Part shown: positions 1 to 42,679 of the stretch, piece after piece | Numbering within the stretch: position 1 is the stretch's first letter | How the letters are laid out: each line of letters begins with the position of its first letter | Source: Phycisphaerae bacterium | Lineage (GTDB): Bacteria > Planctomycetota > Phycisphaerae > UBA1845 | Length of the DNA: 42,679 nt | Assembly (NCBI GenBank): GCA_029260215.1 | Contig: JAJDDQ010000027.1 | Location: 1 to 42,679, forward strand | Direction of reading: 5' to 3' | Position numbers and translations under genes: made by a program | The notes under the pieces: model-generated | The model's database searches: none | Told to the model about the DNA's origin: nothing | Seen by the model: only the letters and a program-made list of their open reading frames with translations

Positions 1-229
<229 letters not shown>

Positions 230-360
230 GAGGATTATCTAGACCGACTTGCCTTTCGGGGTGAGTTGTGTAGAAGTCAGCGCATTTTCAGTCCGCTTCG
301 GCGGATGGCTCGCGGGGAGACCCGCAACCCGACGACAACTTTGTACTTGATATATGGGAT

Positions 361-397
361 AAGCCCATTGGCCTCGCGCCGATGGGCTTTCCCTTTT
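361..397 (+). terminator. Rho-independent terminator of the 16S rRNA transcript
   Basis: A 12-bp stem (AAGCCCATTGGC at 361-372 with GCCGATGGGCTT at 378-389, one T-G wobble) encloses a 5-nt loop and is followed by CCCTTTTTT. It lies about 135 bp after the 16S 3' end. The position suggests that rRNA transcription ends here without reading into a 23S gene. Confidence 0.85.
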
Positions 398-589
398 TTA
401 CGCCTAACGGGGTTGACGAGGCGATTGGTGATCGCGAATATAGCCTGCGCAGGTCGTTTGGGCGGAGGATGGTTTCAATGGTCAAATGTCGGGCAAAACG
501 TAATCCGGCGGACACACGCACGTGGGGTCCAGACGGATGGAGGACGACGCCTGTGGTCTGAACGATTGATCGATCGAACTGATTCACGA

Positions 590-622
590 ACCCCGGGCAC
601 CGTATGGTCCCTGGGGTTTTCT
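590..622 (+). promoter_or_regulatory. Terminator-like hairpin in the leader of the MATE gene (possible attenuator)
   Basis: The arms ACCCCGGG (590-597) and CCCTGGGGT (609-617) pair with one wobble and an inner ACC/GGT extension around a GTAT loop. TTTTCT follows directly. The hairpin sits only about 20 bp upstream of the MATE start and has no gene before it except the already terminated 16S transcript. This position fits an attenuator or riboswitch expression platform. I could not match the preceding leader (about 400-589) to a known aptamer, including the guanidine classes. Confidence 0.45.
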
Positions 623-639
623 CATAGGCGTTTCCGGCA

Positions 640-2097
640 ATGAACGACAATCTCCTCAAATCCGGCAGCCACCCCGATCGCGGGCGGGCTGAGTTTTGGA
701 CGATGCTACGCCTGTCCGTTCCGATGGTCGTCGCGACGTCCTGCCGGATGGTCATGGATGTCACCGACTTCATGATGATTGCGGAAACCGGAAACACCGA
801 CGCCCTCGCCGCCATTTTGCCCGCGCAGATCATCATGTTCACCTACATCGTGATCGGCATGGGCATCGGCACTTTGGTCAATACGCTCGCGTCGCAATGC
901 CACGGTCGGGGCGACAACCGCAGCGCGAGCGCCTACGCGTGGCAGAGTCTCTACATGTCCGCCGGTTTCTGGATCGTCGGGGCCATGCTTTGGCCTGTGC
1001 TGCCGCATATTTTCGCGTTGGCTGGTCATGCGACCTCCATTCAGGAGCTGGAATGTCGCTACACAGCCATCGCAGTTTGGACCATAGGCCCGTCGATCGC
1101 AGCGAACGGGCTGAGTTGCTTCTTTACGGGGGTTCACCGGCCGAAAATTACGATGCTGGCTGCGCTTGAAGGCGTGGCTGTGAATGCTTCGGTCAGCTTC
1201 GTGCTCATTTTTGGCCATCTTGGCTTCCCCGCTATGGGTATCGAAGGTGCAGCCTGGGGCACGGTGGTCGGCACGAACTACCGCGCATTGCGTATGACGA
1301 TCGCGTTTTGCGGTCGCTATTACGCGGAGCATTTCGCCTCGCGTGAAACTTGGGCGTTCGACTGGAAGAAAATGAAGACGCTCCTGCGCGTCGGTTGGCC
1401 CAGCGGGTTGCAATGGTGCAGCGACGTGACGGTCTGGGCGATCTTCACCGTTGTGCTGATTGGCGGGTACTTCGGCAAGACGCACCAGTTGGCCACGAAT
1501 TCCGTGTGGCAGTACATGCGCATCACATTCCTGCCGTGTATGGGCTTGGGCACTGCGATATCGTCCATCGTCGGAAAGGCCATCGGCGTGCGCGATTATG
1601 CGTACGCACAGCGTACGGCCCGCTTGGGTGTGCTGATCATGATGGCGTACATGGGCACCATGTCGGCGATCTACCTTGTTTTCAGGCGTGAACTGATCGG
1701 CTATTTTTGCGACGACCCCGCCGTCGTGGATATTGGCGCTACGATCATGCTTTGCGCCGTCGCGTTTCAGTTGTTCGACGCGGTCGGCGCGACGTACAAC
1801 TTCGCCCTGCGTGCCGCCGGGGATACTTTCGCGCCATCCGTCATGTTCGTTGTCGGCCACTGGGTCATCGTGGTGGCCGGCGGGTTTGCGATGGCAGAGT
1901 TCGCACCGCAGTTCGGCAGTCTGGGGCCGTGGTTGGCTGCGTCCTTGCTGATTATTGGCTCGGGAATCTGGTTATGGTGGCGATGGCAGGGCGGCAAGTG
2001 GATGCAGATCGATATCTTCAAGCATGAAAAAACCGATTCCGCTCAGGTTGTCGATGACGTGGAACACCCGGCAGAACCCGCAGCCGAACTGGTGTAG
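640..2097 (+). CDS. MATE family multidrug/cation antiporter
   Basis: This 485-residue polytopic inner-membrane protein has the MATE layout: two related halves of about six helices each, with repeated hydrophobic segments starting near residue 22 (LRLSVPMVVATS) and again near 250 (VGWPSGLQWCSDV). Length fits NorM-like proteins (about 450-480). Family knowledge suggests Na+ or H+ driven export of cationic or polar compounds; the substrate cannot be read from sequence. The soluble acidic C-terminus after residue 455 is longer than usual. The ATG at 640 has only a weak ribosome site but is the first start that keeps the full N-terminal helix. It is monocistronic, lying between the 16S terminator and a hairpin-rich repeat. 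The leader hairpin at 590-622 may regulate it. Confidence 0.9.
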   Translation: MNDNLLKSGSHPDRGRAEFWTMLRLSVPMVVATSCRMVMDVTDFMMIAETGNTDALAAILPAQIIMFTYIVIGMGIGTLVNTLASQCHGRGDNRSASAYAWQSLYMSAGFWIVGAMLWPVLPHIFALAGHATSIQELECRYTAIAVWTIGPSIAANGLSCFFTGVHRPKITMLAALEGVAVNASVSFVLIFGHLGFPAMGIEGAAWGTVVGTNYRALRMTIAFCGRYYAEHFASRETWAFDWKKMKTLLRVGWPSGLQWCSDVTVWAIFTVVLIGGYFGKTHQLATNSVWQYMRITFLPCMGLGTAISSIVGKAIGVRDYAYAQRTARLGVLIMMAYMGTMSAIYLVFRRELIGYFCDDPAVVDIGATIMLCAVAFQLFDAVGATYNFALRAAGDTFAPSVMFVVGHWVIVVAGGFAMAEFAPQFGSLGPWLAASLLIIGSGIWLWWRWQGGKWMQIDIFKHEKTDSAQVVDDVEHPAEPAAELV

Positions 2098-2124
2098 CGC
2101 GGTTTCGCGCCTCAGCGCGGGTGC

Positions 2125-2227
2125 GGGTGCCCCGCCTCTTCAGAGGTGGGGAAATCGAACTGTTTTTGGATTCGACTTCCCCACGGCTAAAGCCGAGGGG
2201 CACCCATCCCGTCAATTGAGTCGTGAC
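2125..2227. repeat. Dispersed hairpin repeat, copy 1 (MITE-like)
   Basis: GGGTGCCCC (2125-2133) and GGGGCACCC (2197-2205) form the outer pair. Inside lie CCCGCCTCTTCAGAGGTGGG and CCCCACGGCTAAAGCCGAGG, each a compact hairpin. The 3' flank TCAATTGAGTCGTGAC is shared with the other three copies in this window (13214, 20948, 36211). In this copy the terminal inverted repeats are degenerate. It sits between the convergent MATE gene and a reverse-strand lipoprotein gene and may act as a bidirectional terminator. Confidence 0.8.
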
Positions 2228-2251
2228 AAAGTAGCAATGCGGTTATGCAAG

Positions 2252-3394
2252 TCAGCGCACGTACGGCAGATCGTGAATCTTCGTCCACACTTCCAGCGAC
2301 GGCTTGGGGTTGTCTTCGTAGTCATACAGGCCCAGGAATTTGAATTCCGGCGTCTGGGAGAATGCGAAGTCGGGGTCGGCGTCGTACATACTCGCCCAGA
2401 TCACAAGGCGCACTTGCGGCATCTCACCGATCAGGCGCATCATGCGCGCCAGATACTCCGCCTGCGACTGCGGCGTCTGGAATGAATCCGGGTTCCCAGG
2501 CCAACCCATTTCGGTGAACAGAATGTCGCGCGATGTGTGCGTTTCGATGCGTGCAAGATAATCATCGGGCATGACCACGGAGCGAATGAAGAATCCGAAC
2601 GGAAGCGTCGAGAACGCCACCGCGTCGAGTTTCGGCTCGAACATGTCGATGATGAACCATTGCGGCGGATGATCGCTGAACTCGTCGAGGTCACCGAAGA
2701 AACCCTGCATCGCTTCGAGGTTGAATGCAGCGATGAACTGCACTTCCGGCGAGACGGCTTTGACGACGTCGTACGTTTTCTTGTGCAGGTCCACGTAGTT
2801 CAGGAAATCCTCGGGGTTGGCCTCGAAGTAGCCGTTCATCTCAACGCCGATGGACAGGTACGTCGGGCGGAGTTGGTCGGCGATGGTGACGGCCATCCGC
2901 GTGACCGGTTCGCGCACTCGTTCATCTGAAAAATCCAGGCCGATCAATTCGGGCGGAAGGATGCCGACGGTGCGCCGGTCGGCAATTGGGTCGATTTCGA
3001 TCACAACGCAGGTGTTGCCGCTGTCGCGCGCCAGGCGAACAGCCGCGGTGAGGTCTTCGTTGAGCTTGCCCTCGCCGTTCTCGCCGAACTCCACCCAGTC
3101 CATGCGCGGTCGCGAAACAAAGCAGTCCGACACCGTCGCAGCCTCTGCAACACGCCGGCGGAATCGTTGCCCTTCGTCGAAGTTCGCCGACTTCAATGCC
3201 ACCGGAACAATGCCGGTCAGGAAGCGGCGTTCCGTCAGATCGACAGACGTGTCGTACAAAACCTCTGACAGAGATCGGCTGGAGAACACGGGCAGATCGT
3301 CGTCAGCCGGCGGCGTGACAGCCGTACCACAACCAACGCTCAACATGAGCCACAACCCCAGGATGCAACGCGAGTTTTTTGTCGCCACTTTCAC
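2252..3394 (-). CDS. Lipoprotein with TIM-barrel glycosidase-like fold
   Basis: I chose the GTG at 3394 (380 aa). The open frame runs on to 3697, but that part encodes a low-complexity palindromic repeat (3411-3448), whereas the GTG puts a hydrophobic signal directly before a cysteine (SVGC, lipobox-like). The mature part resembles clan GH-A alpha/beta barrels. A conserved strand ends in Glu185 (SIGVEMNGY), and a later strand ends in Glu295 (ILFTEMGWPG); these are the acid/base and nucleophile positions in that clan. A related gene lies immediately upstream on the same strand (3765-4787), with the same two motifs. A polysaccharide-degrading or -binding role at the outer membrane or cell surface is inferred. 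No specific GH family is recognised. Confidence 0.7.
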   Translation of the reverse strand: MKVATKNSRCILGLWLMLSVGCGTAVTPPADDDLPVFSSRSLSEVLYDTSVDLTERRFLTGIVPVALKSANFDEGQRFRRRVAEAATVSDCFVSRPRMDWVEFGENGEGKLNEDLTAAVRLARDSGNTCVVIEIDPIADRRTVGILPPELIGLDFSDERVREPVTRMAVTIADQLRPTYLSIGVEMNGYFEANPEDFLNYVDLHKKTYDVVKAVSPEVQFIAAFNLEAMQGFFGDLDEFSDHPPQWFIIDMFEPKLDAVAFSTLPFGFFIRSVVMPDDYLARIETHTSRDILFTEMGWPGNPDSFQTPQSQAEYLARMMRLIGEMPQVRLVIWASMYDADPDFAFSQTPEFKFLGLYDYEDNPKPSLEVWTKIHDLPYVR

Positions 3395-3410
3395 GAAGGT
3401 TTCCGGCTTT

Positions 3411-3448
3411 CTTCCCCCCTTACAAAGGGGGGATTGAGGGGGGTTTTT
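3411..3448. repeat. C/G-run palindromic repeat
   Basis: CCCCCCTTACAAAGGGGGG is followed by ATTGAGGGGGGTTTTT. This is the compact palindrome widely seen as an intergenic repeat in environmental bacterial genomes (known from memory). On the reverse strand it precedes the lipoprotein start at 3394, which argues against the longer reading frame there being translated. Confidence 0.6.
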
Positions 3449-3648
3449 CGATCGCCTGGGAACCTGTCCCCCAGCCCATTCCAAACCCCGACACAGCATT
3501 ATACGTTGCACCGCAACGCCGATCGAATCATACCGGCCCGCCCGATAAAACGCTTGTCGCCCCATTGATCGTGGCGGTTTCCGTACTTCGTCGCCGGGAA
3601 GCTGGTCCCCATACACCCTGTACCCCGTCACGGCTCGATTGATGAGTC

Positions 3649-3731
3649 GGGTGGCACGGTCTGGCGCCGCCAGGCCGTGGGAACAGATTGCAACCACGGC
3701 CTACCGGCTGTGCCGGCAGACCGTGCCACCC
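3649..3731. repeat. REP-like nested inverted repeat
   Basis: The outer arms GGGTGGCACGGTCTG (3649-3663) and CAGACCGTGCCACCC (3717-3731) are a perfect 15-bp inverted repeat. A second perfect pair, GGCCGTGG (3673-3680) and CCACGGCC (3694-3701), lies inside. The element separates two reverse-strand genes. A weaker TGCCAC/GTGGCA hairpin near 42530-42556 may be a relative. Confidence 0.75.
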
Positions 3732-3764
3732 ATCGGCTGACGAGTGTCAATTTTCAGGACGAAG

Positions 3765-4787
3765 CTACCGCCACATCGATCGCCAAACGGCGTAGGCCGG
3801 CCGAGGCGTTCCGTTTCCGTCGAGCAAGCCCATGCGCGAGAAGAACTCGCCGAAGGCTTCGTTGTCGTAGAGAAAAAAATGATTGACCAGAAGGAGGTCC
3901 AGTTTCGCGGTCATATTCTCGAAACGTCGAAGAAACTCCGCCTGAGACTCTGCCGATCCGCCGTGCGACGAAGCTGTCGTCCAGCCAATCTCGGTGAATA
4001 CGATCGGCAGCTTGGTGTGTTTGCGGAGTTGGTCGTAGTAGTCCGGCGGGATGTCCGACGGTTTGCGGAATCCGCCGAGCTGCGGATAGCTCGATATGCC
4101 GACGGCGTCCTGCAAGGATTCAAACTTTTGAAGGAGCTCCCAGTGCGGTGCGTGTGGCTTGCCCGTCAGTGCTGCCGCTTTGCCCAGCAGTTGTTCGTAT
4201 TGGAACGAGACGAAAACAATCGCATCAGGTCTGTCTTTCTTGATCGCGCGGCGCGCTTCCACGAAAAGTGCGACGAAGTTGTCGAAGTCGTCCGGCTGCT
4301 CCTCGTAATAGGCGTTGATTTCCATCGCCAGGCAGACGAAGCGCGCGTCGTACCACTGCACGCGGGCTAACGTCTCGGCGACGAAGGCTTCGCGCACCGC
4401 GGGGTTGGCGAAGGAGTTGGTGGAGAGTCGACTGGGGAGTTTCGGTTGGAGACGACCCTTGCGCGGCGGGGGGTAGGGGTCGAACTGCACGAACACCTTC
4501 AAGCTGTGCTCGCCAAGTACCGCCTTACGCCACGGCAGCGCTTTGAAAACGTCCGATTCCTGAAACGATTCGCTCGTGCCATGCCACCATTCGACCGGGT
4601 CTGGTAGGCACACCCAGTCGCCGACCTTGGCTGCGGTCTTGTACGCCCCGAGGACGTTCTGGCTTTCCCAGTTGATCGGTGTCGGCACCGTGCAGCGGAG
4701 GACTTTTTTTCGGGGGGCATCTTCGCCGCGCGCGGACGCGGCACCTATGAACAATCCGATCACGATACTCGGAAGGGCGCGGCGCAT
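3765..4787 (-). CDS. Exported TIM-barrel glycosidase-like protein (paralogue of 2252-3394)
   Basis: I start at the ATG at 4787 (340 aa), which is preceded by GAGGGG and gives a classic signal peptide (MRRALPSIVIGLFIGAASA). Glu156 (CLAMEINAYY) and Glu266 (PIVFTEIGWT) match the two catalytic-type glutamates of its neighbour. The C-terminal phrase RPAYAVWRSMW parallels KPSLEVWTKI there, so the two look like diverged paralogues. Loops such as WWHGTSESF and SSYPQLGG line a likely substrate cleft. It is transcribed in the same direction as the PEP-CTERM gene upstream. An extracytoplasmic sugar-related function is inferred; it could also be a catalytically altered binding protein. Confidence 0.7.
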   Translation of the reverse strand: MRRALPSIVIGLFIGAASARGEDAPRKKVLRCTVPTPINWESQNVLGAYKTAAKVGDWVCLPDPVEWWHGTSESFQESDVFKALPWRKAVLGEHSLKVFVQFDPYPPPRKGRLQPKLPSRLSTNSFANPAVREAFVAETLARVQWYDARFVCLAMEINAYYEEQPDDFDNFVALFVEARRAIKKDRPDAIVFVSFQYEQLLGKAAALTGKPHAPHWELLQKFESLQDAVGISSYPQLGGFRKPSDIPPDYYDQLRKHTKLPIVFTEIGWTTASSHGGSAESQAEFLRRFENMTAKLDLLLVNHFFLYDNEAFGEFFSRMGLLDGNGTPRPAYAVWRSMWR

Positions 4788-4855
4788 CACCCCTCGTTTG
4801 TGGTTGCGAGAAGCAGGAGGATGAAAAAATCGCGTGATGGTCAGGGGGCCTTCAA

Positions 4856-5494
4856 TCAATATCGGTTGCGTCGCGTCAATCCGAGAAAAGCCGCGCCGAA
4901 TCCGAGCAGCGCAATCGCAGACGGTTCCGGAACGACGAGGATGCCGATCTCGTTGATGCCGGCGATATCCGGAACGTCGCTGTAGATAACGGTGTCATTG
5001 GCGGTCACGGTCAATACCGAAGTCGCGCCATCGAGCGTGAGTTTGAATCCGACGACTGGTCCGATGTAGCCGTCGATCGACAACGGGGCCAGGTTCTCGT
5101 CGGTCGTAAAGATCGCCTCGCTCGTCAGGCCGACCGAAAACCAGTCTTCGCGATCTTCTGAATAGAGAACCAGAAAGATGAATTCGTCAGCCGCAAGATC
5201 TTCGGTGATCAGCGCCGCGACCGTCACATCGTCTTCCAGGCTCGCGCCCAATGACATTGTGTTGACGATGAGATCGCCCCCGTTCATCCCCAATTCTGAT
5301 CCCGATTCGGGGCCTGGCGTGCCGGATGCGACGAACCATTCCGCCCCCAAAACGCCGTCGTCAAAGTGGTCGCCGGTTACGGGATCCCCATTGACATCGG
5401 CGTACACAAAGTCGATCAATGCCAACGATTCTGCTGAAACAATAGGCGCGATTACAAGTAAAGCGCAAAGCGCCGCCTGGACGTGTCTTCTCAT
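4856..5494 (-). CDS. PEP-CTERM sorted secreted protein
   Basis: The ATG at 5494 gives 212 residues, with a signal peptide (QAALCALLVIAPIVSAES) and a C-terminal PEP-CTERM tripartite signal: VPEPSA, a hydrophobic helix and the basic end TRRNRY. Upstream in-frame TTG codons are less likely starts. The central part is beta-rich, with many Asp and Gly residues, and resembles a jelly-roll-like surface domain. Family knowledge says PEP-CTERM proteins are processed by an exosortase and go to the cell surface or extracellular polysaccharide. No exosortase is in the window. With the two glycosidase-like genes downstream on the same strand it may form a surface-polysaccharide group. Confidence 0.8.
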   Translation of the reverse strand: MRRHVQAALCALLVIAPIVSAESLALIDFVYADVNGDPVTGDHFDDGVLGAEWFVASGTPGPESGSELGMNGGDLIVNTMSLGASLEDDVTVAALITEDLAADEFIFLVLYSEDREDWFSVGLTSEAIFTTDENLAPLSIDGYIGPVVGFKLTLDGATSVLTVTANDTVIYSDVPDIAGINEIGILVVPEPSAIALLGFGAAFLGLTRRNRY

Positions 5495-5989
5495 CTCCCT
5501 CAATCTCCCTCTCAATGTACTGCCGGTCGCCTCGGCAGGCAGCGGAGTCTCCCAACACCACTGCCCCCTGCGTTGCCAACTCCCGAACCCTGCGACAAAA
5601 GCCCCACAAGCACGCGGACTCCCAATCCGTTGCCCGAAGCCAATCCGGTTCGATCAAAGCACTACGACGGCATGTTTACCATCTCCCTAGACAACCCAGT
5701 TTATCGGCCACAAGCGCGGAGTGTCAAGGATCAATACGGTTTGAACCGCTCATTTGAGCGGGATTCGGGCGGAGTTGCGTCATATTTCGCTGAAATCGCG
5801 CTTTCTTAAAGCGGGACTCGAAGCTCCGGCCGTACTGAAAAACCGATGGCCCCTTTTCCTTTGGTTTTCGACAGGAGGGAGTCATTGACAAGCGTCGATC
5901 TCTACATTGAACTGGGTCCGAAAATCGCATGGCTGTTGTAGTCGGAATCCGTTGGAAGATCGCGCGTGCCAGGACCAAGAGGCTCATAA
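5495..5989. other. Intergenic region without recognisable gene
   Basis: This 495-bp gap lies between divergent genes, so it should hold promoters in both directions. I find no convincing -35/-10 pair, RNA gene or repeat. Short frames here have no signal, motif or ribosome site that would support translation. Confidence 0.5.
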
Positions 5990-6148
5990 ATGAAGAAATA
6001 CATTAGGTTTACGACGTTGGGCATGTTCGTGGTCGCGGGTGGATGCGTCCCTGACAACTTCGTTCCCAACCTTGTCGGAAGCACGATTTCCGAGGTGCTG
6101 AGCGTTGTGCTGAGCGATCTGCTGAATACGTTCTTACCGCCCATCTAG
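5990..6148 (+). CDS. Mini-lipoprotein upstream of polysaccharide export gene
   Basis: This 52-residue frame starts with MKKYIRF and a hydrophobic stretch ending in the lipobox-like VAGGC. A short tail with alternating hydrophobic residues follows (TISEVLSVVLSDLLNTFLPP), likely one amphipathic helix. AGAGG lies about 8 nt before the ATG. The gene ends 8 bp before the export lipoprotein start, so they are probably co-transcribed. Similar very short lipoproteins sit beside envelope transport genes at 8699 and 16036. Function unknown. Confidence 0.65.
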   Translation: MKKYIRFTTLGMFVVAGGCVPDNFVPNLVGSTISEVLSVVLSDLLNTFLPPI

Positions 6149-6156
6149 GCCTCCGC

Positions 6157-6942
6157 GTGGTCGGAATTCGGATCGTAAACATTTTTATCAAAAAGACTTA
6201 CAGTTTATTGTGCGTATTCGCTGCGGTGTGGCTGTCCGTGGCTGGCTGCGCCTCGCCGCGAGGGGGTTCGCTTGAGGGGACGGCCTTCGACCCGCTGAAG
6301 CCGGCCAAGTACGTGCTCCAGCCGGGCGACGCGTTGCGGATTCTGTATCCGAGCGATTCCTCTCTCGAAGTCGAGACGACAATTCGAGCCGACGGGCGCA
6401 TCGCGCTGCCGTACATCGGTGAAGTGGAGGCGGCTCGCTTGGCACCTTCAGAGCTGACCGCGGATTTGAACGCACGGTATGCGAGTATCCTGAAGCGCCC
6501 AGATGTAGTCGTTTTGGTCGAAAAGGAGACGGGCCGGCGGGTTTATCTCGGCGGCGAGTTGAAAAATCAGGGTTCGCTCGCGCTGTATCCCAACGAGACG
6601 TTGTTGCAGGCTGTTTTCGACGCGGGCGGTTTCACCCCCGAAGCCAAGCCGGGCGGTGTTCTGGTGATGCGGGCCGTGCCCGGCGAGGGCGTCCACATCC
6701 TTCGCGCGGACGTCAGCCGGATTTTGGCCGGCGTGGACCGCGATGTGATTTTGCACCCTATGGACATCGTTTACGTGCCACGATCGACGATTGCGAAGGT
6801 GGGTCAGTTCGTCGATCAATATGTCAACAACCTCATTCCGCGTCCGTTCCAGTTCCTGTTCACCTATGAGCTTCACGTTCAGCCGCTGCGGATCAGCGAC
6901 AACCAGACCTCTTTCCCCGTGAATCTTTCACGGCGGCGGTGA
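6157..6942 (+). CDS. Polysaccharide export outer-membrane lipoprotein (Wza-like)
   Basis: The protein has 261 residues from a GTG at 6157, a signal with lipobox (VAGC), then a Poly_export domain (YVLQPGDALRILYPSD near residue 50, DGRIALPYIGEV near 80). A SLBB-type region follows (VYLGGELKNQGSLALYP near 130, then a second beta-grasp segment to about 220). Wza-family proteins form the periplasmic/outer-membrane channel for capsule or exopolysaccharide. The length is shorter than Wza (about 380), typical of minimal family members with one SLBB domain. No polymerase, kinase or glycosyltransferase genes adjoin it, so the polysaccharide machinery must be elsewhere. Confidence 0.88.
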   Translation: MVGIRIVNIFIKKTYSLLCVFAAVWLSVAGCASPRGGSLEGTAFDPLKPAKYVLQPGDALRILYPSDSSLEVETTIRADGRIALPYIGEVEAARLAPSELTADLNARYASILKRPDVVVLVEKETGRRVYLGGELKNQGSLALYPNETLLQAVFDAGGFTPEAKPGGVLVMRAVPGEGVHILRADVSRILAGVDRDVILHPMDIVYVPRSTIAKVGQFVDQYVNNLIPRPFQFLFTYELHVQPLRISDNQTSFPVNLSRRR

Positions 6943-7048
6943 CGTTTTCAGGCGTTTCACGGGATACGTCGGGCGACGCCGGCGAATCGAGCAACCTGCG
7001 CTGAATTTCATCCAGCGGGAAATATCAAAGAAAAATCTTTTTTTCGCC

Positions 7049-7080
7049 TTGACCTTAGCGCTAGCTTTATGGTGTAGAAT
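7049..7080 (+). promoter_or_regulatory. MerR-type promoter and operator of the first metal operon
   Basis: TTGACC (7049-7054) and TAGAAT (7075-7080) are separated by 20 bp. Such a stretched spacer is the hallmark of promoters activated by MerR-family regulators through DNA distortion. The spacer holds an imperfect dyad, ACCTTA (7052-7057) with TATGGT (7068-7073). The merR gene starts 25 bp downstream on the same strand, so autoregulation is likely. Confidence 0.85.
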
Positions 7081-7104
7081 CATGATGAGGTGGAGTTCAT
7101 GGTG

Positions 7105-7527
7105 ATGTCAGAAAAACAATTGATGACGATCGGCAAGGTGGCTCGTGCGGCTGGTGTTTCAACGCACACGCTCCGCTACTACGAGCGGGAAGGGATCATG
7201 GGGCCTACGGTTCGGAATGGAGCGGGGTATCGCCTTTACGATGCCGATGCCCTTGAGCGTTTGCGGTTCATTCGGTCTGCTCAGGCCATCGGTTTCACGC
7301 TCGACGATATCCGCACGCTCGGCCGGCTTGACGAGGAAAGCGGCCAGTGTTGCCAGGCGGAGGTTCGGCGCTTGTTGGAACTGCGTCTTGCGGAGGTGGA
7401 GGAGAAGATGAAGGATTTGAAACGTGTTCAGGAGTCCCTGGGGCTGGCTTTGGACCGTTGCCGGCGCTCGAATGGCGAGTGCGAGGTTTTGAAGGAAATC
7501 GGCCCCGCGAAAAGTAAAAGGAGTTGA
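7105..7527 (+). CDS. MerR-family thiophilic metal sensor 1
   Basis: I chose the ATG at 7105 because GGAG (7092-7095) lies 9 nt upstream; GTG 7090 and ATG 7099 are alternatives. The 140-residue protein has the winged-helix DNA-binding domain (MTIGKVARAAGVSTHTLRYY, GYRLYDADAL), a long dimerisation helix (about 85-115) and a metal loop. Cys82/83, Cys119 and Cys126 match the three thiolate ligands of MerR-type Hg, Cd or Pb sensors. The 7-residue spacing of the last two is closer to CadR than to classical MerR (9). Gene context favours mercury-like metals. A TGA at 7525-7527 overlaps the next ATG. Confidence 0.9.
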   Translation: MSEKQLMTIGKVARAAGVSTHTLRYYEREGIMGPTVRNGAGYRLYDADALERLRFIRSAQAIGFTLDDIRTLGRLDEESGQCCQAEVRRLLELRLAEVEEKMKDLKRVQESLGLALDRCRRSNGECEVLKEIGPAKSKRS

Positions 7528-7847
7528 TGATGGTGTCGAGACGATGGGCGTTTTCTGTTTTGGCGTTGGCGATGCTTGGTGTGGTCACGTTTGGAGCAGT
7601 GAAGTTGGCGACAGCCAACACGGGGCGGGCTGATTGCCCGGGCAAGATCGTGTGCCCGGAGACGGGTGAACTTATTTGCCGGGATCAGTGTTCGATGATT
7701 GACCAGAACCGCCCGGATTGTCCCGGGCAAATTGTGTGCCCGAAAACGGGGGAGCTTGTTTGCAAGGACCGGTGCCCGGTTGGCGACGCGGCTCTGATGA
7801 ATGCTGATACGAAGGTCGAGCGGTCGTGTTGTCGAACAGGCAAGTGA
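7527..7847 (+). CDS. Exported cysteine-rich tandem-repeat protein
   Basis: The ATG pair at 7527/7530 follows AAAGGAG. The protein has about 106 residues, a signal or anchor helix (FSVLALAMLGVVTFGAVKLA), then two near-identical units, DCPGKIVCPETGELICRDQC and DCPGQIVCPKTGELVCKDRC, separated by nine residues. Each unit has four cysteines (C-x4-C-x7-C-x3-C), and a CC pair lies near the C-terminus. No known family is recognised. Position in the MerR operon and eight regularly spaced cysteines suggest a periplasmic metal-binding or metal-buffering protein; this is inference. Confidence 0.75.
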   Translation: MMVSRRWAFSVLALAMLGVVTFGAVKLATANTGRADCPGKIVCPETGELICRDQCSMIDQNRPDCPGQIVCPKTGELVCKDRCPVGDAALMNADTKVERSCCRTGK

Positions 7848-8281
7848 CGGCTGGTTTGCCGAAGGGCGATCCTGTTGCGGAAAGCGCGCCGCGACTGGGA
7901 CGTCCAGCCTGGTTGCAGGCAGTCATCGCTGTTCCGGCGGCGGTGCTGCCGCTCCTGTCGAGCTTTTCATGTCCGGTCTGTGTCGCGGCCTATGCGGGGA
8001 TTCTCTCGTCGCTTGGTTTGGGTTTTCTTGTTACCGACCGGACGCAACGTCCGTTGATTGTCGCATTTCTGCTCATCTCGATTACCAGCGTGGTTTGGGC
8101 GGCGAGACAACACAAAAGGGCGGGGCCGTGTACACTTGTTGTCGCAGGGTCTGCGGCGATCGTGACCGGCCGACTCATCTGGAGCGTTGCACCGGTGGTT
8201 TACGTGGGCGTAGTATGCCTGATAGTGGGCACCGTTTGGAATCTGATATTGAGGCGGTCGTGGCGGAATCGTGTTCCGTAG
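7826..8281 (+). CDS. MerC-like inner-membrane metal transporter
   Basis: From the GTG at 7826 (overlapping the previous gene by 22 bp) the protein has 151 residues and four hydrophobic helices. The first helix ends in SSFSCPVCVAAYAGILSSLG followed by LGFL, which matches the MerC pattern of a Cys pair in helix 1 followed by a Gly-rich turn and GLGFL. A further Cys (GPCTLVV) begins helix 3. MerC proteins carry Hg(II) across the inner membrane. The assignment rests on motif and topology, and the substrate is inferred from context. Confidence 0.7.
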   Translation: MLSNRQVTAGLPKGDPVAESAPRLGRPAWLQAVIAVPAAVLPLLSSFSCPVCVAAYAGILSSLGLGFLVTDRTQRPLIVAFLLISITSVVWAARQHKRAGPCTLVVAGSAAIVTGRLIWSVAPVVYVGVVCLIVGTVWNLILRRSWRNRVP

Positions 8282-8310
8282 AGTGTTGAAGACAAGAGGA
8301 GTTCGAGTTC

Positions 8311-8670
8311 ATGAAGACATGGCAATTGTCATTTGTGGCGGCTGTCGCGGCCGTTGGTATTTCGGCTGGTTGTTCAACAACGGGGAAGCCGTCACCCGCA
8401 CCGCTTGTGTCGATGCAGGGCGATGCGGATGCTGTTGTTTACGTCAGCGGGTTGTCGTGTCCGTTCTGAGTGCATAATGTGCAGCGTTCGGTCGAGCGCG
8501 TTGATGGTGTGAAGAAGATAGAATTTGATCTGAACTCAGGTCGAGGTAGCGTAATATTCGATCGCGGTAAGACGGTGTCTCCCAACATCCTTTGGCGAGC
8601 CATCAAGGATAGTGGTTTTACGCCGGTCCGAGTTGAAACAGGAGATGCGGTTTATGAAGGGCCTGAGTAA
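8311..8670 (+). CDS. Predicted selenoprotein: MerP-like (HMA) lipoprotein with CxxU metal site
   Basis: AGAGGAG lies 9 nt before the ATG. The frame has a lipoprotein signal (GISAGC), then a heavy-metal-associated domain: VVYVSGLSCPF, an in-frame TGA at 8467-8469 (residue 53), then VHNVQRSVERVDGVKKIEF. It runs open to TAA at 8668-8670, giving 119 residues. The TGA stands exactly where HMA proteins have the second cysteine of G-x-x-C-x-x-C, so selenocysteine is the natural reading (CPFU). A short hairpin begins 14 nt after the TGA (see the next entry). MerP-type proteins bind Hg(II) in the periplasm and pass it to MerT/MerC. TGA is an ordinary stop in neighbouring genes, so the code is not globally changed. 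A Cys-to-stop mutation is the alternative. selA/B/C/D are not in the window. Confidence 0.82.
8484..8499 (+). promoter_or_regulatory. Candidate SECIS hairpin for TGA 8467
   Basis: GCGTTC (8484-8489) pairs with GAGCGC (8494-8499; one T-G wobble) around the loop GGTC. The loop begins 20 nt after the TGA and starts with G. Both fit the usual description of bacterial SECIS elements (a small G-containing apical loop a few tens of nt after UGA). It lies inside the coding sequence, as bacterial SECIS elements do. Confidence 0.6.
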
Positions 8671-8698
8671 CAGCAGGGGTTTATTGAGGGGGTATGGC

Positions 8699-8881
8699 GT
8701 GGTGCTCTTGCGTTCGACAAAGTGGTTTCATGTGGCGGTGTCCGGATCGTTCTTGCTTGGGCTGGGCGGCTGCCTCGGACCAAACCCGGGGTTTTTCGTT
8801 AGTTCGTCGGTCGCGAATGCGACGATTTTTACTCTGGTAAATACCTTTGTTTCGGGCGTGCTCGGCTCGGGGGGTGGCTGA
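8699..8881 (+). CDS. Mini-lipoprotein upstream of beta-barrel gene
   Basis: I start at the GTG at 8699, preceded by GAGGGGG. This places the lipobox LGLGGC at residue 25. An ATG at 8654 would add 15 residues and overlap the previous gene. The mature part (LGPNPGFFVSSSVANATIFT, then a hydrophobic VNTFVSGVLG) is short and helical or membrane-associated. It ends 3 bp before the beta-barrel gene. It resembles the mini-lipoproteins at 5990 and 16036 in size, lipobox and location. Function unknown. Confidence 0.6.
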   Translation: MVLLRSTKWFHVAVSGSFLLGLGGCLGPNPGFFVSSSVANATIFTLVNTFVSGVLGSGGG

Positions 8882-8884
8882 CCC

Positions 8885-9724
8885 GTGGGCGAGAAATTTA
8901 GGAATCTCTCCTGGTACACGTCCTACGGGATTTTCTTCGCGATCGTCGGGTTTTCGCCCGTTGTAACATTGGCTGGGCCGATCAATACGGATGTGGCGCT
9001 GACACCGCCGAAGGGCGGCAGTATTTTTCGGTTGCAGTACGGTTATGGCGAGTCGGACGGCAGTGGTGATGTGCAGCATGTTAATACATCGATCGTGAGA
9101 CGCACATACGTTTATGGTGTTACAGAGAAGTTCGCTCTGTTTCTGACGTCGCCGTTCGTTCACCGGGAGGTGGATATCGTCAGGCCTCAACTTGGCCGAT
9201 TCGAGCAGCGCGACAGTGGTGTGGCGGACCTGACGTTTTTAGCCAAGTATCGCTTCTGGCAGGACGACCGTCGTCCGGGGGAGACGTTGCGATGGGCTGC
9301 GCTCGGTGGGCTGAACATTCGCAGCGGCGACTCGGATTTCACGAGCGACAGTTACGACCCGATCATTGGGACTGTCTTCACGTGGCAGTGAGACCGCGGC
9401 TGGCTCGATGCCGACCTCATATACCAGCTTAATACCGGGCGTGGGGAATTCCGCCACGATACGCTTCGTTACGACGTGGCCTATTCCTACAGACTCACGC
9501 CGGCACGGTTCGAGGTGGGCAACGCCTGGGAGCTGGATGCGGTGGCGGAGCTTAACGGTCGGTACGTGGCCGACGGATCGCATGAGGTCTTTCTTTCGCC
9601 CGGGCTTCAGTATATCACGAAGCGGTGGATTCTGGAGACGTCTTTTCAACTGCCGGACGTTCAGAATGTTGAAGAGCCGGAGACGGAGTACCGGTTTATT
9701 GTTGGCTTTCGGTTTCAGTGGTAA
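8885..9724 (+). CDS. Outer-membrane beta-barrel protein with one in-frame TGA
   Basis: From the GTG at 8885 the frame encodes a signal peptide (FFAIVGFSPVVTLAG) and alternating amphipathic strands typical of an outer-membrane barrel, resembling the transporter / phenol-degradation MetA-like family. Strands include GSIFRLQYGYGES, FALFLTSPFVHREV and LRWAALGGLNIRSGDS. At 9389-9391 an in-frame TGA (residue 169) interrupts it, after IIGTVFTWQ. The same frame continues DRGWLDADLIYQLN and ends with a barrel-type terminal strand, FIVGFRFQW, at 9724. Read through, the protein has 279 residues. The TGA could be a nonsense mutation (for example of Trp TGG), an error, or a third recoded TGA. No strong SECIS-like hairpin follows at the usual distance, so I favour a disrupted or mis-sequenced codon but cannot decide. 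Confidence 0.65.
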
Positions 9725-9990
9725 CGATCGTGCAGCGCTCTCGTCCGGTGGTCGCTCCCGCGCACCCATTGCCGATCCGAGATGCGCTCTCGGTCACCCT
9801 CCCAGTGGCCTGTCCGAGTAACACTAGAACGGCTCACGGAATGGGGTTTTGACCCCTTCGCACCCCCAGTCCAGGGAGGTCAAGGTGCCAATCCGTGCAG
9901 GTCAAATTGAATACTCGGCAGGTTCCTAACGTAACAAAAGGGGATTCAGGCTGTCTGAGAACGCGGCAAGAAAGAACGTGGGCATTCTCC
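9725..9990. other. Gap between the two metal operons
   Basis: This region holds no supported gene or tRNA. A GGGGTTTTGACCCC palindrome (around 9844-9857) lacks a T-run, so it is not a clear terminator. The promoter of the second operon starts at 9991. Confidence 0.5.
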
Positions 9991-10022
9991 TTGACCCTGC
10001 ACTATGGTTCAGGGTGTAGATT
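9991..10022 (+). promoter_or_regulatory. MerR-type promoter and operator of the second metal operon
   Basis: TTGACC (9991-9996) and TAGATT (10017-10022) have a 20-bp spacer. The spacer contains a perfect dyad, ACCCTG (9994-9999) with CAGGGT (10010-10015), extended by further symmetric bases. The merR gene starts at 10040, so transcription is co-directional and likely autoregulated. Layout is the same as at 7049 but the operator half-sites differ. Confidence 0.88.
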
Positions 10023-10039
10023 CAAGAAGGTTGGTCATC

Positions 10040-10465
10040 ATGAAACTCAACAACGCGACGCAAATGACGATTGGACGGGTCGCCAAGACGCTCGATCTGC
10101 CGATTTCGACGCTGCGGTACTACGAACGAGAGGGGCTTCTTACTCCGCCCGATCGAAGCAGATCGGGATATCGGCTGTACGACGAGGCCGCCGTCGAGCG
10201 GCTGGCGTTTATCCGGTCGGCTCAGGCGGTGGGATTCACGCTGGAGGATATCCGTGAGTTGCTGCGACTCGACGAGAACTCCTCATGCAAGGATGTTCAG
10301 AAGCTGCTTAGTCGCCGCCTTGCCGAGGTGGAAACGAAACTGGCCGACCTCAATCGCGTTCGTAACGCCCTGTCCGGCGCACTTGAACAATGTCGCAAAT
10401 CGCGCCGGGGATGCGGCGTTCTGATGGGCCTGAAACATCGCAAAGCAAGCAAGAACTCGAAATGA
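10040..10465 (+). CDS. MerR-family thiophilic metal sensor 2
   Basis: The ATG at 10040 follows GAAGG at about 9 nt. The 141 residues include the winged helix (MTIGRVAKTLDLPISTLRYY, GYRLYDEAAV), a coiled dimerisation helix and the ligands Cys83, Cys118 and Cys125. Spacing 35/7 is like CadR-type sensors; three thiolates in this arrangement bind Hg(II), Cd(II) or Pb(II). It is clearly paralogous to the regulator at 7105. The stop overlaps the next gene by 4 bp (ATGA), implying coupled translation with the MerT-containing fusion. Confidence 0.92.
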   Translation: MKLNNATQMTIGRVAKTLDLPISTLRYYEREGLLTPPDRSRSGYRLYDEAAVERLAFIRSAQAVGFTLEDIRELLRLDENSSCKDVQKLLSRRLAEVETKLADLNRVRNALSGALEQCRKSRRGCGVLMGLKHRKASKNSK

Positions 10466-11694
10466 ATACAACGACGACAACATCTGCACAACACAGCGAT
10501 CAAACTCCTGCGAAGCTGGCGTGTCCCTCGTGCGGCGAGATGAGCCGGAAGGTCAAGCACGTGACCCTTGAGAGTCTGCTGCGCCCCGAACGGCGTAGCG
10601 ACATCGGCGAGGATCAAAACTATGTCTGTGCGACGCCGCGCTGCGATATGGTGTATTTCAGCGCGAGCAACGGCCAGACATTTAGCAAGCTCGACTTGAC
10701 TGTCCGCTTCGGCCTGAAAGAAACCGACGCCCCGCGCTCTGTGTGCTATTGCTTCGATCACACGGTCGAGGAGATTCAGGACGAGATTCAGCGCACCGGT
10801 GAGTCCACCGTCGTGGAGCGCATCAAGGTTGACATGAAAGGCCCCGGCTGTCGCTGCGAGTATACGAACCCGCTGGGCGGTTGTTGCCTGAAAACCGTTC
10901 AGGTCGCGGTCGCCGATGCCCTCCGCTCGCTCGGCAACGAGGAGCAGGCCATAGCGGCTGGTGCTGTCGATCACGGTGACTGCTGTGCGGTCAACGGTCA
11001 CGCACACAGGGAAGAAGAAGTGACAGCGGACTGCTGCGCCACGCAATGCGATGCGTCGGGCGATGTCGGGGTCGGCTCCGGGCGTGATCGCGCCGGAACG
11101 CTGGCGGCTGGCGGCTCCGTCGTAGCGGCCATCCTTTCATCCGCGTGCTGCTGGCTTCCCTTGGTGTTGATTGCGTTCGGCGCATCAGCTGCTGGAGTGG
11201 CTGGCTTCTTCGAGGCGTATCGCTCGTACTTCATCGTCGGTGCGGTCGGGCTGCTGGGATTTGGGTTCTACATGGTCTACTTCCGCATGGAGCGGTGTGA
11301 GCCAGATTCCGCGTGTGCAACGCCGAACCGCAACCTCGTGAGATTCAACAAAGTGATCCTGTGGACTGCGACCGCTCTGGTCGGCGCGTTCGTAATGTTC
11401 CCCAATTATGTCGGGCTTGTGGTCGGGTCACCAAGTAACGCATCAGCCACTGTCGATGTCGCCAGCCTTGCTAGCGCAAAATACCGCATCGAGGGCATGA
11501 CATGCGAGGGCTGTTCGGGAATCCTTCAACGTGCATTGACGGAGTTGCCCGAATTGAAAGCCGCCGAGGTTGACTTCGCCACGAAATCAGCGGTTGTCCA
11601 CTACGAGCCGGGCAAGCCCGTGCCTCCAGATCGCGTGATCGAGGTAGTCAAAGCCGCCGGGTACAGCGCGACGCCTGCGGATGGAATGCCATAG
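10462..11694 (+). CDS. CopZ-type Fe-S/Zn domain - MerT - MerP fusion
   Basis: This 410-residue protein joins three modules. Residues about 18-150 match the N-terminal domain of CopZ-like metallochaperones: CPSC (21/24), Cys56/61, the CYCFDHT motif (95/97), Cys130/132 and Cys141/142, which bind a [2Fe-2S] cluster and zinc in the archaeal protein. A linker with two CC pairs (174/175, 191/192) follows. Residues about 210-322 are MerT: three membrane helices, the vicinal pair Cys229-Cys230 (SSACCWLPLVLIAFGAS) and the loop pair Cys279/Cys285. Residues about 340-405 are a MerP-like HMA domain with GMTCEGC (348/351). MerT moves Hg(II) into the cytoplasm and MerP hands it over. Such a fusion could pass metal along one chain to a cytoplasmic Fe-S/Zn domain, but the orientation is inferred. 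Confidence 0.9.
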   Translation: MNTTTTTSAQHSDQTPAKLACPSCGEMSRKVKHVTLESLLRPERRSDIGEDQNYVCATPRCDMVYFSASNGQTFSKLDLTVRFGLKETDAPRSVCYCFDHTVEEIQDEIQRTGESTVVERIKVDMKGPGCRCEYTNPLGGCCLKTVQVAVADALRSLGNEEQAIAAGAVDHGDCCAVNGHAHREEEVTADCCATQCDASGDVGVGSGRDRAGTLAAGGSVVAAILSSACCWLPLVLIAFGASAAGVAGFFEAYRSYFIVGAVGLLGFGFYMVYFRMERCEPDSACATPNRNLVRFNKVILWTATALVGAFVMFPNYVGLVVGSPSNASATVDVASLASAKYRIEGMTCEGCSGILQRALTELPELKAAEVDFATKSAVVHYEPGKPVPPDRVIEVVKAAGYSATPADGMP

Positions 11695-11725
11695 GACTAT
11701 AGAAGTGTGAGTCGGAGCGAAAGCG

Positions 11726-11947
11726 ATGTGTACGAGGCAAGCGTTGAAGCTCTTGGCATTGACGGGCGTGGTGAGCTTCGTGCTTTACATGGCCGTACAG
11801 AACCGTTGTCTTTGTCCCGCATGTCACGACGGGGAGCGCGCGAGCGCCATACAAACTTGGCCCGTTGCGGGTGGCGCTTTAAGCACGACGAGTGCGATCG
11901 ACGCCGGAGAGGGTTTTTCCGAGGCAGGATCGGGAGGCGCAGAATGA
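11726..11947 (+). CDS. Small single-pass membrane protein with CLCPAC motif
   Basis: This 73-residue frame has one N-terminal membrane helix (LLALTGVVSFVLYMAVQ) followed at once by NRCLCPAC, then a low-complexity tail. Its TGA overlaps the ATG of the next gene (ATGA), which supports real, coupled translation. The family is unknown. The Cys cluster at the membrane edge suggests metal or thiol handling within the operon. Confidence 0.55.
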   Translation: MCTRQALKLLALTGVVSFVLYMAVQNRCLCPACHDGERASAIQTWPVAGGALSTTSAIDAGEGFSEAGSGGAE

Positions 11948-12324
11948 AAACATTGATCTGCCGCACATGTGGCTGTTCGTTGGTGAGGCTGGGTATCTGC
12001 AGCGCAGACGCACCCAGACGCCGTCACGATGGTGAAGAGCATTTCTTCTGCTGTCATGGCTGCGCTGACTTATTCGCCGATGACCCCGAAAGATATCTCG
12101 ACGAAACGCGCGACCTGATCGTCTGCCCGACATGCTTGGCCGAGAAGCCTATGAAATGGACAGTGACACTGAAGATCGCAGGGCAGGACACGCACTTCTG
12201 CCGCTGTCCCTACTGTGCGGAAGTATTCAAGAAGAATCCAGTTTTCTATATCCAACGACTGGAAGGCACCATCCCCAACGAAGGCGTATTCAGTCACGAA
12301 GGATGTTGTGTACGACCGATGTAG
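11944..12324 (+). CDS. Double TRASH-like cysteine-rich metal-binding protein
   Basis: The protein (126 aa) starts with CRTCGCS and contains two similar units: FFCCHGCADLFADDPERYLD and FCRCPYCAEVFKKNPVFYI, each preceded by a short CxxC-type turn (CPTC in the second). The pattern C-x2-C followed by F, a short spacer and an aromatic residue resembles TRASH/YHS metal-binding domains, which occur in metal sensors and P-type ATPases. No signal peptide is seen, so it is likely cytoplasmic. It may receive metal imported by MerT or act as a buffer; this is inference. Confidence 0.7.
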   Translation: MKTLICRTCGCSLVRLGICSADAPRRRHDGEEHFFCCHGCADLFADDPERYLDETRDLIVCPTCLAEKPMKWTVTLKIAGQDTHFCRCPYCAEVFKKNPVFYIQRLEGTIPNEGVFSHEGCCVRPM

Positions 12325-12435
12325 CACAAGGACGTGAGTCGTGTGCCAAGTTGCGGAGCGAGGCGAGAGGCCGAAACGCGACAGTCGCATCGGGAACACG
12401 AAATGCACGTACACGAAACGAGGAGCGAGAAACGA

Positions 12436-13191
12436 ATGATTCGTATTAACTCCAGCCTGCCGGCATTCGCCCTTGCGATGGTGCTGCTTTCCACGAGTAC
12501 CTTGGGCGAGCCTCCTAGTGCAAACCCATCAGATGGGGTTCCATTGGTACAGAAGAAAATAGCTTTTCACGTAATGGGTTTGATGAAGACTCAGTCGGGC
12601 GCGACGTGACTGGGGTGACCGAACAAGGTCACGAAGTCCCTGGAAGGGACCAAGGCAACGAAGACGATCACCTGGGATTATGGAAAGGATCGCGTGACGA
12701 TCGGATACGATCCGAAGCTGACGACGCCGGATAAGCTGGCCAAAGTCATAACCAGCCTTGGGTATAAGGTGGAAGAGGCTGAGACACCGAAGGCAGTGGT
12801 CAAGGCGGAGTTGGCGAAGCCCGTCAAGGCGCCGTTGCCGAAAGACGCGCCCAAGTTTTTGCGCGATGCCTTCGACAGAGCGCGTCGGGCGAATCAACCG
12901 ATTGTTGTCGATTTCTGGGCGGATTGGTGTGTTCCGTGTCTGCGACTGAAGTCGGTTACGTTCCACGACGCGAAAGTGGTCAAGCTTCTCGAAGAAGTGG
13001 AATTGGTGTTTGTCGATCTTGACAAGTATCCGGCGTTGGGGACGTCATTTTGTGTGGAATCCGTGCCGGATGTGTTTCTGATTGATCGCGAGGGGATGGT
13101 TGTGGAACGGCTGCACAACTTTGAGCCGCCGGATAAGTTTCTTGTCCGGCTGAAGAAGCTGGTCGGTGAACGTGGGGGAGAGACGCGTTGA
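12436..13191 (+). CDS. Predicted selenoprotein: exported MerP-like (HMA) UxxU domain fused to thioredoxin
   Basis: AGGAG lies 10 nt before the ATG. Residues 1-24 form a signal peptide (ALAMVLLSTSTLG). Residues about 40-110 align with an HMA/MerP fold: KIAFHVMGLMKTQSGAT, then TGA (12607-12609), Leu, Gly, TGA (12616-12618), then PNKVTKSLEGTKATKTITW, ending ITSLGYKVEE. The two TGAs (residues 58 and 61) stand in the places of the metal-binding CxxC, giving UxxU. Without interruption the frame continues into a thioredoxin-like domain with active site WCVPC (Cys165/168) and the cis-Pro loop ESVPDVFLI, ending at 13191 (251 aa). One hairpin at 12636-12650 suits both TGAs. A periplasmic redox-coupled metal-binding or reductase role is inferred. 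Two independent point mutations at exactly these codons are unlikely. Confidence 0.85.
12636..12650 (+). promoter_or_regulatory. Candidate SECIS hairpin for TGAs 12607 and 12616
   Basis: GTCCC (12636-12640) and GGGAC (12646-12650) form a perfect stem around TGGAA, which has G at its second and third positions. The loop starts 31 nt after the first TGA and 22 nt after the second. Both distances lie within the range described for bacterial SECIS elements, so one hairpin could serve both codons. Confidence 0.6.
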
Positions 13192-13213
13192 GTCGTCGAG
13201 GTCGTCGCGTGTG

Positions 13214-13347
13214 CTGAGTGCGTTGGCCTTGGTTGAGTGCCTCACCTCTTCAGGGGTGGAGAAGTAGAAGAGTCAATTGGATTCGACTTCCCCACGGCTA
13301 AAGCCGTGGGGCACCCAATCCTTCAATTGAGTCGTGGCGACACTCAG
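13214..13347. repeat. Dispersed hairpin repeat, copy 2 (MITE-like)
   Basis: The termini CTGAGTG (13214-13220) and CACTCAG (13341-13347) are inverted repeats. Inside are the imperfect hairpin of CTCACCTCTTCAGGGGTGGAG and the perfect hairpin CCCCACGGCTAAAGCCGTGG, with the shared flank TCAATTGAGTCGTGGC. It lies between the convergent seleno-thioredoxin and lipoprotein genes. The right end supplies the stop codon of the lipoprotein at 13344. Confidence 0.8.
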
Positions 13348-13721
13348 TTGTTGTGCGTGAAATTTGTCGTTCGGCTGGATGCCCGGCGTATTCCTGTGCT
13401 GCCATTGGCGCCGCTCGATGATGTATAGTATTCGGTCACGTCGCCGTTTCGCCTGACGGCGGAAACTCTTGTTTGCCCTGCGTTGTGTGTTCTCGTGATT
13501 TCCCAGGGGATCGTTGCGCCCGCGGGGCCGTCGCTTGTGTCGCTCTGCGGTCTTGAGTAGGCCAAGGGGCCTGTGGGCGGAAAGATGACCGCGCTTGATC
13601 GGGCTGGTGACGGTGCTGTGGCCAACCGATTCGCAGCCGATCTGCCCGTTGAGCAGGCGGAAATGGATGTCACTAAAAAGACGACTGCGGCGAGCATGGT
13701 TGGGTAACGATACCGAGGCAT
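13344..13721 (-). CDS. Small lipoprotein of unknown function
   Basis: I chose the ATG at 13721 because AGGAG lies 8 nt upstream and the frame then opens with a lipoprotein signal (MLAAVVFLVTSISAC). The 125-residue protein is rich in Ser, Thr and Ala, polar, and probably largely disordered in the envelope. The upstream extension in the same frame has no signal. Its last codons lie in the repeat copy 13214-13347, so the original C-terminus may have been altered by insertion. No family recognised. Confidence 0.6.
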   Translation of the reverse strand: MPRYRYPTMLAAVVFLVTSISACSTGRSAANRLATAPSPARSSAVIFPPTGPLAYSRPQSDTSDGPAGATIPWEITRTHNAGQTRVSAVRRNGDVTEYYTSSSGANGSTGIRRASSRTTNFTHNN

Positions 13722-14008
13722 GGTGGCTCTCCTATTGGCTGCCGTTGCGTAAGAGGTTGAGCAGCCGATGAGTGTTATCGGCGAATTTTGAAACCTTCTT
13801 GAGCCGATAGCAGGATGGTGAAGGGCCGAGCGCCGTCGCCACACGTCAGCAGTGCAATCACACGGAATTGTCAGGCTTTTGGGCATGGTGATGTGTGCGG
13901 TTGGTGGAAGGTGCGGGTGAGGTTTCGCGTCGCTGGTGGTGGGGTGTTACAGGGTGGTTACCGTGGCGAGTTGACCGGTTTCAGGGCGTGGGATAGGCTT
14001 TTAGCACG

Positions 14009-14383
14009 ATGGCTAAGGTTTTGACTGTACTTGTGATTGCGGGGTCGTTTCTTTCCGTTCCGGCGTTGTGCCTGGGCGGGATGATTACGCATGCTTGCTC
14101 CTGTGCAGAAGAGCCGTGTTGCGAATTTGAATGCGATTGCGACGATCATTCCGGCTGCGGGCATGAAAGCGAGTGCTCCGATGATCCATGCAGCGTTCAA
14201 GTCGTTCGGCCTGAGCGTCAATGCAACGACGCCGTCACCGTTTGTTCGCCCGTGGCTTCTGCGGCGATCGTTCGCATCTCCGTCACGCAATTTTCGGTGC
14301 AATCGGAATGTGCCTCTGCGCACGACCGGCTTGGTGGAGCGAATCTATCGTTGCCTTCGGGCGGCCTCCCTCTCCTGATCTGA
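14009..14383 (+). CDS. Exported cysteine-rich protein preceding CzcCBA-type genes
   Basis: This 124-residue protein has a signal peptide (VLVIAGSFLSVPALCLGG) followed by a dense Cys/Asp/His segment: HACSCAEEPCCEFECDC, then DDHSGCGHESECSDDPC. At least 12 cysteines fall within about 35 residues. The C-terminal half has few metal ligands. It lies 126 bp upstream of the efflux operon on the same strand, so a periplasmic metal-binding or delivery role, in the manner of CusF or metallothionein-like proteins, is plausible but unproven. No family recognised. Confidence 0.65.
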   Translation: MAKVLTVLVIAGSFLSVPALCLGGMITHACSCAEEPCCEFECDCDDHSGCGHESECSDDPCSVQVVRPERQCNDAVTVCSPVASAAIVRISVTQFSVQSECASAHDRLGGANLSLPSGGLPLLI

Positions 14384-14509
14384 TTTCTCGTCTTTATTTC
14401 ACTGTCTGATGCTGCGGGGCGTGTATGCGCGCTTGTTTCAGCATTCTCGGCCGGCGACGTTCGTTGTGATGCGTCAGGTTCGTCGAAACCGTATTGAAGG
14501 ATCTTCTTC

Positions 14510-16039
14510 ATGCTTGAGAAAACCGGAAAGTTCGCATGGTCGCTCGTGGCGATGGTGTTGGTTGGCGGCTGTGCGACGGTCAATCCGCAGCACGACTATG
14601 AACGGGTTGGGCAGCGCGTTGCCGAGGCTACGGGGCAGGAGCGCGTGTATCAGCCTGAAGACGACGGGCTTGTCGACGGGCTTGTTGCGGAGTTGATGCA
14701 GGACGGGATAAGCGCCGACGAAGCCGCTCAGATTTCATTGCTGAATAACCAGACGCTTCAAGCTGTATTTATGAATGTCGGCATGGCCCGTGCGGACGCC
14801 ATTCAGGCTGGGTTGTATACCAATCCGTTCCTGGGTGTTTCAGCATTGCTTCCTGACGGCGGGGGTCTGCCGAACATTCAATCCACCGTCGCGCAGAACA
14901 TTGCTGAGTTGTGGCAGATTCCCATCCGAAAGCGTGCGGCTGAACGGTCTCTTGATGCGGCGATTGTCGGGCTTGCCCGCACGGCGGCTGGTCTCGCTGC
15001 GGACGCGAAGACTGCGTACTACACGGCGGTCGGTGCGGATGAGCGTCTTCGGATCGCTCATGAGAATCTGGAGATTGCGAAGAGTCTTCTCGACATGGCG
15101 TTGGCGCGTCAGAAGGCGGGTGCCGGCAATGAGCTGAACGTGAATCTGTCGCGCAGTATTGCGCTGGATTCCGAGATCAGGGTCGAGCGGGTGCGACTGG
15201 CGGCTGCCGATTCCCGTCGAGACCTGGCTGCGATACTCGGGCTTGTGGTCGATGCGGATGCTTTGGTTTTGAATGATTCATTGCCGGGTGAATTCCCGGA
15301 CGCGCCTGCGGCTGAAACGCTCGTGGAACTCGCCAAGCAGTGGCGTCTGGACATTCAGGCTGCCAAGCAATCCGTAGCTTCTGCCGAGGCGAATCTGGAA
15401 TACCAGTACGCTCTTGTTTGGCCTGTGATACAAATCGGCCTTTCGCTGGAACGATCGGAGCGTGCCAGTCAGGGCGGGCGGGACATATTGGCTGACACCG
15501 CGCGGGCGTCGATTGCCAATGGCGCTTTGACCGCGCCCGGCATTCAACCACGTTCTGAGCGACGCAGCGCTGACGGTCAGGGTTTTATCATTGGCCCGAG
15601 CTTGGGTATTACGCTTCCCATTTTCGATCAGAACCAGGCCCAGATCGCCATAGCTGCGTACACGCTTCAGCAGACGAACAAGACGTTGGATGCACTGGAT
15701 CGGGCTGTGACTCAGGAAGTGCGCAGCGTCGTCGATCGCGCAATGACAGCCTGGCGACTGATGCGCATCTACCGCGATCAGTCGATCCCGTTGGCCCAGG
15801 TGAATCTTGATCTTTCCCGCGAGGCTTATCGCGCGGGCAGGGCATCGTTCTTGTCTGTGCTGGAGACGCAGCGATTTTTCCTGGAAACGCGCCGGGGCTA
15901 TGTGGGGGCGTTGCAGTCGTCGGCCACAATGATACCTGAGCTTGAGCGAACGATCGGGTTGCCGTTCGATCGGTTCCTGGCTGAAGTGAATAACGGTACG
16001 GAACGCAACGAGTCTGTTGGTGAGGAAAACGGATCATGA
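14510..16039 (+). CDS. czcC: Outer-membrane efflux lipoprotein (TolC/CzcC family)
   Basis: This 509-residue protein begins with a signal and lipobox (LVGGC) and shows the two OEP repeats of TolC-like channels (about 75-265 and 305-490), with long heptad-rich helices (KTAYYTAVGADERLRIAHEN) and membrane strand segments. The second repeat contains GPSLGITLPIFDQNQAQI, a typical OEP motif. CzcC/CusC proteins form the exit duct of heavy-metal RND pumps. It overlaps the following mini-lipoprotein by 4 bp and heads the operon with MFP and RND genes. The symbol follows family type; substrate is inferred. Confidence 0.9.
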   Translation: MLEKTGKFAWSLVAMVLVGGCATVNPQHDYERVGQRVAEATGQERVYQPEDDGLVDGLVAELMQDGISADEAAQISLLNNQTLQAVFMNVGMARADAIQAGLYTNPFLGVSALLPDGGGLPNIQSTVAQNIAELWQIPIRKRAAERSLDAAIVGLARTAAGLAADAKTAYYTAVGADERLRIAHENLEIAKSLLDMALARQKAGAGNELNVNLSRSIALDSEIRVERVRLAAADSRRDLAAILGLVVDADALVLNDSLPGEFPDAPAAETLVELAKQWRLDIQAAKQSVASAEANLEYQYALVWPVIQIGLSLERSERASQGGRDILADTARASIANGALTAPGIQPRSERRSADGQGFIIGPSLGITLPIFDQNQAQIAIAAYTLQQTNKTLDALDRAVTQEVRSVVDRAMTAWRLMRIYRDQSIPLAQVNLDLSREAYRAGRASFLSVLETQRFFLETRRGYVGALQSSATMIPELERTIGLPFDRFLAEVNNGTERNESVGEENGS

Positions 16040-16191
16040 GTAGCAAGCGAGCGCGAAGCGGCCTTTTCGCCGTGTTTTTGGCGGTTATCAGCATGACCTT
16101 TGTTGGCGGTTGTACGCATGCCGACTCAGCGGTGCTGGAAATGTTTGTAGCTGACTTGCTACGCAATGTGGCCGCAGCGTTGCTCCTGTAA
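16036..16191 (+). CDS. Mini-lipoprotein inside the efflux operon
   Basis: The ATG overlaps the czcC-like stop (ATGAG). The 51-residue frame is a signal peptide with lipobox (VGGC) plus a tail of about 22 residues, THADSAVLEMFVADLLRNVA, likely one amphipathic helix. It resembles the mini-lipoproteins at 5990 and 8699. Placement between the outer-membrane duct and adaptor genes suggests an accessory of envelope transport complexes. Function unknown. Confidence 0.6.
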   Translation: MSSKRARSGLFAVFLAVISMTFVGGCTHADSAVLEMFVADLLRNVAAALLL

Positions 16192-16222
16192 CGATGTGTA
16201 GCCGACAACGAAGGATTCTCTT

Positions 16223-17779
16223 ATGAACATGAAAACGATCGTGGCGACATCGATCGCATTTTTCGCCGTTCTTGGGATCGGAAACACCTGGTCGCGTTTC
16301 TCCCAGGTTGGGCATGTGCTTGCGCAACATAAAGACGATGACGACCACGGCGACCATGACGATCATGGGGATGGGCATGGCGACGACGATGACGAGCATG
16401 GCGGTCACGGGGGGCACGAAGGACACGAAGAAGGTGTCGTGCATCTGAACGCGGCGCAGCTTTCAGGGATGACGCTTTCGCATGTTGAAGTGAAACGCGG
16501 CTTGCTCGCAACGATGGTTGAGCTTCCCGGCGAAATAGCTTGGAACGCCGATCGCCTTGTGCATATTTCGCCGCGCGTCGGCGGAATCGTCTCGTCCGTC
16601 GAAAAGACGCTCGGCGACGCGGTCGAGGTGGGTGATATTCTTTGCGTTCTGGATTCGCGCGGGATGGGCGATGCCAAGATGGAATATCTGGCGGACCTAA
16701 GCCGGTTCGAGGTCGCGGACGCGGATTTTGAACGTGCCAAGATCGTCTACAAAAACACGAAAATACTTCTGAAGATTCTCGACCCGGAACCGGTTCCCGA
16801 GGCGGTTCTTGCCCAGGCACGTGATATTCCAGTGGGTGACAACAAGAACAAACTGCTGACGTCGTACACGAGAATGAAGGTGAATTTCCGCAATTACAAG
16901 CGGAATGAGGGACTGTTGGCCAGCAAGATTGCCAGCGAGGCGGAGTTTCTTGAGGCTCAGGGCGAGTATGAGGTTTCGCGGGCCAACTATTTGTCCACAC
17001 GCGAGGAGATTTCGTTTGATCTGGAGCTTCGGTTCCTTCGTGCGGAGAAGGATTACAAGGTAGCCCAAACGGAAATGCGCAATGCGGAACGGGCGCTGCA
17101 CATTCTCGGGCTTACGAACGAGCAGACAAAAGAGATTGCGGCGCATGGGGACGAGGTTGATGCGGACATCGCGCGGGCGACGTTGGCCAGTCCGATATCC
17201 GGCGTCATCGTTGATCGCCACCTGACACGCGGGGAGATGGTCAACACGGACACGCGCTTGTACACGATATCCGATCTGTCCAATGTCTGGGTGATGGGCC
17301 GGGCGTATGAGCGCGACATTCGCTTTCTCAAACCGGGGCAGGATACAACGGTTCGGCTCGACGCCTTTCCGGGCCAACTGTTCGACGGCAAGGTTGATTA
17401 TGTCGCCAACCAGCTCGACCCGGACACGCGGACGGTCCAGGTCCGCGTCGTACTCCCGAATCCCGAAGAGCGACTTCGCGCCGGCATGTTTGGGACTGTC
17501 ATCATTCACGTCGGCAACGGAACGGAGGCGGCGGCGGAGCGCGAGGGTACTCTCGTGCCGGTGGAGGCGTTGCAGCGTGTCAAGGGCGGCTTCGTTGTGT
17601 TTCGGGCTACAAAACCCGGCGAATACAAGGTCATCTCGGTTCAGGTTCTGAGAAAGTCTCGCGAGTTTGCCGAAGTGACCGGCGAGATTTCCGTCGGTGA
17701 CAAGATCGCCGTTGGTGACACGTTCGTGCTCAAATCGGAAGCTGGTAAAGAGGAAATGGGCGGCGGACACTCGCACTGA
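16223..17779 (+). CDS. czcB: RND efflux periplasmic adaptor (CzcB/CusB type)
   Basis: This 518-residue protein has an N-terminal signal anchor and then a long His/Asp stretch (about residues 36-70, with repeated HGD and HGGH), a likely divalent metal binder. The adaptor follows: a barrel-sandwich half (HISPRVGGIVSSVEKTLGDA near 112-131), a helical hairpin (about 140-285), the second lipoyl half (ATLASPISGVIVDRHLTRGE) and beta-barrel domains. The C-terminus ends GGGHSH. Adaptors link the RND pump to the outer-membrane duct, and CusB/CzcB members also bind metal. It lies directly upstream of the pump gene (10 bp). Confidence 0.92.
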   Translation: MNMKTIVATSIAFFAVLGIGNTWSRFSQVGHVLAQHKDDDDHGDHDDHGDGHGDDDDEHGGHGGHEGHEEGVVHLNAAQLSGMTLSHVEVKRGLLATMVELPGEIAWNADRLVHISPRVGGIVSSVEKTLGDAVEVGDILCVLDSRGMGDAKMEYLADLSRFEVADADFERAKIVYKNTKILLKILDPEPVPEAVLAQARDIPVGDNKNKLLTSYTRMKVNFRNYKRNEGLLASKIASEAEFLEAQGEYEVSRANYLSTREEISFDLELRFLRAEKDYKVAQTEMRNAERALHILGLTNEQTKEIAAHGDEVDADIARATLASPISGVIVDRHLTRGEMVNTDTRLYTISDLSNVWVMGRAYERDIRFLKPGQDTTVRLDAFPGQLFDGKVDYVANQLDPDTRTVQVRVVLPNPEERLRAGMFGTVIIHVGNGTEAAAEREGTLVPVEALQRVKGGFVVFRATKPGEYKVISVQVLRKSREFAEVTGEISVGDKIAVGDTFVLKSEAGKEEMGGGHSH

Positions 17780-17789
17780 CGGAGCGACC

Positions 17790-20700
17790 ATGTCAAAAAT
17801 AATTGACTTCTCACTGAATAATCGTTTTTTGGTTCTCGTCCTCTGGCTGATGGTGGTGGCTCTTGGTCTGGATTCCCTGACCAAGCTTCCCATCGACGCC
17901 GTTCCGGACGTGACCAACGTTCAGGTGCAGATTCTTACGAACTCGCCGGGTCTTCCGCCGGAAGAGGTGGAGCGCTTCATCACGTTCCCCGTCGAAACGT
18001 CCATGAGCGGGCTGCCGGCGATCGAAGAGGTACGCTCCGTTTCGAAGTTCGGCCTGTCGGTTGTGACGGTCGTTTTCGAGGAAGGGACGGACATCTATTG
18101 GGCGCGCCAGCTTGTGGGTGAGCGACTCGTCGAGGCACGCGGGCAGATTCCCGAAGGCTACGGCGAGCCGGGAATGGGGCCGATCTCGACAGGCCTTGGG
18201 GAAATCTATCAATTCGAAGTGCGCGGCGATGATTACACGCCTATGGAACTCCGGACGATTCTTGACTGGTATGTCAACTATCAGCTCCGCAGTGTGCCCG
18301 GCGTTGTGGAGATCAACGCGTTCGGCGGTGAACTGAAGACCTATCAGGTCACGCTCGATCCGGACCGTTTGGCCGCATTGGATATTCCCCTTGGCGATGT
18401 TCTGTCTGCCTTGCGGAATAACAACCGGAACGTCGGCGGCGGATACATCGAGCACCACGGCGAGCAGTATCTCATTCGCGGGGAAGGTCTGGTTGAGACG
18501 CCGCACGATCTGGGCAACATCATCGTCAAGCACGATCCCGACGCGGGAACGCCCATTTTTGTGAAGGATATCGGGACCGTCGAGTTTGCACCGATGATTC
18601 GCCAGGGTGCGGTTACGCGCGACGGAAATCGTGAAGCGGTTGTCGGCATCGTCATGATGCTCATGGGTGAGAACTCGCGCGTTGTTTCGCGGGCGGTGGA
18701 CGACAAAATCGAGGAGCTGAAGCAGTTCCTGCCCGAAGGCGTGACGATCGACACGTTCTACAACCGCACGGACCTCGTGGACCGCACCATTATGACGGTC
18801 GCCAAGAACCTCGCGGAGGGCGGCATACTGGTCATCATCGTGCTGCTCCTTCTGCTCGGTAATCTGCGCGGCGGCTTAATCGTCGCATCGTCCATCCCCC
18901 TGTCCATGATGGTCGCGTTCATCGCGATGCGGATCACCGGGCTTAGCGGTAATCTCATGAGCCTGGGGGCGATCGACTTCGGCATCATCGTCGATGGCTC
19001 CGTAGTCATGATTGAAAATGTCGTACGCACACTTCAGGATCGGCGGAAGGACACAAGCCCCTTTGTCGACAAGGTTCGTGATGCCTGTCGCGAAGTGGCT
19101 CGGCCGGTTGCGTTCGGTGTGATGACCATCACAATCGTCTACCTCCCGATCATGGCGCTGCGCGGGATCGAGGGCAAGATGTTCCGCCCGATGGCGCTGA
19201 CGGTCGTTTTTGCGTTGGCCGGCTCGATGATCTGCGCATTGACGCTGATGCCGGTGTTGGCCTCAGTGTTCCTCAAAAACGTCAAAGAGACAGAGCCGAT
19301 CCTGTACCGGTTGGCCAAGCGTTTTTATTACCCGCTTCTGGAAAAGGTCATGGGGCGGCGCGGGCGCGTTTTCGGAGGGGCGTTTGCGGTGTTTCTCGGC
19401 AGCTTGTGCTTTGTGCCGTTTCTCGGTGCGGAGTTCATGCCCCGTCTCGATGAGGGTGCGATTGCGCTGCAAATCTGGCGCCTGCCGAGCGTCTCGCTGG
19501 AGAAATCGAACGAGATCAGCCTTCACGCGGAACGCGTTATCAAGGATGAGTTTCCTGAGGTTGAAACAGTTGTCTCGCGCACGGGCCGGGCTGAGATCGC
19601 GACCGATCCGATGGGCGTGGAAATCAGCGACACGTACCTGATTCTCAAGCCCCGCCCAACCTGGCGATTCGATACCAAGGTGGCGTTGATAGAAGCTATC
19701 GATGAAGCGCTCAAAGCCAACGTGCCCGGGGCGATCTTCAGCTATTCTCAACCGATTGAGTTGCGTGTCTCGGAGCTTATTTCCGGTGTGCGCAGCGATA
19801 TCGGCATCAAGATTTACGGTGACGATCTCGAACTCATGAAGCAGAAGGCGGACGAGGTCGTCCGGTTAATCAAGCGTGTGGACGGTGCAGCCGACGTCAA
19901 GGCGGAGCAGGTCATCGGTCTGCCGACGATGCGCGTGCGGATCAATCGTGATGCCATCGCGCGCTACGGAATCAACGCTGAGGATGTTCTGGAAGTTATC
20001 GAATCGATCGGCGGCAATCAGGTTGGGACTGTTCTTGAAGGTCAGAAACGGTTCGCCCTTCAGGTGCGCTTCGGCGACAGCGTCCGCGCCGATCTTGACC
20101 GAATTCGCGATCTCAAGATCGCCGGCCCGCCTCAAGGCGATGGGTCTCCACGATTGATCCCGCTTTCGCAACTCGCGTCTATCGAGATAGAGGAAGGCCC
20201 TGCGCAGATCAGTCGCGAGAACATCAGCCGGCGGATCACGGTCGAAGCCAATGTCCGTGGTCGAGACTTGGCATCGTTCGTTGCGGAAGCGCAGGAAGTG
20301 TTGCGTAACGAACTCGACCTGCCCTCGGGATGGTATATCGACTGGGGCGGGCAGTTTGAGAACCTGCAGGCAGCATCGCAGCGGCTGGCTGTCCTGGTTC
20401 CTATGGCTTTGCTTTTGATTTTCGTCCTCTTGTACACGACGTTCGGCACGACGAGACTCGCGTTGCTGATTTATCTCAACGTGCCCCTGGCTGTGACGGG
20501 CGGTATTATCGCGCTCGTGGTGCGTGGCTATCCGTTTTCCATATCGGCTGGTGTGGGGTTCATCGCCCTGAGTGGTATCGCGGTGTTGAACGGCGTCGTT
20601 CTGGTCTCCTACATTCAGGAGAAACGCAAAACTGGGTTGTCGCCGGAAGAGGCAGCCCGTCATAGTGCCCGCGTGCGTCTTCGCGCGGTGCTGATGACTG

Positions 20701-20882
20701 TCGTCACCGATGCGCTCGGTTTCCTGCCTATGGCGGTATCCACCAGTGCCGGTGCGGAAGTTCAACGCCCGCTCGCGACGGTGGTCATCGGCGGGTTGGT
20801 TACGTCGACGTTCCTGACGCTGTTTGTGTTGCCGTCCGTGTATGAGTGGTTTGATCCCGACCCGGCCGAAGCCACGGCATAG
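17790..20882 (+). CDS. czcA: Heavy-metal RND efflux pump (CzcA type)
   Basis: GGAG precedes the ATG at 17790. The 1030 residues show the full RND architecture: TM1, a large periplasmic loop, TM2-TM6, a second loop and TM8-TM12. The helix-4 signature SLGAIDFGIIVDGSVVMIEN gives Asp396, Asp402 and Glu409, equivalent to the proton-relay residues of CzcA. CusA-type Cu/Ag pumps have a different helix-4 pattern, so divalent ions such as Zn, Co, Cd or Ni are favoured. The pump exports periplasmic or cytoplasmic metal through the CzcCBA complex. It is followed by a hairpin repeat that may end the transcript. Confidence 0.95.
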   Translation: MSKIIDFSLNNRFLVLVLWLMVVALGLDSLTKLPIDAVPDVTNVQVQILTNSPGLPPEEVERFITFPVETSMSGLPAIEEVRSVSKFGLSVVTVVFEEGTDIYWARQLVGERLVEARGQIPEGYGEPGMGPISTGLGEIYQFEVRGDDYTPMELRTILDWYVNYQLRSVPGVVEINAFGGELKTYQVTLDPDRLAALDIPLGDVLSALRNNNRNVGGGYIEHHGEQYLIRGEGLVETPHDLGNIIVKHDPDAGTPIFVKDIGTVEFAPMIRQGAVTRDGNREAVVGIVMMLMGENSRVVSRAVDDKIEELKQFLPEGVTIDTFYNRTDLVDRTIMTVAKNLAEGGILVIIVLLLLLGNLRGGLIVASSIPLSMMVAFIAMRITGLSGNLMSLGAIDFGIIVDGSVVMIENVVRTLQDRRKDTSPFVDKVRDACREVARPVAFGVMTITIVYLPIMALRGIEGKMFRPMALTVVFALAGSMICALTLMPVLASVFLKNVKETEPILYRLAKRFYYPLLEKVMGRRGRVFGGAFAVFLGSLCFVPFLGAEFMPRLDEGAIALQIWRLPSVSLEKSNEISLHAERVIKDEFPEVETVVSRTGRAEIATDPMGVEISDTYLILKPRPTWRFDTKVALIEAIDEALKANVPGAIFSYSQPIELRVSELISGVRSDIGIKIYGDDLELMKQKADEVVRLIKRVDGAADVKAEQVIGLPTMRVRINRDAIARYGINAEDVLEVIESIGGNQVGTVLEGQKRFALQVRFGDSVRADLDRIRDLKIAGPPQGDGSPRLIPLSQLASIEIEEGPAQISRENISRRITVEANVRGRDLASFVAEAQEVLRNELDLPSGWYIDWGGQFENLQAASQRLAVLVPMALLLIFVLLYTTFGTTRLALLIYLNVPLAVTGGIIALVVRGYPFSISAGVGFIALSGIAVLNGVVLVSYIQEKRKTGLSPEEAARHSARVRLRAVLMTVVTDALGFLPMAVSTSAGAEVQRPLATVVIGGLVTSTFLTLFVLPSVYEWFDPDPAEATA

Positions 20883-20947
20883 CGGGTTTCCTGATGGGCG
20901 CATTGTGGTCGGCGGTTGTCGCGCGTGGAAAGTTTGCGCGAAGTCGG

Positions 20948-21092
20948 CTAGTGCGTTGTCAACCCCGAAACGACGGATGGGTGCCCCATCTCTTCAGATG
21001 TGGGGGAGCCGAATAGCCCCTCGGATTCGACTTCCCCACGGCTAAAGCCGTGGGGCACCCAATCCGCCAATTGAGTCGTGACACTGCACGAG
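20948..21092. repeat. Dispersed hairpin repeat, copy 3 (MITE-like)
   Basis: The termini CTAGTGCGTTGTCA (20948-20961) and TGACACTGCACGAG (21079-21092) are imperfect inverted repeats (11 of 14 matched). Inside are GGGTGCCCC/GGGGCACCC and the hairpins CCCATCTCTTCAGATGTGGG and CCCCACGGCTAAAGCCGTGG. It lies after the CzcA-type gene, convergent with the response regulator. Confidence 0.82.
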
Positions 21093-21099
21093 GCGAATT

Positions 21100-21212
21100 C
21101 AGATTTGATTCGTTCGTAGAAACCCCGCTTTCGGTGAAATCACCCCCTCTGGTGATAGCGTCAGGACCGTTTTTTCCGGTGATTTGGGGTTCTTACGAAT
21201 GAATCAGATTTG
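21100..21212. repeat. Long inverted repeat at the 3' end of the response regulator gene
   Basis: The left arm (21100-21126, CAGATTTGATTCGTTCGTAG then AAACCCC) is complementary to the right arm (21186-21212, GGGGTTCTTACGAATGAATC then AGATTTG) at 22 of 27 positions. Most mismatches are transitions that would be G-U wobbles in RNA. An inner pair, AAATCACC (21137-21144) and GGTGATTT (21178-21185), extends the stem. The right arm covers the last codons of the regulator. It may act as a terminator for convergent transcripts or derive from a duplicated gene end. Confidence 0.6.
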
Positions 21213-21842
21213 ATAACCCTGGTGCTGGTACTCGGCGATGCGGTAGTAGAGTTTCCGCAGGCTGATGCCAAGCTGGCGGGCGGCGGCGGATCTGTTGCCG
21301 TCGTTGAGGCGAAGCGCCTCCATGATTTTCGCCCGCTCGATGTCTGCGAGCGTGCCAGCCGGCTCGGCTTCGGGCGGTGTTTCCGCGACGCTGGTTTCCC
21401 GTTCCATGTTCGGAGGCAATTCCATCGTGCCCATGCGCCGCCTCCTCGCGCGATCCAGCGCAAACTCCAATTCCCCGAGCGAGGCTGGCTTGGTGAGGAA
21501 ATCGACGACGTCGAGTCTGATGGCTTGCTTGGCGGCCTCCAAGCTTCCAAAGCCGGTCAGTATGATGAACTCCGTGCTCGGCCAGCTCTTTCGCGCAATC
21601 TCGAACAGCTCGATCCCGTCCATGTCCGGCAGGTTGAGATCGAGCACGACGATGTCCGGCGTGGCGATTTCAAAGACGCGCAATGCGTCGTCGCCGCGTG
21701 CCGATTCAGCGACGTCAAACCCCATGTCGGGAATCGCTCTGGTCAACACGTGGCGAAGTCGCGGTTCGTCTTCGACCACGAGCACGCGCATGCGCCTGTT
21801 CAAGCTCTCACGATCGTTTGAATCGGTACTCATCTTGGGCAC
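21204..21842 (-). CDS. Response regulator, ActR/PrrA (RegA) type
   Basis: The protein has 212 residues: a receiver domain (MRVLVVEDEPRLRHVLTRAI) with phosphoacceptor Asp68 (PDIVVLDLNLPDMDG) and Lys in DFLTKPA, a short acidic linker, and a Fis-type helix-turn-helix at the C-terminus (NRSAAARQLGISLRKLYYRI). It lacks the AAA+ domain of NtrC proteins, as in the ActR/PrrA/RegA group, which control redox or acid responses. The coding region overlaps the histidine kinase gene by 13 bp, and both are on the reverse strand. It is probably the output of that kinase. Targets are unknown; proximity to metal-efflux genes is suggestive only. Confidence 0.92.
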   Translation of the reverse strand: MPKMSTDSNDRESLNRRMRVLVVEDEPRLRHVLTRAIPDMGFDVAESARGDDALRVFEIATPDIVVLDLNLPDMDGIELFEIARKSWPSTEFIILTGFGSLEAAKQAIRLDVVDFLTKPASLGELEFALDRARRRRMGTMELPPNMERETSVAETPPEAEPAGTLADIERAKIMEALRLNDGNRSAAARQLGISLRKLYYRIAEYQHQGYQI

Positions 21843-23314
21843 GCCGGCAATCTAAGAACGAATCGGCTTCCCTTGCCCGGGCCGTCGCTTGCCGCCGAAA
21901 TCGTCCCTCCGTGTGACTCCACGATGGCGTGCGTGATGGCAAGTCCCAAGCCGGTCCCGCTCTTGTGGTTGCGGCGTCGCGTTGTGAAGAACGGCTCAAA
22001 TACCTGTTCGAGCGCGTCGGCTGCGATGCCCACTCCGTTGTCTGTTACCGACACTTCGACGCGGCCGTTGCGGTGAATGCCTTCGATGATTATTATTCCG
22101 TTTCCTTGTTCCACAGAATCCAGCGCGTTGATTGTCAGGTTCAAAATGACCTGCTTCAGTTCGGTTTCGTTGCCCATGACCTCGAGTTGCCGATTACCGT
22201 TGCAACGGACCGTGACCTTTCGGCCCCGGTATTGTTTGAGAGATTGTAGCATGGTTGCGATGTCCGCTGCCACATGCCCCAGAGAAACGCGCTCGCGCGG
22301 GCTCTCGCCGCTCGACGAAAGCGAGAGGAGCTTCTCCGTGATATCCTTGCACCTGAAGGACTCTTCGCAAATGATTCGGAGCCCGCTACCCACTTCATTC
22401 AGCGGCGGGCTGCCCTCGACCTTCCTTAGCTCTTTGAGGCTGAGTTCCGCGTATCCGGAGATAATGTTAAGCGGGTTATTGATCTCGTGTGCCACACCAG
22501 CCGCCAGGTATCCCACGCTGGCAAGGCGTTCCGAGCGAACAAGCTCCTTGCTTTTGATTCGTACTTTTTCCTCGAGGTCGCGATGCAGCGTACTGAGTTC
22601 ACGTGCCATGCGGTTGAATTCATCCCCGACTTCGGCGAACTCGTCGTCGCCTTCAATCGCGAGATGTTCGTCGAGGTGACCTTCGCCGAAGCGACGCGCG
22701 CCGTCGCGGAGTCGGCGCAGCGGTCCGATGATGCTGCGGTACTGCCAGAGGCTCATAGCCACAGCAAGCATCGCGATTGAGACAGATGAGATTACGGCTG
22801 CGGCGATGGTGAAAGCCATCGTATCTGTAGCGGTGCGCTGCATCTGAACCATCGAGTGATCGATCATGTCGGACGTGTTCTTTAGGTGGGTGACCGCCAA
22901 TTCCAATCGCGCAAATATCGTATCGTTCAAGGAGGAAGTGGTGTTCAAATCGGCTGATACGGAGCGCACCAGATCGAGGGCTGCCAGTGTGTTGTCGTGT
23001 TCTCTGGCTTCGTGGGCAGGCTCGACCAGGCGCTGGGCGTCCTGAAAACCCAGAAATTTTTGTAACAATCCAGCCGCGGAAGCCAGTTCCTCGGTGGTTG
23101 CGGCGATTTCGGCCTTGTCGGACTTGAGAACAATGTGGGCGTGGGCCACGCGGAACATCGCCCGCTCGACCAAACGCACCTCGCGGTATTCGTCGAAGGC
23201 AACGTTCACGTCACGGTGCAAAGTGCGCAAACCCCAAAGCAGCGCGCCAACAAGAATTGACAAGCCTGCTGTCATCAGGATGAAACGCAACTTGATACGA
23301 CGACTGAGCGTCAC
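21830..23314 (-). CDS. Membrane sensor histidine kinase
   Basis: This 494-residue protein has TM1 (about 9-30), a periplasmic helical sensor region (about 35-160), TM2 (about 167-190) and HAMP (about 192-245). A HisKA domain follows with phosphoacceptor His276 (LAAGVAHEINNPLNIISGYA), then an HATPase_c domain with LNLTINALDS, DNGVGI and GTGLGLAI. The periplasmic part looks like a four-helix-bundle sensor, rich in charged heptads, with no small-molecule pocket identified. It is the first gene of a two-gene reverse operon with the ActR-type regulator. The stimulus is unknown. Confidence 0.95.
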   Translation of the reverse strand: MTLSRRIKLRFILMTAGLSILVGALLWGLRTLHRDVNVAFDEYREVRLVERAMFRVAHAHIVLKSDKAEIAATTEELASAAGLLQKFLGFQDAQRLVEPAHEAREHDNTLAALDLVRSVSADLNTTSSLNDTIFARLELAVTHLKNTSDMIDHSMVQMQRTATDTMAFTIAAAVISSVSIAMLAVAMSLWQYRSIIGPLRRLRDGARRFGEGHLDEHLAIEGDDEFAEVGDEFNRMARELSTLHRDLEEKVRIKSKELVRSERLASVGYLAAGVAHEINNPLNIISGYAELSLKELRKVEGSPPLNEVGSGLRIICEESFRCKDITEKLLSLSSSGESPRERVSLGHVAADIATMLQSLKQYRGRKVTVRCNGNRQLEVMGNETELKQVILNLTINALDSVEQGNGIIIIEGIHRNGRVEVSVTDNGVGIAADALEQVFEPFFTTRRRNHKSGTGLGLAITHAIVESHGGTISAASDGPGKGSRFVLRLPACPR

Positions 23315-23651
23315 AGGATGTGGCCTCCATATTCCGTTTCCACCTCAATCATTATACCGCGCAGTCCTGAGGGACGCCTACGTTCAGGTTTTGGGGCTGC
23401 AAATTTTGCACGCCGCCGCCGGAATCCACGATTGTGAAAACGACGCACGCTCGATTAGGAGGCTTCCAGCCCGTTGATTCGCGTTGGCAAGCGTTTTCGA
23501 TCGACTCGCCCGCGTGAAAGTTTCTGATTTGTTTCGATGCAATCTTTGCACTCTCCTGCCGCCGGCAATGCACCCGATATACAATCGGGAGATGGTGACC
23601 CGCTGTCATCGACGCGGGGTTTCGGTGGTTTGGCAAAAAGGAAACTGAGGC
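23315..23651. other. Divergent intergenic region upstream of kinase and biosynthetic operon
   Basis: The 337-bp gap should carry promoters for both the reverse kinase operon and the forward cluster starting at 23652. I find no convincing -35/-10 pair. An AT-rich GATATACAAT at 23576-23585 could be part of a -10 for the forward cluster. No gene is supported here. Confidence 0.4.
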
Positions 23652-24113
23652 ATGCATATTCTCCACACATCCATTCCCGTTCGTGATCCGAAACGCGTGG
23701 CGATCGCGCTCGCCGAACTCGTCGACGGTGCAACGTTCGATTTTCTCCACCCGGGTTGCTACTTCGTGATGCTCGGTCAGCCCGGCGCGTTGATCGAGCT
23801 TTACCGCAAGGATATCGAACTCCGCCCAGGCAGCGAGGGAGAGCCGTGCGAACTGCTGGACGTGGATTCTCCGCCGAAATACACCGGGTCGCACACGGCG
23901 ATTCGCGTATCCGCCAGCGTCGAGCGGGTGCTGGAGATCGCCGGCTCCTACGGTTGGCGTGCTGAGGTTCATCGTCGGCGCGTCTTTTGCGTGATCGAGT
24001 TCTGGATTGAAAACGAGTACATGCTGGAGATTTTTCCGCCGGAGTTCGCGGCTGGGTACCTGGCAGCATGCGAACTGGCCACGTCCTCGGCGAAGCGTGT
24101 GGAAACGGTTTAG
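23652..24113 (+). CDS. VOC/glyoxalase-like small protein
   Basis: The 153-residue protein begins MHILHTSIPVRDPKRVAIAL and has a beta-alpha-beta pattern with CYFVMLGQPGALIELYRKD and a second half ending FWIENEYMLEIFPPEFAAGY. This resembles the two-unit vicinal-oxygen-chelate fold, where Glu and His residues bind a metal. No exact subfamily is recognised. AAGGA lies about 8 nt upstream of the ATG. It is the first gene of a tightly packed forward operon, 16 bp ahead of the cytochrome gene. Confidence 0.5.
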   Translation: MHILHTSIPVRDPKRVAIALAELVDGATFDFLHPGCYFVMLGQPGALIELYRKDIELRPGSEGEPCELLDVDSPPKYTGSHTAIRVSASVERVLEIAGSYGWRAEVHRRRVFCVIEFWIENEYMLEIFPPEFAAGYLAACELATSSAKRVETV

Positions 24114-24129
24114 GGATTGGAAGACGATC

Positions 24130-24777
24130 ATGATGAGACAAGCAATCGAAATTGAATTCCGTTCGTCGCGTGCCGGTGGCTTCCTGTTCGTGCTCGCGAC
24201 GATCACCCTCGCGATAACGACTGGGAGTTGCGCCGGCCCGCAGCCGCTGCGCGTTGCGATCAACTCTCAACATGAATCTGCATACCTCAGTTTTGTCAAC
24301 GAAGCCAACCTCGACGGAAGAGCGGCGTTTGCGGAATGGATGGCACAGGAGCGGGGCGTTTCCACCGAAGAGGTTCTTCGCCTTGATAAACAGATCAGCA
24401 GCACGCGGAATCCGTTCGACGCATACAAAGACAGTCGAGTGGTCAGCCGCGGCGCTGTGATTTACACGGTCCATTGTCTCGGGTGTCACGGCGCGGACGC
24501 ACGCGGGCGTGGACCGGCTACGCTGGACGGATACCCTGCGAACGATTTCAAAACCTTTGGAAGCCGATTCGCGGCCACGCTCCATCGGGGTGCGCCACGC
24601 AAGTGGTTTCGTGTGATTCGCGACGGGGCTGGTGATACCGTTGAGTATCCTAACGCGACGACCTCCGCGATGCCGCCGTTCAGCGGGAAACTTGCGAACG
24701 AGCAGATTTGGCAGGTTATCACCTATCTGCAAACTCTCGATATCCACCCCTTAACACAAATGACGGAACGAGGCTGA
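24130..24777 (+). CDS. c-type cytochrome lipoprotein
   Basis: I start at ATG 24130 (215 aa); a longer open frame upstream overlaps the previous gene. A hydrophobic signal ends in GSCAG (lipobox-like). The single haem site is CLGCH (Cys116, Cys119, His120), followed by DARGRGPAT. The likely axial Met is in TSAMPPFSGKL, and the domain ends in the helix NEQIWQVITYLQTLD typical of class I cytochromes c. It would carry electrons in the periplasm for another enzyme of this operon. It lies 2 bp before the radical SAM gene. Confidence 0.88.
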   Translation: MMRQAIEIEFRSSRAGGFLFVLATITLAITTGSCAGPQPLRVAINSQHESAYLSFVNEANLDGRAAFAEWMAQERGVSTEEVLRLDKQISSTRNPFDAYKDSRVVSRGAVIYTVHCLGCHGADARGRGPATLDGYPANDFKTFGSRFAATLHRGAPRKWFRVIRDGAGDTVEYPNATTSAMPPFSGKLANEQIWQVITYLQTLDIHPLTQMTERG

Positions 24778-24779
24778 TC

Positions 24780-27047
24780 ATGCATCGCGTGTACAAAGAC
24801 ATTGATCTCCCAATGCTGCCGGCGGTTGGTGGCCATTCGGCGGTGGCGTCCGGTGTTGTCGAATCCGTGGTTGCCAGCGCGCCGATGGACGGGCTGCGCA
24901 GCCTGCTTGGGCGTTTGGGTTTGCGGATTGAATCGAAGCCGATCGTGTGCAAAGACCTGAGCGATTCTTTGGTGCGTCTGATGTTTCCGGTGTCCGGCGG
25001 ACCCGTTGTGGATGGCGCGGTGGTGGCGATTGTTTGTCTTTTCGATCGCCAAAATGGTCGAACGCTGTACGCCCATCCGATGCACGCCGGCCCGGGCGTC
25101 AACCCGCTGGTGCGTCATCCTGATGGACCGATGGCCGGCCCGAAATCGCAGGCGGGTGCCGACGGTGTGCGCGCCAGCCGGCGTATCATCGAGCACAAGC
25201 AGGCCCTTTGGGATCGCTTCGTACGCGAGGAAGCTACACTGGGAGAGGTGGAGGCTGGTCGGCGATGGCGCGAGGGGTACTACTGGTCTTTGAATCGCCT
25301 GTACTTCTGTGCGGGGTGTACTGAGTGCAAGTGGGGCAGCCCCTTTTTCGACGGCCCTGACTCGTCATTACCACGCAGAGCGAGCGGTGCAGCCCCCACG
25401 ATTACGTCGTCGCGGTTGAATGATGCGCACACCGCCATTGTCGGCGACATCCTGTCCAGCGAGGCGTGGCGCGTCGAGTCGGGCTACGTGCAACGCGGCG
25501 GGTTCACTCTGATCGAAACGCCAGGTCTGCTCAAAGAAATTGATGATGAGTATGTTCAGGTCGTTTTCCCCACTGATGCATTGTTGCTGCAAGCAGGCTC
25601 GATCGTCGCGGTCGCGTTCACATACCATGCTCCGTCGCGGAGCGTTTCATTGTCGCACTGTCTTTGTGCGGGGTCCGAGGTAGAGATTCAGTTTCTAAAG
25701 GGCGACATTGCTTTCGGTCTGCCGCAGCCGCAGTCCGGTCAGGCCGGCGAAGACGCGATTGTGGCTTATCGATCATGGCGGCGCGGGGCGTGGTCGCGGT
25801 TCTGGCTGAACGAATTGGACAACGGCCTGGCCGTCGCGAGCGACCGGTGGCTGGGGGATTTCTGGGGCGCGTTGGAGACATTTTTCGGCGGCAACGACAT
25901 TGCATATGGCCAAGAGATAGTCTCGTCATTGCGCCGTCGTGATTCGTCGAACAAGCGTGCCGCCGCTCGCGGGTCTATCAAACTTCCGTCTCAGGCGCTT
26001 GAGAATATCGGTGGGCGATGTTTCGCCGGGCACGCAACGAATCGCAAGCCTACAGAATTGCGCGCGCTAGGTCTGTCAACGCTGATGGTGAATCTCGGGC
26101 ATCGTTGCAATCTGGCTTGCAGCCATTGTCACGTTGAAGCTGGCCCCGATAGAACGGAAGAAATGTCGCGCGAGACGGTCGATCTCGTGCTTCGTGCCTG
26201 CCGCGACGCTGAAATTGAGACGCTTGACATTACAGGTGGCGCTCCGGAGATGAACCCTCATTTTCGATATCTGGCGCGCGAGGCATCCCGGTTGGGCTGC
26301 CGCGTGATCGATCGGTGCAATCTAACGATCATCTTCGAGCCGGGCCATGAAGACCTCCCCGAATTTCTGGCTGAAAACGCTATTCAGATTACAGCCTCAC
26401 TGCCGTCGGAGCACGCTGACGTGGCCGATCGGCAAAGGGGGATGGGCACGTTCGCCAAGAGCATCGCCGCTTTGCGGAAGTTTAATCAGTTGGGATACGG
26501 TCAACCGGGCAAGGGGTTGACATTGAACCTGGTCGTCAATCCTTCAGAAACTGAACTCGGCCCTCCGCAGGACGAACTGGAAAGGCAATTCAAACGCGAA
26601 TTGCGCGATGTCCACGGGATCGTGTTCGACCGACTTCTCGTCATGAACAACATGCCGATCAATCGCTTTGAGCATTATCTGAAACGCGAAGGGCGTTGGT
26701 CGGAGTATATGAACCGCCTGGTGGGCGTGTTCAATGCTGACACTACCGATGGCCTGATGTGCCGGCGTACGCTGTCGGTGGGATACGACGGTCGTTTGTA
26801 CGACTGTGATTTCAATCAAATGATGGACATCCCCCTCAGTCATGGATTGCCCGCACACATTCGCGATCTGGATGCTTCCCTGCTGCGCTTTCGCATAATT
26901 CACACGGCTGGTCACTGCTTCGGGTGTTCGGCTGGGGCAGGCTCGTCATGCAACGGTGCCATTGCGACATCCTCTTGTCATAAGCCGGTGAACAGAAACG
27001 AAAGCGGGCACTTGGAATTTGTACAACTGCACGAGGTAAAACGATGA
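24780..27047 (+). CDS. ArsS-type radical SAM protein with duplicated N-terminal region
   Basis: The ATG at 24780 gives 755 residues. Residues about 430-755 match the ArsS-type family (arsenosugar biosynthesis radical SAM protein): the [4Fe-4S] motif Cys443-x3-Cys447-x2-Cys450 (CNLACSHCHVEAGP), DITGGAPEMN and a C-terminal Cys-rich region (HCFGCSAGAGSSC). Family members are normally about 320-350 residues. Here about 430 extra residues precede the core and form two related halves (about 35-190 and 225-372); each has an FPV/FPT beta segment, a W-RF segment and a Trp-rich helix. No arsM or ars gene is near, so an arsenosugar product is uncertain. Likely a neofunctionalised radical SAM enzyme. Confidence 0.82.
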   Translation: MHRVYKDIDLPMLPAVGGHSAVASGVVESVVASAPMDGLRSLLGRLGLRIESKPIVCKDLSDSLVRLMFPVSGGPVVDGAVVAIVCLFDRQNGRTLYAHPMHAGPGVNPLVRHPDGPMAGPKSQAGADGVRASRRIIEHKQALWDRFVREEATLGEVEAGRRWREGYYWSLNRLYFCAGCTECKWGSPFFDGPDSSLPRRASGAAPTITSSRLNDAHTAIVGDILSSEAWRVESGYVQRGGFTLIETPGLLKEIDDEYVQVVFPTDALLLQAGSIVAVAFTYHAPSRSVSLSHCLCAGSEVEIQFLKGDIAFGLPQPQSGQAGEDAIVAYRSWRRGAWSRFWLNELDNGLAVASDRWLGDFWGALETFFGGNDIAYGQEIVSSLRRRDSSNKRAAARGSIKLPSQALENIGGRCFAGHATNRKPTELRALGLSTLMVNLGHRCNLACSHCHVEAGPDRTEEMSRETVDLVLRACRDAEIETLDITGGAPEMNPHFRYLAREASRLGCRVIDRCNLTIIFEPGHEDLPEFLAENAIQITASLPSEHADVADRQRGMGTFAKSIAALRKFNQLGYGQPGKGLTLNLVVNPSETELGPPQDELERQFKRELRDVHGIVFDRLLVMNNMPINRFEHYLKREGRWSEYMNRLVGVFNADTTDGLMCRRTLSVGYDGRLYDCDFNQMMDIPLSHGLPAHIRDLDASLLRFRIIHTAGHCFGCSAGAGSSCNGAIATSSCHKPVNRNESGHLEFVQLHEVKR

Positions 27048-28564
27048 CTGACGGTCGTGTCGAAGTGCTTCTGACGGGTGCGAGCGGGTTTCTGGGGCAT
27101 TACCTTCTTGCAGAATTGCTGGCGTACCCCAATGTGCGTTGCCATGTATTGCTGCGGTCGCCGATGTCCGCGAGTGCGGTGCGTCTCGATGGATTGCTTG
27201 CGGACATTGGTTTGAACCTCTCAGCTTTGATCGCCGAGAAACGAATCGTACCCGTGGAAGGGGGGCTGCCGGATTCGCTGAGCGGTGTGGATTTCAGCGG
27301 CATTGACGTGGTGCTGCACGCGGCTGGCAATACGACGTTTCACGCCAACGGATCAGGCGAGCCAATGAAGACGAACGTCGACGGCACACGGGCCATGCTG
27401 ACGCTTGCTGCCGACGCGGGGGTTGACCGATTCGTCTATGTCAGCACAGCCTACGTATGCGGTGAGCAGGTCGGCCATCTGCCGGAAGCGTTCTACCCAA
27501 CCCTGCCGCCAGTGCGTAATGACTACGAACACTCCAAGTGGGAGGCAGAACGCCTTGTTTGGGAATGGGGGGGGCAGCAGGGCGTCGCGACGATCTGCCG
27601 GCCTTCGATCCTGTTTGGTGACAGCCGGACCGGGCGAGCCAGTGCCATGAAGGGACTGTACTTGGTGGCCAAGGCGACGGAAATTCTCGCGCGTGCGATG
27701 GACAGCGGTCGCGAAACCGACCGCCACCAAATTCCATTGCGAATACTCGGCCGCAGCGATGCGACGTGCAACGTCGTGCCCATCGATTGGGCCGCTCGTC
27801 AGATCGCGGGCATTGCTATGAAGCCCGCCATTGAATCGTCGGTGTACCACGTCACCAACCCCGATCCGCCGACGCATGACGAGATCAAATGCTGGCTGGA
27901 GGAGTACTTCGACATCGCCGGTGGACGGTTCAGCGGTGCGAAGTGGCCGCTTCAAGACGCCAACCACTACGAAGATTTGTTTTATTCTCTGGGCAATATT
28001 TGCCTCGAATATTTTCGTCACGGCTTGACGCATGAGTCGCGGTGTGCAGCTAGCGTGCTAGGGGGACATCGATTGCTCGATCGCGAAGCGTTTTTCCGAT
28101 GCATGAAATACGCCCAGGCAACAAACTGGTGTCGGAGTCGGAGTGAAGCTGAAGTTTTTCCCGCGCCAATCCGCAACGTCGATTCGAAATGGTATTTCGA
28201 GAGTTTCCTGCCGGAATCTGTGCCGCTGTCCGTTGTTGCGAAAGTCAATGAACTGACGGCGATCGTGCGGTATACGATAACCGGCTCAGACGGCGGAAGC
28301 TGGGTCAGTCGCTTTGATCGCGGCCGATTGGTTGAAACCCAGTCCACGCCCGCCACCCTGGAACCGGAGTTCGAGTACCGGTTGTCCTGCGAGGATTTGG
28401 CGGACGTCGTGACGTGTCACAGGCCGTTGCAGGATGTCTTTTTCCACGGCAGCGCCGAGATGTTCGGCGATGTCGAGCGGGCATTGAAAATGGTCCCGAT
28501 TATTGGTGAATTCATCAAGGAATTCCCAGTGGTCGATAGGGAATGCCCGGTGCCGGTATGCTGA
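27044..28564 (+). CDS. Extended SDR (thioester-reductase-like) fused to SCP2-like domain
   Basis: The ATG overlaps the previous stop (ATGA). The protein has 506 residues. An N-terminal Rossmann domain carries LLTGASGFLGHYLLAELL, DVVLHAAGNTTFHAN and the catalytic YEHSK (Tyr-x3-Lys), typical of extended SDRs, especially NAD_binding_4 reductases that reduce acyl thioesters. From about residue 400 the sequence (IVRYTITGSDGGSWVSRFDR, FFHGSAEMFGDVERAL) resembles the sterol carrier SCP2 fold, which binds lipids. The combination suggests reduction of a lipid-bound substrate. The SCP2 assignment is moderately supported. Confidence 0.75.
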   Translation: MTDGRVEVLLTGASGFLGHYLLAELLAYPNVRCHVLLRSPMSASAVRLDGLLADIGLNLSALIAEKRIVPVEGGLPDSLSGVDFSGIDVVLHAAGNTTFHANGSGEPMKTNVDGTRAMLTLAADAGVDRFVYVSTAYVCGEQVGHLPEAFYPTLPPVRNDYEHSKWEAERLVWEWGGQQGVATICRPSILFGDSRTGRASAMKGLYLVAKATEILARAMDSGRETDRHQIPLRILGRSDATCNVVPIDWAARQIAGIAMKPAIESSVYHVTNPDPPTHDEIKCWLEEYFDIAGGRFSGAKWPLQDANHYEDLFYSLGNICLEYFRHGLTHESRCAASVLGGHRLLDREAFFRCMKYAQATNWCRSRSEAEVFPAPIRNVDSKWYFESFLPESVPLSVVAKVNELTAIVRYTITGSDGGSWVSRFDRGRLVETQSTPATLEPEFEYRLSCEDLADVVTCHRPLQDVFFHGSAEMFGDVERALKMVPIIGEFIKEFPVVDRECPVPVC

Positions 28565-29259
28565 TCGAAACAGCCATCACTGAAGAGAATGTTCGCATTC
28601 AGGGGCAGGATCGAATGTTGGAAGGAATCCTGTCCTACCCCAACGATGGGGCTTGCAGCAGCGCGCTGATCGCGGGGCCGCATCCGTTTCTTGGTGGCGA
28701 CATGCGCAACAATGTCGTGAGTGCATTGTTGAAGGCCTTGGTGCCTCAGGGGGTCGTGTCGCTGGCATTCAATTACGGCGGTGTCGGGGGGAGTGAAGGC
28801 GGACCGACGGATTGGCCGGCAGTGATGTCGAATTTCTGGAAGGATGGAACATTCGCCGAGGAGAGCGATTGGATTGAGGACACGAGGTCAGCGGTGGCGG
28901 CGTTGCGACAATGGTGTGATTTGCCGCCATTGCTCATCGGGTACAGCTTTGGTTGTTGGGCGATTGTCAGTAATCTGCAGGAGTTACGTGCGTCGGCCAT
29001 CGTTTTGATTTCTCCCAACTTCAAACAGCATGCTTTCGACCAGCTCTCCGAGTGCTCGGCACCGCTTCTACTGATTCACAGCGACAGCGATTTCACTTGC
29101 AGCTTGTCTGAGGTCGTTGCATGGGCTGATTCAATCCGTGAACCCCGGAAGCGTGTCCAATTGGCTGCCGGCGAACATTTTTTTCGCGGGCATGAGGCGA
29201 AGGTTTCGGGCACTGTTTTGGATTTCCTGAAGGGTCACAATATTCTTTGGACGGATTAG
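28558..29259 (+). CDS. Alpha/beta-hydrolase
   Basis: The ATG at 28558 overlaps the preceding gene by 7 bp. The 233 residues show the alpha/beta-hydrolase fold: the oxyanion region near AGPHPFLGGDM, nucleophile Ser in GYSFG, the Asp in LIHSDSDFT and the His in AGEHFF. Size and motifs resemble dienelactone-hydrolase-like or thioesterase enzymes. Its place between a thioester-reductase-like gene and an adenylating-enzyme gene suggests release or editing of an acyl intermediate. Cytosolic, no signal peptide. Confidence 0.82.
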   Translation: MLIETAITEENVRIQGQDRMLEGILSYPNDGACSSALIAGPHPFLGGDMRNNVVSALLKALVPQGVVSLAFNYGGVGGSEGGPTDWPAVMSNFWKDGTFAEESDWIEDTRSAVAALRQWCDLPPLLIGYSFGCWAIVSNLQELRASAIVLISPNFKQHAFDQLSECSAPLLLIHSDSDFTCSLSEVVAWADSIREPRKRVQLAAGEHFFRGHEAKVSGTVLDFLKGHNILWTD

Positions 29260-29260
29260 C

Positions 29261-30349
29261 GTGAAGAAAGTGGTGGACAACATTGGTGTTGAGGCGCGGC
29301 TGCGCAAGGTATTCGCAGCCCACTTCCATCCTGAGCGAGGCTCTCGATACTGGCTGGATCGCGCCGGGAATCTCGGATTCGATCCCTGTACCGATATCCG
29401 GAGTGTCGCCGATTTGCATCGGTTTGGAATGACGGATCCGAAGGAACTTGCAAAGTATCGAGTTGAGGACTTTCTTCCTCGGTCGTTACTTGGTCGAAAG
29501 TCGGAGTTGACGATCGCTCAGACCGGAGGCACGCTGGGTCAGCCCGCGTGGACTGCTTACCAGGAGCACGAATTCCGCGAAGCTTTCGTTGATCCTTTCG
29601 TGGCGGCAGCCAATTATTTGAATTTCCCCTCCAGTGGAAACTGGTTGTACGTTGGGCCGTCCGGGCCGCACATTATCGGTCGAGCCGCGGACGCCATCGC
29701 GCGTGCGACCGGGGCGATGATGCCGTTCAGTGTGGACTTTGATCCTCGCTGGGCAAGAAAACTCGCCTCCGGCAGTTTCGCTTCCGAACGGCATATGCAG
29801 CATATTGTTGACCAATCTCTCGCAGTTTTGGAGACAGAGGCGATCACCGTGCTTTTCTCAACGCCGGTGGTTGTTCGTGCGCTCGCCGATCGCATGACTA
29901 AAGAGCAGCGAAAGAGGGTTCGCGGTGTTCACTACGGGGGGATGGCCATCGAGACGAGCGAGCTGGCGGACCTTCAAGAACAGGTGTTTCCGGACGCTGT
30001 TCATCTCTCCGGGTATGGCAACACGCTTTTCGGCTGTTGTCTGGAAATTAATGTGGCCGTCGATCGTGAACTGATCTATTACCCATATGGCGACCGGATT
30101 CTGTTCGGTGTTCTCGATCAAGAGGGCGATCGAACTGATTGCGTAGTCTATGGCGAGGCTGGAGCGGAAGGCTCGCTGGTTTTTTCGAGGTTGGATGAAA
30201 CGGTTCTTCTGATTAATGTGGCTGAGCGGGATTGGGTTCGACTTCGCGAGCCGCCGGCGAACGCTCCCGAGGGGTTTGGATTGATGGGTGTCGCATCTCC
30301 GACACCAGGAATCGAGCAGCGGAATGTGTGTTCGGTTTCACTTTACTAA
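29261..30349 (+). CDS. PaaK/LuxE-like adenylate-forming enzyme
   Basis: A GTG start immediately follows the previous stop. The 362-residue protein has the A3-like loop TIAQTGGTLGQPAW (compare SSGTTGKP in the ANL superfamily) and YGNTLFGC at the place of the second ATP-binding motif. The short length and lack of the usual C-terminal hinge domain resemble LuxE acyl-protein synthetases or truncated PaaK proteins. It likely adenylates a carboxylate for transfer to a thiol. The substrate is not predictable. Confidence 0.7.
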   Translation: MKKVVDNIGVEARLRKVFAAHFHPERGSRYWLDRAGNLGFDPCTDIRSVADLHRFGMTDPKELAKYRVEDFLPRSLLGRKSELTIAQTGGTLGQPAWTAYQEHEFREAFVDPFVAAANYLNFPSSGNWLYVGPSGPHIIGRAADAIARATGAMMPFSVDFDPRWARKLASGSFASERHMQHIVDQSLAVLETEAITVLFSTPVVVRALADRMTKEQRKRVRGVHYGGMAIETSELADLQEQVFPDAVHLSGYGNTLFGCCLEINVAVDRELIYYPYGDRILFGVLDQEGDRTDCVVYGEAGAEGSLVFSRLDETVLLINVAERDWVRLREPPANAPEGFGLMGVASPTPGIEQRNVCSVSLY

Positions 30350-30365
30350 AGACGAGGAATGACTC

Positions 30366-31883
30366 ATGACACTACCGACTTGCAAAAGGGCGATCCGCGT
30401 GGCATCACCCGGATGCCTGATTGGCCTGTTATTGATGGGCGGATGTGCTCCGTCGAGATTCGACAATGCGATCGTGTATTATGCGGAGCGAGCGTCGGTA
30501 TCCGACGCAGCTGCGCGTCACACGACTGCGTCTCCCTACTACAGATTCAATACCGCCTTGCTCAGCGATATGGACGAAGCCCTTGAGCAAACCGATGACC
30601 GCGGCCAGCGCGCGTTGGCTACCGCCGTGTTGCGTGACGCGAATGCGTTGAGTTTGGAGTCAAGTGCGAATGAGATCGAGCGCATGCCCGCAGAGACGCG
30701 CGAGTCGCTGGCGAAGCTGGCAGGAACAGAAGCCACGCCGGCCGACCTTCAGCGTCATCTCGCCGACCTTGCGGACGCAGCGCTGGAACAGGATATTGAG
30801 GAAGTGGAGCAGCTTCCGGTCGAGGATTTGCGGCGGAAGTTGCGAACGATTCGCGAGGGCGTTGAGGATCTCCCGGATGACAAGGGGAGATCGCAGCGTC
30901 AGGCCTTTTTCGCGTGGGCGGCGTTCCTGACCAATGACGGCATTGCCCGGGAAGAATCCAAGCTCCCGGAAAAGTGTATCGCCAAGGCAGAGAAAAGGTT
31001 TAATCGTGTTGCGATTTGGCGACCCGCTGAATATGCGATGGACACGCTTCTTCAGAGGTATGCCCCTGTCATTGGCGTGGAGTGGCCTGATCGGCGTCAA
31101 TATGACGATACCGATGACAGGATCGGAGCGGTCAGGTTGTCGAACGGTCGAAAGGGTGTTGAGGTATACATCGACCCGGCAGATCCGACTATTTATTCAT
31201 ACACCAGCGTCGCCAAAATCCACGGGCAGCGGTTGCAGCAGCTTAACTATGTCTGGTGGTTTCCCGAGCGTCCCGAGATGGCAAAGGGCGATCCGGTGGC
31301 AGGCCCCATTGACGGCGCAGTGCTCCGCATCACGCTCGACTCCGACAATGAACCGAGTTTCATTGAGACGTCTTTGAATTGCGGCTGTGCTCATGGCGTC
31401 TTTGTTTCGGAAAAGGTGGAGGCTGCGGCGCGCAAGGTCTTCGGCGGCCCACTTCCCGACAAGCGGTTTGCGGTCGAGAGGGACGTTCCGGGGAAGTACG
31501 ACGTGGTCGTGATCGACACATTTGAAACAGGGCCTGCTCCGGGGCGTCCGCTGGTCCTTTCGTATGCGGGTTACCACGAAATTTGCCAGATCAAGTTTCT
31601 TGCTCCGGAGTCGTTCGAAATTGTGGAGGATGCGTCATACCGGATCGAGGGCTACGATTCGCTCGACCGTTTGCCGCTTGGGAACGGTATCGCGAGCATG
31701 TTCGGTTCTGACGGTCTGGTTCATTTCGCAGGTCGTCGCGAGGGTTTTCTTCTCGCTCCTTCGGGTATTCTGAGTGCCGGGCAGCCTCGGAAGCGCGGCA
31801 CGCAGCGAATCCGCTGGGACGATTATCTGCACGACGATCCGCGATTGTTGGAAAAAACGCTCCGAATTCCCACACTCGATTGA
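30366..31883 (+). CDS. Lipoprotein of unknown function
   Basis: This 505-residue protein has a signal with lipobox (LLLMGGC). Residues about 55-185 are helical and charged (EDLRRKLRTIREGVEDLPDD), and the C-terminal 300 residues are beta-rich with conserved-looking SLNCGCAHGVFVSEK and SYAGYHEICQIKFL. I recognise no family. It lies 16 bp after the adenylating enzyme and 9 bp before the glycosyltransferase, so it belongs to the same operon and probably acts in the periplasm or at the outer membrane. Confidence 0.7.
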   Translation: MTLPTCKRAIRVASPGCLIGLLLMGGCAPSRFDNAIVYYAERASVSDAAARHTTASPYYRFNTALLSDMDEALEQTDDRGQRALATAVLRDANALSLESSANEIERMPAETRESLAKLAGTEATPADLQRHLADLADAALEQDIEEVEQLPVEDLRRKLRTIREGVEDLPDDKGRSQRQAFFAWAAFLTNDGIAREESKLPEKCIAKAEKRFNRVAIWRPAEYAMDTLLQRYAPVIGVEWPDRRQYDDTDDRIGAVRLSNGRKGVEVYIDPADPTIYSYTSVAKIHGQRLQQLNYVWWFPERPEMAKGDPVAGPIDGAVLRITLDSDNEPSFIETSLNCGCAHGVFVSEKVEAAARKVFGGPLPDKRFAVERDVPGKYDVVVIDTFETGPAPGRPLVLSYAGYHEICQIKFLAPESFEIVEDASYRIEGYDSLDRLPLGNGIASMFGSDGLVHFAGRREGFLLAPSGILSAGQPRKRGTQRIRWDDYLHDDPRLLEKTLRIPTLD

Positions 31884-31892
31884 GCGGGCTGC

Positions 31893-33119
31893 ATGTCTAC
31901 AGCGACGGTAATACTCCTCGCCGGGTGGGGCGCTATTTGCAGCGTGTGGTTCGGGTTGATTGTGGCTCAGGGGCGGGCGCGTCGGGACGGGTTGTTTCTT
32001 GAGTTGGCTTCTGGGACTTCCGTAGATGCGGCGGCAGGCGAAAGCTCGCCGAGTGTCTGCGTTGTCATCGCTGCCAGAAATGAATCCGCAGATTTAGCCG
32101 CATGCCTGCGCAATGTTTTGGCGCAGGACTACCAGAATTTGTCAGTCTTGGTAATCGACGACCGTAGCGAAGACGACACGCGAGCGATCGCGCAGGAGCT
32201 TGCGCAATCGGATTCTCGCGTTCGGGTGGAGTGTGTTGACGAGCTGCCGCCGGGGTGGATGGGCAAGTCGCACGCATTGTGGCAGGGCACGCGCAGTGTC
32301 CGCGCTGACTGGTTGCTTTTTATGGACGTGGACTGCACGCTCACACCCGGAGCAGTCAGCCGGGCGGTCCGGGAAGCTCGCGAGCGCGGGGTGCAACTCC
32401 TGACACTTTGGCCGAAGCAGGAAGCGGGCGGGTTCTGGGAGCACACGATTATCCCGCTGTGCGGCGGCATCATCGCTCTTTGGTTCGGCTCCCGGCGGGT
32501 CAACGAGCCGGGCAGTTCGCTCGCGTTTGCCAATGGACAGTTCATGTTATTCGAGCGCGATGCGTACGAGCGCATTCACGGGCACGAAGCCGTGCGTTCC
32601 GCCATTATCGAAGACATCCCGTTGGCTGAGCATGCCAAGAGATCGGGATTGGCATGCTGGGTCGCTTCAGGCCGAGCGCTTGTTTCGGTGCGCATGTACG
32701 ACAACTACAATGCGATCCTGAACGGGTGGGCGAGAATATATGTCGGCGTACTTCGCAGCGGCGCGAAGATAGGACTCAGTATTATCTGGTTGGTTTTCGG
32801 CTCACTGCTTCCGTACATCGCTGCGCTTGGTTTGGCCACTTCGTTTTGTTCTACGTGGAGGTCGGGCGCGAAGATCAGCCCTGAACTCGTCTGCTTCGCG
32901 GCAGTTTGTGTCAATCACCTGGTTCTGCTGATGATCGCCAGTTACCGATTCTGGGGTATGGGCGGATGTCGGCGAATCGACTTGATCTGGTATCCGTTGT
33001 CGGTGGTCCTGGTGATACGCATCCTGGCGCGTTCGTGGTGGTGGCTGATCGTGAAGCGCCGGATTCCCTGGAGAAACACCGTCTATCGAATCGGCCGGGA
33101 GGGCGTGATTTCTGGTTAG
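31893..33119 (+). CDS. Membrane GT2 glycosyltransferase (HpnB-like)
   Basis: The protein has 408 residues: an N-terminal membrane helix (VILLAGWGAICSVWFGLIVA), a GT-A domain with VCVVIAARNESADLAACLRN, VLVIDDRSEDDT and the metal-binding MDVDCTL (DxD-type), acidic IIEDIPLAEHAKRSG, then C-terminal membrane helices (about 300-375). This layout matches glycosyltransferases of the HpnB/hopanoid- and carotenoid-associated group, which glycosylate lipids at the inner membrane. It ends the operon, consistent with a glycolipid product. Confidence 0.85.
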   Translation: MSTATVILLAGWGAICSVWFGLIVAQGRARRDGLFLELASGTSVDAAAGESSPSVCVVIAARNESADLAACLRNVLAQDYQNLSVLVIDDRSEDDTRAIAQELAQSDSRVRVECVDELPPGWMGKSHALWQGTRSVRADWLLFMDVDCTLTPGAVSRAVREARERGVQLLTLWPKQEAGGFWEHTIIPLCGGIIALWFGSRRVNEPGSSLAFANGQFMLFERDAYERIHGHEAVRSAIIEDIPLAEHAKRSGLACWVASGRALVSVRMYDNYNAILNGWARIYVGVLRSGAKIGLSIIWLVFGSLLPYIAALGLATSFCSTWRSGAKISPELVCFAAVCVNHLVLLMIASYRFWGMGGCRRIDLIWYPLSVVLVIRILARSWWWLIVKRRIPWRNTVYRIGREGVISG

Positions 33120-33321
33120 GCGCTGTTGAATTCCTCTTGATCGTCATTTCTCGGTACTTCTGTGGCCGCCTCTATTCTGCATCGCGCGGTCGCCGATGAC
33201 GCTTATCGAGCGTCTGTTGGCTGTGCGCTGTCCGCGTTGACCGGTGCGGATTTCAAAACGATAATACATCCTGGGCTTGCCACGATCGTACCAGCGGTGG
33301 GGCCGTTGGCTGAGTGCATTC

Positions 33322-35166
33322 ATGATGACGTTGAAATCAAGGTTGGGACAGGGCGGTTTGGGCCGATGGCTGAGTTTGGTCGCGGTTGTGCTGCTGCTTT
33401 GCGGTTGCAAGGATGGCGCGGTCGACTGGTCGTTTTTGTTTCCGGACAAGGCTGAGGATATCGTTGACAAGACGGTTCCGCGCGACGCGATTCAGGATTC
33501 TCCCGCGTATCGCGACACGATCGCTGAGTGGGCTTACCTGGACGGGATGCGCCGGCTTCGCGTTCGGGGCTGGGGCATCGTTGTGGGGCTTGGGCGAAAC
33601 GGGTCACGGCGTTGCCCGTCGAGCGTGCGCAGCCAGATGATTCAGGAGATGTACAAGACTCGGGATTTCCCGAGGACGGGTGGTGCCATCACAACGCCCG
33701 AGCAGTTGATCGACGATATCGATACAGCCGTGGTTGCGGTGGAGGGCGAAATTCCAGCCGCCGCGACGGAAGATTCAACATTTGACATTATTGTTCGCGC
33801 GATTCCGGGCACGGAGACGACTTCGCTGGCTGGGGGGTGGTTGTTTCCGTGCGACTTGTCCATCTTTGTGTCGAAGGGTGGGACGAGTTGGATTCCGGGG
33901 CGCACGGTTGCGAGGGCTTCGGGACCGGTGTTTCTGAATCCGTACGGATTGAGTGAAGGCAGTGCGACGCGCACGAACGCGCGCGAAGGTGTGATTATCG
34001 GGGGTGCAACGCTCGACGAAGATCGGCGGATCAGGCTGATGCTCACGACGCCGTCTTATCCGCGTGCGGAGGCGATCGCCGACCGGGTCAACGAGCGTTT
34101 TGGCCGTGCGACGAGCCTGGTGGCTGATGCTGTGTCGCCGGGGGAGGTCAAGCTCCGCGTGCCGCCGAGTTACGCGGACGATGCCCGTCATTATCTTTCG
34201 GTTGTGCAGCATCTTTACATACCGTCCGCTCGTCCGGGTTTCATGTCGCTTCGTTTGCGCGAGTTGTCGCGAGCGTTCGCGACGTCGCAAGCTGCTCATG
34301 TCGAGATTGCGCTGTCGTGGGAAGGTGTGGGGCGGACGGCGTTGCCGGAAGTTAAGAAGTTCTACGATCACGCGAATCCGTCGATCAGTTTTCATTCCGC
34401 GATGGCTGGCGTGAGGCTTGGTGATCCCGCCGCGATTGATGTGTTGGAGCGTCACCTTTTTGATGCCGAGGGCGATTTCCGTCGTCAGGCCATCGAGGTT
34501 TTGGGAGGGGCGCGGCAGTCGCACCTGGCTGCTCGACCGTTGCGGCGGGCGATGAGTGACAGCGATCCGCGCATTCGCATTGCTGCGTACGAGGCGTTGG
34601 TGAAGCGCGGCGACCCGACGCTTGATGGTGTTCTGATTGGTGACGGCAAGTTCGTGATGGACCTCGTGCCGGGCGACGGGAAAAAGCTGATCTATGTAAA
34701 ACGTACGAAGGATCGGCGCATCGCGTTGTTCGGCGGTTCGATTCGTGCGCGGCCGCCGATGTTCTTTGCCTTGGCGGACAATTCGTTGTTCATCGATGCT
34801 GATTCGGGCGCGACATCGATGACTGTTGTGCGTAAAGCGCCTGTTGGCGGTGGGGTTTCGCCGCCGATTGACTGCGGCTTGAGCGCAAAGGAACTGATTT
34901 CGTTATTGGGGGGCGAACCTCCGCAAGGCACGGCGGAAACCGTACGGGGTCTTGGTGTGGACTACACATCGGTGGTATTGGTGCTTGCAAAATTGTGCGA
35001 GTCGGGGGCGCTTGATGCGGAGTTTTTGCTTGAATCCCCGACTTGGGACAGGATGGCGATGCGTCGCGATCAGGCGGGCCGACCTGAGGCTGAGACCGAC
35101 CTTGGCCGGTCCAGCGACGACGATGAAGGAAACGATGAAACGATTTTGGAGAACAAGAACGGATGA
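33322..35166 (+). CDS. FlgI-like domain plus HEAT-repeat lipoprotein
   Basis: I start at ATG 33322 (614 aa), giving a signal with lipobox (LLLCGCKDG). Residues about 80-310 resemble the flagellar P-ring protein FlgI: VRGWGIVVGLGRNGS, FDIIVRAIPGTETTSLAGGW, and strands SIFVSKGG and VKLRVPPSYADD. Residues about 360-460 form HEAT-like helices (DPAAIDVLERHLFDAEGD, RQAIEVLGGARQ, DPRIRIAAYEALV). No flagellar genes are nearby, so a P-ring-type beta structure reused in an envelope complex is inferred. It overlaps the next gene by 4 bp. Confidence 0.72.
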   Translation: MMTLKSRLGQGGLGRWLSLVAVVLLLCGCKDGAVDWSFLFPDKAEDIVDKTVPRDAIQDSPAYRDTIAEWAYLDGMRRLRVRGWGIVVGLGRNGSRRCPSSVRSQMIQEMYKTRDFPRTGGAITTPEQLIDDIDTAVVAVEGEIPAAATEDSTFDIIVRAIPGTETTSLAGGWLFPCDLSIFVSKGGTSWIPGRTVARASGPVFLNPYGLSEGSATRTNAREGVIIGGATLDEDRRIRLMLTTPSYPRAEAIADRVNERFGRATSLVADAVSPGEVKLRVPPSYADDARHYLSVVQHLYIPSARPGFMSLRLRELSRAFATSQAAHVEIALSWEGVGRTALPEVKKFYDHANPSISFHSAMAGVRLGDPAAIDVLERHLFDAEGDFRRQAIEVLGGARQSHLAARPLRRAMSDSDPRIRIAAYEALVKRGDPTLDGVLIGDGKFVMDLVPGDGKKLIYVKRTKDRRIALFGGSIRARPPMFFALADNSLFIDADSGATSMTVVRKAPVGGGVSPPIDCGLSAKELISLLGGEPPQGTAETVRGLGVDYTSVVLVLAKLCESGALDAEFLLESPTWDRMAMRRDQAGRPEAETDLGRSSDDDEGNDETILENKNG

Positions 35167-36167
35167 ATGCGACGGTGATTAGCTCCATGTTTACGAGAAA
35201 AGTTCTGATGTGTTTCGTTTTGATGGCGGTAGCCGCTGTCCCCGGTGTTGTGATGGCGCAGGAATCCGAAGCGCCAGCCAAGGCGGAAGAATCCCGTGAT
35301 CCGGTATGGAGTGAGATTCGCGACAACGACAGGCCTGTCAGCGATGCGTGGAAGACGTTTTCGGACCTGCCTTTGTGGGAGGACGGTTTGAGCGAGATGT
35401 CGTACTACGATGCGAAGTGTGTCATTTACGACAAGGAACGAACGTATACGCGCGTTCACTTAATGAACCGTCAGTTCATGAACACGGTTCATTACATCAA
35501 AGCCGCCAAGGATTTTCCCAATCCGACGCCCGCGTTCAAGTTTGTGATCGCGGAGGAGGTGCCCACCGAGAACTACAACTATCGATTCCTGCTTACGTCG
35601 TTCTTTGAGCGGCCGTCATTGAGGCCTATCAAGGTGTCGGCTTCGAGTCAGGAATGGTGCGGGCACGTTTTCAAGCAGTTGATGTGGGAGCGTCGCCCGG
35701 AGGTCGCGGATGCTGAGTGGTCGCTGGATGTGACGTGCTATTCGTACCATGACACGGAGGGCGATCGGTGGTTTCCGTTTCCGAAGCAGGCCCACATCGA
35801 GGCGCACGAGGGATTGTTTCTACAGTCGCGCGCAGTGGTGGCGGCTGGGGGCGAGCCTCGGGCGATGTTGATGTTGAAGACGATGCGATCGAATCATCAT
35901 CCCGATCCGACTCCTTTGGAGGCGATTCTTCAACCAGCGGGCAAGACCCGCAAGATCAAGGTTCCCCTCGGGGAATTCGAAGCTCAGCGTGTGGAGTTGA
36001 AGTGGGATGGTGCGGAGACCTGGTTTGATATCGAAACGTCCGCACCGTGGCGACTGCTGGCGTTCAAGGCTGACGATGTTGAAGGAGAGCTTCGGTTGGT
36101 GGAACGCCGCGCCTATTGGGATCGCAGTAAGAAGAGTAAGTTCTACAAGCAGGGCGAGGCGCCGTAG
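35163..36167 (+). CDS. Exported protein paired with the FlgI-like lipoprotein
   Basis: The 334-residue protein has a signal peptide (VLMCFVLMAVAAVPGVVMAQ), then mostly beta-rich sequence with few Cys. Recognisable segments are MSYYDAKCVIYDKERTYTRV, YRFLLTSFFERPSLRPIKVS, LMLKTMRSNHHPDPTPLEA and a C-terminal WFDIETSAPWRLLAF. The overall pattern is reminiscent of DUF3108-like periplasmic beta proteins but is not a firm match. Translationally coupled (ATGA) to the upstream gene, it probably works in the same envelope assembly. Confidence 0.65.
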   Translation: MNATVISSMFTRKVLMCFVLMAVAAVPGVVMAQESEAPAKAEESRDPVWSEIRDNDRPVSDAWKTFSDLPLWEDGLSEMSYYDAKCVIYDKERTYTRVHLMNRQFMNTVHYIKAAKDFPNPTPAFKFVIAEEVPTENYNYRFLLTSFFERPSLRPIKVSASSQEWCGHVFKQLMWERRPEVADAEWSLDVTCYSYHDTEGDRWFPFPKQAHIEAHEGLFLQSRAVVAAGGEPRAMLMLKTMRSNHHPDPTPLEAILQPAGKTRKIKVPLGEFEAQRVELKWDGAETWFDIETSAPWRLLAFKADDVEGELRLVERRAYWDRSKKSKFYKQGEAP

Positions 36168-36210
36168 AGCGCTGTCGATCGCATCGGTCGGAAAGCAGTG
36201 CCCAATCTCG

Positions 36211-36363
36211 CAACTAGTGCTCTGTCAGCGGTCGAGTAACGGGTTGAGTGCCCCACCTCTTCAGAAGTGGAGAAGTAAGAAAAGTTTCTTGGATTCGACT
36301 TCCCCACGGCTAAAGCCGTGGGGCACCCAACCCATCAATTGAGTCGTGGCAATGCACTAGTTG
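36211..36363. repeat. Dispersed hairpin repeat, copy 4 (MITE-like, clearest ends)
   Basis: CAACTAGTGCTCTGTCA (36211-36227) and TGGCAATGCACTAGTTG (36347-36363) are inverted repeats matching at 14 of 17 positions. Between them lie the hairpins CCCCACCTCTTCAGAAGTGG and CCCCACGGCTAAAGCCGTGG and the shared flank TCAATTGAGTCGTGGC. No transposase is inside, as expected for a non-autonomous element. It separates a DUF-type gene from the ABC exporter pair. Confidence 0.85.
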
Positions 36364-36388
36364 GATTTTGTCCGGAGGATGAGCACCT

Positions 36389-37366
36389 ATGTCGCAGGCG
36401 GTCCTGTGTCGAGATTTACGCAAGCGTTACGAATCCAAAGCCGGCGCGGTTGATGCTGTGAACGGGCTGAACTTGGAGATCGAAACCGGCGAGTGTTTCG
36501 GTTTGCTGGGGCCTAACGGCGCGGGCAAGACGACGACGGTTGAGATTCTCGAAGGCCTGCTCACGGCGACTTCGGGCCGGGTCGAGGTGCTTGGCTTGCA
36601 GTGGAACGGCCGCGATGACGACGAGATTCGCCAGCGTATCGGCATCAGTCTTCAGGAAACGCGCTTCAACGAAAAGCTGTCCGTGCGCGAGACGGTGAAG
36701 ATGTTTCGCAGCTTCTACCGGCAAGGACGCGAACCGCGCGACGTGATCGGCATGGTGAATCTTGAAGAGAAGGAGAAGGCCTGGGTCGGTAAGCTCTCCG
36801 GCGGTCAGGCGCAGCGGCTGGCTGTCGCGTGCGCGTTGGTGGGCGATCCGGAGTTGCTGTTTCTGGACGAGCCGACGACAGGTCTGGACCCACAGTCGCG
36901 GCGCGAGGTTTGGGACATCATTCGCGAGCAGCGTACGCGATCGCGCACGACACTGATTACCACGCACTACATGGACGAGGCTCAGCGGTTGTGCGATCGG
37001 GTGGCGGTCATCGATCACGGAAAGGTGATCGCGCTAGGCTCGCCGGACGAGTTGATACAGCAAATCGGCGGGGAGCACATCGTTGAGTTTGACCTCGTGC
37101 ATCGCAACGGGGAGTCTGCCGATCTGCCAGCCGAGTCTTTTGGTGGGTTGGCTGAGGTCAGTTCGACGCGTCGGGAGGGCGACGGGTATTCTTTGACGGT
37201 CAACAAGCCGCACGTCGCGTTGCCCGCGCTGATTAACATGATTCAGGGTGAGCAGTTGGAGTTGGCCCGCCTGATGACTCGGCACGTGAGTTTGGAGGAT
37301 GTGTTCGTCACGTTGACGGGCCGACGGTTGGCGGATGAGGAAACAGCCGATGTCGCACGCGCTTAA
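36389..37366 (+). CDS. ABC-2 type exporter ATP-binding protein
   Basis: GGAGGAT lies about 10 nt upstream of the ATG. The 325-residue ATPase has Walker A (GLLGPNGAGKTTTVEILEG), the Q-loop, signature LSGGQAQRLAVACAL, Walker B LLFLDEPTTGLDP and the switch His in TTHYMDEAQ. A C-terminal extension (about 225-310) resembles the regulatory domain of DrrA/CcmA-type drug exporter ATPases. It energises the membrane partner at 37350, which overlaps its 3' end. Confidence 0.95.
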   Translation: MSQAVLCRDLRKRYESKAGAVDAVNGLNLEIETGECFGLLGPNGAGKTTTVEILEGLLTATSGRVEVLGLQWNGRDDDEIRQRIGISLQETRFNEKLSVRETVKMFRSFYRQGREPRDVIGMVNLEEKEKAWVGKLSGGQAQRLAVACALVGDPELLFLDEPTTGLDPQSRREVWDIIREQRTRSRTTLITTHYMDEAQRLCDRVAVIDHGKVIALGSPDELIQQIGGEHIVEFDLVHRNGESADLPAESFGGLAEVSSTRREGDGYSLTVNKPHVALPALINMIQGEQLELARLMTRHVSLEDVFVTLTGRRLADEETADVARA

Positions 37367-38378
37367 TCAACTCTGGCTGGTCCGCATGCGGACGTTCATT
37401 CGCGAGCCGGACGCGATTTTCTGGACGTTTATATTCCCGATTCTCCTGACCATTGGCCTGGGGATCGCGTTTCGCAACAAGTCTGCGGAAATAATCCATG
37501 TTGATGTGGCTGACGGCGCGGAGGCGGAATTGTTGGCGTCCTATCTGGACGATGACGATGTTTTCGCCGTCGAAATTGTCGCCCCGGAAGAGGCCTACGA
37601 ACGCTTGCGACTGGGCAAGACGTCGATCATTGTTAAGCAGGGCGATGAACTTGAGTATGTCTATGATCCGACGCGTCCGGAGAGTCGCCTGGCGCGTGTC
37701 ACACTGGACGACGCGCTTCAACGGGCGATGGGCAGAGCGGATGTTGCCGAGACAAGCGATACGGAGGTGACGGAGCCCGGGGCGCGGTATATCGATTTTC
37801 TGATACCGGGCTTGTTGGGGATGAACCTAATGGGCGGCGGGTTGTGGGGCGTTGGGTTTACGATCACCGATATGCGCGTGAAGAAGCTGCTCAAGCGTCT
37901 GGTGGCGACGCCGATGAAGCGTTCGCACTTCATGTTCGCGCTGATCGGCGGGCGGATGGCTTTTTTGATTCCGGAGTTGGCCATGCTCCTGGGGGCTGGT
38001 TGGCTGTTGTTCGATCTGCGTATTTCGGGCGGACTGCTGAGCATTCTGGTGATTTCTGCGGTTGGTGCGCTGACGTTTTCCGGCTTGGGTTTGCTGGTGG
38101 CGTGCCGGGCGCGGCGGATCGAAACGATCGTCGGGTTGACCAACGCGGTAACGCTTCCGATGTGGCTTTTCTCGGGCGTGTTCTTTTCGTACGAAAAGTT
38201 TCCCGAGGTTTTTCTGCCGTTTATCAAGCTTCTGCCGCTGACCCGATTGAACGACGCGTTGCGCGCCGTCGTGCTGGAAGGTGCGGGCCTGACGGATCAG
38301 GTTGTTCCCCTCCTGATTTTGGCTGCGTGGGGCGGTGCGTCTTTTCTGCTGGCGATGAAATGGTTCCGGTGGACGTAG
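37350..38378 (+). CDS. ABC-2 type transporter permease
   Basis: The ATG at 37350 is preceded by GAGG (37337-37340) and overlaps the ATPase gene by 17 bp; an earlier ATG (37335) lies in the same frame. The 342 residues have an N-terminal TM (TFIFPILLTIGLGIAF), an extracytoplasmic loop, and five further TMs from about residue 145, including GGGLWGVGFTITDMRVKKLL and VTLPMWLFSGVFFSYEKFP, both typical of the ABC-2 family. With its ATPase it exports a lipid, drug or polysaccharide; the substrate is unknown. Confidence 0.93.
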   Translation: MSHALNQLWLVRMRTFIREPDAIFWTFIFPILLTIGLGIAFRNKSAEIIHVDVADGAEAELLASYLDDDDVFAVEIVAPEEAYERLRLGKTSIIVKQGDELEYVYDPTRPESRLARVTLDDALQRAMGRADVAETSDTEVTEPGARYIDFLIPGLLGMNLMGGGLWGVGFTITDMRVKKLLKRLVATPMKRSHFMFALIGGRMAFLIPELAMLLGAGWLLFDLRISGGLLSILVISAVGALTFSGLGLLVACRARRIETIVGLTNAVTLPMWLFSGVFFSYEKFPEVFLPFIKLLPLTRLNDALRAVVLEGAGLTDQVVPLLILAAWGGASFLLAMKWFRWT

Positions 38379-38504
38379 GTTTGAATCGCCGATCCAATGT
38401 AGTTGGAAAATTGCGACAATTCCATACACGAAGTGTGCTTGCCTGTTGTCGGGTTTTGCTTTTCGACTTTCTTCGTGAATCGTGATTGGCTATCATCGTC
38501 GTCA

Positions 38505-40673
38505 ATGGTCGATCACGACACACTGCTCAGCGACGCCATCACGCAGGATCTCTTCGGGTCGGGGTCGCTCACCGAGGTTGCGGAGCTTGAGGTTCCGGAC
38601 AAGTACGAGCTGCTCGAATGTCTGGGCCGGGGCGGTTTCGGCGTGGTTCACAAAGCGCGCGACCGGTCGCTGGATCGAATCGTCGCGCTGAAGTTTCTCT
38701 CCGATGCGCGGCCAGCCGATCTTGAGCGTTTCCGGCGTGAGGCCCGCTTTACGGCGCGTTTGACCGACCCTGCCATCGTGCAGATTTTCGAGTTCGTCGG
38801 GCACGGCTCCCACCCCTACATCGCGATGCAGTTTATCGACGGTCCGAATCTCGCGCAGGCCGGGTTGGGTGTGGAGGAAATCGTTCGTGCGATTCGCGTG
38901 ATCGTTCCGGCGCTTGGTTTCGCACACGATGCCGGCATCGTTCATCGGGACGTCAAGCCAGCCAACATCCTGATCGGCGCGAACGGTCAGGCTTATTTGA
39001 CGGACTTCGGCATCGCTCGGGACACGATGGGCCGGGGGGGTGCGACGATCAGTCTCGACGGCGTTGTGATGGGCACGCCTGCACTCATGCCGCCCGAGCA
39101 GGTCCGCGGCGCGTTGCAGGCTATCGACGCTCGTTCCGACATTTACTCGATCGGTGCGACACTTTTTCAGTTGCTGACGGGGCGTTATCCGTTCGAGCGA
39201 GACAATCTCATCGACGTTCTGCATGCGGTTTTGCACGATCCGCCTCCCCTGCCGCGTTCGATCAATCCCGAGATTCCGCGTGCGCTCGAATCCATCATGG
39301 TAAAGTGTATGCAGAAGACGCGCGCGGATCGATATCAGTCAGCCTCGGAATTGGGCGTCGATCTTGATGCGTTCTTGGCTGGCGGAACGGTCGAGCGCGA
39401 GTCGACGGAGTGGTTCCGCAAGATGATCGGTGCAGGCCCCAGGGAGCCGGCATCCGACTCGGATTTGTACGAGACGGTTGGCATGGATATTTCCCGAGAG
39501 ATTGCGGCTTGGGACGCGGACCTTTATCGCGTGTCGGGTGATCTGACTCGTCATTTTGCGCGCCTCGATTCCATTGTTGAACGGCTGGATTCAATTATTG
39601 CGGACAGCCCGCATTTCGCCTGGGCCAGGTTTTTTCGCGGCGTGGCTTTGTTCCGCCGCGGCAAGCTCGACGGTGCTTTGGATGAAATGGAATGTTCGAT
39701 TGATCGGCTGGCTGACCATGCGTGCGCGCAGTTTGAGATGGGCCGACTCTATCTGGCGGTATTTCTGCGTGCTCAGACACAAGCCCGGAAACACATGAGC
39801 CAAGCCGGCATGCGGCAAGATGTCGCCGACGTGCGCGGAAGATTGCGGCAGGCTGTCGTTGCATTTCGGGAGGCGGAGTGTCTCAGGACGGAGTTGTTGC
39901 AATGGCAGCCGGCCTACGCACGGGCGGTGACGTTGTTGGCGGACGAGGACTACGACGGATGCGTTGCTGCTTGCGACGGGATATTAGCTGACGATCCCGA
40001 CATTGAAGACGTGTGGAAGCTTCGCGGGGACGCGGTGCGCTTCGGCGGCGGTGATCCGTTCGAGAGTTATGAGCGCGCGACCACCATCCGCCGCAGTTAT
40101 GTGGAGGCTTACATCGCTCAGGCGGAAGCGTGTCTCGAACGGCATCGACCTGCGGACGCGCGCAAGAGTTTGGAGCGAGTGCTCACGGTCGTACCGGAGC
40201 ATTCGGATGCGTTGGCGTTGCTGGGACAGTGTCGCCTGAACGAGGCGAGCGAACTGGTAAGCGCAGGCAGGGACGATGAGGCACGCGCGTCTATTGCGGA
40301 GGCCTTGGAGCGAATGGACCGTGTGGTGGAGCTTCATCCCCAATCGTACGAAGCCCACCTGGCGCGTGTGCAGTTGTTGCATATGCAGTCGAGTGTCAGT
40401 GGAGATGTGGCTCCGTTGAACGAAGCCTTGACCGTCTTGCGGCGTGCCGAGAGTCTGAACGGCTGCCAGAATCGAGTTTCGTGTCTCTGTGCAGCCACGC
40501 ATCTGGACCGGGCGCGTTTGAGCGTACGTTACGGCTTGGATCCGACGGACGATTTGCGTCTGGTCCTGACGGATGAAAATCAAAAGGCGGCGGAGATGTC
40601 CGGGCCTGGACCTTGGCAGGAGGTTCTGGCCGCCGCACGCGATCTGATGGACAAATGGTCGGCGGGTCAATAG
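38505..40673 (+). CDS. Ser/Thr protein kinase with TPR-like C-terminus
   Basis: The ATG at 38505 gives 722 residues. The kinase domain (about 30-300) is complete: Gly loop LGRGGFGVVHKAR, ATP-anchoring Lys in VALKFL, catalytic loop HRDVKPANIL, DFG in YLTDFGIA, and GTPALMPPEQV replacing the usual APE segment. A helical region follows, with repeated motifs from about 380 to 700 that resemble TPRs (ARFFRGVALFRRGKLDGALD, ALLGQCRLNEASELVSAG). Planctomycetes carry many such kinases. No membrane segment is present, so it is cytoplasmic, and substrates may be recruited by the TPR-like part. Confidence 0.92.
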   Translation: MVDHDTLLSDAITQDLFGSGSLTEVAELEVPDKYELLECLGRGGFGVVHKARDRSLDRIVALKFLSDARPADLERFRREARFTARLTDPAIVQIFEFVGHGSHPYIAMQFIDGPNLAQAGLGVEEIVRAIRVIVPALGFAHDAGIVHRDVKPANILIGANGQAYLTDFGIARDTMGRGGATISLDGVVMGTPALMPPEQVRGALQAIDARSDIYSIGATLFQLLTGRYPFERDNLIDVLHAVLHDPPPLPRSINPEIPRALESIMVKCMQKTRADRYQSASELGVDLDAFLAGGTVERESTEWFRKMIGAGPREPASDSDLYETVGMDISREIAAWDADLYRVSGDLTRHFARLDSIVERLDSIIADSPHFAWARFFRGVALFRRGKLDGALDEMECSIDRLADHACAQFEMGRLYLAVFLRAQTQARKHMSQAGMRQDVADVRGRLRQAVVAFREAECLRTELLQWQPAYARAVTLLADEDYDGCVAACDGILADDPDIEDVWKLRGDAVRFGGGDPFESYERATTIRRSYVEAYIAQAEACLERHRPADARKSLERVLTVVPEHSDALALLGQCRLNEASELVSAGRDDEARASIAEALERMDRVVELHPQSYEAHLARVQLLHMQSSVSGDVAPLNEALTVLRRAESLNGCQNRVSCLCAATHLDRARLSVRYGLDPTDDLRLVLTDENQKAAEMSGPGPWQEVLAAARDLMDKWSAGQ

Positions 40674-40684
40674 GTTGACGGTCG

Positions 40685-40711
40685 GCGGCTGAGGCGGGAG
40701 GCCGCGTTTTT
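40685..40711 (+). terminator. Putative Rho-independent terminator after the kinase gene
   Basis: GCGGC (40685-40689) and GCCGC (40701-40705) enclose an 11-nt loop and are followed by GTTTTT. The position, 12 bp after the kinase stop and 32 bp before the next gene, suits transcription termination. The stem is short, so efficiency is uncertain. Confidence 0.5.
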
Positions 40712-40742
40712 GCGAAGCAGACTTGTTGTCAAAGGATACTTC

Positions 40743-42476
40743 ATGTCCGTGCGACCGACTTTGCTGGGGGCTGCCGTTGGGGTGATTGTCATGGCTTCCG
40801 CGTTTGAATCATTGGGCGGGGATCGCATCACCGGCAGATCATTCCTGAGTCGTTCGGAAGTGCTGGCCCGACATGGCATGGCTGCCACGAGTCAGCCGCT
40901 GGCGACGCAGATCGCGCTGGACATCCTCAAACAGGGCGGTAGCGCGGTCGATGCAGCCATCGCAGCCAACGCGGCGCTCGGTCTGATGGAACCGACCGGC
41001 AGCGGGATCGGCGGCGATCTGTTTGCAATCGTTTGGGACAACAAATCGGGAAAGCTGCACGGCTTGAACGCCAGCGGTCGCTCGCCGGGTGCGCTGACGC
41101 TTACGCATTTCGCCGAGATGGGCATGAACAAAGTGCCGAACTACGGGCCGCTGCCGATCACGGTTCCCGGTTGCGTTGACGGCTGGTTCGCGTTGCATGG
41201 GCGATTCGGAAAGCTGCCCATGAAAACCGTGCTCGCACCGGCGATTCGTTACGCGCGCGAGGGATTCCCCGTGAGCGAGTTGATCGCCCACTACTGGCAA
41301 CTCAGCGGCAGGAAGCTGCGCGACTATCCTGGTTTCACCGAGACGTTTCTTCCCGGCGGTCGGGCACCGAAAAAGGGAGATGTCTTCCGAAATGTTGCGC
41401 TGGCTGACACGCTTCAAGAAATCGCCGACGGCGGGCGTGACGCGTTCTACAAAGGCGAGATCGCCGAGCGCATGGACGTCTTCAGCCGCCGCGTGGGTTG
41501 CTTCCTTCGCAAGAGCGACTTGGCTGCTCATACGTCGACTTGGGTGGAAGCCGTCTCGACGACCTATCGTGGCTACGAAGTGTGGGAGCTTCCACCGAAC
41601 GGGCAGGGCATCGCTGCGTTGCAGATGCTGAACATCCTGGAACCGTTTGACTTAGCTTCGATGGGCCACAATTCCGCGCGGTACCTGCATCACCTGATCG
41701 AAGCCAAGAAGCTCGCCTACGAAGATCGCGCACGGTTCTACGCCGATCCCGCGTTTTCCGACATTCCGGTCAGGCGATTGATTTCCAAGGAATACGCCGC
41801 CGAGCGTCGGCGGTTGATGAGTCCCGACAAAGCCGCCAAGCATTTTCCACCCGGCAGGATTGAGTTGGCACGCGCGGACGGAGCGTTGCGTGAGGGCGAT
41901 ACGATTTATCTCACGGTAGCCGACGCGGATCACAACATGGTCTCGCTGATTCAAAGCAATTATCGAGGCTTCGGGTCCGGATTGTGCCCGGACGGTTTGG
42001 GTTTTTGCTTGCAGGATCGTGGGGCATTGTTCACGTTGCAGGAAGGGCATCCGAACGTCTTCGCGCCCGGCAAGCGACCGTTTCATACGATCATCCCTGC
42101 GCTCGTCACCAAAAACGGAAAACCCTGGTTGAGCTTCGGCGTGATGGGCGGAGACATGCAGCCGCAGGGGCACGTTCAGATTTTGTGCAATGTGATCGAC
42201 TTCGGCATGAATCTTCAGGAGGCAGGCGACGCAGCCCGCTTCCATCACACAGGCTCCAGCGAACCAACCGGCGAGATCATGGACGACGGTGGGCGTGTCG
42301 CGCTCGAATCGGGCGTGGGCATGGAGACGGCCCGCGGGCTTATTGAAATGGGCCACAATGTTCATGGCGACCGTGGGGGTTACGGCGGATATCAAGCCAT
42401 CGGATATGACGCGTTGCGCGGTATCTACATCGGCGCGTCCGAATCCCGCAAGGATGGGCAGGCAGCCGGTTACTGA
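40743..42476 (+). CDS. ggt: Gamma-glutamyltransferase
   Basis: The 577-residue protein starts at ATG 40743 with a signal-like hydrophobic segment (LLGAAVGVIVMASAFES). It has the large-subunit landmarks (QGGSAVDAAIAANAALGLMEP, SGIGGDLFAI, GLNASGRSP) and the autoprocessing site before Thr387 (EGDTIYLTVAD), followed by small-subunit motifs (NYRGFGSGL, FHTIIPAL). The Thr becomes the N-terminal nucleophile after cleavage. Family enzymes transfer or hydrolyse gamma-glutamyl groups of glutathione and related thiols in the periplasm. The gene is monocistronic. Confidence 0.92.
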   Translation: MSVRPTLLGAAVGVIVMASAFESLGGDRITGRSFLSRSEVLARHGMAATSQPLATQIALDILKQGGSAVDAAIAANAALGLMEPTGSGIGGDLFAIVWDNKSGKLHGLNASGRSPGALTLTHFAEMGMNKVPNYGPLPITVPGCVDGWFALHGRFGKLPMKTVLAPAIRYAREGFPVSELIAHYWQLSGRKLRDYPGFTETFLPGGRAPKKGDVFRNVALADTLQEIADGGRDAFYKGEIAERMDVFSRRVGCFLRKSDLAAHTSTWVEAVSTTYRGYEVWELPPNGQGIAALQMLNILEPFDLASMGHNSARYLHHLIEAKKLAYEDRARFYADPAFSDIPVRRLISKEYAAERRRLMSPDKAAKHFPPGRIELARADGALREGDTIYLTVADADHNMVSLIQSNYRGFGSGLCPDGLGFCLQDRGALFTLQEGHPNVFAPGKRPFHTIIPALVTKNGKPWLSFGVMGGDMQPQGHVQILCNVIDFGMNLQEAGDAARFHHTGSSEPTGEIMDDGGRVALESGVGMETARGLIEMGHNVHGDRGGYGGYQAIGYDALRGIYIGASESRKDGQAAGY

Positions 42477-42679
42477 TCGCCCCATCCGGTAACGAGGTTC
42501 AATTCCGCCGTTTGAGTGCAAATCGCTGGGGTGCCACGCATTCTGGGTGGCATCTATGAGCGAGTCTCCGTCAAGAGGGTTGCGGGAAGAATTCGGGATC
42601 TTTCCAAGCATCTATTCGGCATCGCCACCAGGGTGTGCCATTTAACGATTTCGAGCCAGCCCCATTCACGGTCGCGGCG
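42477..42679. other. Downstream end of window, no gene recognised
   Basis: The last 200 bp contain a short TGCCAC/GTGGCA hairpin (within about 42531-42556) possibly related to the element at 3649-3731. No supported reading frame starts here. Confidence 0.45.

Follow-up and report, generated by a model that had tools for sequence, protein, structure and literature searches.

EhpF and EhpG take a carboxylic acid through its acyl-AMP to an aldehyde, and in the Lux set an acyl-activating enzyme, a reductase and a hydrolase are encoded side by side. An aryl aldehyde is likewise the product of GriC and GriD of the grixazone pathway, an AMP-forming enzyme and a reductase, as described in a passage of PMC10179220, and EhpG is named as an aldehyde dehydrogenase (ALDH) family protein in part of PMC11278526. 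The operon analysed here lies in a window of 42,679 nucleotides, the whole stretch of DNA studied, from a Phycisphaerae bacterium (contig JAJDDQ010000027.1). Like EhpF/EhpG and GriC/GriD, it sets a short adenylating enzyme (AdE) beside a reductase, although the counterpart of the ALDH-family EhpG is a thioester-reductase-type SDR fused to an SCP2 domain (RedSCP2). Adjoining genes for an acyl-activating enzyme, a reductase and a hydrolase also recall LuxCDE; however, the operon yielded no LuxE or LuxC family match, and its reductase is an SDR.

Eight genes are packed on the forward strand with overlaps or gaps of 1-16 nt (Table 1). A preliminary description of this DNA had reported such a packed set, and all of its gene types were found, but the first gene is not the cytochrome c that headed its list; it is voc, which encodes a small uncharacterised protein. 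The claim that the operon had not been described also held, in that no description was found in the open-access literature searched; the cluster is conserved in planctomycete bacteria and is apparently undescribed. We give an even chance to the reading that it represents one lineage's version of a carboxylate-reduction pathway of planctomycetes, with a hydrophobic, envelope-bound and glycosylated product that is perhaps naphthoquinone-like.

Table 1. Features of the operon and of the adjoining two-component pair (positions in the window).
Feature	Positions	Strand	Remarks
Response regulator	21204-21842	-	Receiver PF00072 and Fis-type HTH_8 PF02954
Sensor histidine kinase	21830-23314	-	NCBIfam histidine kinase matches; divergent from operon
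Operator-like palindrome TGCAA-N3-TTGCA, copy 1	23398-23410		
Operator-like palindrome TGCAA-N3-TTGCA, copy 2	23538-23550		101 bp before first gene
voc	23652-24113	+	16 nt gap to cytochrome c
Cytochrome c gene	24130-24777	+	2 nt gap to radical SAM fusion
Radical SAM fusion	24780-27047	+	4 nt overlap with RedSCP2; start ATG set by homology
N-domain copies in fusion	24843-25304, 25404-25898	+	N-domain search matches
ArsS-type radical SAM/DUF3641 part	26058-26963	+	TIGR04167, PF04055, PF12345
RedSCP2	27044-28564	+	Overlaps abh
abh	28543-29259, likelier start 28558	+	Alpha/beta hydrolase, PF12146; 1 nt gap to AdE
AdE	29261-30349	+	EhpF-like adenylate-forming enzyme; 16 nt to lipo
lipo	30366-31883	+	Lipoprotein; 9 nt to GT2
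GT2	31893-33119	+	Family-2 glycosyltransferase, HpnB/CruG type (Pfam, NCBIfam)

Adenylating enzyme and fused reductase

When AdE was compared with the PDB, EhpF was its sole relative at E <= 0.01 (phmmer 2.4e-32, profile 3.6e-37), the phmmer match spanning residues 17-333 of 362. A protein of 362 aa leaves no room for the C-terminal ANL domain, and EhpF chains measure 366-369 aa; in sequence relation and in length AdE agrees with the EhpF/GriC type. LuxE gave no Pfam match, the only hit being to PF00501 with an E of 0.0011 that did not reach the cut-off of this family. The enzyme formerly labelled PaaK/LuxE-like is thus called EhpF-like here. Because AdE is closest to EhpF of the phenazine pathway, an aromatic acid suits it better than a fatty acid, and AdE would activate a carboxylic acid, most likely aromatic, to the acyl-AMP.

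Among plasmids 28 records matched, and the neighbours of three relatives were examined; two of these (L192, L193) adjoin an ALDH family gene in clusters with chorismate-pathway genes, and the third adjoins a polyketide synthase. No ALDH family partner is present in the operon itself. The partner of AdE is RedSCP2, an NAD_binding_4/thioester-reductase-type SDR which matches thioester reductase domains and which carries an SCP2-like domain, below the Pfam cut-off in the window and above it in a relative (L160). RedSCP2 would reduce the activated acid to an aldehyde (or alcohol), with the SCP2 domain holding the hydrophobic substrate.

Co-inheritance and related operons

RedSCP2, abh and AdE adjoin in 20 of 24 operon loci (24 genomes), the other four being interrupted by the ends of contigs or of extracted stretches. 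The distances of AdE and RedSCP2 correlated at r=0.96 over 20 rows (18 operon loci and two wider loci, AdE identity 35-81%), a value reached by none of 2000 permutations. Conservation of the operon is thus far beyond chance and its genes are inherited together, as the earlier proposal of a single biosynthetic operon had it. That proposal called for a comparison of gene order and would have fallen had the genes occurred apart with unrelated neighbours; among operon relatives this was mostly not found, the one exception being G014, in which the fusion lies on a separate contig from the operon. In a weaker, widespread tier of AdE relatives, RedSCP2 did not adjoin in any of the three loci examined (L226-L228).

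Related operons carry an MqnD-type (1,4-dihydroxy-6-naphthoate synthase) gene, often together with a class III aminotransferase, in place of the radical SAM fusion; the N-domain of the fusion occurred in 13 of 25 rows and the MqnD-type gene in seven, with no row containing both. One such gene, from a related operon outside the window (L156), matched PF02621 (VitK2_biosynth) at 183.4 bits and has the IHE motif, and the MqnD copies of six genomes, five of them inside the operon, form a separate clade (99/98) in which this motif is kept. The MqnD-type gene indicates an aromatic acid and, with the EhpF relationship, argues against the fatty-acid substrate first envisaged. In the related operons, the MqnD paralogue would supply 1,4-dihydroxy-6-naphthoate or a similar acid, and the aminotransferase would convert the aldehyde to an amine.

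In G029 an MqnA-type gene was seen and, as the sole MqnD-type gene, the operon copy, so this copy may just serve menaquinone synthesis there; in G471, the MqnD copy closest to the operon clusters with the ordinary type, and the paralogue is found farther away on the other strand. A dedicated aminotransferase (58-100% identity) was confined to G029, G207 and G171; searches of 12 other genomes, that of the window among them, did not find it. Since the window's genome also contains no third VitK2_biosynth gene, the link to naphthoquinones depends on the relatives. As a precedent, part of PMC4763440 reports an additional mqnD copy together with an AMP ligase in a cluster for glycosylated naphthoquinone macrolides. 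The PM100117/118 cluster (gonM4, gonSL) resembles the related operons in its second MqnD copy, AMP-forming ligase and glycosyltransferases; it is, however, polyketide synthase based, and the window's operon has no MqnD copy.

The same enzymes could instead serve a lipid pathway, as first proposed. Its substrate would be a fatty or branched acid, activated by AdE and reduced by RedSCP2 to the fatty aldehyde or alcohol; from this, GT2 would make a glycolipid or ether lipid of the envelope. EhpF as nearest solved relative and the MqnD-type gene and class III aminotransferase of the relatives speak against such a pathway, as does the finding that none of the eight genes matched a family of acyl carrier proteins or ketosynthases (Pfam, NCBIfam). 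The NAD_binding_4 family nevertheless covers fatty acyl reductases too, and the SCP2 domain, the HpnB-like transferase, an MMPL-like (or weakly HpnN-like) gene of the relatives and the presence of a related core in anammox genomes would all suit it; we consider a lipid pathway conceivable, if rather doubtful. A lipid-like product as such is possible in view of the SCP2 domain and the MMPL-like gene, which is not in the window and for which the window's genome offers only a 34% partial match. No anammox genome searched held more than two VitK2_biosynth genes, so that the core is present there without an extra copy. Ladderane synthesis, weighed because of these genomes, was set aside; the portion of PMC2649909 covered here describes fatty-acid-synthase clusters, and no mention of the operon's gene set was seen in it.

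The radical SAM fusion

The radical SAM enzyme of the preliminary description is present, but as part of a fusion in which two copies of an uncharacterised N-domain precede an ArsS-type radical SAM/DUF3641 unit. Against TIGR04167 (ArsS) the fusion scored 408.3 bits, above the cut-off of 300, over model positions 4-303 of 303. It shares with ArsS this whole unit and the core cysteines, of which the radical SAM set and a C-terminal set of five are conserved in all ten fusions; unlike ArsS, it has two further N-terminal domains, a serine for a cysteine, and a different operon. The serine falls in the SLPC(Y) motif, for the alignment of which 24 of 80 loci were taken. Nine of the ten fusions, including that of the window, have Ser at this position and the basal fusion (L154) has Cys, whereas the 23 other rows comprise 17 Cys, four Tyr, one Ser and one Asp; in a wider set, Cys was present in 73 of 84. 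The use of this Cys as a criterion for ArsS is our own, drawn from the alignment. Beside ArsS relatives without Cys, the operon was not seen by eye at L016, L025, L026 or L029 (L028 and L031 were left out). The radical SAM part can be described as a paralogue of ArsS.

Were the fusion a true ArsS, adding a deoxyadenosyl group to arsenic, the operon would build a lipid-linked arsenosugar. The TIGR04167 score, the retained cysteines and the Cys of the basal fusion are consistent with this, but the serine of the remaining fusions is not, and a separate ArsS-type gene with SLPCY lies elsewhere in the window's genome (a TGA in this second gene is read as its end stop, given the 330-aa open frame there). 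Moreover, within the limits of the stretches compared, the radical SAM is missing from the operon in G016, G050 and G027 (single N-domain) and from the operons with an MqnD-type gene; an arsenic product is therefore decidedly improbable. Under carboxylate reduction, the tandem-N-domain/ArsS-like protein of the window's lineage, in which MqnD and the aminotransferase are missing, would instead modify the same scaffold. The N-domain structure gave no Foldseek match at E <= 0.001, and its best likeness, to amine oxidase domains (Z 7.0 over 67 residues), was not taken as an assignment.

Taken to its full extent, carboxylate reduction off the futalosine menaquinone route would define an unrecognised class of envelope-bound aromatic (naphthoquinone-like) compounds in planctomycetes, and anammox bacteria have a related core. 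In the window's lineage, amination would have been swapped for an arsenic-independent radical SAM reaction derived from the making of arsenosugars, and the whole would be governed by a two-component switch of its own. We put this forward as a speculation that is unlikely to hold in full. More generally, the operon would provide planctomycetes, and possibly anammox bacteria, with an undescribed pathway whose entry enzyme is open to assay, and would show an ArsS-type radical SAM enzyme recruited to other chemistry. That a curated annotation model labels the fusion ArsS despite the loss of the usual cysteine is a caution.

Two-component pair and envelope proteins

The divergent histidine kinase and response regulator, which the preliminary description had left outside, belong to the operon. 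The kinase stands beside it in 13 of 24 loci, some of them only partly covered; the regulator gene is conserved beside the operon, and its product gave an ActR/PrrA/RegA-like match below the cut-off and no match to an AAA+ domain. TGCAA-N3-TTGCA occurs exactly in 10 of 13 promoters common to the operon and the pair, and with at most one mismatch in all 13; the window's genome has 11 exact sites, two of them here. The pair would control the operon through this palindrome. A redox-sensing or envelope repair operon that builds no product, its enzymes detoxifying an aldehyde or acid, would accord with the adjoining pair and its two sites, the cytochrome c and the lipoproteins, but is very unlikely, as adenylation, reduction, amination and glycosylation form a building order and the co-inheritance is typical of a pathway.

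The product of voc (153 aa) is 73-77% identical in five relatives and matched no Pfam or NCBIfam family at E <= 0.1, its likeness to VOC (glyoxalase/bleomycin-resistance) proteins being by eye only. The cytochrome c is monohaem (PF00034/PF13442), its start was placed with homologues, and it likely has a lipobox, seen by eye; it may exchange electrons with the product in the envelope. The glycosyltransferase described earlier as HpnB-like is indeed a family-2 enzyme of HpnB/CruG type, although at 162.6 bits it falls short of the HpnB cut-off (TIGR03469, 379.25). Likeness to the hopanoid-associated HpnB/HpnN lies in this transferase and in the weak HpnN-like or MMPL-like gene of the relatives, but scores here are far under the HpnB and HpnN cut-offs. 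Of the order first proposed (activate, reduce, modify, glycosylate, export), activation, reduction, decoration and placement in the envelope are supported as functional classes. Glycosylation is plausible, but 8 of the 24 operon loci, some of them incomplete, showed no GT2.

GT2 would add a sugar, and the lipoprotein, together with an MMPL-like half-transporter in relatives, would place the product in the envelope. The lipoprotein has a lipobox by eye; it matched no Pfam family, nor anything in Foldseek at E <= 0.001. In the predicted structure (AF2 pLDDT 89.4), its N-terminal half is helical and its C-terminal half may share the NPP1/NLP fold (Z 9.2-9.7, rmsd 3.5-4.2 over 168-177 residues, 7-12% identity).

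Gene content and co-inheritance of the operon

The source genome spans 4.97 Mb and 88 contigs, of which the window is number 20. Genes of the operon are tightly spaced: neighbours either overlap slightly or lie no more than 16 nt apart; a response regulator (RR) and a histidine kinase (HK) lie on the opposite strand directly upstream. Pfam and NCBIfam matches were obtained for a cytochrome c, a radical SAM unit with DUF3641, an alpha/beta hydrolase (abh) and a family-2 glycosyltransferase (GT2). The reductase (RedSCP2) matched NAD_binding_4 and, weakly, SCP2, the adenylate-forming enzyme (AdE) matched the AMP-binding family weakly, and neither the lipoprotein nor the first gene had a family match. 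On our best reading, for which we judge the chances to be even, the operon encodes a lineage-specific planctomycete carboxylate-reduction pathway; the genes are observed, and from them we infer every chemical step.

The operon was surveyed by lipoprotein-profile search, and neighbouring genes were scored with profiles built in this analysis. At 1e-5, 43 of 397 genomes in a class-level draw matched, 21 strongly (E <= 1e-50) and 22 over just the middle of the profile (our count); a phylum-level draw of 392 genomes gave 13 matches, including 5 strong ones. Operon loci from all 24 distinct strong-match genomes, the window's own included, together with the detached fusion of G014, make up a gene-content table of 25 rows. 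RedSCP2, abh and AdE are adjacent in 20/24 operon loci, in the order Red-abh-AdE (18) or Red-AdE-abh (2); three of the remaining four (G027, G347, G015) end at contig ends, and the G452 stretch was too short, AdE being present farther along the same contig, beyond the stretch scored.

After rows below 75% of profile or 50 bits were dropped, AdE distances correlated with those of RedSCP2 (r=0.96, n=20), abh (r=0.94, n=25), the lipoprotein (r=0.87, n=17) and HK (r=0.72, n=11), with 0/2000 permutations as high in each case, and with those of GT2 (r=0.89, n=12; 5/2000); the RedSCP2 and abh sets include some wider loci.

The predicted lipoprotein model (pLDDT 89, 19 rows) has a C-terminal half that resembles the NPP1/NLP fold (Z 9.2-9.7 among the best eight rows, at 7-12% identity), a resemblance of fold alone; two of those eight matches are presumably NLPs.

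Coordinates of the operon and of individual features in the window, relatives and compared genomes
Location	Positions	Feature
Window	23652-33119 (+)	Operon, eight genes
Window	33277-35166	Next gene after operon, flagellar P-ring-type-like by eye; MMPL-like gene at this position in several relatives
Window	23398-23410, 23538-23550	Exact palindromes
L015/L144	5129-7466	Fusion gene split across two frames, by a sequencing error or a true break
G014:C145 (L095)	2581-8006	Fusion detached from operon; nearby, a geranylgeranyl-reductase-like flavoprotein (under family cut-off) and, by eye, a large protein resembling hydrolases
L160 (G471)	8702-10156	Thioredoxin-like domain at end of lipoprotein relative
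G000:C73	10002-10361	Partial lipoprotein match; like others, a shorter protein (often ~300 aa) covering the lipoprotein's middle only
L218 (anammox)	9975-12017	U32 peptidase family gene (PF01136) between AdE and aminotransferase; similar gene in L214 and L219 (by eye)
G000:C25 (L228)	272755-273732	Second, weaker AdE relative (E 5.8e-48), no RedSCP2 alongside; such relatives widespread in the phylum

Two operon forms and the radical SAM fusion

The window's form (form B) is defined by the N-domain, whose predicted model (pLDDT 82, 23 rows) consists of strands and two long helices; structure comparison yielded no fold assignment. Ten genomes, every one from the window's family, carry two N-domain copies joined to an ArsS-type radical SAM unit; three others (G016, G050, G027) have one N-domain standing alone, and radical SAM is absent within the stretches covered. 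Fusion relatives L014 and L015 come from metagenome-assembled genomes (Phycisphaerae bacterium and Planctomycetota bacterium). In form A an MqnD-type gene lies near AdE in 7 rows (in G323 as a fragment) and a class III aminotransferase in 5; N-domain and MqnD-type gene occurred together in 0/25 rows.

A tree was built from 30 VitK2_biosynth proteins, the G323 fragment not among them; six of these grouped in one clade (support 99/98), namely the operon copies of G029, G171, G207, G240 and G566, plus G471_C72b, which shares the operon's contig but lies farther away on the opposite strand; the G471 copy closest to the operon clusters with ordinary MqnD. The IHE motif is kept in 6/6 members. Ordinary-type MqnD is additionally present in 5/6 of these genomes, and none was seen among the VitK2_biosynth genes of G029. 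Among the 10 form B genomes searched, nine contain a pair of VitK2_biosynth genes and G014 a single one. The dedicated aminotransferase is matched at 58-100% identity in G029, G207 and G171; the form B genomes searched yielded general aminotransferases alone (36-40% identity), or none at 1e-60. Since the form B genomes searched carry neither extra VitK2_biosynth genes nor a dedicated aminotransferase, these genes are absent rather than just relocated: the window's lineage is without them genome-wide, within the completeness of the genomes.

The fusion scores above the ArsS cut-off, and the ten fusions form a single clade (99/99); 10/10 of them retain the three radical SAM cysteines along with five at the C-terminal end. 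The SLPC position is Ser in 9/10 fusions and Cys in L154, the earliest branch of the clade; it is Cys in 17/23 other rows. A further ArsS-type gene, with SLPCY, stands elsewhere in the source genome; by eye, it adjoins a gene resembling phosphate transporters, and a GT2-like gene is close by. Arsenic adenosylation is attributed to a radical SAM enzyme, with ArsS cited, in a review (PMC12159101). The fusion may have abandoned arsenic chemistry after arising.

Activating enzyme, reductase and the wider core

EhpF, which AdE resembles, lacks the C-terminal domain and works together with EhpG. AdE matched 28 plasmid records; names among the 25 listed include 'arylcarboxylate reductase', 'phenazine biosynthesis protein', AMP-binding protein and unnamed proteins. 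The nearest solved relative of RedSCP2 is MxaA. Whereas an aldehyde dehydrogenase family protein adjoins the AdE relative in 2/3 plasmid neighbourhoods (a polyketide synthase in 1/3), the partner in the window is a thioester-reductase-type SDR fused to SCP2, and this pairing is the chief novelty of the core. GriC and GriD produce 3-amino-4-hydroxybenzaldehyde via an acyl-AMP, according to PMC10179220, and PMC4763440 gives a precedent for a naphthoquinone pathway that combines a second MqnD and an AMP ligase with glycosyltransferases. Carboxylate-reducing biosynthetic clusters are already known; the window's gene combination is not known to us, and searches of one open-access library turned up no description of its operon.

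Across the phylum, 121/392 genomes match the AdE profile at 1e-10 and 32 at <=1e-80 (our count), 22 of the latter belonging to families f70, f115 and f118. Hydrazine synthase alpha is present in 7/7 tested of these 22, and the tested genomes are therefore taken as anammox; it also occurs in G421, of a different family, and was not found in G000, G171 or G472. VitK2_biosynth genes number 0 to 2 per genome in nine f70/f115/f118 genomes searched. RedSCP2 lies near AdE in 12/13 strong-tier loci fetched (exception L217), and MMPL-like matches, mostly weak and checked against Pfam MMPL in L218 only, occur in 12/13. A class III aminotransferase match is present in 11/13: seven are strong (>550 bits), all from anammox loci, and L222-L225 give four weaker ones (191-204 bits). 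Neither L215 nor L217, each truncated at a contig end, shows a match.

The promoter palindrome

The gapped palindrome TGCAA-N3-TTGCA recurs in 9/11 divergent kinase-operon gaps first examined, and the other two (L151, L156) hold sites with one mismatch; across 200 shuffles, at most 2 gaps shared any one palindrome. Of two promoters added later, L099 has an exact site, located between RR and N-domain, and L149 has one with a single mismatch. In 12 non-window loci (216,522 bases) there are 18 sites at <=1 mismatch, 13 in the promoters (our count). Exact sites are absent in 10/11 operon loci without the kinase, L159 having one away from the operon, and in the 16 loci L214-L229. The window has two exact sites and, at <=1 mismatch, three; 19/100 shuffles reach as many, so the window by itself is insufficient to show the motif. 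The source genome holds 11 exact sites vs 4 for the reversed control, and eight of the nine elsewhere in the genome were inspected, six lying within open frames and two between frames.
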